Part shown: positions 1 through 64,000 of the stretch, in pieces
How positions within the stretch are numbered: position 1 is the stretch's first letter
Layout: each line of letters starts with the position of its first letter
From: Selaginella tamariscina
Taxonomy: Eukaryota > Streptophyta > Lycopodiopsida > Selaginellales > Selaginellaceae
Reading direction: 5' to 3'
Length of the DNA: 64,000 bases
NCBI GenBank assembly: GCA_003024785.1
Contig: PUQB01000469.1
Coordinates: 1 to 64,000 of the forward strand
The notes under the pieces: model-generated
The model's database searches: none
Seen by the model: the letters and a program-made list of their open reading frames with translations, nothing else
Told to the model about the DNA's origin: nothing
Made by a program: the position numbers and the translations under genes

Positions 1-377
1 GGATATTGTCGCATGTTGGTCCACAAGCTAGTAAACATACAAAGAAACCCAAATGAAGGACCTTTGTATACACAACAATAGCCACAAACTAGACCTCTTG
101 CAAACTCTATATATACTGTGGAAACATACTGTAAAATGCATCATCTTCCATCAGCATATTCCTAATAGCATCGCCCACACTAAGAAATCACTAAAAAAAT
201 GCCTAGCTCACACCAATCAACACCCAACCCAACCCCAATTAAGAAGCCCACATGTCCGTACTCTACAAAACATTGGGAAGTGCCTAACCCACACCAACCA
301 ACACCCACAAAACTATAAACACCATATGAGCTACCAAAAGCATGATCAACCCACAAGGACCAAGTCAGTGGTGAATC
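1..377. other. No recognisable gene
   Basis: I see no supported gene. A 110-residue open frame starts at 53, but its composition (Asn, His, Thr, Lys rich) reflects a local A/C bias and shows no domain. The stretch ends where an LTR-A copy starts. Confidence 0.5.
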
Positions 378-870
378 ATTCATAGTTTTTACTATGACTC
401 CTTTTTACTTTGGATGCTGACTGTTGTTACCTATTGTACTATGTTGATGGATTGTCATAATCGTTCCCTCTCCCTTATGCCAATTAGGCAAAGGGCCAAT
501 TGGTGTTTATGAGAGGGCCCTAGTCGTGATGACCTAGTTACGCTTGAGTCTTTTTGCCTACATATTCCACATATCCACAATCTTTACCCAAATAGTCAAC
601 CCACCAGGTTAGAACTAAGATGTAGTAAAAACCATGCCTGCTTAGTACACTTGGGTATCTAGTGATGGTCCAGCCGAGTGTCATTAGGTATTTGTAGGAA
701 ACTCTAGGCGAAGCTAGACTTATCTTCTAAAAAAATCACTCCCGATTTTAATGTCCCAATTAGGCTGATTGGTTAATGAAGATGAGTTTGGGCGTGTTGA
801 GTAGGGTTAGGAACACCCTAGGGTTGACCTACCCTCAAATAGGGTTTAATTAAAACTCGTCTCATTAACT
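378..870 (+). repeat. LTR-A family fragment, forward orientation
   Basis: This stretch reads in the same direction as the starts of two other copies, at 48058 and 49047. Shared blocks are TCATAGTTTTTACTATGACT at the start, 'ACTTGGGTATYTRGTGATGG' and 'GAAACTCTARGCGAAGCTAG'. It ends near 870, where similarity switches to the opposite orientation. The 49047 copy has TG...CA ends and a target duplication, so the family is probably an LTR. This copy lacks an intact 3' end. Confidence 0.7.
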
Positions 871-879
871 AAGGGCTTA

Positions 880-1570
880 GGTTGTTCAACCCTTGGATTC
901 CAAGGAGAACACTCCCCTAGCCAAGTGTGCCAAAGCACACCTAGTTATGAGACCTAACCTCCCTTGAGCGGCTATCCAAGGCTTAGCACCTTAGTGTGAG
1001 CACAAGCATGCCTATTTGCTAGAGTATCCAACCCTTGGCAACAAGCCCATGACACAACCCCGAAGGGCGTGCCTCAGGCATTGTATCATGTGACGTCTAG
1101 CCCAGTGTCACATCTCCATATGACACTACCTTCCACGATGTGGGCTATTAATGCCATAGCCCTTAGATTTAAGAGTTGCACCAAGTGCCACAAACATGGC
1201 ATTCCTCAATGCCAACTTATAACCCTTCAATGAACCCTCAAGTACTAGGTAACATGAACCTATCAAACAAGATCCCATGCCACAGTTGAATAAAGACACA
1301 TATGTGCCTTACTTGGTCGTGAGTGTTACACCTAGCTTGACGTGGAGGAGGAGGCTAGAGACAAACCTCAACCTCGCTTGTGCATTCTGACAAGACCTTT
1401 CAAGCATGGATTCGCCAATGTTAAGGGTGAGCTACCCTAAAGGTGGGACGTCCCCTGTTATTTGGCGGCACAACAGAGGGTTGTACCTTAATGACACAAA
1501 GCTAAAGTTTGCACCGACAAAAGAGCAACGAACTCAGTCATGAACCCATGAGCTCTCCTACTACATACTC
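880..1570 (-). repeat. LTR-A family fragment, reverse orientation
   Basis: The reverse complement matches the middle and 3' part of the copy at 49270-50070. Shared blocks include the 'ATGGAGATGTGACACTG' region, the 'CTGAGGCACGCCC' region and the 'AGGTACAACCCTCTGTTGTG' region, in the same order. With the forward fragment just to its left, it forms two inward-facing or rearranged pieces of one repeat family. No coding potential is seen. Confidence 0.7.
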
Positions 1571-1859
1571 TACCTGACGGAGCCCCCCCGGCCCTCTTTT
1601 CCTATATGTGTGAGGCACTCGCAAAGTCTTGTATTTAGGGTTATCCAAACCTAGGTTTGGGAGTTCGCTTAGGAAGGGAATCGGATAGAGGCTCACCACG
1701 GTCGACCACCTCAGCGTGATGCTCGCCTGGATCATCATCTGGGTTCCGATTCCCCTACCGGCGTAGTTCCATTCGGACACCACTAGAGGGTCAAGGAAAA
1801 GAGCAGGTAGGCACCAATCGAGCCAACAAAGGAAAGCAACTGGCCACGCCAGAGTTATC

Positions 1860-3250
1860 ACGGAAATGGGCAAGAGAAAACTCCCCACCAGAGCAGGCTG
1901 GGGGAAGGGAATCATGGGAAAAGGAGCGAAGGGCCCAGCCATGGAGTCCACACCGACAGTTCCCCTAGCAGAAGTCCTTGAAATACCACGACAACCGGCA
2001 CAAGGGCCGCAGGGCACGAGAGAGTCTCCAGTTGGCCATCGCAGGCTGCCAACTCGGGCAATGAGGGAGATATAGGTAACGTTGTTGAGTGAGACTTACC
2101 AACACAAGGGGCAATGAGCCACCCTAGCACATCTCGAACTAGCCAAGCCTTCGATCGGATCAGGAAGGTAGTGGTAATGTACAACGACTTAGACTCCCTA
2201 GAGTGTTCGCAGAGCATGACACCATAGTAAAGGAGCGCACGGACCGCTGCCAAACCGCTCAAAAGGAGGCAAGGGGGTATTCGGAACAGCTTCTCCAGGG
2301 AGTCCAACTATGGGAGATCATGGAGGCCAAAAGGAACAAGCAAAAGAGGCATGCCAACAATTAACCAACTGCTTAGACCAATTGTAGAGCAAGTATGATA
2401 GCCTCCAAAGGCTCCACGATCAACTCGGACAAGACCATGAATAGGCCACAACGGAGAGGGAACGGCAAGTTTTTGAGCTTGGCATTGAACTCGAGCAACG
2501 TAAGGTGGAGCTCACGAAGGTCCACCAAGAGCTGGTAGCGGCCAAAAAAGAACTGCACTGGCCCACCAATCAGCTCGAAGTTACGCATGTGTCCTCTTTG
2601 GTGAAACCCACTCTAGAGGCACAATGGGTTATAGTTCTGCTCTAGCCACTCGAGAAACGCTGGCCGGTCAAGGCCCCACAGGACTCAACGTGGACCACCA
2701 TGGAGTTAGAGGTGCACACTCAACTACAGGCTCAACTCCTCGCAGTAAAGCAACATGAACTACACCGCTCGCGAGAGCAGACTTAGGAGCTGGAGGTCCA
2801 ACTTAAGCAATCTAGGAGCAATAGGCAGGGTTCGAGGCAAGGCTATAGAGAGTGACCGTGCTACAGGATGCGACCATCGCCACCCTGAAGCTGAAGCTAA
2901 CCGCAACAGAGAGTGAGATCACCATATACCGCTAGCACTATGGGGTTGACGACTGAAGGGATGGCTCGAGGATGTGCCAACAAATAAATTCGGGCATCTA
3001 GTTGATGGTGTTTTGACCACCGTCAAACCGCCAGTCAGCACGAACAAGCGACAAAACAGAGTGGCTGAGCAAATGAAGGTACAACAAGTATGAAATGATG
3101 ACAATAGCTGTTAGATGGCGCTTAACCAGGCATACATCCGATCGTCCGGATCAACTATCAAGGTACTCGAGACAGCACGTGTGAGGGAGGCACATAAATG
3201 CTACATGCAGGACTTTGTCACAGGGTGGCAGACCAATGAGAAAGTGCCAC
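1860..3250 (+). pseudogene. Decayed gag-like coiled-coil region of a retroelement
   Basis: This GC-richer stretch retains pieces of a forward reading frame. An N-terminal Pro/Gly/Arg-rich segment begins with ATG at 1866. Further on (about 2450-2600 and 2700-2850) are Glu/Gln/Leu-rich heptad-like segments, for example ELGIELEQRKVELTKVHQEL and ELEVQLKQSRSNRQ, typical of a coiled coil. Several stops sit where Gln would be expected (TAG for CAG), consistent with C-to-T decay. No protease or polymerase follows. Gag of an LTR element is the likeliest origin because LTR-A pieces flank it, but a coiled-coil host gene relic cannot be excluded. The 131- and 159-residue reverse-strand frames here look like shadows. 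Confidence 0.4.
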
Positions 3251-3273
3251 CGGTACCTAGGGTCTAGTACTAG

Positions 3274-3290
3274 CCAATCCACTCTATAAG
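3274..3290 (+). promoter_or_regulatory. CCAAT and TATA-like boxes, possibly an LTR promoter
   Basis: A CCAAT box (3274-3278) is followed within a few bases by CTCTATAAG (about 3282-3290). T-rich, pyrimidine-rich sequence lies downstream. A 77-residue open frame (3356-3589) follows but has no recognisable domain. The arrangement resembles a U3/R promoter of an LTR retroelement; no matching second LTR was found. Confidence 0.3.
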
Positions 3291-3600
3291 TAGGAAGGTT
3301 GGTAGTGGTCGGGTCCTTCTAGTCCGTTTTTGTCTTTGTATCTTGCTCCACCTTTTTGGGGCAGCTTTGCACTTGGACATGCAATATATATATACATTCT
3401 CCTTTTGTTCACCACCCTTTTTGTTACTATCCTCTCGCCTTGCTTCTAGCCCAACAACGCACTAACAAAGGAAGCGGCAGCACTGCACTAGGAGAACTCC
3501 CTCCTCCCCTATACACGGACCCTCACGCCGTCCAGATAGAGGCCATCTCAGCACCTTCTAGTGCTCCAGAGGTAAGTTCGACTCATTGATGCAGACCCCG

Positions 3601-5465
3601 GGACTGGATGCTACTCACAACGTTCTGGCAACCAATGAGACTTTATAGCAACACCACATTTGGCCTACGGAATCCTCGATGACCAAATATATTATTTGAA
3701 AAACACAACTAACTTGGTCACTTATCTCAATAAATGCATAATTATTGAGTCATGAAATGGTTATTTTAAAGTTAATTCATTATAACTCAATTGATTAAAA
3801 GCTAAGCATATTCGAGAGTATTTCGTGGATATTCTCAATATTTATTGTAATTTTTAATTTTTAATTCATTTTAAAAATAATCTTATTTTTGCCATTTGTC
3901 ATATTTTGCCACTTTATTAATATATGACTTACATATATTTTAATTAATTTTTGATAAAATGTTACCTCTAAAGTGTTTGCATTGGCCATTTGAATGTCTC
4001 TTTTGTTGCTTTTAATTACTTTTTAACTTGCTCAAGATATCTATTACAATCTTTGACTAACCAGACATCCATATGCTTCTTTTTGAATTCACAGAACTTC
4101 TTCTTCTTTTTTTTTTCCAAAGGAGGCATTAAGCTGAAGAGTGTGATCAAATGTGGTTTGGGGTAATTAATATTGGGTGTGATTGGCCACTATGTAATTA
4201 TTGTTAACGAGTCAATCAATGTATTAATTAATTTACAAAAGTGTTATGCATGTGGAACATATGTTTGTTATAGAGGGAATTTAAAAAGGACATCTTTCAT
4301 TGTATATAAAAAGTTGCTATAGAGGATGAAAATTTGTCAGAAAAAAACAGTTTTGGACGTTATTAGCCTGTTGTAAAGAGCTTGTTATTAGATGTTTTAA
4401 AGAGAGCTGGCTGTATGACCAATTAATTGATTATTGAGTTTACATTGATCAATGTAAGTATATAAATGATCAATTTGCAATTTTTAACACACATTTCTAA
4501 GCAAATTTTAAATGGTTATAACATTTTAAAACTAATATATTGAAAAAAAAACATGTTAGATATTTCTTAATTAACACTATTGTTTAACATAAGTTTTGGC
4601 ATATTTTATTAAAGATCCATATTAATAATAATAAAAGGTGGTTATGGATAAAGAGATAAAAAATTGATATATTACATATAGTTAATTCATGGGATTATGA
4701 AATAGATACAATTATCCTTTTCTTAATTAAAAAAAACTTAAAAAATTGTAAAGTCTTGAATTCAAATTAAAGATTAAAAATCCTAATTGAATTATGTTAA
4801 ATAGCTAAAACTAGGACAAAGAATATTTTAGAATCCAAGATTAAAAATAAGAATATTCGAAGTCCTAGAATCTTAAAAGAAAACTAAATTTTAAGAGCCT
4901 TATTTTTTTAAATTTAAATAAATAAATAAATTTATACTTAATAAAGAAAAGCTTTATAATTAATAAACCATATTTAAATTTATTAAACTTTTTTTACTTA
5001 ACATAAATATATATAAGTTAATAAATATATTAGTAATATTTATTTCATACTTGATTAGAAGAAATGTTATTTTTAAAGTTATATTGGTGAGACATTAAAC
5101 ATAGATTCGATTGTATATCTACTGTACATTATATATATGAGCATGTATGTACATGCATTCATACACAAGATTAAAATTAAATAAATAAATTTGAAACTTA
5201 CACATACCAATATTATATATACATATATAGACACACACACAATACCAAGTTATTCATCTTTATCTTTTATATTTAATAAAATCATAAATTGCTACTGCAT
5301 ATAAGCTTGTCGACTAGACTATGTCACATAAGCAAAATACTGCTGCTATACGCTTTTGAGGTATTACAATATGGAATGATAAGTTCAGACATGTTGTGAG
5401 AACACAACTAGTTTCATTTAAGTGTACTAAACTTAGTAACAAATTACATACATAAGAAACACATA
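3601..5465. other. AT-rich intergenic stretch
   Basis: Strongly AT-rich sequence with homopolymer and AT runs. I see no conserved reading frame, RNA gene or terminal repeats. Confidence 0.6.
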
Positions 5466-6120
5466 CAATTTAAACTTGCAAAAAGCTGCTTCTTGAGCAT
5501 GTCGAACAGTCACACGAGCTAGAAACTCGTCAGGAACTGGATTACCCTTCTCTTATGACGAGTAATCTGTGCAGTATGAACAAGTGTCTTCCACTTATCC
5601 TTGAGATCAACAGCAGTCCTGAACTTGCCATTCTCAAAAACCTGCACTTTTACATCCTTCCATCTTCCAGTTCCCAGTTTCTCCACAGCCCCCAAGAGCC
5701 TCTATCTCACCAACACTAAATGGCCTCCTTATACGTTTTGTATGATTAATATCAACTCCATTAGCTCCTTCTCCCACTGCAGGATATAAAATGATATCCT
5801 TTGTTCGAACTTCATCCGTCTTTATAGTTTTTTGCTTGCCCTAAAGCCTGAAGTACAAGAGGTTGTTGGGAAGGTACCGGTTCTAGCATGAATTCTAAGT
5901 GTGACAGATCGATCTGACATAAAGGGGTGGATTCAGTGGAAACCTTTTCCCCTTTAGAAATAATACAAAGCGTAGATCCATGTCCTAATAGATTCACCAT
6001 CGCATCTGCAACGTACTTCCCTAAGGTGCCAATTGAGGCGGACTCTGGGATATCAATGTGAAACTCTGGGACACTTAATGAATTCATCGGAACCTTGACA
6101 TTTCCTATCTTGCTCCTCTT
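5466..6120 (-). pseudogene. TRF-like telomere-repeat-binding protein, frame-broken
   Basis: Read on the minus strand, the 5' half (6107-5815) gives a ubiquitin-like segment ending LSHLEFMLEPVP, as in plant TRF-like/TRP telomere-binding proteins. The 3' half (about 5735-5500) gives the plant telobox Myb domain: RRPFSVGEIEAL, LGTGRWKDVK, then the family hallmark VDLKDKWKTLVHTA, then a PVPDEFLARV-like end. These proteins bind double-stranded TTTAGGG repeats through the Myb domain. Three frame changes are visible, near 5825, 5745 and 5530. The family normally has a long linker and introns between the two domains; here they are only about 40 residues apart with no intron. This suggests a truncated or retro-derived copy, although sequence errors could add frame breaks. 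Confidence 0.75.
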
Positions 6121-6143
6121 GGATCTATTTGTCGATGGGCGCC

Positions 6144-6170
6144 CAAACCCTAAAACCCTAAAACCCTAAA
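6144..6170 (+). repeat. Three telomere-type repeats (telobox cluster)
   Basis: Three CCCTAAA-type units in a row (two as CCCTAAAA) lie immediately upstream of the minus-strand TRF-like relic. Short CCCTAAA tracts occur in promoters and 5' leaders of many plant genes, so this may be the relic's own promoter or leader and need not be an ancient telomere scar. Confidence 0.75.
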
Positions 6171-6226
6171 TCACAAATCAAATAGGAATATTCAAAATAT
6201 AAAGGTTAAGTATTAGGAAATTTTAA

Positions 6227-7240
6227 TTAGTTATTGCTGGTGTGTGTGTGTGAGGTAGCTTGGTAGCTTGGTAGCACGACATATCCTAGCATAAGAGAGT
6301 TCCATACAACAGCAGTCTGGTCAAAAACTTCTTTTGCAAGCTGCATGCTCCCGCATTTCCCACACATGTCCACCGGAGTAGCCGCAACAGTCTGCTTATG
6401 AATGCCGATCCCTTTCTTCTGCTTGTGTGGTTCACTCCCCTTCGCAAAACCTGCACATGCCTTGAGTGCGACAACAAACGTAACACGGTCCCTCTCACAG
6501 TCCATCCTATGAATAAGTCGAGGGCCAGAGAAAACTATCCAACAGAAGGTAACGACGTGCCGGTGGACCATCCTGTCGAAGACATGCCTGGCGTAATGCA
6601 TGCTTCCGCACTTTGCATACATGTCGACTAACGTGCTCTCTTGGCTGCCGCTATGTATGCACGCGACTTGAGTGCAGCAATGTATGTGACATTGTTCGTG
6701 AACACTCTATAGCTGTTAAGCTCTCCTCGTTCTCGACGTATCCTAATATTATGCAGTTCCACGTGACAGCGTTGTTGGGCGTGACGCATGCTTCCGCATT
6801 TCCCCTACATATCTACCAGACTGCTTTGTACAACTAGGTTGGAGTGAAATCCACCGGCTTCGACTTGCTTGTGAATGTTAATCCCTCTCGAGAGAGCAAG
6901 ATGTTTCTTCTCACTGGCCCAAGCCTGCACAGGCTTGAGTGTTGCAACATATACAGTCCATCTTGGCGAACAACTCTATAGCAATGGAGCTTTCTCATTC
7001 TCCATGTCCATATAACAACATCCCGCTGAGTGGTACTATGAAATACTTCCTTGGCATGATACATACATGTTAATCAGGGCAGCAGCTTCCTACCGTTTAT
7101 CATGACAATGAGCTTCAACTGCATGCTTGTGTACTACCCTCCCGCGTTCTAAGTCCCTTATCTTAACAAAATCCGAGGCACTCTTTTTGTTGTCCTCGAT
7201 TTGTGCTTCAAGATGGTGCTTTCAGCTGCTTGTTTGTGGC
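6227..7240 (-). pseudogene. Pentatricopeptide-repeat (PPR) protein relic
   Basis: Minus-strand frames contain PPR repeat signatures of the PLS class: MYAKCGSMHYARHVFDRM, DMCGKCGSMQLAKEVFD, and further upstream MYHAKEVFHSTTQRDVV, plus an HKHAVEAH-type segment and an 'ALKACAG'-like segment. PPR proteins are RNA-binding, usually organelle-targeted, and act in RNA editing or processing. Repeats are spread over at least two frames with several stops, and there is no start or C-terminal E/DYW domain. I call a pseudogene fragment; its parent cannot be named. Confidence 0.75.
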
Positions 7241-7628
7241 CTCACATACACAAATGAGTATACATGTGTATTTAACAATATATTTATACAACCTACATTG
7301 ACGATGATATATATGTAAATTTATCCTGTTATCATTGTTGTTCTTCACATGGCTAGAATATTTGAAGGTTAAGTCATTAAAGCTTATCTTTGATATAATA
7401 AGCATGATTTGATATTGTGTTGGTCCTTAACTTCACAATGTAATTCCATGTCTGTGTGGACTTGCTCTTTCACTCTCACATTTACTTTAATATTTTACAA
7501 TATCCCACACATGCACTAAAATACTAAATAGCAATAAACATGAACATATACAACATATACCTAGGTTGAACAATTATTACAATTATTAAATTTATAAATG
7601 GTTCATGATTGACAACGATACTATACAC
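7241..7628. other. AT-rich spacer to the left of the Ty3/gypsy element
   Basis: No supported gene. It ends in ACAC, which is repeated directly after the right LTR at 12546-12549 and is the probable target-site duplication. Confidence 0.5.
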
Positions 7629-7829
7629 TGTAAGATACTGTATATTAGGTAACATATCGTATATACGCATGTGTATACACACATGCGTAATGACACATGG
7701 GTGGTGATCTGGCCTCCATGTGTCAGCGCCACGTGTTGCATGTGTGTCACATGGCAGGAGGTCTCCTGTATATAAGCAAGGTTTTTGTAATTGAATGGGA
7801 TCTAACATCTTGAATATTCTGCTCTTTCA
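7629..7829 (+). repeat. 5' LTR
   Basis: 201 bp, TG...CA ends. It contains a TATATAAG box (TGTATATAAGCAAGG region, near 7770) and G-box-like CCACGTG sites. It matches the 3' LTR with roughly ten substitutions, mostly transitions, and a few 1-2-bp indels. Confidence 0.9.
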
Positions 7830-8740
7830 TTGGTGGAGAAGTTGGGTATCCCTTTCTTTTTGCCTCTTCCTTTTCTTGTTTCCATGATAATGAATATGGA
7901 GACGGCTTTTAGCATTATTGCTACTGCTATTGATGCACAAACGAAGTTGTTGGAGCGCTTTGTTGAGGATTCGTCCTCATCTTCCCCGCCTGAGCCTCCT
8001 GCGGGGGATCTGCTTCTAGTGCTCCTTTGTCTTCTTCAAAGGCCACAAATAGGAGGGTTCAACCCCGATCTTTTTGTGGTAATCCGGGAGATGATGTATA
8101 CCATTGGTTTAATCATTTCCAAGTTATTGTTCGTTACCATGGTTGGGATGAAGCCTGTGCTCTAAGAGAATTCCCTACATGTTTAGAAGGCCCTGCGCTC
8201 AAGTGGTATAATGGATTGGCTGTGAAGATTCAAGCCAATAGTAATCAGTTGACGGAATGCCTCAAATGTACGTTTGGCAAAGTTGAGGATTCAGATAATG
8301 CTTTTCAACAACTGCATGCGATATGACAACATCCTAGTGAGTCTGTTATGCGGTTCAGTATTAGGTTCGAGGATTTAGCTCGGCATGCATATCCTAACAT
8401 GCATGAGCCCATTAAGCTCGGTATGTTATGGCCAACTATGTGATCCGAACTTGTTCGATTCGTTCGGGCTCTTCGTCCTACCACATTGGAGGAAGCTTTT
8501 GCACTAGCTCAACGATTTGAGTTGGTGCCTGGTGAGGGCCGTGGTCCCCTTGGGTTACCTGCTCCTCCTATTCAGCGTGTTGATCCAATGGAGGTTGACG
8601 CTGCTGCATATGTGCCCGCACGACAAGCCTTTCGTGGTTGACCTCGGGGCCCACCCCGTGGACCACCTCCACGAAATTGTCCTGCACTTGCTCCAGTTCC
8701 TACCCGTGGTGGTCAAAATCCACGTATTCATCAGGAGGTA
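7830..8740 (+). pseudogene. gag, frame-broken
   Basis: The first frame opens at 7830 and shifts near 8030. The retrotransposon gag core is then readable in a second frame: WFNHFQVIVRYHGWDEACAL, LEGPALKWYNGL. It has a TGA at about 8325, and further gag-like text after it (SVMRFSIRFEDLARHAYPNM, TTLEEAFALAQRFELV). Gag forms the virus-like particle. At least one frameshift and two in-frame stops interrupt it. A Pro/Arg-rich linker leads to the zinc knuckle. Confidence 0.8.
7831..7848 (+). other. Candidate primer-binding site
   Basis: The sequence one base after the 5' LTR begins TGGTGGAGAAGTTGGG. TGG next to the LTR is the usual complement of a tRNA CCA end. I cannot assign the tRNA, and the sequence is not the common initiator-Met type. 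Confidence 0.35.
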
Positions 8741-9776
8741 TCGGAACAATGCAGATCAACCCAATCAAGTTCATTGTTGGGCTTGTTGGGCACCTGGACA
8801 TACTTGGCGGGCATGCGATATGTATCCTGATTGGCGTCCACCACATCCAGGCTGGCGACCATATGTTCCGGATGGTGTACCTGTGGGGCCATTATGTCTG
8901 ATGAGGAGCTTCCAGATGATGACACTTCTCTTGCGCGTGGATCTGTTGCGGAAAACCAATAATCGTACGAGCGATGGAAGGATCTCGTGCGATGGAAACT
9001 CCACCTCCATGTTTTTTCGCTATGCATATCAAGGGCAAGTTCCACCAAATCATCCAGTTTTCACATTTTCTGCACGAGTGAATGATGTTTCAGTCACAGT
9101 ACTTGTGGATACAGGATCTAGTATGTCTTCCATAACTACTTCTCTGGCGCATCGGTGCTCATTACCCTTGAGACGAGCAGATAAGGTCTTGCACATTTTA
9201 TATGGTAATGGGCAGTCTCGTGCAGTATCACAGTACACCACTTCGACTACGCTGGTTATGGGTGCCAACTGTAAGTTTCCCTCTGGGTCTCTTAGGGTTG
9301 TCCCTTCCCAGGTCTTTGACATCATTCTGGGATGTGATTGGTTAAAGCAGTCGAAAGGTACATGTGATTTTTCACTCTCTCCTCCTGTATTACGCTTGGA
9401 GTCTGTGTCTTTGCAGTCTGTTCCTTTACGTCCAGAGAAGTTTGTTGCTGTTTGTATCACGCATACAGCTCCTTTGATTCCGGTCTTGGGGTGGTGTTCA
9501 TCTCAACAGGTTCAAATGCCGGATCCGTCACCTGAGTGTCGAGCACACTGCATCGAACAACTTAAGAAACAGTATGCAAGTTTGTTCAAATTTGATCTGT
9601 CCCAAGGTGCACGTGTGAAGACTCGACACTGTATACCCACCGGCAATGCAAAGCCTTTCAAAGTCCCGGTTCGACGCAGGTCACCAAAGGAGTTATCAGC
9701 CATGCGAACAGCTGTTACTGATATGATTGGTAAACGAGTGTGTCGTCCGTCCGTCACGGAGTCCATGGGCATGTGA
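8741..9776 (+). CDS. Zinc knuckle, aspartic protease and start of reverse transcriptase
   Basis: The continuous frame opens earlier (8517), but before about 8740 it reads out of phase with gag. From there: a CCHC zinc knuckle (CWACWAPGHTWRAC), an aspartic protease with VLVDTGSSMSSI and a later IILGCDWL, then a linker and the RT N-terminal region (ARVKTRHCIPTGNAKPFKVP). The frame stops at 9776 and RT continues in the overlapping frame from about 9760. The protease active-site Asp and flap region look intact. Confidence 0.85.
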
Positions 9777-10809
9777 ACCTCATTTGGTTCCCAAGCCTGA
9801 TGGATCTCTCCGATTTTGTGTGGATTACCGACCTCTTAACGATGTTACCATCAAAGATGTCTATCCACTTCCGAACTCTGCCGATCTATTAGATCGTTTG
9901 GGTCAGAGTCGATGGTTTACTAAGTTGGATTTGGCATCAGGATATTGGCAGGTTCCTATGGCTGAGGAGGATATTCCAAAAACGGCCTTCCGGACACCAT
10001 TTGGTCTTTACGAGTTTTTGGTCATGCCTTTTGGATTGACTTCAGCTCCTGCCACCTTTCAACGCATGATGGATGAGCTTCTTTCCGATATGCCTGATAT
10101 CACTGCCGATTTTATCGACGATGTGCTCATTCATGGGTCTGGTTCTTGGGAGGATCACATTCGTGATGTACGGCGCGTTCTTGATCGATTTCGAGAAGTT
10201 GGCCTGAAGTTGAAACTTGAAAAGTGTGTGTTTGGTTCGACCGACACCACTTACTTGGGTTACCGTATATCTCGAGAGGGTTTACAGGTGGATCCAATGA
10301 AGTTGCGAGCTGTTCGAGAGTTCCCTCGTCCCCGTACAGTACAGGAAGTCCAGCGTTTCTTGGGCACGGTGCAGTACTTGGGTCGATTCATCGATCATCT
10401 CACTGATCGAACTGCCCCTCTTCGGGAGTTAGTTCGTCCACAGGTATCTTTCAGGTGGACTCGCAGGTGTCAGCAGGCATTTGACCAGTTAAAAGAGTTC
10501 CTGACAACTCCACCATTGCTTCAATACCCAGATTTTACTCGTCCGTTCATTTTACGAGTAGATGCCTCAGATGTTGGTATTGGTGGTGTATTGATGCAAA
10601 CTGATGCTGTGGATTCTTCAATTCGACACCCGGTGGCTTACATTAGTCGAGTACTCACGCCGGCTGAGCGGAATTATTCCACTACTGAAAAAGAATGCCT
10701 TGCTGCTGTTTGGGGTTTTGAACGACTTCATGCCTACTTACATGGGAGTGAAACACTTTTGGAGTGTGATCATGCTGCTGTCACTTCCTTATTAAACGGA
10801 AGAATTTAG
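9727..10809 (+). CDS. Reverse transcriptase-RNase H
   Basis: 360 residues. RT motifs in order: LVPKPDGSLRFCVDYRPLND, KLDLASGYWQV, TAFRTPFGLYEFLVMPFGL, the catalytic box as DFIDDVL (Phe where most have Tyr), and YLGYRISREGLQVDP. The connection domain and RNase H follow (LRVDASDVGIGGVLMQ, then YSTTEKECLAAVW). The frame ends within RNase H (LLNGRI); the remaining RNase H end and the linker continue shifted. This enzyme copies element RNA into DNA in the particle. Confidence 0.92.
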   Translation: MVNECVVRPSRSPWACEPHLVPKPDGSLRFCVDYRPLNDVTIKDVYPLPNSADLLDRLGQSRWFTKLDLASGYWQVPMAEEDIPKTAFRTPFGLYEFLVMPFGLTSAPATFQRMMDELLSDMPDITADFIDDVLIHGSGSWEDHIRDVRRVLDRFREVGLKLKLEKCVFGSTDTTYLGYRISREGLQVDPMKLRAVREFPRPRTVQEVQRFLGTVQYLGRFIDHLTDRTAPLRELVRPQVSFRWTRRCQQAFDQLKEFLTTPPLLQYPDFTRPFILRVDASDVGIGGVLMQTDAVDSSIRHPVAYISRVLTPAERNYSTTEKECLAAVWGFERLHAYLHGSETLLECDHAAVTSLLNGRI

Positions 10810-12182
10810 TGGGTCGCGTAGCCAGATGGGCATTACGTCTCCAGGTATATAACTTTAAGGTGGTGCACAGGCCTGGGCGAACAATGGTGGATGCGGATGC
10901 ACTTTCTCGAGCACCCTCTCCGATTCCACTTTGCCTGCTCATGCAGTAGCTGCAGCATTCGGTTTGATACAAGCCCCTCAGGTATTCGATGCCGACTTAC
11001 CATCCTTGGAACAGTGGCAGGATGCTCAAAAACATGAACCATGGACGAGGCAATTACGCGATGCGTTTGCAATCCGTCTTCCGAACCTCGGTTTCGACAA
11101 TATCATGCTCAGTTTCGACTTCAGGATGGTTTATTGTATTTTATTGGGACAAATCCAGAGGACAGATGGCGTTTGGCTGTACCCTCTACATATGTTCCAC
11201 ACCTTCTTCGAGCATATCATGATTCACCTATTGTTGGAGGTCATCTTGGTCACCAACGAGTGTTGGAGAAGCTGCGCCGATCATTTTATTGGCCCAGCAT
11301 GCGTGGTGATGTGATCAGGTATATTCAAAGTGTCCCACTTGTCAAACTCGGAATTCCTCTACGACTCGGGCCATGTTGGAATCCATCAATGTCTCTCGCC
11401 CTTTTGAGTTAATTGCAGTGGATTTAATGGGACCTTTTCCACGTTCTTCTCAAGGTAACCAGTACATCATTGTTGTATCCGATTATTTAACTCGATGGGT
11501 GGAGGTTGGTGCTCTTCCGGATGCAACTGCCATGTCAACAGCTTTGTTTCTGTTCGATAATGTGGTTTTGCAGCATTCTTGTCCAGAGCGGATGTTATCA
11601 GACAATGGCCCCGCTTTCATTGCAGAGGTATTCCGAGTGTTGTGTGAGAGGTTAGGGGTAAAACATTCATTTGCCTCTCCGTATCATCCACAAACTGATG
11701 GTTTGGTGGAGCGATTGAATCGGACCTTCAAGGGTATGATCTCGAAGTATGTGAACTTCAATCACACGGACTGGGATTGGTATTTGCGATGTTTGAGATT
11801 TGCTTATGTAACAGGCATTCAGAGTTCGATTGGTATCTCTCCATTCAAGGCATTGTATGGATATGATCCTAAGTTGCCTAGTGAATTGGGGTTATCATCG
11901 AATCTGCCACGTGCCGAGGATGCAAAGATGTGGGCTCGACATTTGGATGCTGTTTTGCCTCTTCTGCGTGCAGAGTCTGCTGAACATCTTGGTCGAGCTC
12001 AAATGCGGCAGCAATCTTCTTACAATGCACGACATCAAATTCCACCAGATTTTGCTGACGGTGACTTAGTCCTGGTACGTTTTCCCAAGCTGACTGCACC
12101 TGGGCTTGCAACTGGTTTATTACACAAGTGGCTTGGTCCCTACCGAGTACTCCGAAAGGTTGTCCTCAGGTATATCAAGTAA
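10810..12182 (+). pseudogene. RNase H end and integrase, frameshifted at its start
   Basis: After the break at 10809 the text resumes in other frames. The integrase zinc-binding region is at about 11210-11340 (GGHLGHQRVLEKLRRSFYWP). Its Cys pair looks damaged: 'CPLC'-like sequence is replaced by SVPLVKL in this frame. The catalytic core is intact in one frame from 11373: D in ELIAVDLMGPF, D in MLSDNGPAF and E in DGLVERLNRTF. The C-terminal part has the GDLVLVRFPKL and HKWLGPYRVLRKV strands. No chromodomain is seen before the stop at 12180-12182. Confidence 0.85.
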
Positions 12183-12331
12183 GGTTGGTGGGATCTCATG
12201 AGGTTGAGATAGTTCACGTGGTTTAATGAAACGGTTTGTCGTTCGAGACTCGTTGAGTACATTTGGTCATACCTTAATGGCCCAGCTCACACGGATCCAG
12301 GACCATCAGATCCATCACCATCTACAGCCGC

Positions 12332-12343
12332 GAGGGGAGATAA
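12332..12343 (+). other. Polypurine tract before the 3' LTR
   Basis: GAGGGGAGATAA ends directly at the TG of the 3' LTR. This is the expected plus-strand primer site for a Ty3/gypsy element. Confidence 0.7.
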
Positions 12344-12545
12344 TGTAAGATACTGTATATTAGGTAACATACCATATATACGCATGTGTATATACACACA
12401 TGCGTAGTGACACATGGGTGGTGATCTGGCCCCCATGTGTCAGCGCCACGTGTCGCATGTGTGCCACGTGGCAGGAGGTCTCCTGTATATAAGCAGGGTT
12501 TTTGTAATTGAATGATCTGACATCTTGAATATATCTGCTCTTTCA
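12344..12545 (+). repeat. 3' LTR
   Basis: 202 bp, TGTAAGATACTG...TGCTCTTTCA, the partner of the 5' LTR at 7629. It is followed by ACAC, the probable target duplication. Confidence 0.9.
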
Positions 12546-14237
12546 ACACCATATTAAATAAATAATCAAACATTTGTTAAAGTTTTGTAAAAAAATTAAA
12601 CATTACGAGGTTTTGAATTTGAATTTGTTTTAATAATTAAAAAGGTAAAAGAAAATTAAAATAACATTTTTAATTCATTAGCCGAATTAAGTTCCAATAA
12701 ACTGTTATTAAATTATTAACAACTACATCAATTTTACTGATGTATGTTTTCATATTATAATTATTGATATTATAATTATAAATAAATAAACATAATAATC
12801 AAGTTCCAAAGTATAAAGTAAAGTCATAATAAAGTCTTAATTGGTCTAAATAATTTTTAAATTTATAAAATTTTAAATCACGATTCTTCTTAAAACTAAT
12901 GTTGAGTTATAAATCAACTTTATAAAACTCTTAAAAATTTAAATTACTCAAACGAAGTAAACATAAATTATTATTTATTTAATGATTTATAATTAACACA
13001 TTATATATCATGATTTATAAATTCAATTTGTTCTTTTTTTATTTTAAATCATAATTTAGACTAAATGTTTTTAAATTATGAATTTAAAAGAAAGCATATT
13101 ATGATTTTTCAATATATTAATTTAAAATTATGGTCTAAATCGTTAACTCAAATGATTATAAATCATAATTCTTTAAATATTTAATTTAATTAAGATCAAT
13201 TAGTACTAAGTACAATTTTAATATTATTGAGTCCACAATTTATTTGAAACCATCAATTTAAAATTATTATCCTAGATCATAATTAAAAATTTAATCATGT
13301 ACAATTATTAAAATTATAATTGGATCACAATCCTTAAATTTTGAGTAGTTCTGTACCATAGTTTTTAAAAATTATTTAAGAAATGAAAGAATAAGATTAA
13401 ATAATTTTTAATTTTTTAAATAAATCAACAAATGTGATTAGTATTGTACAACTTTTTTAGATTTAGGATTGTTTAAAAATCAATATTTCAAACTTTGAAG
13501 CATGTGAACCTATATAATACTAATAGTAAATAAACTTTTAAAAAAAGAATGTGAATGAAAACAGTGAATTTCTAGTTCTACATGTGATTTTTAAAATTGC
13601 CAAGTGGTGTATAAAATTTTATATTTAATGTTAAAATTATGGAATAAGATCAAGAGTGGCTCATTTCGGTTTTTATAAATATTATTGGAGATTTTTTTTT
13701 TATATATATTTTCTAATTTTAAAGTTAAAAAGCAGAAACAATGGTTTTGTAAATTAAAATTAAATGGTTGTTTTAAATCTTAAAAGTAACCAACCACATA
13801 TTCATAAGTTTAAATCAAGGCTTCATTATCCATATTTTTCATCTTTAATATGCTAATTATTACTAAATAACGCTTAACCAAAGAGTTATTATTTATATAT
13901 TTAGCTTTATTGTAATACTCTGGATATGCGTGACTCGTCTTCGTGACTATATAATACTTCTGTTTGTATTATTTACCTGATTACTATTAGATTGCTCCAC
14001 TGATTTAAGCCTTATTATAAATAACAAAGTTTTATATTGTAATTTAGAAATACAAGAAATACATTTAGTATAAGATTTTGCATGTCTACATAACTCATAC
14101 AAACGGGTGGTTACGTTTGAGATAATACACAGTATGTACAATTGTGCTTCTCACACTACAATTAAAACAAAAAAGAAGAAAACAGAATATTATGTAGGAC
14201 TTGAAGAATATACCTTTGAATGTGAACAGCACGTGTT
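12546..14237. other. AT-rich intergenic stretch
   Basis: Very AT-rich. No supported gene, RNA or transposon ends. It probably includes the 3' flank of the minus-strand GON-4-like gene. Confidence 0.6.
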
Positions 14238-20545
<6,308 letters not shown>

Positions 20546-21028
20546 CTGGTGTGTATTGAGAGACGCCACACCTGAATCTATACATGGATTACAAGACTAT
20601 TCATCACCAACTTTATCTAGCGCGGATTGAGAAACCCTTACCTGGATCAAACCCCCGATTCATCTGTAGAAGCCGTAACCGAATTCAATACTGCATTCAT
20701 ATGGCGCCGCTGTTTCTCATAGAAGAACATTCACCCGGCGCTACGAGCGCCTCCGTCCTCCTCTTCCTCGGCTTTCCCGCTCCATCGCTATGGGAGCCCT
20801 AAATCCAAAATAAACCCTAATCGCTCCATTAGGTGATTAAACAATTAAGAATATGGGATAAGGATATGGTACATACACAAGTATCTTACAAAACAAAACA
20901 AGGATGACGTGTCGCTTCATTAGGTAACTAAACAATTAAGAATATGGGATAAGGATATGGATACGTACACAAGTATCTTACAAGGATGACGTCGTGGCAC
21001 GTGGCAAAATTCTAGGGTTCATACTGAA
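20546..21028. promoter_or_regulatory. Divergent promoter interval, GON-4-like / AS8-like
   Basis: 483 bp separate the start codons of the minus-strand GON-4-like gene and the plus-strand AS8-like gene. It includes the probable GON-4-like 5' leader with an intron (donor CAG/GTAAGG near 20643). Two tandem units, 20821-20911 and 20912-20994, are nearly identical: each starts TCGCTYCATTAGGT, contains AATATGGGATAAGGATATGG and ends AAGGATGACGT. The TGACGT cores match bZIP (as-1/TGA-type) sites. A CACGTGGC G-box lies at about 20998-21005. Confidence 0.65.
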
Positions 21029-22096
21029 ATGACAATGATTAATCTGTTCAGGAGGTACGAGAGATGGAATCCGGTGCATCCGACCTATGGTGCGTTCTGG
21101 GGCATTGGATTCGGACTCGGATGCGGGGTCGGATGGGGTCCCGGATTTGGTCCGGAGGTTATCGGGTATGTCGGATGGGCTGCGGGCTGGGTTCAGTGTG
21201 GGTGTTACCACAGTCGGAATTGGTGTCGGATTACCCGCCGGCGGACTTGCTTGCCTCCCCTCAGACGGTAAATTGTTTACTTAATTTCATATAATGTACC
21301 AAATGAGACACGATTTCACTTAAAATCTTGATATATACTAGATGTGACAAAGTATCACATCTAGTAATATATACAAGTAAATATATAACATAACCGTATA
21401 ATTTGTAATAGATAAAACCATTTTTTCTTTCTTATGCACATGGTGTGTGTGTACATAAACTAGTAACTGGCTTGCTGAAACTCTATATGTATGGTTATAT
21501 GTATATTATATTAGGGCGTGTATGGAATTGATTTTCCGTGGTTAATGGATAATGCTTTCGGGTTACATGCATAAATAATATCTGTAACATATTATATATA
21601 CGTTGCAATTATATCACATACATAATATTCGGGTATATGTTTATCTCTCTCTCTCCACACACACATACACACGAAGATAATAAACCTAGCCTAATTTTCA
21701 TAATCATTATAAATAACCTTTTACTGTATATCAATATTTCAATATGAAACACACACACACACGCACACGTGCATACATGCATACGTACACACACACACAC
21801 ATATATATATATAACATAAACTTCGTTTATGCAGTTGTTTCACTTGCAAGCCCAGTATAATGGATTTCACAATGTCTAAAGCAGCACCTGCCGCAAGACA
21901 AGGTTGGTATGCGCTAAGTGTACACATAGCAAGGTTAATCAGACAAGGTAACACTAAGCCCAAGTTAAACACGCAGTTTAAGAGCTCACCCAAGTTAAAC
22001 AACCAGTTTAAGAGTCCACCAAATTTGTTAAAACTATGGGATTCACTTCATTCTGCAGCTTTGTCACAGTTTAATAAGGGTAATGTAGGCGTTTAA
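21029..22096 (+). CDS. Cadmium-induced AS8-like small glycine-rich membrane protein
   Basis: Exon 1 (21029-21267) begins MTMINLFRRYERWNPVHPTY, then GAFWGIGFGLGCGVGWGPGF and GPEVIGYVG. This is the N-terminal signature of the small plant family annotated as cadmium-induced protein AS8. The Gly-rich hydrophobic tail (FSVGVTTVGIGVGLPAGG) is present but in two other frames, so one or two 1-nt indels lie near 21170-21195. The likely donor is GAC-G/GTAAAT. The second exon (21835-22096 after ...TTTATGCAG) gives a Lys/Asn-rich tail with an internal repeat (PKLNTQFKSS / PKLNNQFKSP), but its phase does not join cleanly. Molecular function is unknown. It lies head to head with the GON-4-like gene. Confidence 0.65.
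21336..21366. repeat. Perfect short inverted repeat in the AS8-like intron
   Basis: Two 12-bp arms, TACTAGATGTGA and TCACATCTAGTA, are separated by 7 bp, with AT-rich extensions on both sides. Probably a local hairpin or a small MITE remnant; no target duplication is visible. Confidence 0.7.
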
Positions 22097-22759
22097 AGCC
22101 TAGCAGTAGTGATCCAATCTCTAACAAGCCTCATTAACTTTGTTCAAATTCCTGTTGTATATATGTGTGTATGTATGTATATTGTGTGTGTATGTGTGAG
22201 ATGTACATATGTTGTACACACCTGTATATACAGACATTCTCTCTCTCACGTGAGACGTCCATTTTGGAGGTCTGAGAGGGCATTTATTGATACTGAAGTA
22301 GCTCACACACTAAGAGTAATATTTGTGGGGTTTGGTCTGACTTTACAGCTTACAAAGTTTTCAAATTCATGCATTGAAATTTAAACAGTACAGTTTCGTA
22401 TTTAATACAAGCAGAAAAAAAAGAAATATTATACAGGTATATGACCTTTTCTCGTATATGATATAAATACAGGTGTGTGTGCGTGTGTATGCGTGTGTTG
22501 TGATGGGTTGCTTTCACACACCAGAACAAGTCTAAATGTATTAAGTACCTGAAACGGCGCCTTCACTTACCGAGTCACTGTCCAATTGCAAGTGCAGATG
22601 AAGGTTTACTCTTTTAAATTATATTAAATGTTTTTAAAAGAAGAAACTTCTTAATTTAATATATATATTTAATTAAATTTATATTAATTTAATTATATAT
22701 TAATTAAGTTTATAAACTAATTGATACAGTGATACCTGACAACCACTTTGTGAAGCTTT

Positions 22760-22813
22760 AAGCTGGGAGAGCGTAGTTGCACGTGTATATGCAACTTTTC
22801 CTTATCCCAGCTT
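22760..22813. repeat. Nested hairpin upstream of the pectinesterase
   Basis: The outer arms AAGCTGGGA (22760-22768) and TCCCAGCTT (22805-22813) enclose inner arms GTTGCA (22776-22781) and TGCAAC (22790-22795). It lies about 30 bp before the first ATG of the pectinesterase. It could be a leader hairpin or chance. Confidence 0.6.
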
Positions 22814-22844
22814 TACAAAAGTCGGACAGTTCGCGATATATCTC

Positions 22845-24325
22845 ATGAATCGTATGCAACAGAAGCAAGGAATGAAGCCTTTGTTGTTGAGGTTTCACAT
22901 TGGAATGATTATGTCATCATATTACAAGTACCATGGAGAATGTAATTCCTATGGTTCTATTTCTATAGCATTCCATGGCTTGTTCAATGTACATATTAAT
23001 AATTATACTTTATTTATCAACCCATTGAATAGTACCCAAGCAATAGGGAATTCCTCATTCTCTATGGTTAAACCAGGAGGCTCTGTTTATGTTAATGACG
23101 GATTGTTTCGGTTCATGGTTGTTGATAATGCAGCTCTTCCTTCACAAACTGGAGTATATAAAACTATTCAAGCAGCTATAGATGCTGTTCCCTCTGGTAA
23201 TCAACATTGGATCTTCATTCAAGTTGGTCCTGGAATTTCCAGTAAGTAACAGTTTTTATTGTGTGTGTGTGTGTGTGTGTGTTATTAATTTGATTTACTA
23301 CAGTGAGAAGATAACGATTCCATATACAAAGTCTTATATTGTGCTACAAGGCGCTGGAGGGACTTCACTGCGATTACGTGGAGTGATACTGCAAGTACAG
23401 TTGGACAGCAAACAGTGCTACATTTAGTGCATATGCACCAAACTTCATTGCTAAATACATCAGCTTTAAGGTAAATCATATAATTATCATTAATTAATGT
23501 TGTTTAATTATATTCCATTAACAACAGAATAATGCACCACCTCCACCTCCAGGAGCTCAAAACAGACAGGCAGTGGCCGCGCTAATTGCCGGTGACATGG
23601 CAGCGTTTTATTCGTGTGGTTTCTATGGAGCTCAGGATACACTCTTTGATTATCAAGGCCGTCACTATTACCGCGATTGTTACATTGAAGGCTCCATTGA
23701 CTTCATATTTGGGCACGCAAAGTCGGTTTTCAAGGTGTGTGTGCGTGCGTGTGTGATATATAGGAAAAATTATCAAATTGACCCTTTAGTTTTACATAAT
23801 TATAGTTTTACATAATTATCAAACTGACCTTTTGGTTCTTTATAATTCTCAAATTGGCTAATACACACATACCCACACACACATATAGTTTAGATATATT
23901 TTTGCTTTAAACAATATATTGCATGTGTGCGGGTGTATGTGTCTGTTCTGATTAATATAATTTGACTCAGGGTCAATTTGATAATTATATAAAGCTAGAG
24001 GTTAGTTTGATAATTATATGAAAATAGGGGGTAATTTAATAATTATATCAAACTATTGAAACTATAGAGCCATTTTGTTTTTCAGGGATGTGAGGTACAT
24101 GCAATTGCAGAGAGCACAGGCTCGGTGACAGCACAGAACCGAGGCGATCCACAAGAGAATTCCGGCTTCATCTTTATTGGCTGTACAGTTACTGGTACTG
24201 GCACTATCTTCTTAGGAAGAGCATGGGGAGCATATTCCACAGTTATTTATCTCTTCACTTATATGGGCAACATTATAGTTTCTGAAGGCTGGAGCGACTG
24301 GGGCGTACAACACAGACAGCAGTAC

Positions 24326-24356
<31 letters not shown>

Positions 24357-24526
24357 ACTGGGTGTTTACTTGACAGGACGGTGTATTATGGACAATATAA
24401 GTGTTTTGGGCCAGGAGCAAATGAGGCAGGACGTGTAAGATGGTCACATGAACTCACGGATGATGAGGCAAGGCCATTTTGGCAGTGAGCTTCATTGATG
24501 GAGCAGAATGGCTACATGAGTTATAG
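22845..24526 (+). CDS. Pectinesterase (pectin methylesterase), frame-broken
   Basis: Predicted exons: 22845-23241, 23304-23470, 23528-23734, 24086-24321, 24377-24526. The enzyme removes methyl groups from cell-wall homogalacturonan. Visible family boxes: [51 protein letters not shown] (catalytic Asp), LGRAWGAYS (LGRPW box, with the catalytic Arg) and [19 protein letters not shown] at the C-terminus. No PMEI pro-domain or clear signal peptide is seen. Breaks: phase error at the exon 1/2 join, 2-nt insertion or frame change after GQQT (about 23412), and a missing T near 24476 giving TGA at 24486 where the conserved stop is TAG at 24524. The start is uncertain. Exons 3-5 are duplicated at 42312. 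Confidence 0.85.
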
Positions 24527-26757
24527 CATTTATATAGTATATAGAAAGAATATTCAGATTTTTTGTTTAAATGTGAAATAATTAAAAAATTTAAGCTTTA
24601 GACATGGTTAATACTAAATATTGAATATTTCATTTAATCATAAGTATGAGAAAATATGTTAGTTTTAAAATATCCTATAAATAAATAAGATCAATTATTC
24701 ACATTTGTTATTAATGAAAATCAATTATAATTAAATAAAAACATAATCGTTATTTTCCAACCCCATGTCGTCCAATTAAAATCAAAATAATCAACTAAAA
24801 CTTTCATTATTAACCTTAGATCAAAATTACTGTGTTATTATTAAAAGTTACATTAAATCATTAATTGGATAGAAAAGATCTTTTAAATTAAATAAATTTA
24901 AATGAATTCAATGATTATCTTATGAATTAAATGAATAATGGATAAATGAATATATTCAATGAAATTAAATTGTTCAATGGAAGTGTGTAATCACGAACGT
25001 GAATGTATCTTTAAAGGATTTTATTATTTATTAAAGACAAATTAAGATAAAAAAAAAATTTATAAAAGAAAAAATTCATACTAAATAATAATGAAGGATG
25101 TGAATGTTTATTACGGCACTTAACAAACTTATTAAAAAAGATTGTATTTTATAATGAAATAAAAGAAAAATATAAGAAAACCTTATACTCAACAATAATA
25201 TAAATATTCAATATAAGATTTTTTTTTAATCAAAGTCTTTCAATGTTAAACTATATTAATGTTTTTTCTTTTAAAACATCTTAAATCCAAAAATAACAAA
25301 TTGTCCTATGCAAAAAAATGTGTATATATACATATGTTAATTAACAAGTATATAGTTGTTTATTCATGAGGAATGGATAATCAGTATAGTCCAGAACTGG
25401 GTCTGGCGTATAAGAAAAGGCTCCATAAACAACAAGATCTGCCCATCCAGCCATAATTGATTGGTTATCATCCTCTTTTTTATATCTTGCAGTTCGTTTG
25501 CAAACGTGTTACCAGATAACGTTTCACATGTTTCTACCGTTTCGTTAGTGTGTTCACAAAATATGTTTAAAAACACGTTTGTCCAATTTATTAATTTTTT
25601 AATTAAAATAAGAAACCTATGCATTCTTGAGAGGTTTTGTACAAATTTTTGCATGGATAAATTATTAAATAAAATCATTTAATTGTTTTTGGACCTTACT
25701 AAACATGAGTGCACAAGTGGCATTATAAATATTGTTGAGGAGATTCTTAAGAAGATTTACGAATAAAGGAATTAAAAACAAGCAAGATAAGCATATCTAT
25801 TGTCACTGATAATGAAGAATCAGCAATAATGACAAACAAATAATGTAAATAAAAATATCAGTAAAAAAGAGAATGACAAACAAAGACAGTTTGTTTAGTT
25901 TGTATTAGTTTCTTATTTGTTTTATTTGGTTTAATTTTAAATATGTAATTTGAATATTTTAAAATCCCAGCATTTTAATATTTAAATATGCTAAATATTT
26001 AAATATTTAATTTTATTTTATTTTTTGTTACACATTTGCAGGATTTTAAAAACATTTAAGAACACATTTGCAAACTCATAACCCTTTCGAAAAAATCCGT
26101 TAGCATCAACCTCTCTCACTTAGAAACACAACTGTTCTTCTCTTGAACAACTCGATTAGTAAGTCTAAACATGCCCCATGAGTAAATGCAATAGGCAAAC
26201 TTCTTATAGAATGTTTAAGTTACCTAAGGCCTCTGATGAGTATCTTCCAAGTTGTAAAGCATCAGAATCAACAGCTTCTTAAGTAGTTGGAAACGGGGAC
26301 AACTTCATACCTGACTAATCTCTTCACAAATTGCACGTACTATCTCGAGTAAGAACCTACAAAATTCTCTAATGAGTCACAGTATCTATCTATTCGATCG
26401 TTTATGCTGTTCGGGAACTAGTCAACTAAATAGCCATGAGCATAACCATGGATCTCTACACCATCAAACCTTACATATTCTCTTGTAATGACAACATATA
26501 CATGGTGTGTGCGTTATAAAGTCTTCAACAATAGATCAATAGAGTTGCTTGGTCCTCATTCCAATGAAGTCTTGTTCTATTGTGCTCAATAATTATACAC
26601 ATTAGAAAAAAATTCCAGCAACGGTATTCCTACAATCTTTAGTGTCACAATTGAACATAGTTCTCAAAAAAGGAAAAGCTTTGCTTTGTCACCAACACCA
26701 ATGTTGACTTAAGTGATCACTAGCCACAAGGAGCTCGTGTTGGACAAGAGGATCTAT
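24527..26757 (+). repeat. AT-rich flank, directly duplicated at 43223-46233
   Basis: This stretch continues the homology between the two pectinesterase copies and matches the second copy in the same orientation, apart from small indels. The main difference is that the second copy carries a solo LTR at 45478. I see no gene. Short frames such as 25364-25678 (minus) are not conserved. Confidence 0.8.
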
Positions 26758-29700
26758 GGGTGCAGGGTTGAGTATTGTAGCATCAACCCAAACTTCACCT
26801 ACTGTTGAATAAAGAATAGGTACTTGAGCTTATGCGTAAAATGAGGACAAGAACTTGTGCATCCTACTTCATAGGGTGGTGTTGTGTCCTTACCTTAAAG
26901 GTGAAGGAGGTAAAGAAGTGTGGGTAACAAATAACATAAGAAGTACCAAAAGAGCATCTCAAAACCATTGAAGTATTACATCATCAATGACCAACACACA
27001 ATAACAGCAGCTTGGCATCTTATCAAAGCACACAAAAGCAATGACATGGCCAACAAACTCTTGTTGAGGCTCCTTGAAAAACTAAGAAAACGAGTTATTT
27101 TTTGGCAAAGTCAAGTCTCTACATCCAAGCGTATCAAAAAACTATTTACAAAGTGGGATGTTGTTGACACCAACCACTACAATAATAAGATAGGAGAAGT
27201 TCCAGCACACACAGCAAATGTGGCAAAACCTTGAGAGAACACTTAGAGCCACAATAAAGAATAAGCAAAGCGCGTCATACCGGGTAAGAATGTTTGCCCA
27301 ATGGGATTTATCCCACCCACATCCTTGGTCCTATCCAAAACGTCGGCGAGAATTTATCCTGCTAGCATCCTTGATGGGATTTATCCTGCACACATTTTGT
27401 ATTTGTAAATTTAATCCTTCTCTTTCAAAAAACCAAAGAAATTGTAGTCGTGGACTTTTCTAAGGTGGTGGAAGTCAAACATCATTTATGATGATGTTCA
27501 TTTCCTACCCGATGACAATGTGTTTAATAATGAATGACCATCATGAGGACTTTCATGAATGAAACACTCAAGGAATGAAGAAAAAATAGGCACTTGTCTA
27601 GAAGTCATCCGCTACAAAGAACCTAGGTAAGTTGCCGAAGACAAAGGCTATACTAGCTTCAAAGAAAGTTGATATCAATTTCAAAACTCACATGGCTAAA
27701 GCCCCTCAATTGAACAACAATGGAGGATGCGGGTGTGCTAGCGAATTTGGTGTTCAACAATGACTTGCAAATAAACCTAAGCACAACCATGTCTTCTTTT
27801 TCTATAAGGGCAATGGAGCTGAAGTTGATCCGACATTTTAAGAAGTGGTTAGGGATACACTACCATAAACTCCGATTAATGTTGAGCCCAATGTAGAAGA
27901 GGCCAAGGATTATTTGAAGATGATCGACGACGATATGCTCAAGTAATGGTTAGACCTAGGGGAAGATCTGGCCAAGAATCTCTCTACATGCAAATGCCAA
28001 AAAGAAAAACATAAGCATCATCCCTTCTCTTATGGCAATTCTTAAGCATCAAAGAATAGAGCTTAATTGATAAGGGTTGATGCACCATCCATGACGAGCC
28101 CTACATGATATTACAGTCAGATTCAGATACCTTTTAGGATGCCATAGTTGCCTACATGAAGCCATTCTAGTTGTTTGTGATGGATTTGTGGGTATCAAGT
28201 TGAGAAAGTGCTTAAGGATTTAATTGAAATTAAGCTTGGTTGTACAACCACCTACATTGAAGGGATATTACATGAACAACAAAGATCCAAGAAGTTTGAT
28301 ACTATTGTTCACTAATGCGCCAAACTTTATCCTTTTAAACAAGTGAAAGACATTTGCTTTCATTTGGACATGCCTGTATGTGACTTGTGCAGCGCTAGCC
28401 ATAGGAAACGTCTTCACCAATGTAATTTATTTGGATATATAGGTGCTTTTCATGCAGTATCATGGACCTAGTTAGGGGTCCCTTAGAGTTGCTTGGGTAT
28501 TCAGCTATTGTATTAAAGGGTTTGTGATGAGCATGTTTATTGTCGATATGAATAAGACAATAGTTTGATGACTTATGAATGTGTATAGAACACATCACCC
28601 TAGGAAACCTATCCAGAATATACAAGAGGTATCTTGTGGAAAACATCAAGAAATCATGATCAAAATCAAAATAGGAATCAAAGGACTCTGAAGAATTTCT
28701 TTTTCTAAAGGATGAAGTTAATAAAGGAGAAGTCACCAAGAAACAATATCGAATAAAAAATCATCAGGAAAAGAAATCGATGCTAACGAACGATCTCCCA
28801 AGTGGCCAAAACTATCCCTAGCCATTTGAAGGTAACAAAGCAAAAGATTACTAAGAGGGAGCTATATATAGTTGTAAATAAGTGTAACATAAGACAATTA
28901 GTACCATGTATATTTTGTACAGAAAAAAAATTTCAAGGGCTAATGCAGCATGGGTTACATTTTATCAATATATTCATTTTCATTTTAACTCACGATAATT
29001 TTTAACAACATAAGAATGTAAAGTGAAGATTTTTATCATGCGAACAAGGTAAAAGAAGGGTATGGTAAAAATTTATTGTGCCACATGTCAGGATGATAGA
29101 ATTCATGCAGAACTTCAACATTAACGCGCTAAAGATATTGTTCTTTTGAAAATAACTAAGGTGGGTCTCAACAAGTGTTTTGAGATGTTCACACTGCAAG
29201 ATTTATTCATTCCACTAGAAGATGCAATTTCTAAACCTCAATATCTTAATTCGGCAAATGACATGGAAATGTAAATTATCATTTGGAGGGATTTGTCTTC
29301 CACTAGAAATACTAATTTCCTTAAGATTCAGAAAGTTCAAAAAGAAAAACAAGTCAATTTCCAAAACTATAGTAATGATCTAGTTGTGATTTTAAATGAG
29401 CCTCTTCAAATCAAACATTTATAATACTATTGCTAGAAGAAGACGTTATAAATGCACTTGACTAGTGTCATATCATTTCACTTGTGCAAGAAGACAAGGA
29501 TTCCAATCACCGGGTTCAACTAGGTACTCAAACTAGCATTGAGGAGGTCGTGTTAACAAGCACAATAGAGCATAAAGACATGGAGGATATTGTTAAGAGT
29601 GTGCAAGCTCAATGCTTGGCAATGAAAGTTTCAAAAAAGCCAACAACAAGATGATGAAACAACATCTTACACAAAAGTAAATTGCAGTCATTAACAATTG

Positions 29701-30216
29701 CACATCACTTATATTTGGTAAGTTTGAATAATCTTCTAGGTCGAACCTACACATCACCAAACTCACTAAAAACTTTCTCACCATAAGTTACTCATCACCA
29801 CCTAGTCTTTCTTGATATCAATGATGCTTCTCCACTTATGCAAACGTGAAGAAAGACACAAAGATATCAAATAAAGAATCATGTTGTCTCATGTTTCCAT
29901 GAAGATATTGTCTTGCACTTTATCTTGACAAAACTCTTTAATAACTTAAAACGATGAATGCGATCATGAGCATTTGGTCATGCGTTATGCTTTACAACAT
30001 TTAAGTACTCTTTGAAAAGTTTCATAATGTAACAGCATTCAAGGTGATTGACAAGAAGTTCATCTTAAATTAGGGATGTTGCATAAATGCATTTCCAAAT
30101 CACATTTAACTAATACTTCAAACCATTCTTTTTCAAAATGGAAAGTACATTTTTAAAAGGTCAGACATTTACAAGATGCTTATGAAAAATAATCTTAATC
30201 TTTAGATCTTTTTATT
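26758..30216 (+). repeat. 3.5-kb block, inverted in the second copy, with unidentified decayed ORFs
   Basis: This block matches 46235-52189 in reverse orientation. It holds pieces of unidentified coding sequence on the plus strand: about 26830-27235 (SLKYYIINDQHTI-like, WHLIKAHKSNDMANKLLLRL), about 27720-28120 (VLANLVFNNDLQINLSTTMS-like, LGIHYHKLRL-like) and about 29100-29640 (an EDVINALD-like region). Both copies keep the same text, with different stops and indels, so it was probably once a gene or element open reading frame. I recognise no domain. Confidence 0.7.
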
Positions 30217-31281
30217 AACAATACTTCTCAAAAAGCAATGCTTAATTAGATTATAATAGCGATACACCCAGTCACTTTCAAGCCATGAAAGAACCAATAA
30301 AATGAATGTGCTAGTATGTTACTTAGACATTTATCTTCGTCAAGGATTTGTTTAGATTTTATAAAGAAAATCCACCCCACTTGCTCTACCCAAATGCTTA
30401 TTTATCTTGTAATGTTGCATATGCTACACTTAAGATAATAAACCAAAAGATTTATAATTTTATTTGTATTGAGTTAGAAAAGTAGGATAAGACAATCACT
30501 TGTATCTCTAAATAGCATTAAAAGTGACTATTAAATGTATCCAAAACATTGTATGACATTGGCTTTTAGGTTGGGAATTAATCATTACATGTTTATCTTT
30601 TAATTATGGGGACATAAGAAAATTTATATGCATGATGGGCAACACTAAAGTCATACGAGAAATAAATGCGCAAAAGAATTTAATAAAGAGTAAAAAACTA
30701 AAAAATCTATTTTAAAAGATTGAAAATAATAACTATAGAATTGGTGGTTAAAATTGCATATTAAATATTAAAAAATACATTGTTGATTATATAAATATTC
30801 GTTAACTTGTGTAGTCATGCCAAATGGTTATTTTTAAATTTATCTAAATAACAAGTATTTTAAGGATGAGGATCCTTTTAGAGTTCTCAAACATTTTGCC
30901 AAAGAATTAATATTCATGTTAGATTCACCACCAAACTCACCAATGACTATGAATTCACATAAGTTCATGCGTGACCATGCGTAAGCATCTCAATAACAAA
31001 TAGAGGAAACTTTTTGTGAGAGGAAATACACTTTGGTGCAGGTTGCATCTGGGAGGCTTGTGTTGGAGTGGTCCATTTGTGATGTATGATGTTAAGATAT
31101 TTTGTAGATAGTGTTCGGACATCATCATGCTTGAATAGTTATGCATGCACTAGCAAAATACATGGTTTAGGGTTGTACGAATATGTGGCGCATGCACTCA
31201 CGTGCCCTCACGCAAGCAATAACATTTAAGTGAATTTGGGGGTGTGCCCTAGGGTAAACCTAGAGGTTCCGACTCAGGCAA
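30217..31281 (+). repeat. 5' flank of F-box copy 1, shared by all F-box copies
   Basis: This sequence matches 52190-53203 and, for its last part, 57775-58180. It contains the conserved blocks GGACGAGGATCCT-like, CACTCACGTGCCCTCACGCA and GGGGGTGTGCCCTAGGGTAA. It probably contains the promoter and leader of the F-box family (G-box-like CACGTG in CACTCACGTG). No coding sequence is supported. Confidence 0.7.
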
Positions 31282-32403
31282 ATGCATATCCACGATCTTC
31301 CAGAGGACGTGTTGAGGTACTATTTAGCACTATATTTCCCTTTCTTTTCTTTTTTCATTTGTCTTATTTTCTAGGGAAATCTTTTGCAAATTGCCCACAA
31401 GAAGTGTGATGGTTGGGCGGGCTGTATGCAAGTCATGGAAAACCTGGCTTTCTGAGCACTCATTCATTGTTAAGTATGATGCAACATCCTCACAAGAAAC
31501 CTGGATCATCTATGAATCTTCCTTCGACAAGGAACTCTATTACATGTTTAACACTGCTGATCCAATCAATCAAAAGCAGATAATTAAGGGGATTCCACTC
31601 AAATTACCAGAGAGAAAAAGGTGGACACTCCTCCAATGTTCGGAAGGGTTATTGTGTTTCGGGTATTTTGATATGACAAAGCTGAAAATTTATAACCCAG
31701 TGACAGGAACAAGCAAGGAGATAAACTGTCGCAAGGTACTTACCATAAGAAGATGCAATCTCATTTCTGACACTAACTAGCAATAAACTAACAGGGATTA
31801 GGTTTGTGCAAATTCATTTGCTACAAAGACACCGGAGAGTGGAAGGTGGTGATGATGGATAATTATGATGCACAAATGCACATATTCAGCTCAAGAACTA
31901 GGACGTGGGCACTTGGCTATAAAGCTTTGCCGGATCCCCTGCAAGGGGATGACATGGGATTGGTGTGGAATTGTAGATGCTCAAGGGATCCCATGCCCTT
32001 TTGTAATTCTGACACGGGTGCTTTCTTTTACAAGTTGACAGCGATGAGTGGACACAATTGGAGGGCAAACTCTTGGAAGACGGCGATGAAGAGGCTGGAT
32101 TGTTTCACTGTGGGACATGGGATGATCAAGATGACAAGCTCTTACTCCAACCGGGCGGTGAGAGTGTTTAAATATCATTCAAACACAAAAAGGTGGCAGC
32201 ATGTGTCTCAAACTACTCTCTCATCGTTTGATACTTCTCCATATTATTACTTTAGTGATGGTTTGGACAATGTATTTGTCTTGCCAAATTGGCATTCGGG
32301 TGTAGTCATCTACAATTATAACGTTGCTCAAGACCGGTGGAGCTGCTATCGAGGCTATGATATATTATGTGAATTGCACCACGTTCAGCTTAGGCAACCT
32401 TAA
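31282..32403 (+). CDS. F-box protein with kelch/F-box-associated type C-terminus, copy 1
   Basis: Exons 31282-31316, 31375-31735 and 31795-32403, with GT-AG introns of 58 and 59 bp. The frame is open throughout. The F-box spans the first splice: MHIHDLPEDVLR, then EIFCKLPTRSVMVGRAVCKS. The rest is an F-box-associated/kelch-like domain: LLCFGYFDMTKLKIYNPVTG, FSSRTRTWALG, NSDTGAFFY, KMTSSYSNRAVRVFKYHSNT and FVLPNWHSGVVIYNYNVAQD. Such proteins are substrate receptors of SCF ubiquitin ligases. Compared with copies 2 and 3, residues coded at about 32030-32110 are read out of frame (1 nt missing, then 2 nt missing), which swaps about 27 residues but restores the frame. It may be translatable yet altered. 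Confidence 0.82.
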
Positions 32404-32490
32404 GTAAGATAGCTTTTGAGGAGTCGCTATGGGGGCTATGATATATCTCATGTGAATTGCACCATGTTCAGCCTCAGGCAACCTTAAGTA
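32404..32490 (+). repeat. Partial repeat of the F-box gene end
   Basis: Right after the stop, the sequence repeats a short version of the last codons: GGCTATGATATATCTCATGT, then ATTGCACCATGTTCAGCCTC and AGGCAACCTTAAGTAAGATA. It is a local tandem duplication of the gene's 3' end. Copy 3 has the same and copy 2 a shorter form, so the event predates the block duplication. Confidence 0.75.
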
Positions 32491-33263
32491 AGATAGCTTC
32501 TAATATGTAATCTTTTAATTGGAAAACATTTGACATTGAAACTGTTAAAGATAAATTAACATATATGATTTACATGAAAAAATCTAAATTAAATGTTTAC
32601 ACATAATCATTCGGAGCGTTTCACACATCAACATTAACATTTATAGGGATAAGTACCAAAATATATACGTGAAACAAGAAATTTTAGAGCTTAAGAGAGT
32701 TTTAGGTTAGAGAAATTTATATTGTTAGAATATTATGATAACAAGTATAATATAAAATAATGTCTGAAGAGAATTTCATGTTTTAGATAATGCTAATATT
32801 ATAAATTATATAATATACTCTCAAACATGACTTTTTTTCATAAATGTTAATTGTTAAAGAACTACTATAAGTAAATAAGCCTTTAAGAGAATTTTTGTGT
32901 TTTAGAGAATGTCGTTCACTCCAATTATTAGAAATTTATAATTTCTTATTAAAACTTGGGTAAAAGTTTATTTATATAATTTAAAATGTTATAGTTATTA
33001 ATATATATTCATGTCTAATTTAAGAATTTTTCAAATTTCATATTTAATTTGATAAAATACTTAAAATCTATGTATATTTTGGTGATTTTCAAATATTTGT
33101 ATTATAATTACAAATGCGTACGTATGTACTTAGCGCATAGAAAGATGCACATGTTTGTATGTGCATGTGTGAATGATTATTGCTTGAAAAAGGGTTCGTG
33201 ATCGTGATTGAACTTGAAATAAACCACTCTTTTAAAATCTTGAACATTCTCCACTGGCGTTTA
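32491..33263. other. AT-rich 3' flank of F-box copy 1
   Basis: No gene is seen. The part to about 32930 matches the flank of copy 3 (59390-59831). It ends in GTTTA, which also follows the right end of the DNA transposon. Confidence 0.6.
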
Positions 33264-33319
33264 GGGGAGTGTCGCCATTTTGGAGGCTTGGGGCCCAGGA
33301 GGCCTGGGCTCGAATATTC
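33264..33319 (+). repeat. Left terminal inverted repeat of the DNA transposon
   Basis: It begins GGGGAGTGTCGCCATTTTGG, followed by AGGCTTGGGGCCCAGGAGGC and then an AATATTC palindrome run. It pairs with the reverse complement of the right end. Confidence 0.65.
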
Positions 33320-33939
33320 AAGAATATTCTAGAATATTTTGGAATATTCTTTTGGTCAGTATTGGCCTCAGTCGGCAAAAAAGAATTCTATTAAAACTGT
33401 TGTATTTCTATCTTATTTTTTTTTATATTAGCTTAATTTATTACTCAATATACATTAGCTAAAGTTTCTTCTTCATCTTAAGTAAAGTGCAGTTCTCGAA
33501 CCACCAGCTAGGCTTGGACGTGGAGGTGTTTGAGTAGGTAATTTCTGTCTAATGTTCTCTGCGAGCTTGTTTGTTGCCAACCTAGAGAGTTTGAAACTCT
33601 TCTCGGTTCCTATAATATTCCTTCCGAGCTCGACGGCAGCTAACAACGATGACCCGGTTCCGGAACCAATATCTCAGACTAGGTCGCAGGTCTACTGAGA
33701 CGCTCGATCAAAAGCTGCATGAGTCAAACACTCTTCGGTTGAATCATCATCCTGCACAAACTTCCATTAGGATAAACAAAGCAAAGTACTTCCTTACCAA
33801 GCCTCCTGAAAACGGTCGGCGGTGTCGACGAGGATCGTGTTCGTCAATGCCAGAGGGTTTGGCCTCTTCGACTTCTTCTCAGAGCTTTGCAGCATCAAGA
33901 GAACTAACAAGTATCCTGCCACATAGACCAAGTTAAACT

Positions 33940-36638
33940 TAACTTGAATAGCTAGCTCCTTAATTTTGTCACGGTATCCCCAGCCTCGTGCACGGTAACG
34001 CTGTAAGTCCCTGCAACCTCCAAGTTGATTACTGCAGCCGCCTGAATCACCGCCAATACAGAAGGAGAACTCGCGAAGACGACCATGAAACCACTCACTG
34101 CCAAGTGCATTCCACTAAACTGCAAGGCCTCCTCAAACTTCACGGATCTAGCTGCACAATGTCCTTGTTGATGCTAGCACCTCCATATACAAGCTCATTG
34201 GGCAAGTCGAGGATGATGAGGTTGAAGCCGTATTCACCTACCACTTCCTGGAACACGTTTGTGACTCAACCGTATGTTTGTCAACCTGTTGTCGGAGCTT
34301 GGTGTACACCTCTGTCTGGCTCGAAGAAAGACCTGCTCATCTCCTCCATATCACACAGCCAGGTCGTAGGATCCACGGGATGCAGCCAGGGTCGGGATGA
34401 AGGTCATCAGGTTCCTTGATGTCCAAACTAGCTACAAGTGGCTGCCCTCATTGATTGTAAAGTCGATGCCGGCGGAGGTGCTGTAAAAGAGCTTGGTCCC
34501 GCTCCCGATCCCTTTGCAGGTGTAGTTGTCTTTTGCACCGTCTTCTTCATCTTGCTCTTCTTGATAGCCTCTACTTCTCCGGCTCCCAAACACGGTAAAT
34601 CATTGCGTGCACGTTGAATAGTGAGCTCTCCCAAGCTGGTGGCTGTTGCGACGGACAGTCGAGCCAGAATGGAACATGCTCCCGTTCAAAGGTGTTAGAG
34701 CTCCTCTGCTCTTCGACCACATGTGAGGCTCGCTTGTATGATCTGTCCACAGCTCATCATCTAAGACGGTGCATTTCTTCGCCAGTATGAACCTGTAACA
34801 CAAAGTCAGACAGTAGCAATGCTGGATTGAAAGCTTACCTCCATATCATCCGACGCGCAGATTCCTCACGCTCCAGAAACTCATTCGGCTCCATCGAATA
34901 AGTGAACCGTATGCAGTCATGGAAGGGCTGAAAGACCAGGCACTTGCTCCGAATTCTCATCTCGTCAAACCAGCTCATGAAGTCGACATCCGTTCCAACT
35001 TCTTCACCATCCTCTCGCAACCCCTTAAGGATCTGAATGGCTTCCTCGCGCACAGCCTTCCAATATAAGTCCAAGGTGAACCACTTGATCCACTCTTTGT
35101 CCTGCATGCCCGGTAGCCCAAGTGTCTGTTGTTCTGCCTTGGATTCGAGACGGGTGAGCTTGTTCAGTATCGGAGTCGCAGCATGTTTGGAATCTTCGCC
35201 TTGACATCGCATACAGCTTCTCAATGCCCATCCAGCGACACTGCTTATGAGAGATGTTCGTCACCTTCTGGAACCACTCCTCCCCCAAGTCTGGGTCTAT
35301 GATGGAGAGGAACTTGTGCATACGCTTGTCATGCTTCTTGTACACTAGCTGCTTCAGGTTCACCTCAACCTGTGAATTGCCCTTAGCACTGGTGACTGCT
35401 CTGTCGAGATCATCGTCGATCTCGTTCTGCACATAGAAAAGTTAAAAATTCTTTCCTATAAATTAAATCGGAGGTTACCTTGAAAAGTATCTTTGCGCAG
35501 ATCAGGTTCGGAAGAGGATGCCAAGCCGTCTTTCCTGCTGAACTCTCCTTCCACTTCCGCACCTCAAGACGATCAACCTCCGTGAGTGACTCGAGGATTT
35601 TCTGAGTTCCTTCTGTACTAGTGCAGACCGCCTTTACAGCGAGGAGAATATGTGGTAGCGTTGTTTCCACAGATGTTGCTGAAGATCTGTTCAACGAAAC
35701 TGTAAGTCTAAACTCTTAACAAAAAGAAAAGAAAATACTCACATGTTAATCGATTGGAACATCGAAACCAGTTGAAGAATGTCGAGGTTCTCCGTGGAGA
35801 TGAAACTCGATCGAACGCGAATAGCCCATCGCTGGTTGTCCTCTGCATCCTCTCGGTACAGCTTCTGCAAAGCCTGTAGCCTATGGTTCCCGTCCCAGCA
35901 GCTAAACTTCCTGTTTGAGAGCCTTGAAGCCCACTGTTTGTACTCCGGCTGAGTAAGAGCTTGCTCGAAAGACCGGTGCTGCTCGTACTGAATCGTGTCC
36001 TTCGACAGCTCCGATAGCTCCTCAGCAGTGAGTCGATCTCCGATGGACAGAATGAACAAGGCCGTGTTGCGTAGATAACCAGCCTTCTTCAACGATGACA
36101 CCAGCCTGTCCAAGTCCCCTGGGTTCACTCGTCGAACCACCTCGTTGGAATGTATTCTGCAGATGGGCACATCAGGAGGATCACCAAGTCCCTTGATAGT
36201 AATTTTGTCGAGCAGGTTTGCTGAGCTCTCCAAATGCAGGCTCGCCGGTATGCTGTATAACTCCTTCGGCTCCTTATCGCTCTTCGCCTTCTTGCCTTTT
36301 GAATCAGCTTTCCCGCGGCCTCTCTTTTTGCTGACTGCCTCCTCCAAGTCGTCCTCGCTAGCTTCAACTGCCTCTGTCATCTGCACTTGCTCGTTCAGGA
36401 CTGCAACCTCAGCGGATGAAGGAGGCAACTGCGACGAGCTCTCCGGGAAATCTGTGATTGTTGGTGGAGGCTGTTCTTGCTCAACTGCTACTACTCCAGA
36501 CTGAGTCACTGGAGGATCCTCCTTTGCTACATTAGATGGTTCTCCTCTCTTGCCTCGCTTCTGCTTCGATATCCTCTTCTCTTCCCGTGGCTCTTCATCA
36601 GGCGCAGTCTCTAGTAGACGTTTTGAAGCTCTCACCAT
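33940..36638 (-). pseudogene. ParB-like domain protein with possible methyltransferase-like tail, frame-broken
   Basis: Exon 1 (36638-35743) gives a basic, Lys/Glu-rich N-terminus with nuclear-localisation-like runs (EEKRISKQKRGKRG, KKRGRGKADSKGKKAK). A ParB/sulfiredoxin-fold-like domain follows: ICRIHSNEVVRRVNPGDLDR, SLKKAGYL, then the hallmark CWDGNHRLQALQKLY. Donor GTGAGT. Exon 2 (35686-35479) and exon 3 (35426-34839) add helical text (WFTLDLYWKAVREEAIQIL) with one frame switch near 35150. Exon 4 begins near 34796 (FILAKKCTVLDDELWTDH). Further down, YGFNLIILDLPNELVYG (about 34240-34190) and FEEALQFSGMHLAVSGFMVV (34143 down) resemble the motif-IV region and next helix/strand of a SAM methyltransferase. 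Its catalytic motif would be DLPN and not DPPY, so this is tentative. Several frameshifts occur. The gene is divergent from the transposase. Its role in the element is unknown. Confidence 0.55.
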
Positions 36639-36716
36639 TTTGTAAACTCTGGAAAGCAAACACACAAGTCAATTGATTAGGAGACAAAATAAAAAAACAA
36701 ACAAAGATGACTAACC

Positions 36717-38625
36717 TTGTGGCTGCCGACTCAAGCTAGATGGTGCCGTCGCTCTCAGTCGGCACAGAGATGTAGAAGAGCATTTCCTGCCGACTGAGAC
36801 AGGTTAGTGCCGACCCTCTCAGACGGCGAGCTAGGATCTCCTAAAATAAAAAAATAAAAATAAAAAATGACTAACCTTGTGGCTGCCGACTCAAACTAGA
36901 TGGTGCCGACCCTCTCAGTCGGCACAGAGATGTAAAAGAACAAGAATCGAACCCGCAACCTCTACGCTACAAGCTAATCACGTTCTTAAACTCTTCCTCT
37001 CCTGGGAAAAAAACTTCCTAGGAAAAAAAGTAAGTTAACAGGACTTGTGGCTGCCGACTCAAACTAGATGGTGCCGACCCTCTCAGTCGGCACAAAGATG
37101 TAAAAGAATAAGAATCGAACCCACAACCTCTACACTACAAACTACAAGAGCTAACCAACTTGTCAATTCTATAAACATGAGAGCATATTGGCATGTGCTG
37201 CATATTGACCTGGATTAGTGAAGTGTTAATCACGTCCTTCACCTGCTCCTGCCTAATCCGTCCCTAACCCGTGGCTGCCGACTCAAACTGTCCCTAACCC
37301 GTGGCTGCCGACTCAAACTAGATGGTGCCGACCCTCTCAGTCGGCACAAAGATGTAAAAGAACAAGAACGAACCCACAACCTCTACGCTACAAACTACAA
37401 GAGCTAACCAACTTGTCAATTCTATAAACATGAGAGCATATTGGCATGTGCTGCATATTGACCTGGATTAGTGAAGTGTTAATCACGTCCTTAACTGCTC
37501 CTGCCTAATCCGTCCCTAACCCCGTGGCTGCCGACTCAAACTAGATGGTGCCGACCCTCTCAGTCGGCACAAAGATGTAAAAGAACAAGAATCGAACCTA
37601 ACCCGTGGTTGCCGACTCAAACTAGATGGTGCCGACCCTCTCAGTCGGCACAAAGATGTAAAAGAACAAGAATCGAACCCACAACCTCTACGCTACAAAC
37701 TGCAAGATGTAAAAGAACAAGACTCGAACCTAACCCCGTGCTGCCGACTCAAACTAGATGGTGCCGACCCCTCAGTCGGCACAAAGATGTAAAAACAAAA
37801 ACGAACCCACAACCTCTACGCTACAAACTGCAAGATGTAAAAGAACAAGACTCGAACACACAACCTCTACAATACAAACCACAAAGGCTAACCAACTTGT
37901 CAATTCTGTAAACACAAGAGCATATTGGCATTTGGTGCATATTGACCTGGCTTAGTGAAGTGTTTGTTAGCAAGAATCAAACCCGCAACCTCTAGTTACA
38001 AACCACAAGGGCTAACCAACTTGTTAATTCTATAAACACTTATAAACATTGGCATGCAGTATATATGTACACCTTTGTAGCTAAATCCTTAATTTATTAG
38101 GTAAGTTTAGTTAACGATTTAGGATTTAGTGTTACATTTCATAAATATTCTTAATCAAGTGTAATCATTCCTATTTTGCCATTCCAAAAAAGGATTTGAA
38201 TCCTTTTTTGTCATTCCAAAAAGGATTGTTAAGGTTATAAAGATAACTAACTATAAGGTGAAATATATGTCACTATTGCCAATATGAATTCTATACTTTG
38301 TATGATGGAAAGAAAAGAAATGAACTAACCTTTGGATACATCAATCGCATGTACTTGCCATTTTATTAAGTTAACATTATAACTCTGTAAAAAGAAATAC
38401 TTGAGCCACAAAGCAAAAAAATAACACAATTTCAAAATACCTTGTGGTTGCCGATTGAACCAGGATGGTGCCGTCACTCTCAGTCGGCACAAATGAGAAG
38501 ACACATTAACTCTGAAAAAAAAATATTATGATACAGATACTTGAGCCGCAAAGAAAAAATAAACAAATCAAAAATACCTTGTGGCTGCCGACTGAACTAG
38601 ATGGTGCCATCACTCTCATCGGCAC
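36717..38625. repeat. Array of hairpin plus tRNA-like repeat units
   Basis: About ten copies of a 45-bp unit reading GTGGCTGCCGACTCAAACTA, GATGGTGCCGACCCTCTCAG, TCGGCAC occur near 36717, 36787, 36876, 37044, 37299, 37522, 37603, 37736, 38440 and 38577. TGCCGAC and GTCGGCA arms can fold into a hairpin. Most copies are followed by sequence whose reverse complement is GTTGGTTAGCTCTTGTAG, then about 15-20 bp, then GTGGGTTCGATTC. The last contains the GGTTCGA core of a Pol III B box, and the first resembles an A box at normal spacing. The units therefore look like minus-strand tRNA-derived SINE pieces in tandem. The same GTCGGCA word also occurs inside both transposon ends. Confidence 0.6.
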
Positions 38626-38833
38626 AAATGGAAGACTCTTATCTATGGGATTTCGACACAAATGGGAAGACATTAACTTGAAAAAAAAAACATTGTGATA
38701 CGGATAATTGAGCCGCAAAGAAAAAAATAAAGTTAAACGAGTCTCTGACCTACCGTAGATATACAAGGAAATGTCATTTATGAACTTCCCCAAAGAAAAA
38801 GCACAAAGAAGTACTTGGGGATGAATCGCAAGG

Positions 38834-41538
38834 ATGGCTGCTACCATTGGACACACCCGAGCACAACACACTGGCATGTTTCGGCGCGAGTCAGTCGAAG
38901 TTCATGTGTCGGACATCTCAAATGCATCAATCCTACCTGCCCCTACTTGGGCTTTTGAGAAGAAAGCAAATGAATGTCACTTCAAGGGTGCTGTGGAGAA
39001 GGCAAAGACAACTGAGACAAGCAAAGTAATAGGCATGAAATGTAAGCATTGTGGAGAGGAGCCATGATTGCTAGTGCACACTTGTCCGGCTTATGTGTAC
39101 TACATTTTGCCATACGACATTTCTTTTACAAGGTTGTTCATTCATAGAGGTGTTCATCAACATCCAGTCAGCCCCTCAGTGTCAGCTTCAAACGTCAGCG
39201 TGCCAGATCTAGTGTCAGCAACATGGTAAAGAACAGTCCGCAAACCAATCAACGAGTGGTTGAGTTTCAAGCTGCGCGTGAGCTCATCTTTGAAAACTTT
39301 TCAAGGAAAGAAGAATCTCGTACACTGGTTTACTCTCAAAACTTGAACCTCTAACAAACCATCGAAGTATTTTTCTTTAGATCTCTACAACACTGACGTA
39401 AACCTTTCCTTTAGATCGGACTGGATTACACAATCAAGACAGAAGGAGACACACTTTAGAGAGGGTTACGAGGGTCTTCTGGAGCTGAAGACAAAGTTGC
39501 CAATACCTTTCATTCACGTTATCATGTTCCAGGGATGGAACTGCATGGTGCTGAGGAGAAGCTCTGATCTTCAAAATGACAGTTGAGGGACCGGGTTCAG
39601 GAGTTGACTACATCAGAAGGTGTCAAAGTGGAGGAGACCTTCATGATCAATGGGTGGTTCTGGACCACACGCACCGTATACCAGACTGGGCGACAATTGG
39701 AATACACCTTTATGATCCATTGTAAGTTGTAGAACTCTTCATAACACTTTCTAATCTTAGTTATCTAATGCTCTCTTACAGTGTCAGATCCATGGTGACT
39801 ATAGCTTACGTAGATATGTGCCGCGAAGATAATGTTGCAGTGCTGAAGTTCTTGAACACAATGCTAGAGGTTTGTAAGAAGCAGGGTTTGGAGAATGTCA
39901 ACTTTGCTGGTTTCATGTCGGATGAGGCTGGAGCGATATGGATAGCCTTGCGCCAAGTATTCAACAACGGAGAAAAGATGAAAGGGAGAGAAAGAAGCTG
40001 TCTGTTTCACTTTATGCAATCCGTGTGTCAGGTGACAAAGAAATGAATCGCAGAAGAACATCGCGAAGAACACATGAAACTTGCTCGTGCCTGGCCTGCA
40101 GCACTGAATGAACAATCTAAGAAAGAACAACTAGCAATTCTCGAGTCTTTTTGGGAAGGACGAGCGTCAAACATTCGAGCTTTGAAGACATGGCTGTCTT
40201 GGTGGATTAGGCATGAGGACCACATCTCCATGGCGAACTGAGAGACATGACAGAAGAAGGACTCGCGAGCGTTCCAACTACAAACAATGCTGAAGTGATC
40301 CACACGGAGCAAGAAGAGCAAGATTGGCCAAAAGAGTACCACTGCTGGAGGCGACAATGTTAGACCTCACCGATGCAGTTATGCAGAGTGCGAAGGTGAA
40401 AGCGGCAATAGAAGGGAGGTATACAGGGTCAGGTCCTTCGAAGGAAACTCTATTGAAAGAGTGCAACGCAAACTCTCTGAGGGGAAAAGTGTATCTCCAT
40501 CAACAATTATCAATCTAGTGGAAGGCGAGGAACACTTGACCAGCCCGGAGTTCACGAGTACCACTAACGTTCAAGTGCAAACTGTTAGGAGAACAATCAC
40601 AGGAACAGAACAGTCTGTCGACGTTCACACAGACATGATGTAGAGTACACAGAGCGGGTGGTCCAAAACAACAGGAGAAAGAGGTTAAGGTTCGAAGAGG
40701 TTTTGGAGAGAGAGATTGCTCAAATAGAGTGGGCCATCAGATGAATCGGAGCATCAGTAAGGTTAAGTGTTTGAGGATGAATCAGGAAGGAACTGCTCTG
40801 TGTGGAAAACCAATCGGTTATCCAAGCAAGTGCCAGCACCAGGATTCTATGGAAAACGAATGTACATTGATGCCTTAGGGAATGAGGAGTATGTACAACA
40901 GATGATGTGGTTCTGCCCAAAAGATTCAGGGTGTTTCACACGGCTAAACGGCAAAATTCTTCAGTCACGAATTCCAACACCACCAACGTTTGGCCTGTGC
41001 TCAAGGAAACGAAGCTGACAAGTGAGGAGGTCAGAGAACTACAGGATGCAGGCTTTGTTTTGGAAGGTTTACAGGGGACGGCAGGAAGAGTAGATAGGGT
41101 CAGAAGGACAAAACACCATCGCCACCACGTGGAGCTGGATCTACAACAATTCCACCTTTCGAAGGACGTATGGTCCGGACTTCAACAAAAATGTCTAAGG
41201 AACAAGAGAAGAATTTTCACAAGGCCAAGACGTTTTTAGGTCGTGTGAGAAATGTTGAAGTGACAGTTAAAGGACGGAAGGAGGCTTTCGTTGTGTCGGC
41301 AGGAAATGACTCTGCAAAGGTAACTGTTAGTACTTATCCTACATACAATTGTTCTATCTTTCAGAAGAGCAAAAGTTGGAGCCCATGTGTACACATGTAC
41401 TTCGTCTATAGCCATGTGCTTGGCTTGAACCCGGACGTCACATATTTTCTACAAAGGCGATCGCTCAGTGAGATAGAGGTCCACCGTTTGCTGATGAATT
41501 ACAACAGAGTTCATGACCCACCGGTGCTACAAGGATAA
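38834..41538 (+). pseudogene. MULE-like transposase with SWIM-type zinc finger, frame-broken
   Basis: The N-terminal part (38834-39230) has a MKCKHCGE zinc-binding start, then TGA at 39065 (a Trp position in context), then the same frame continues VHTCPAYVYYILPYD and IHRGVHQHPV. Splicing or frame changes lead to 39770-40045: MVTIAYVDMCREDNVAVLKF, FAGFMSDEAGAIWIALRQVF, then CLFHFMQSV. This gives candidate catalytic Asp residues and the C-x2-H element of MULE transposases. TGA at 40044. Frames to 40255 (SFWEGRASNIRALKTWLSWW) and 40640 continue. The last part (41170-41538) has NCSIF...WSPCVHMYFVYSH, a SWIM-like C-x-n-C-x-H. The enzyme would cut and paste the element. At least four stops or shifts. 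Confidence 0.6.
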
Positions 41539-41686
41539 ATGGTTTAGGGTTTAGGATAATGCTTTATTAAGCTAGTCGGCATATATTAAGCCAGTCGGCA
41601 TATTAAAAAAACTTATATATTCTAGAATATTCTTGAGAATATTCTAAAATATGTTAGAATATACCTGGAATATCCGCGAATATACT

Positions 41687-41736
41687 AGAATAATATGAAG
41701 CCTCCTGAGCCGGAGCCTCCTTTTCGCCGAGACCCC
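41687..41736 (-). repeat. Right terminal inverted repeat of the DNA transposon
   Basis: The reverse complement starts GGGGTCTCGGCGAAAAGGAG, then GCTCCGGCTCAGGAGGC. It pairs imperfectly with the left end at 33264 and is followed by GTTTA. Confidence 0.65.
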
Positions 41737-41739
41737 GTT

Positions 41740-42311
41740 TAGGGTTGTACGACTATTTCATGTATGCACTCGTGTGCATTCACACAAGTAGTAACATTTA
41801 AGTGAACTTGGGGGCATTGCCCTAGGGTAAATCCAGATGCATATCCATGATTTGCTAGATGATGTGCTGAGGTACTATTTAACAATCACAACAGACCCCA
41901 AAACAAGATTGTATCCCAAAAAATCAAATGAGAAACTTTTTAGCTGTCTTATAGTTGAAATTAAATTTTTGTTTGACTGTTCAACCATCGGGTTAATTGA
42001 TTAGAAAATTGAGTTGTTATCATAATTCCATACAAGATTTAGTTTATAGATAAGAAGTAATTTCATTTTTCTTTTTTCATTTTCATCTTATTTTCTATGG
42101 AAATATGTTTCTAATGTGTTTGTTGGGTGGCTTGTATGTAGCTTTCTAGCACTCGTTCATTGCTAAGTGTGATGCAACATCCTCAAAGGAGACATGGATC
42201 AATCTTGTTCTGGCTGTACTAATTGTATTTTAGATGTTTAACATTGCTAATCCAATAAATCAAAAGCAGATAATTAAGGGATTCCAATCAATTACCCAAG
42301 AAAAGGGTGGT
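41740..42311 (+). pseudogene. F-box gene fragment (5' part), fused to pectinesterase sequence
   Basis: This matches the F-box family from its upstream flank (GTTTAGGGTTGTACGA) through the first exon (MHIHDLLDDVLR) and part of exon 2 (HSFIVKYDATSS region diverged; then ATGTTTAACATTGCTRATCC and AAGCAGATAATTAAGGG). It stops at AAAAGGGTGG. The next base belongs to pectinesterase exon 3. It is more diverged than the other three copies and has extra inserted sequence at about 41880-42060. Confidence 0.75.
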
Positions 42312-43222
42312 TTTATTCGTGTGGTTTCTATGGAGCTCAGGATACACTCTTTGATTATCAAGGCGTCACTATTACCGCGATTGTTACATTGAAGGCTCCA
42401 TTGACTTCATATTTGGGCACGCAAAGTCTGTTTTCAGGGTGTGTGTGCGTGCGTGTGTGATATATCGGAAAAATTATCAAATTGACCCTTTAGTTTTACA
42501 TAATTATAGTTTTACATAATTATCAAACTGACCTTTTGGTTCTTTATAATTCTCAAATTGGCTAATACACACATACACCCACACACACATATAGTTTAGA
42601 TATATTTTTGCTTTAAACAATATATTGCATGTGTGCGGGTGTATGTGTCTGTTCTGATTATTAATAAATTTGACTCAGGGTCAATTTGATAATTATATAA
42701 AGCTAGAGGGTTAGTTTGATAATTATATGAAAGTAGAGGGTAATTTAATAATTATATCAAACTATTGAAACTATAGAGCCATTTTTTTTTCAGGGATGTG
42801 AGGTACATGCAATTGCAGAGAGCACAGGCTCGGTGACAGCACAGAACCGAGGCGATCCACAAGAGAATTCCGGCTTCATCTTTATTGGCTGTACAGTTAC
42901 TGGTACTGGCACTATCTTCTTAGGAAGAGCATGGGGAGCATATTCCACAGTTATTTATCTCTTCACTTATATGGGCAACATTATAGTTTCTGAAGGCTGG
43001 AGCGACTGGGGCGTACAACACAGACAGCAGTACGTGTGTGTGTGTGTGTGTGTGTGTAGAACTGATGTTTACTTGACAGGACGGTGTATTATGGACAATA
43101 TAAGTGTTTTGGGCCAGGAGCAAATGAGGCAGGACGTGTAAGATGGTCACATGAACTCACGGATGATGAGGCAAGGCCATTTTTGGCAGTGAGTTCATTG
43201 ATGGAGCAGAATGGCTACATGA
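42312..43222 (+). pseudogene. Pectinesterase fragment (copy 2, exons 3-5)
   Basis: Near-identical to 23607-24526. It begins in mid-exon with TTTTATTCGTGTGGTTTCTA and keeps introns with the same sequence, so it arose by DNA duplication and not from RNA. Breaks: one C missing in the GGCCGT codons of copy 1 (about 42362) and one C missing in the last exon (GTGAGTTC for GTGAGCTTC). It has the T that copy 1 lacks, so each copy's C-terminal break is private. There is no promoter or exons 1-2. Confidence 0.85.
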
Positions 43223-45477
<2,255 letters not shown>

Positions 45478-46135
45478 TGTCACGACCCGATACAGGATAC
45501 AGGATTCCGGATACATGATATGGGTTGCAGGACTTTCCTACAGGATTTCGGATACAGGATATGGGTTGCATGACTTTCTTATAGGATATTCCTACCAGGA
45601 TTCCGGACACAGGATACGGTTGCAGGATATTCCTACAGGATATGCCACAGGATATGCCTAGAGGATAAGGGACATGTGGACTCATCTTAGCCTCTGCATG
45701 CATGCAGTCACTTTGCATGCATGCAACCACTTTTAGCACTCATGCCTAGATTAGCTCTTGAAGTTGTGAGCATAAAAGCTCCGACCTAATTGTTGTACAA
45801 TCAGTTACTATTAACACCAGTCTTACTACAATCAATCTCGTCTTGTCTTGTTCTTGTCTTGTTTCCTGTCCTGCTCCTTTTCGCTCCTGTTTCCTGTCCT
45901 ACTCCTGGATCCTGTCCTGCTCCTGTCTTGTTCTGGATCCTGTCCTGTTTCTGTCTTGTTCCTGGATCCTGTCCTGCGCCTTCCTGTCTTGCTCCCGGAT
46001 CCTATCTTGATCCTGTCTTGCTCCAGGATCCGTCCTGTTCCTGTTCCTGTCCTGCTCTCGGTCCTGCTCCTGAGTCAAGCCTTCATGTTCTTGGAATCCT
46101 ATTTCTCTTCCTGGTTCTTGGATCGTGGCTTGACA
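45478..46135 (+). mobile_element. Solo LTR, 658 bp
   Basis: It starts TGTCACGACCCG, ends GGCTTGACA, and is flanked on both sides by GTTCT (45473-45477 and 46136-46140). Copy 1 has the uninterrupted site at 26650-26665 (TAGTTCTCAAAA), which proves an insertion after the block duplication. The LTR contains a TATA-like GCATAAAAG (about 45770-45780) and two kinds of internal tandem repeats. One is a GGATACAGGATTCCGGATAC type at 45487-45665. The other is TCCTG-rich at 45840-46080. There are also two TGCATGCATGCA (RY-type) sites at 45695-45725. The open frames inside are repeat translations. Confidence 0.9.
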
Positions 46136-46789
46136 GTTCTCAAAAAAGGGAAAGCTTTGCTTTGTCACCAACACCAATGTTGACTTAAGTGATCACTAGC
46201 CACAAGGAGCTCGTGTTGGACAAGAGGATCTATCAATAAAAAGAATCTAAAGATTATTTTTCATAAGCATCTTGTAAATGTCTGGCCTTTTAAAAATGTA
46301 CTCCTCCATTTTGAAAAAGAGGTTTGTTTTCTCTTAGTATTGGTTAAATGTGATTTGGAAATGCATCCATGCAACATCCCTAATCTAAGATGAACTTCTT
46401 GTCAATCACCTCAAATGTTGCTGCATTATGAACATACAACTTTTTAAGGAGTGCTTCAATGTTGTAAAGCATAACGCATGATCAAATGCTCATGATCGCA
46501 TTCATCATTTTAAGCTTATTAAAGAGTTTTGTCAAGATAAAGTGCAAGACAATATCTTCATGAAAACATGAGGTAACATGATTCTTTATTTAATATCTTT
46601 GTGTCTTTCTTCACGTTTGCATAAATGGAGAAGCATCATTGATATTAAGAAAGACTAGGTGGTGATGAGTAACTTGTGGTGAGGAAGTTTTTAATGAGTT
46701 TGGTGATGTGTAGGTTCAACCTAGAAAATTGTTAGGAATAGATGTAAATGACAGTTCATCCCTTTGGTCTAATGTCGGATGCGGCACTT

Positions 46790-47480
46790 TAACTAGTTAG
46801 GTAATAATCGTCTGTAACTTCCATCATCTTGTTGTTGGCTTTCTCTAAAACTTTCATTACTAGGCATTGAGCTTGCACACTCTCAACAATATCCTCCATG
46901 TCTTTATGCTCTATTGTGCTTGTTAACATGACCTCCTCAATGCTAGTTTGAGTACCTAGTTGAACCGGTGATTGGAATCCTTGTCTTCTTGCACAAGTGA
47001 AGTGATATGACACTAGTCAAGTGCATTTATAACGTCTTCTTCTAGCAATATTGTTGATAAATGTTTGATTTGAAGAGGTTCATTTAAAATCACCACTAGA
47101 TCATTACTATAGTCTTGGAAATTGATTTGTTTCTCTTTTTGAGCTTTCTGAATCTCAAAGAAATTAGTATTTCTAGTGGAAGACAAATCCTCCAAATGAT
47201 AATTTGCATTTCCATGTCATTTGCCAAATTAAGAGATTGAGGTTTAGAAATTGCATCTTCTAGTGGAATGAATAAATCTTGCAAAGTGCTGGACATCTCA
47301 AAACACTTGTTGAGACTCGCCTTAGTTATTTTCAAAAGAACAATATCTTTAGCAGCATTAATATTAAAGTTCTGCATGAATTCTGTCATCCTGACATGTG
47401 GCACAATAAATTTTTACCATACCCTTCTCTTACCTTGTTTGCATGATAAAAATCTTCACTTTCCATTGTTATGTTGTTAA
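46790..47480 (-). pseudogene. Unidentified decayed coding region
   Basis: Minus-strand frames (47404-47096, 47195-47013, 47013-46789) form a nearly continuous unknown protein text with KITKASLNKCFEMSSTLQDL, NEPLQIKHLSTILLEEDVIN and GTQTSIEEVMLTSTIEHKDM segments, mostly helical and charged. The same text is found at 29100-29640 in the other copy. No domain is recognised; a transposable-element or host-gene origin is open. Confidence 0.45.
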
Positions 47481-48057
47481 AAATTATTGTGAGTTAAAAT
47501 GAAAATTGAATATAATATAATGTTTACCTTGATAAAATGTAACCCATGTCTGAGCTAAATGCTGCATTAGCCCTTGAAATTTTATTTTATGTGCAAAATA
47601 TACATGGTACTAATTATCTTATGTTACACTTATTTACAACTATGTATGACTCCCTCTTAGTAATCTTTTGCTTTATTACCTTCAGAATGGCTAGGGATAG
47701 TTTTGGCCACTTGGGAGATCGTTCGTTAGCATTGATTTCTCTTCCTGATGATTTTTTATTCGATATTGTTTCTTGGTGATTTCTCCTTTATTAACTTCAT
47801 CCTTTAGAAAAAGAGAATTCTTCAAAGTCCTTTGATTCCTATTTTGATTTTGATCATGATTTCTTGATGTTCTCCACAAGATACCTCTTCGTATATTCTT
47901 AAATAGGTTTGCTAGGGTGATGAGTTCTATACACATTTATAAGTCATCAAACTATTGTCTTATTCATATCGACAATAAACATGCTCATCATAGACCCTTT
48001 GATACAATAGCTGAATACCCAAGCAAACTCTAAGGGACCCCTAACTAGGTCCATGAT

Positions 48058-48960
48058 TGTCATAGTTTTTACTATGACTCAACCCTTTACTTTGAGGTTT
48101 GACTGTTGTTACCTACTGGATTATGTGACGAACCCTAGATGTAGAAGAAACAGGCCCATAGTGCACTTGGGTATCTAGTGATGGTCCGGCCGGGTGTCGT
48201 TAGGTATTTGCAAGAAACTCTAGGCGAAGCTAGCACTTCCATTTAGAGAACCCTCCCCCGTTTTGACGTTCTAGGTTAGGGTTCTTCGCAAGTTATAGCT
48301 TGTCAAAATAAGGGTTAAGGACACCCCTAGGGTTGACCTAACCCTAGGGCTGCCCTAACCCCACGTCCTAAACTCCCCCACCTAGGGTTAGGTTTAGAAT
48401 TAGGTTAGGACAACCATTTTCTCTAAGGGCTGGCATTTCCGTGCCAGCCCACTTACTCACTTAGGTAAACAGGGGGGGGGTTCGTCACATAAATAAGGTA
48501 GAGTATATGTAGTGAGGCTTCCTGGGTTCAAAAGAGAGCTTGTTAACCTCCTACCGGTGCAAGCTAAGCTTGTGTCGTCAAGGTGCAACCCTCCGTTGTG
48601 CGCCCAAACTTCCACACGACAGGGGTACAACCCACCCTAGGGTTAGACTATCCTTATCGTTGGCAGGATCTTGCCTTTGAGATAGGGGCACGTCACTTCC
48701 AAGGAGTTAGTCAAATTCCTTGGTCCGAAAACCTCGCAAGCTCAAAGGCATTGCCCGAGTTCACGTTCCGCAAAACTAGTGGTTGAGGCCTTGCTCCGGC
48801 AGCCTCAACCACGCCAAGCTAGGAACAACACCTAAGGCTCGCTAGTCCGTGTATCCTGATTCACAAGGTGAGTTTCATTCTTGGACTTAGTCAGTTAGGG
48901 GTTTAACTTCCTAAGGCTTGGGTTCTTAATATGAGTTATTTTAACCAGATTCTATGGGGT
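48058..48960 (+). mobile_element. LTR-A insertion, right end unclear
   Basis: It begins TGTCATAGTTTTTACTATGA and follows the 49047 copy through the CTCTAGGCGAAGCTAG and ACCGGTGCAAGCTAAG-type blocks. It interrupts the inverted block between GGTCCATGAT and sequence equivalent to copy 1 at about 28440. No clean CA end or target duplication is visible, so the right end is probably truncated. A run of nine G lies at about 48472-48480. Confidence 0.65.
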
Positions 48961-49046
48961 TTCCCTGTGTGAAACAACACCTATAATATTCAAATAAATT
49001 ACATTGGTGAAGACGTTTCCTATGGCTGGCGGTGCACAAGTCACTA

Positions 49047-50624
49047 TGTCATAGTTTTTACTATGACTCGACCCTTACTTTGGACGTTGATGTTGTTACC
49101 TACTGTATTATGTTGATGGACCTTAGATGTAGTAGGAAACATGCCCGCTTAGTGTACTTGGGTATTTGGTGATGGTCCGACCGGGTGTCATTAGATATTT
49201 GCAGGAAACTCTAAGCGAAGCTAGAACTTACCTTCTAGAAATCCACCCCCAATTTTTGACGTCCCAGTTAGGATAAGGTTAGAGTATACTAGGAGAGCTC
49301 CTGGGTTCATGACTAAGTTCGTTGCTCTTCTGCCGGTGCAAGCTTTAACTTGTGTCGTTAAGGTACAACCCTCTGTTGTGCCGCCCAAACTTCCAAATGA
49401 TAGGGGTACGTCCCACTTACGGGGTAGCTTACCCTTAATGTTGGCGAATTCATCTTGTTGGGATGCACATTCCAAGAGGCAGAGGTTGTGGTTTGTCTCC
49501 AGCCCCTCCTCCATGTCAAGCTAGGTGTAGCACTCATGGCCAAGCAAGGCACATCCATGTCCTTGACCGGCTGTGGGTGTGGGATCTTGTTTAATAGGTT
49601 CACATTACCAATTCCTGAGGGTTCACTAAGGGGTTTTAGAGTTGGCATTTAGGGGCCACGTTGTGGCAACTTAGTGCAACTCTCGAATCTAAAGGGATGG
49701 CATTGATAGCCCACATCGTGAAAGGCAGTGTCACATGGAGATGTGACACTGGCTAAACGTCACAGGATACAACGCCTGAGGCACGCCCTTTGGGGTTGTG
49801 TCATGGGTTTGTTGCCAAGGGGTTGGATACTCTAGTAAACATACATGCTTGTGTTTGCACTAGGGTGTTAAACCTTGAGCATTCGCTCAAGGGAGGTTAG
49901 GTCTCGTAACTAGGTGTCGCCAAGGGGTTGGATACTCTAGTAAACATACATGCTTGTGTTTGCACTAGGGTGTTAAACCTTGAGCATTCACTCAAGGGAG
50001 GTTAGGTCTCGTAACTAGGTGTGCTTTGGCACACCTAGCTAGGGGGTGTTCTCCTTAGGATCTAGCAAAAGCCCTATTATGAACACTTACAAGGTCATGT
50101 ACTTAGGTTATCTAAATCTAGCCTTAGAGAGTTTACTTAGCAGAACACTCGTGTTCACCTACGGCGCACACTCGTGTCCTCACTAAGTACTAGCCCTAGG
50201 TATAGGGTATGACTTAGCCACTCAAACCCTTAGGGGTTAATCATGGTTCAGGGTACCCTTGTCGCCTTAAAGGGGTTGTACTCCCGGATGAGGGTGATTC
50301 CTCGAGGGGTAAGTGACGATGCCTTAGCTCTGTCACGGGGGTATGTGTGAAACACATCTCCTTTGTGGGGTTAGGGCATGAGCCTGTCTAGGTCTACTGG
50401 GACAAGATCTAAAGTCTACTCGGGTTATCCTCTAGGGTTCAGGAGATGGTCATTCTAGGGGACTTAGGGTAGGACTCTAAGTCTTTTGCCTAATTCGGCC
50501 CTGAGTCAGACTTTTAGGATTATCTTGGAAGACTTAGCGTTGCTCACATAGGGTGATGACGCCAAATGGCCACTTGGCAGCCACGTGTTACCACGTGTTG
50601 GCCCTTTGGGTTAAAACTCTGACA
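49047..50624 (+). mobile_element. LTR-A solo LTR, 1578 bp
   Basis: It starts TGTCATAG, ends CTCTGACA, and is flanked by ACTA on both sides (49043-49046 and 50625-50628). Copy 1 has the empty site (GTGACTTGTGC...region at 28380-28392, in reverse). It contains a tandem duplication of about 100 bp, 49817-49917 and 49918-50018 (CCAAGGGGTTGGATACTCTA blocks). No protein-coding sequence is supported, including the 97- and 96-residue reverse frames. It is a long LTR for the family. Confidence 0.8.
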
Positions 50625-50699
50625 ACTACAGGCATGTCCAAATGAAAGCAAATGTCTTTCCACTTGTTTGAAAGGATAAAGTTTGGTGCATTTTGTATT

Positions 50700-52140
50700 T
50701 CTGATAATGAAGTGAACAATAGTATCAAACTTCTTGGATCTTTGTTGTTCATGTAATACCCCTTCAATGTAGGTGCTTGTACAACCAAGCTTAATATCAA
50801 TTAGATTCTCAAGCACTTTCTCAACTTGATACCCACAAATCCATCACAAACAACTAGAACGGTTTCATGCAAGCAACTATGGCATCCCAAAAGGTATCTG
50901 AATCTGACTATAATATCATGTAGGGCTCATCATGGATGGTGCCATCAACCCTTATCAAATTAAGCTTTGTTCTTTGATGCTCAAGAATTGCCATAAGAGA
51001 AGGGATGACGCTTATGTTTTTCTTTTTGGCATTTGCATGTAGAAGATTCTTGGCCAGATCTTCCCCTAGGTCTAACCATTGCTTGAGCATATTGTCGTCG
51101 ATCATCTTCAAATAACCTTGGCCTCCTCCTACATTGGGCTCCATCCATCGAAGTTTATGGCAGTGTATCCCTAACCACTTCTTAAAATGCCGGATCAACT
51201 TCAGCTCCATTGCCTTTGCAGAAAAAGGAGACATGGTTGTGCTTAGGTTTATTTGTAAGTCATTGTTGAACACCAAATTCGCTAGCACCCGCATCTCCTC
51301 CATTGTTGTTCAATTGAGGAGCTTTAGCTATGTGAGCTTGAAATTGATATCAACTTTCTTTGAAGCTAGTATAGCCTTTGTCTTTGGCAACTTGGGTTCT
51401 TTTGTAGTAGACGGCTTCTAAACAAGCGCCTGTTTCTTCTTCATTCCCTTGAGTGTTCCATTCATGAAAGTCCTCATGATGGTCATTCATTATTAAACAC
51501 ATTGTCATCGGGGTAGGAAATATCATCAGGAATGATGCTTGACTTCCACCCACCTCAGAAAAGTCCATGACTACAATTTCTTTGGTTTTTTAAAAGAGAA
51601 GGATTAAATTTACGAATACAGAATGTGTGCGGGATAAATCCCATCAAGGATGCTAGCAAGATAAATCTCGCCGACATTTTGGATAGGACCAAGGATGTGG
51701 GCGGGATAAATTCCATTGGCAAACATTCTTACCCGGTATGACACACTTTGCTTATCCTTTGTTGTGGCTTTGAGTGTCAACAACATCCCACTTTGTAAAT
51801 AGTTTTTAGTACGCTTGGATGTAGAGACTTGGCTTTGCCCAAAAAAACAGCTCGTTTTCTTAGTTTTTCAAGGAGCCTCAACAAGAGTTTGTTGGCCATG
51901 TCATTGCTGTTGTGTGCTTTGATAAGATGCCAGGATGCTGTTATTGTGTGTTGGTCACTGATGATGTAATACTTCAACGATTTTGAGATGCTCTTTTGGT
52001 GCTTTCTTATGTTATCTGTTGCCCACACTTCTTTACCTCCTTCACCTTTAAGGTAAGGACACAACACTGCCCTATGAAGTAGGATGCACGAGTTCTTGTC
52101 CCTCATTTTATGTATAAGCTCAAGTACTTATTCTTCATTC
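50700..52140 (-). pseudogene. Unidentified decayed coding region
   Basis: Minus-strand frames 52106-51777 (ISKSLKYYIISDQHTITASW), 51303-50908 (MEEMRVLANLVFNNDLQINL, MEPNVGGGQGYLKMIDDNML) and 50816-50544 repeat the text seen on the plus strand at 26830-28330. This is the better preserved copy: 131 residues are open in 51303-50908. I recognise no domain. The preservation of the same protein text in both copies suggests it was a gene when the block duplicated. Confidence 0.45.
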
Positions 52141-52189
52141 AATAGTAGGTGAAGTTTGGGTTGATGCTACGATACTCAACCCTGCACCC

Positions 52190-53203
52190 ATCTCAAAAGG
52201 CAATGCTTAACCATATTATAATAAAGATACACCCAGTCACCTTCAACCCATTCGAAAGAATCAATAAAATGAATGTGCTAGTATGTTACTTGGACATTTA
52301 TCTTCATTAAAAGATTTATTTAGATTTTATAAAGAAAATCCACCCCACTTGCCCTACCCAAATGCTTTTTTATCTTGTGATGTTGCATATGCTACACTTA
52401 GAGATAATAAACCAAAAGATTTATAATTTTATTACATTAAGTTAGAAAAGTAGGATAAGACAATCACTTGTATCTCTAAATAGCATTGAAAGTAAAGTGA
52501 CTACCAAATGCATCCAAAACATTGTACAACATTGGCTTTTAAAGTTGAATTAATCATTATATGTTTATCTTTCTAATGGATGATAATATTGAATAAGGAG
52601 TAAAAAACCAGAAAATCTATTTCAAAAGATTGAAAATAATAACTATAGAATTGGTGGTTAAAATTGCATATTAAATATTAAAAAATACATTGTTGATTAT
52701 ATAAATATCCGTTAACTTGTGTTGTCATGCCGAATGGTTATGTTTTAAATTTATTTAAATCAATAAGTATTTAAGGACGAGGATCCTCCTTCCAAAGTTC
52801 TTAAACATTTTGCCAAAAATTAATATTCATGTTAGATTCACCACCAAACTCACCAATGATGATGAAATGTACATAAGTTCATGCTCCATGACCATGTGTA
52901 AGCATCTCAACAATGGATAGAGGAAACTTTTTGTGAGAGGAAATACACTTCGGTGAAGGTTGCATCTTGGGGAGGCTTGTGTTGGAGTGGTCCATTTGTG
53001 ATGTATGATATTAAGATATTTTGTAGGATAGTGTTCAAACATCATCATGTTTGAATAGTAGTTATGCATGCATTAGCAAAATACATGGTTTAGGGTTGTA
53101 CGAATGTGTGGCGCATGCACTCACGTGCCCTCACGCAAGCAATAACATTTAAGTGAATTTGGGGGTGTGCCCTAGGGTAAACCTAGAGGTTCGACTCAGG
53201 CAA
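52190..53203 (+). repeat. 5' flank of F-box copy 2
   Basis: Direct repeat of 30217-31281 with scattered indels. No gene is seen. Confidence 0.75.
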
Positions 53204-54323
53204 ATGCATATCCACGATCTTCCAAGGACGTGTTGAGGTACTATTTAGCACTATATTTCCCTTTCTTTTCTTTTTTCATTTGTCTTATTTTCTAGGGAAA
53301 TCTTTTGCAAATTGCCCACAAGAAGTGTGATGGTTGGGCGGGCTGTATGCAAGTCATGGAAAACCTGGCTTTCTGAGCACTCATTCATTGTTAAGTATGA
53401 TGCAACATCCTCACAAGAAACCTGGATCATCTATGAATCTTCCTTCGACAAGGAACTCTATTACATGTTTAACATTGCTGATCCAATCAATCAAAAGCAG
53501 ATAATTAAGGGGATTCCACTCAAATTACCAGAGAGAAAAAGGTGGACACTCCTCCAATGTTCAGAAGGGTTATTGTGTTTCGGGTATTTTGATATGACAA
53601 AGCTGAAAATTTATAACCCAGTGACAGGAACAAGCAAGGAGATAAACTGTCGCAAGGTACTTATCATAAGAAGATGCAATCTCAATTCTGACACTAACTA
53701 GCAATAAACTAACAGGGATTAGGTTTGTGCAAATTCATTTGCTACAAAGACACCGGAGAGTGGAAGGTGGTGATGATGAATAATTATGATGCACAAATGC
53801 ACATATTCAGCTCAAGAACTAGGACGTGGGCACTTAAAGCTTTGCCGATCCCCTGCAAGGGGATGACATGGGATTGATGTGGAATTGTAGATGCTCAAGG
53901 GATTCCATGCCCTTTTGTAATTCTGACACGGGTGCTTTCTTTTACGATGTTGACAGCGATGAGTGGACACAATTGGAGGGCAAACTCTTGGAAGACGGCG
54001 ATGAAGAGGCTAGATTGTTTCACTGCGTGGGACATGGGATGATCAAGATGACAAGCTCTTATTCCAACCGGGTGGTGAGAGTGTTTAAATATCATTCAAA
54101 CACGAAGAGGTGGCAGCATGTGTCTCAAACTACTCTCTCATCGTTTGATACTTCTCCATATTATTACTTTAGTGATGGTTTGGACAATGTATTTGTCTTG
54201 CCAAATTGGCATTCGGGTGTAGTCATCTACAATTATAACGTTGCTCAAGACCGGTGGAGCTGCTATCGAGGCTATGATATATCTTATGTGAATTGCACCA
54301 CGTTCAGCTTCAGGCAACCTTAA
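53204..54323 (+). pseudogene. F-box protein, copy 2, frame-broken
   Basis: Exons are as in copy 1: 53204-53237, 53296-53656, 53716-54323. Exon 2 is open and almost identical (VGRAVCKSWKTWLSEHSF). Breaks: one base missing in exon 1 (CTTCCAAGGACG for CTTCCAGAGGACG) and one G missing near 53847 (GCCGATCC for GCCGGATCC). The stretch damaged in copy 1 is intact here: GAFFYDVDSDEWTQLEGKLL. The long last frame opens only at 53868. It is probably non-functional as read. Confidence 0.8.
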
Positions 54324-54512
54324 GTAAGATAGCTTTTGAGGAGTCGCTATGGGGGCTATGGTATATCTTCATGTTCAACTTCAGGCAACCTTAAGTAAGA
54401 TAGCTTCTAAGTATGTAATCTTTTAATTGGAAAACGTTTAACATTGAAACTGTTAAAGATAAATTAACATATATGATTTACATGAAAAAATCTAAATTAA
54501 TGTTTACACATA

Positions 54513-54713
54513 ATTCAAACCGCTCTCTCGTTGTTTGGTACTTCTCCATTTTATTACTTTACTGATGGTTTGGACAATATATTTGTCTTGTCAAATTGGC
54601 ATTCGGGTGTAGTCATCTACAATTATAACGTTGCTCAAGACCGATGGAGTTGCTATCGAAGCTATGATATTTTTCATGTGAATTGCCTCACTTTCAACCT
54701 TAGGCAGCCTTAA
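54513..54713 (+). pseudogene. Extra F-box 3'-end fragment
   Basis: A diverged copy of the last ~65 codons (SPFYYFTDGLDNIFVLSNWH, YNVAQDRWSCYRSYDI) ends in a stop at 54711-54713. It starts abruptly inside the 3' flank of copy 2. Copies 1 and 3 have a continuous flank here (TTTACACATAATCATT...GAGCGTTTCACAC), so either it was gained in copy 2 or lost from the others by deletion between the two TTTACAC words. Confidence 0.75.
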
Positions 54714-57009
54714 GTAGCTTCTTAGTGCGTACGCGGTGGTAACATCTCCTTTAATTAACAAACATTTGGGAAATGAAACTGTTAAAATAAATTAACATAT
54801 ATAACTTACATATAATAATTTAAACTAGACATTTACACTTCATCGTTTCGAGCGTTTCACACACACTATTTTATTAAACTAAATGCAAATTTTGAAACCT
54901 TCCCAAATTACTTAATAGTCTCTTCTGTATTTGCTTTAAGAAGGTAAAAAGACAAAGAAACAAAGAGTGTAAGAGAGTGTTATGTTTTGGAAAAATTTAT
55001 ATTATTAGAACTAATATAATTATAATAAGTTTCATGCATTAGAAAACACTATTAACTATTATAAATTATATAACAATACTCTTAAAAACGGGAATTTCTT
55101 TTTCATAAATGTTAGTAATTATGGAATTTTATTTGAATTATAATAATTGCTATAATTATAATAATCTTTTAAGAGGATTTCGTGTTTTAGAAAATGTTAT
55201 TCACTTCTATTATGATTTTCTTAATAAAATTTTAAAGTCATATTTCAATAAAGTGGCAAAATATAATGAAATGGAAAAAATGAGATTGTTTTTTAAATGA
55301 ATTAAAAATGAAAAATTAATAAATATTTTAAAATATGCTTTATTAATTAGAGCAAAATAAAGTTTATATGAATTAACTATAAAATAGCCTTGATATAGTG
55401 TTTTGTGTACTGTGAGAGATCCTTCTCGTTTGACACAATAATGATTACAAACCTCTCTTAATTTATTTATTGGCAGTGATGATTTTTTTTCCCTTTTAGG
55501 GAGCAAAATAATATATTTTTAAAAGCATATACATTAAAGCTTTCCTTTGACACTTCCCAAAGTGTCATTCATTTAACAGGATGAACTTCAAAGTAATTAA
55601 ACTTTGTGTTTAAGATTACATATGAAACATGGTAACCATGTAATCTGTATTTTTCTTTAAGAAAGAAGAATACATTTTTTATTTAGCTAGTCATTCAAGC
55701 CATTTTGATTTGAGTATGATTTGCCATTTGTGCATCTTTCATGGAACGAGATCAATCTCGTTATTTGTGTTCTTTTGCATGCAGTCTCTATAAGTATGAT
55801 GGGAAAGCTTGCTTGGCAAGGTTGTTGATTTGTATAGTTTTCAATGGGTTTTATTTGATTATTCATATATAATGTTGGACGTGTTTTATCTATTTGTCTC
55901 CTTCATATGAAATCCATGTTTTGTGTTGCTAGTTTGAATAAAACACCTAAGGATCTATTAACATTTTAATAAGTTTTCAATATTGTACATCCACGGTTTT
56001 GACCTTTGTGATGGTTTTGACCACATTAACCTCTAGAATGAAACTCGACATAAGCTTGTTACCCTTGGCCCACAATAGCGTTCATCTTGACCATGCTCTT
56101 CAATGTGGAGTTCATGAACTAGTTATTCATCTTTACATGTCAATGGCCAAAAAGGTTCTTGGAGTTCAAAACCAGTCTTGGCCATGTTGTTAAGTGCATG
56201 AATGACCCTATCTTATTGCTAAACTACCAAATGTGCTACTTTATAATATATTGAAGTGTCATCTCGGAAGAGATTCATGTTTTGAAGAAAGTTTTGATAC
56301 TTTCGAAGTCCAAATACATCTTTCATTTCCACGATAACCAACGGCTTTGGAGAGCCCACTGGCAAGTTTGTTGTTCCATTAACATTTCATTTGAATAATT
56401 TAATTACATCTTGTTGAAGCCATTCTATATTCTAGGGCCTCATTTTATAAGGCATGATTGAAATGTTGTTCTTGAGAGTAATATGAAACTACAGAAGTTT
56501 AGAGTGTACCACTTCCAAATGATAAGTGGTCTTCAACAAAGCTCTTGAAATTTGAAATATCTAATATGAGGAAGCATCATTTGCTCCATTCTGAATGTAA
56601 CTACTAAAGAGAAACATAAGCTGCAAAAGTGTGTAGATAGTCTTCTTTCTCATGCTCTTGGACAAATGGCTGAAGAGGCTGTCTATATGGCCAATCATTA
56701 GAAAGTTGAGGGTGATATATTGAAGCATATGCTAACGACCAACATCCCAAGATAAGCAAGGAAAAACATGTTTTTGTTGTCAATTCTAGCATTATCCATA
56801 TGAAGAAACATGTTTGCAAAAAGAAGTGTTTTGGATAGAGGATGAGAAGTTTCTCACTTAGCTTCCATTGACGAGTTTGAGTATTTAGAATTAGGGGAAG
56901 AAACACAAGAAAAAGAATTCATGATGTTTGTATTGTGTTCAAGATGCAAGGGTTTTCTAATGTAGCTTCAATGGCATTGTGGAACTGCTTGGCTTTCCAA
57001 GCTGTGCCA
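54714..57009. other. No identified gene
   Basis: AT-rich sequence to about 55900, then 1.1 kb of more balanced sequence (about 55980-57000) with short open frames on both strands (for example 56604-56906 minus). It reads like a decayed coding region or retroelement, but I recognise no motif. Confidence 0.5.
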
Positions 57010-57765
57010 TTAGCGCGGTCAAGGTTTGTTGGCGGGGTGATTATTGATGGTTGTTCCCCCCAACTCAGCTGGTCGAATCCCCCTGCTCGCTACCCCGCGG
57101 CGTTTCGTCGGTTTTCGGCTCTCTTCCGGAAGCACCACCGGCGGATTGGGGCGACACGCGGGATGGGGGGTGCCTCGTGGCATACGGGTGCATAGGGCCG
57201 GGGATCTGCCGGCAGCCCCCGGCCCGAATCGATGCTCTTCCAGCGGGGCCGCAAGCGCAAACACACCAGCACCGGTTTTGGGTGGGCCTCCTTCGCGACC
57301 CACCAAACTCCTTTGGTTCGGGTTGGAAGCGGTAGAGAATCGGTTCGGGTGCCGGCGTGGGCCCCGACGGGGGGCGTGCAGCGGCGTTTGCGGTCGGTTT
57401 GATCCGGCGCCTCCTGCCTCTTCTAATAATCCTCCGGTGGTGGTGCTCCCTCGCCAAGAGCCCCGCTCCAACCCCCCGGAAAACCCAAGAAGGGGTGGGG
57501 GTGGCTTGGCGGGGTTCCCCTTTTTTTTTACCCGACTGGACATGCCCGGGGTGGCCGGATTCGTATGGGCAACTGAGGAGTGGGCGATATTCCTCTTCAG
57601 ATCGGCGTGTTCGGCGGGGTGTGTATGGCTGGTCTGTCGCCTGTACCCGACTTGGATCGCTCTCCAACCGGCGCACCGCTGCTCGACCGACCACCGATGA
57701 CTGCACCCAATCCCCCGCTTAAACCCCCGATGCCGTTAGCGAAAGCTTTGTGTAGAGAGTTATGT
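57010..57765. other. GC-rich island of unknown origin
   Basis: About 750 bp of strikingly G/C-rich sequence (runs such as GGGGTGGGGGTGGCTTGGCG) lie between AT-rich flanks. The right edge falls next to the start of the F-box copy 3 block at about 57775. Long overlapping frames exist on both strands (218 residues plus, 213 and 174 minus), as expected from few AT-rich stops. None looks like a known protein: composition is Pro, Arg, Gly, Ala. No rRNA or tRNA sequence is recognised. A transferred segment (organelle, bacterial or other) or contamination is possible. Confidence 0.5.
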
Positions 57766-57774
57766 TGAGCAATG

Positions 57775-58180
57775 TATTTTAAGGACGAGGATCCTCCTTC
57801 TAGAGTTCTCAAACATTTGTCAAGAACCAATAGTCATGTTAGATTCACCACCAAGCTCACAATGACGAAATGACCGTAAAGTTCATTCTCTGTGACCATG
57901 CGTAAGCATCCCAATAAGGGATAGAGGAAACTTTTTGTGAGAGGAAATACACTTCGGTGCAGGTTGCATCTTGGGAGGCTTGTGTTGGAGTGGTTCATTT
58001 ATCATGTATGATGTTAAAATATTTTGTAGGGTAGTGTTCGGACATAATCCTGGTTGAATAAGCAAAATACATGGTTTAGGGTTGTGGCGCATGCACTCAC
58101 GTGCCCTCACGCAAGCAATAACATTTAAGTGAATTTGGGGGTGTGCCCTAGGGTAAACCTAGAGGTTCCGACTCAGGTAA
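57775..58180 (+). repeat. 5' flank of F-box copy 3
   Basis: This matches 52770-53203 and 30865-31281. The block starts abruptly at TATTTTAAGGACGAGGATCC right after the GC-rich island. Confidence 0.75.
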
Positions 58181-59288
58181 ATGCATATCCACGATCTTCC
58201 AAAGGACGTGTTGAGGTACTATTTTTCCCTTTTTTTCTTTTTTCATTTGTCTTATTTTCTAGGGAAATCTTTTGCAAATTGCCCACAAGAAGTGTGATGG
58301 TTGGGCGGCTGTATGCAGTCATGGAAAACCTGCTTTCTGAGCACTCCTTCATTGTTAAGTATGATGCAACATCCTCACAAGAAACCTAGATCATCTATGA
58401 ATCTTCCTTCGACAAGGAACTCTATTACATGTTTAACATTGCTGATCCAATCAATCAAAAGCAGATAATTAAGGGGATTCCACTCAAATTACCAGAGAGA
58501 AAAAGGTGGACACTCCTGCAATGTTCGGAAGGGTTATTGTGTTTCGGGTATTTTGATATGACAAAGCTGAAAATTTATAACCCAGTGACAGGAACAAGCA
58601 AGGAGATAAACTGTCGCGAGGTACTTACCATAAGAAGATGCAATCTCATTTCTGACACTAACTAGCAATAAACTAACAGGGATTAGGTTTGTGCAAATTC
58701 ATTTGCTACAAAGACACCGGAGAGTGGAAGTTGGTGATGATGGATAAGTATGATGCACAAATGCACATATTCAGCTCAAGAACTAGGACGTGGGCACTTA
58801 AAGCTTTGCCGGATCGCCTGCGAGGGGATGACATGGGATTGGTGTGGAATTGTAGATGCTCAAGGGATCCCATGCCCTTTTGTAATTCTGACACGGGTGC
58901 TTTCTTTTACGACGTTGACGGCGATGAGTGGACACAATTGGAGGGCAAACTCTTGGAAGACGGCGATGAAGAGGCTGGATTGTTTCACTGCATGGGACAT
59001 GGGATGATCAAGATGACAAGCTCTTACTCCAACCGGGCGGTGAGAGTGTTTAAATATCATTCAAACACAAAAAGGTGGCAGCATGTGTCTCAAACTACTC
59101 TCTCATCGTTTGATACTTCTCCATATTATTACTTTAGTGATGGTTTGGACAATGTATTTGTCTTGCCAAATTGGCAATCGGGTGTAGTCATCTACAATTA
59201 TAACGTTGCTCAAAACCGGTGGAGTTGCTATCGAGGCTATGATATATCTCATGTGAATTGCACCACATTTAGCTTCAGGCAACCTTAA
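58181..59288 (+). pseudogene. F-box protein, copy 3, nonsense-broken
   Basis: Exons 58181-58215, 58263-58620, 58680-59288. Exon 1 is intact (MHIHDLPKDVL), as is exon 3 (199 codons open from 58689, with GAFFYDVDGDEWTQLEGKLL). Exon 2 has three single-base deletions at 58300-58335 that together keep the frame but turn GRAVCKSWKTWL into GRLYAVMENLL, and a TGG-to-TAG change in the codon after SSQET (about 58387). Its flanks are closest to copy 1. Like the others, it keeps its introns, so it is a DNA-level duplicate. Confidence 0.8.
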
Positions 59289-59831
59289 GTAAGATAGCTT
59301 TTGAGGAGTCGCTATGGGGGCTATGATATATCTCATGTGAATTGCACCATGTTCAGCCTCAGGCAACCTTAAGTAAGATAGCTTCTAAGTATGTAATTTT
59401 TAATTGGAAAACATTTGACATTGAAACTGTTAAAGATAAATTAACATATATGATTTACATGAAAAAAATCTAAATTAAATGTTTACACATAATCATTGGG
59501 AGCGTTTCACACAATCAACATTAACATTTATAGGGATAAGTACCAAAATATATACGTGAAACAAGAAATTTTAAAGCTTAAGAGAGTTTTAGGTTTTAGA
59601 GAAATTTATATTGTTAGAATATTACTATGATAACGAGTATAACTATAATAATGTCTGAAGAGAATTTCATGTTTTAGATAATGCTACTAATTATTATAAT
59701 TTATATAATAATACTCTCAAACATGACTTTTTTTTTCATAAATGTTAATTGTTAAGAGAACTATAATAATTGCTATAATTATAATAAGCCTTTAAGAGAA
59801 TTTTGTGTTTTAGAGAATGTTATTCACTCCA
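59289..59831 (+). repeat. 3' flank of F-box copy 3
   Basis: It matches 32404-32930, including the partial repeat of the gene's end. Homology stops near 59831, where the decayed gypsy element begins. Confidence 0.75.
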
Positions 59832-59849
59832 ATTGTCCCAGCAACTTCA

Positions 59850-61520
59850 TGTTCTTTAACAATGCAAAAACAACTACATGATCACACTAAAAAGCGTATA
59901 AGACCTATGGGGATACACATGAAGACGCTCAAAAGCCCACATTGTAGTTAAACACTCAACATACGAGGCACAATAATTGTGTTTAAGACCTTGCAATGCT
60001 CTACTCACATAGGCGATGGGATGTCGAACGAACTCATCACATACATTGGTCTGCATCAGGACTCCACTAATACCTACTTCAAAAGTATTGATTCGTAATA
60101 TAAAAGACAAAAAAATCTAGATAATGTTTACATTCACCAGTCCACACAAAAGAAACCTTGTCAAGTAACAAAGCTCACAAAGAAAGCATTAACATTAGCC
60201 AAACGAGATATAAAACGTCCTAAATATGTGACTTTACCAATAGATTGCTGCAAAAACCATATATTCGTTGGATGAGAAAATGTCGCCATAACCTCCACCT
60301 TGGATGGATCCACATGCAACCCCTTATGAGAAACCACGTACCCCAAATACATTGTTTCAACTATACTAAAAACACACTTAACTTGAGTCTAAATTTTTGT
60401 AATCGATTGAACACACTAGCTACTTCCTTAAAATGATTTTTTAAAATTCTTTGGTATGAACCAAAATGTCTTTTAAGTACTTTGCTATTGTCTCTAAAAA
60501 TTCATCATCAAAAACTTCATCCATCGTACACTAAAACATGGCAGGAGAAATTAACCTAAAAGACATAACAAAAAACTCATACAAATCAAAAGGTGTTTGA
60601 AATGTTGTTTTGGGAATATCTTTTAGAGCCATATGAATTTGCCAATAACCTGAAGTAAGATCAAATCAATAACTCTTACCTAATTAATCTAATAAATCTT
60701 GTGTGTTCGACAAGGGGTAATTATTAGGTTTAATGATAGCATTTATGGGATAATAATTCATTGTGAATCACCCAAGGATTAAAAGAACGTTGAGAGAGCT
60801 TCTTCTCTAGCAACTCCAACACACATTTCCTTATGATGACTAATTCCTTTGGAGATTGTCGTTGAACATCAACTTTTTAAGATAAAGCATCCCCCATTTG
60901 AATGTGATGTTGTGTTTGAACCTTGGTAGTGAGGGTGATATATGTAAAGAAATGATCTGAAGACTTTTTTAATAATTGTTGTAACTAGAACTCTTGTTCC
61001 AAAAATGTTGGGGCAGTTGAAACTTCAAGCTCATGCATGAGAGGGACTTTATCCAAAGGAAAAGGTGCATGACCTAGAAATATTAATTGTTAAAGTCCAA
61101 AATGTCAACTTGCCTTACATGCATTCAACTAAGTACATCGATGTAAATGTAAAAAATAAACACATGTACATGGAGTTGCAACTCATTTGCATAAGTTTCA
61201 AACTGTAAAGGTACTTGAGAAAGTGTGGACAAAACAGCACGAGTGAACATATCACTATACAAATATGTAAAGGTTTCTTTGCTGGTGCTATTGTCAAAAC
61301 ACAACACTTAACCATGTTAGTAGAAAATGAAGAAATATTAAAACATGTATCAATAAGAATAGTTATATGAGAATTATGTATGGAACCTTGTAATGCAAAT
61401 GGACACAACTGTATGGGAGAAGTTTGTGAAGCTTGAGGTGAAAAAAATAAGAGATGAAACCAAGATATGAAGAAAAGGTGTTGGAGGCTTCTATTACCAA
61501 CACACTTATTCATTTCCTAG
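59850..61520 (-). pseudogene. Decayed Ty3/gypsy pol
   Basis: Reading down the minus strand: a protease-like segment (HITILIDTCFNISSF, with Cys where the catalytic DTG has Gly, about 61360); RT pieces (FQTPFDLYEFFVM, near 60600; YLGYVVSHKGLHVDPSKVEV and KVTYLGRFISRLANV, 60350-60165); RNase H pieces (VGISGVLMQTNVCDEF, RHPIAYVSRAL, near 60080-59990). Many stops and shifts. No LTRs found. It is older than the 7.6-kb element. Confidence 0.8.
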
Positions 61521-61649
61521 CTATATATAATATCCATAGCAGCAACATGACAATGTTGAAATGGACACCAACCTAAGTAGGGCAATCACTAATCGAGAAA
61601 ACACCGACATTGTCAAAAAATGTGACTAAGAACATCATAAGCCCAATAT

Positions 61650-61912
61650 GAAAATTGTTATCCTTAACCATGCCCAACACTATTTACACAAATAGCTTCC
61701 ATGTTAGGCACCACTACGTACAAATTAAAGACCCTCACAAAACCACCCGACCTCCCCCGAGCTGTCTCTAGTCTTCAGACGCTGCCTTCAAAAAGACTTT
61801 CCATCTTAGTGTGCCCTTAATTCTCTCTTAAATCTAGGTATAGCTTTCTAGGAATATTCTAGCTTATACCTTTCTAGGGAATATTCTTTGATTCGTTATA
61901 CGGGTCGTAACA
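61650..61912 (-). repeat. Start of the 3' LTR of the right-edge Ty3/gypsy element
   Basis: Reverse complement TGTTACGACCCG begins at 61912, directly after a polypurine tract (GGGGGGAGGAT, 61913-61923 reversed). TGT-ACGACCCG is a common plant Ty3/gypsy LTR start. The far end is not determined, since the partner LTR lies outside the window. Confidence 0.7.
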
Positions 61913-61957
61913 ATCCTCCCCCCATTAGCAAGTCCTTGTCCTCAAGGGCAATATAAC

Positions 61958-62730
61958 TTACTCAACTGGTCCTGTATCATTAGCCTTGTACATCCACAAA
62001 GAATCTACCCGGGACTTGTTCCTTGTGAGTACTCTTTTTAACTGGCTAACATGAAACACTGGGTGCACCCTCACTCCTTCTGGCAGCCGTAATCGATATG
62101 TCACCTTATCGATACGCTCCAAAATCTCATAAGGACCTGAGTACCTAGGAGACAACTGTCCCTTGTTCCGCCTTACATGTGTGGCAAATACCACTCAGAG
62201 ATATACATAATCTCCCACTTGGAACTCTTGGAAGCTTCTGTGCTCATTAACAAACTTGATAGCTCGGCTTCTTGCACAAACTCTGAATGTTTCTAAGCTC
62301 AACACTCAGATCTTTAGCTTCCTCATCCATGTTGCCTTGAGCTTTCTTACTTGCTAAACCCAGCTCAAAAGCTGTCTTGGAATGCCGTCCAAACATAGTA
62401 TAATATGGACTCATTCCAATGCCACTGTGTCCTTGACAAATGGGTGACAAAGTCCATAGAGATATTGCCCCATTGCCTGTCTGGAATAGGCAATGGTACT
62501 AATAGCCCACTTGGTTTTCCCTAGGCACCTTTACTTGCTGACACTTGTCACAAGTCCGCAGTACTCTAATGATATTTAGCTTTCATATTCCTCCAATAGA
62601 ACCTTCTCTTGATCAACTCATACGTTTTCCTCCCCCCAAAATGACCAGCCTCCGGGTGATCATGATGGAAATATAGTACCTGGTTGATCAAATGGTCCAC
62701 ACGAGGAAGATACACACGGCCATTGTAGTA
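61958..62730 (-). pseudogene. Integrase, frame-broken
   Basis: The zinc-binding part reads HHDHPEAGHFGG...TYELIKR and CDKCQQV in shifted frames (about 62670-62550). A core piece, [20 protein letters not shown], is at 62450. The C-terminal domain (62194-61958) reads [20 protein letters not shown] and [20 protein letters not shown]. The stretch with the catalytic D-D-E residues is largely missing between 62550 and 62450, so the integrase cannot be active as read. Confidence 0.75.
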
Positions 62731-63019
62731 CAAAACTCCATCCTAAAATGAGAATGGTGGCTCTAGCTGTCCTCTGAGCTCTGCACCTCAGCGTCTTGTG
62801 CTTGAGCATGTTGAACTACCTGGCTAAACTCACTGACCGTCCTTGTTAATGCATTACATAAGCGTGTTTGGAATTCTCTAACCACTGTGGCTCTCCTAAC
62901 GCGTGACAAAGCATACCACCACGTTAGCCTTTCCCACAATGCTCAATAGGAAATTTGCCAAACTCCATGAGCTTAACCATCCAGCGAGCTTGCTGAGAGT
63001 TTAACTCTTTCTGTTTGAA

Positions 63020-63345
63020 CAGATACACCAAAGTCTTGTGATCTGTAAACACTTTGAAACTTGCACCATAAAGATAGTGCCTCCAAACTCATAATGCATT
63101 AACAATAGCCAGTAGTTCTTGCTCATACGTTGAGTATTGTTGCTTGCAGGATTCAAGTACGACTCTCATAAGCAATAGGCCTTCCCTCTTGCATAAGTAC
63201 AACTCCAATGGCCACTCCACTTGCATCACATGATACCTCATAAGGCTTAGAGGGATCTGCAATACATAAAACTGGTGCACGTACCAAAGCTTGTTTCAAA
63301 GCTTGGAAACTGCTCTTCTCTGAAGCACTTCATGCAAAGGGAACG
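63020..63345 (-). pseudogene. RNase H, frame-broken
   Basis: DASGVAIGVVLMQEGR-type text is split across frames (about 63240-63160), followed by QQYSTYEQELLAIVNAL (63140-63089) and further KVFTDHKTLVYL-type sequence. It is separated from RT by a frame break near 63350. Confidence 0.75.
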
Positions 63346-63364
63346 TCCTTCCTCAGCAACCTAG

Positions 63365-63997
63365 TTAACGGAGAAGCTTTCTTGGCATAATCCTTGACAT
63401 ACCGCCGTAATAACCAGCCATGCCCAAGAAACTCCGTAACTCTTCTGTATTGCTAGGAACTGGCCATTGCTCCACCACTGCCACCTTCTGTGGATCAGTC
63501 TTCACTCCACTTGGCGTCACAATGTGACCCAAATACTCCACTTTGCACTGAGCAAATGCACATTTGCTCTTCTTTGCATAGAGCTTGTTCTCCCTCAACA
63601 ACTGAAGAACTCTTCGCAAATGCTGCACATGCTCCTTCATATTCTTACTGTAAATAAGAATATCGTTGAGGAAGATCTCCACAAAGTCGTGCAAGTAGTC
63701 ACCAAACACCTCAGTCGTCAACCGAGTGAATGTGACTGGGGCATTTGTTAAGCCGAATGGCATAACAGTGAACTCGAAATGCCCAACTATCTTGGTGAAC
63801 ACTCTGGCTCCACCGAGATGATCCATGATAGTATCCACACATGGCATGGGCATCCTGTCCTTCACTGTTTGCTTGTTGAGAGCTCTGTAGTCTATGCACA
63901 TCCTCATGGTGCCATTTTTCTTCCTGACAAGCAATACTGGTGCACCAAATGGAGACTTGCTCAGTTGTATGAAGCCATATTCCAATAGCTCCATCAC
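63365..63997 (-). pseudogene. Reverse transcriptase with internal deletion
   Basis: The open frame of 210 codons has GAPVLLVRKKNGTMRMCIDY, then RVFTKI followed directly by VGHFEFTVMPFGLTNAP. About 25-30 residues normally between these (the DLxSGY...KTAFRT segment, which carries the first catalytic Asp) are gone, in frame. The catalytic box is also changed: FLNDILIYS for the usual Y/F-x-D-D. It is open but almost certainly inactive. The N-terminus is beyond the window edge. Confidence 0.85.
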
Positions 63998-64000
63998 TTG

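Follow-up and report, generated by a model that had tools for sequence, protein, structure and literature searches.

A two-gene DNA transposon of Selaginella tamariscina with a MULE-like transposase and a predicted ParB-like DNA-methyltransferase fusion protein

The 64,000-nucleotide stretch of DNA that we analysed (hereafter the window) contains a dead copy of a two-gene DNA transposon. The transposon belongs to a high-copy family in the S. tamariscina genome, termed family A, and a second family, termed family B, carries the same pair of genes at 59-61% protein identity. One gene encodes a transposase, and the divergent gene on the opposite strand is predicted to encode a ParB-like region joined to a DNA methyltransferase region. 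Short DNA sites are repeated between the genes and near the ends of the element. Our preferred reading, which we hold with a little less than even confidence, is that the fusion protein binds these sites in its own element, controls both genes and marks element DNA if its methyltransferase is active.

The element in the window and its copies in the genome

An initial annotation of this DNA had described a unit of about 8.5 kb bounded by imperfect terminal inverted repeats, in which AATATTC palindromes lie close to either end and two divergent genes carry characteristic motifs. All of these features are present in the window. The GTTTA flanks that it had proposed are replaced by an 8-bp target-site duplication, CGTTTAGG, which corrects the limits of the element to 33266-41735. 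The main features of the window copy are as follows.

33266-41735, no strand: 8,470-bp transposon copy, a broken family-A member; its ends and 8-bp duplication are common to other copies
33258-33265, no strand: left target-site duplication CGTTTAGG, 8 bp, from copy comparison
41736-41743, no strand: right target-site duplication CGTTTAGG, 8 bp, from copy comparison
33266-33350, plus strand: left terminal inverted repeat, followed by GAATATTC palindromes at 33312-33349
41617-41735, minus strand: right end, with AATATTC palindromes and an imperfect inverted repeat of the left end
38726-41538, plus strand: remnant of the transposase gene, with a zinc-binding-like N-terminal part, a DDE-like core and a SWIM-like end (labels assigned by eye)
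33461-36638, minus strand: gene for the ParB-like and DNA methyltransferase protein, six exons in a model from copies L018, L009 and L011
35745-36287, minus strand: ParB-like region of exon 1, with the WDGNHRL codons at 35878-35897; motif, with weak profile support
33461-33790, minus strand: region of the last exon, with its upper limit approximate; includes methyltransferase motif I, which reads DIGSGTGSSLLAAVELGRNIIGTE in better copies; PF01555

Both genes are broken in the window copy, a point that the initial annotation had missed. The GAATATTC palindrome was found at both ends in all four family-A copies, and in the single family-B copy, in which it was counted. Exon 1 of the minus-strand gene (35739-36638) is about 100% identical to that of L018 and the methyltransferase end is 96-98% identical; the window copy is a mosaic, which arose perhaps by gene conversion.

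The element lies within a cluster of tandem and inverted duplications (window 23605-32926 versus 42310-59834), which includes repeated kelch-like genes such as those at 30855-32926 and 57774-59834 (93% identical). In a comparison with the kelch-like duplicates as a candidate empty site, the right flank is homologous to the upstream region of the duplicated gene from the target-site duplication onward (41737-41884 versus 31165-31329). The left flank shows no such homology, so that these duplicates provide no clean empty site. Reverse transcriptase open reading frames of retroelements are found at 9727-10809 and 63365-63997. Matches to PPR and Kelch profiles were below the cut-offs, and Rfam gave no match in the window at gathering scores.

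We searched the genome (300.7 Mb in 1,391 contigs) with the left end of the element and scored 40 places out of 502 first-look candidates. These 40 places, the window's own included, showed 96-100% identity, and 20 of the other 39 were fetched for comparison. The ParB-methyltransferase half aligned in all 20 fetched copies. The transposase half aligned over at least 2 kb in 16 copies and over about 1 kb in two (L011 and L024), and gave no alignment within the stretch compared in the last two (L017 and L025). The search bears out the two-gene unit, with both divergent genes present in 14 of 14 fetched copies that have two ends. When the window copy is added to these 14, the 8-bp duplication is exact in 10 of the 15; the remaining five show a one-base mismatch (L009 and L019), a two-base shift (L010), no match (L014) or a duplication that is cut off (L021).

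Left flanks, compared for 19 of the 20 fetched copies, are common within the pairs L018/L026 and L024/L025, and the 20 copies therefore represent at most 18 independent sites. The members of each pair have identical left flanks though they lie on different contigs, which suggests that they are haplotype duplicates in the assembly. The left halves of L009, L013, L028 and L018 are 99-100% alike. A search with family-A exon 1 scored 131 of 1,814 candidates, and the first 69 of the 132 matches listed (window included) were full length, free of stop codons and 99-100% identical. Such near-identical copies point to recent activity of the transposon.

The two genes and their inheritance

The transposase model consists of three exons that encode about 1,020 residues. 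In the window its frames are broken, and residues 1-111 were not found in this copy. The gene could be modelled in 13 of the 20 fetched copies and reads to its end in none of the 13, so no fetched copy is demonstrably autonomous. The longest reads extend 968 aa before a stop (L027) and 952 aa (L009), and the third exon of L013 has an open frame of 607 aa that includes the SWIM-like end. MULE transposons generate target-site duplications of 8-11 bp, and the 8 bp found here is within that range. No Pfam match to the MULE profile was obtained in either family at E values up to 10 (filters drop most matches above 0.1), and neither FAR1 nor FLYWCH was among the Pfam matches listed. The SWIM profile scored 15.4 bits, and 18.5 bits in family B, against a cut-off of 19.6. 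The MULE-like transposase of the initial annotation thus keeps its 8-bp duplication and its CxC..CxH SWIM-like end, while the MULE profile gave no match and SWIM fell below the cut-off. We do not class the element as a MULE because no MULE profile matched; judged by its motifs, the transposase is a predicted DDE/SWIM-type enzyme that is MULE-like.

The minus-strand gene proved longer than initially annotated. Beyond exon 1 our model contains five further exons, overlooked before, which reach the methyltransferase region, and the spliced gene reads through 992-995 aa in three of the 20 fetched copies (L018, L009 and L011). The window copy is broken in frame outside exon 1. The Pfam family N6_N4_Mtase (PF01555) matched the last exon of L013 (E 1.5e-9, 38.6 bits) and the family-B methyltransferase (E 7.3e-10, 39.6 bits), in both cases against a cut-off of 26.7 bits, with a match that covers the cofactor-binding half only. 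The best PDB sequence matches of this region include MboIIA, a putative modification methylase, DpnA and CcrM, and the next are N4-cytosine methyltransferases at E 0.07-0.3. Catalytic motif IV is DLPN in both families, as opposed to the (D/N/S)PP(Y/F/W) of beta-class methyltransferases. Because the aromatic residue is absent from this motif, the methyltransferase may be inactive and its catalysis is uncertain.

The ParB-like part contains two boxes in the right order, a likeness at the level of motifs. No Pfam or PDB sequence match to a ParB fold was found for this part. Comparison with ParB by hhalign gave P values of.042 and.059, no better than mismatched control pairs (.014,.034 and.22). 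We also built custom HMMs and counted how many of 2000 shuffles reached the real score. With plasmid-F YubM and four solved ParB proteins, the counts were 1 for family A and 193 for family B; with 11 phage sequences they were 259 and 57, and with both sets joined 18 and 64, in the same order. AlphaFold, run on three sequences, produced no usable ParB-fold model (pLDDT 38.6). A phage search yielded no ParB match, and with the methyltransferase it returned 569 records at E up to 1, the best among the matches listed being 4e-6. Neither the ParB-like part nor the methyltransferase region had a confirmed relative in pattern scans of viral contigs. We regard the ParB label of the exon-1 region as plausible on the strength of its motifs. 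The ParB companion of the initial annotation was accordingly right as to the motif and incomplete as to the gene, which ends in a methyltransferase region, and the fold was not confirmed by profiles or AlphaFold. The gene is better described as encoding a predicted ParB-like DNA-methyltransferase fusion, with a putative beta-class (N4C/N6A) domain.

A PF01555 search of the genome gave 739 candidates, of which 150 were scored. Every scored match exceeded the cut-off, and most of their open frames could be assigned by inspection to one of two classes. L031 belongs to the second of these (family B) and has the same gene pair arranged head to head. This layout was found in seven of the eight family-B loci examined (L031 and L037-L042, but not L032), and in each of the six family-B loci fetched as best matches the transposase start faces the ParB-like exon. 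The diverged loci L029 and L030 also contain the head-to-head pair. A search with family-B exon 1 scored 128 of 1,575 candidates, and the first 63 of the 130 matches listed were full length, free of stop codons and 99-100% identical. At L032, positions 1184-8184 hold two family-B ParB-methyltransferase genes that face each other, with no transposase match in the stretch; this locus is perhaps an inverted pair of elements. Among the five loci of this set (L029-L033), L032 and L033 are rearranged, and neither shows signs of a nested origin.

Protein identity between family A (L018/L027) and family B (L031) is.59 for the ParB-like region (175 codons),.60 for the linker (378 codons),.61 for the methyltransferase (231 codons) and.59 for the transposase (954 codons). 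At codon positions 1, 2 and 3 the families differ by close to.30,.24 and.62, respectively, in every module compared. Residues 1-117 of the fusion protein were excluded from this comparison, with 6 comparable codons,.33 of them identical. Equal divergence of the modules, together with this codon pattern, would be expected if the genes were inherited as a unit under purifying selection, and it argues against nesting. The modules compared thus appear to belong to two genes that are inherited together under purifying selection. That the genes might instead come from two separate, nested insertions, as the initial annotation had allowed, is vanishingly improbable: order and orientation are the same in family-A copies, in L029 and L030 and in seven of eight family-B loci, the modules have diverged equally between the families, and family B refutes nesting directly by keeping the layout at its level of protein identity. 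The two-gene DNA transposon first annotated from the window is therefore well supported, both by its copies and by a second family with the same layout.

Repeated DNA sites and a proposed working of the element

The element carries repeated copies of a short site, overlooked in the initial annotation, which are located in the window copy as follows.

33370-33377, plus strand: left-end AGTCGGCA site, at a conserved distance from the left end
36724-38593, no strand: array of inverted TGCCGACT-25-AGTCGGCA pairs between the genes
41574-41600, plus strand: right-end AGTCGGCA sites, two in the window copy, with the same orientation in both families

When all 8-mers were counted, AGTCGGCA was the commonest one common to L018 (16 occurrences) and L031 (15 occurrences). 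The 55.5 kb of window flank contain one. For AGTCGGCA/TGCCGACT, the L018 element has 16 occurrences, whereas 200 shuffles average 0.2 and never exceed 2. In the 15 family-A copies, the intergenic region contains most of the sites, chiefly arranged as inverted pairs of the form TGCCGACT-N-AGTCGGCA, in which N is nearly always 25 (exceptions 21-24, 55 and 73). At seven family-B loci N is 22-25, and some sites are unpaired. The distance from the left end to its site is 108-109 bp in the 14 two-ended copies that were fetched, 105 bp in the window copy and 114 bp in L031, the one family-B copy measured. One or two right-end sites are found 134-179 bp from the end in family A and 162 bp from it in L031; L012 gave none, and its stretch contains Ns. 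The orientation of the end sites is identical in both families. Pair spacing and the placing of the end sites are conserved between families.

We propose that the transposase would move the element and that the fusion protein would recognise the TGCCGACT-(22 to 25)-AGTCGGCA pairs within the promoter region that both genes share, as well as the sites near each end. Through these sites the fusion protein would identify copies of the element and, once bound, would control transcription of both genes. An active methyltransferase would also place a methyl mark on element DNA, which could favour expression or transposition. A shared intergenic region filled with paired sites is expected of a self-regulating DNA-binding protein. 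By analogy with the VANC proteins discussed below, the array would be read by one of the two element proteins, most simply the ParB-like one, although the sites could be the transposase's instead. The initial annotation had suggested that a ParB-fold partner could bind the ends or mark the element; the fusion protein may do either, and a candidate site set and a candidate marking domain are now available for both roles. Given a methyltransferase-bearing gene and conserved repeated sites, it is possible that the element marks copies of itself or regulates them. We are more doubtful of a bolder version, in which a plant transposon lineage addresses itself through a parS-like array and uses an altered-motif enzyme to write N6A or N4C on its own copies, and so escapes or exploits host silencing.

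Other roles for the fusion protein have to be weighed against this proposal. The strongest competitor, possible but less probable than our preferred reading, is that the methyltransferase is catalytically dead and that the protein serves solely to bind specific DNA sequences, as a regulator or anti-silencing factor, much as VANC does. The replacement of D/N/S-PP-Y/F/W by DLPN in both families fits this explanation, as does the resemblance of arrays in non-coding regions to VANC targets. However, the cofactor motif DIGSGTGSS is retained and the whole domain is conserved like the rest of the protein (.61), which is more than expected of a decayed enzyme; the same conservation would equally fit a domain that is dead but still binds cofactor. 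It is unlikely that the protein is instead a transposition co-factor, which with the transposase binds and bridges the ends while methylation state tunes transposition. The presence of AGTCGGCA near both ends, at conserved distance and orientation and in addition to the array, would suit such a role, but the majority of sites lie between the genes rather than at the ends, and there is no sign that the two proteins meet. We give very little credence to the idea that the fusion gene is a passenger that was captured by chance and does nothing for the element. The giant transposons of Ectocarpus often carry accessory genes, according to the available text of PMC12477816. Yet the fusion gene is kept in 14 of 14 fetched two-ended copies, and the modules compared show a codon pattern of purifying selection across two families.

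Relation to known systems

MULE transposons have an 8-bp duplication and a SWIM-like C-terminus; the element described here has the same duplication and, at motif level, a SWIM-like end that scores below the profile cut-off. Phage proteins provide a second point of comparison. In 80 viral_contigs loci that encode ParB-methyltransferase fusions, the likeness is in the order of domains, with the ParB-like part first and the beta-class methyltransferase last (four reads inspected by eye). DPPY or SPPY is present in 58 of the 80 reads, many of which are short, and a DPPY-like motif occurs together with DxFxGxG in 43 of these 80, many again short. The phage reads inspected have a short linker, whereas the element protein has a long linker, an insertion in its ParB-like part and DLPN.

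In Arabidopsis, VANDAL transposons encode VANC proteins, which bind short motifs arrayed in tandem in the non-coding parts of the encoding element and cause loss of DNA methylation, as described in the available text of PMC5735166. The two systems are alike in combining a transposon-encoded protein with arrays of short motifs in intron, intergenic or terminal non-coding regions (PMC5735166), a functional analogy only. They differ in that VANC is not described as a methyltransferase fusion in the available text (PMC5735166), and in that site binding is putative for the element described here.

The closest reported case is the brown-algal transposon Sola1-1_Ec32 from Ectocarpus, for which an accessory protein with ParB and methyltransferase domains is given in the available text of PMC12477816; the same text cites green and red algal cases (Iyer 2011; Petroll 2025). 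The initial annotation knew of no plant DNA transposon with a ParB-fold partner. Both elements are DNA transposons in which a single protein, of 1104 aa in the alga and 992-995 aa in S. tamariscina, combines a ParB-like domain with an N4C/N6A methyltransferase domain and is encoded on the strand opposite the transposase. The algal element is a Sola1 transposon of 21.5 kb, whereas the plant element has a MULE-like transposase, is 8.5 kb long and is represented by two families with a conserved site set; these likenesses and differences rest on the published description rather than on protein sequence. Compared in the same way with the algal accessory proteins in general, the plant protein has a methyltransferase recognised by profile and a ParB part recognised at motif level. 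No land-plant or MULE case of the combination was named in titles among the matches listed from the open-access literature. What is new here is the MULE-like transposase, the two co-diverged families and the conserved sites, while a transposon gene for ParB and methyltransferase domains was already known. The proposal is directly testable, since it specifies a candidate reader, a candidate writer and candidate sites, and a single genome offers many near-identical copies. With a partner transposase that differs from the reported Sola1 case, and with two co-diverged families that share a conserved short site, this element raises the possibility that transposon-encoded DNA-modifying proteins are a recurrent route by which mobile DNA manages its own silencing.
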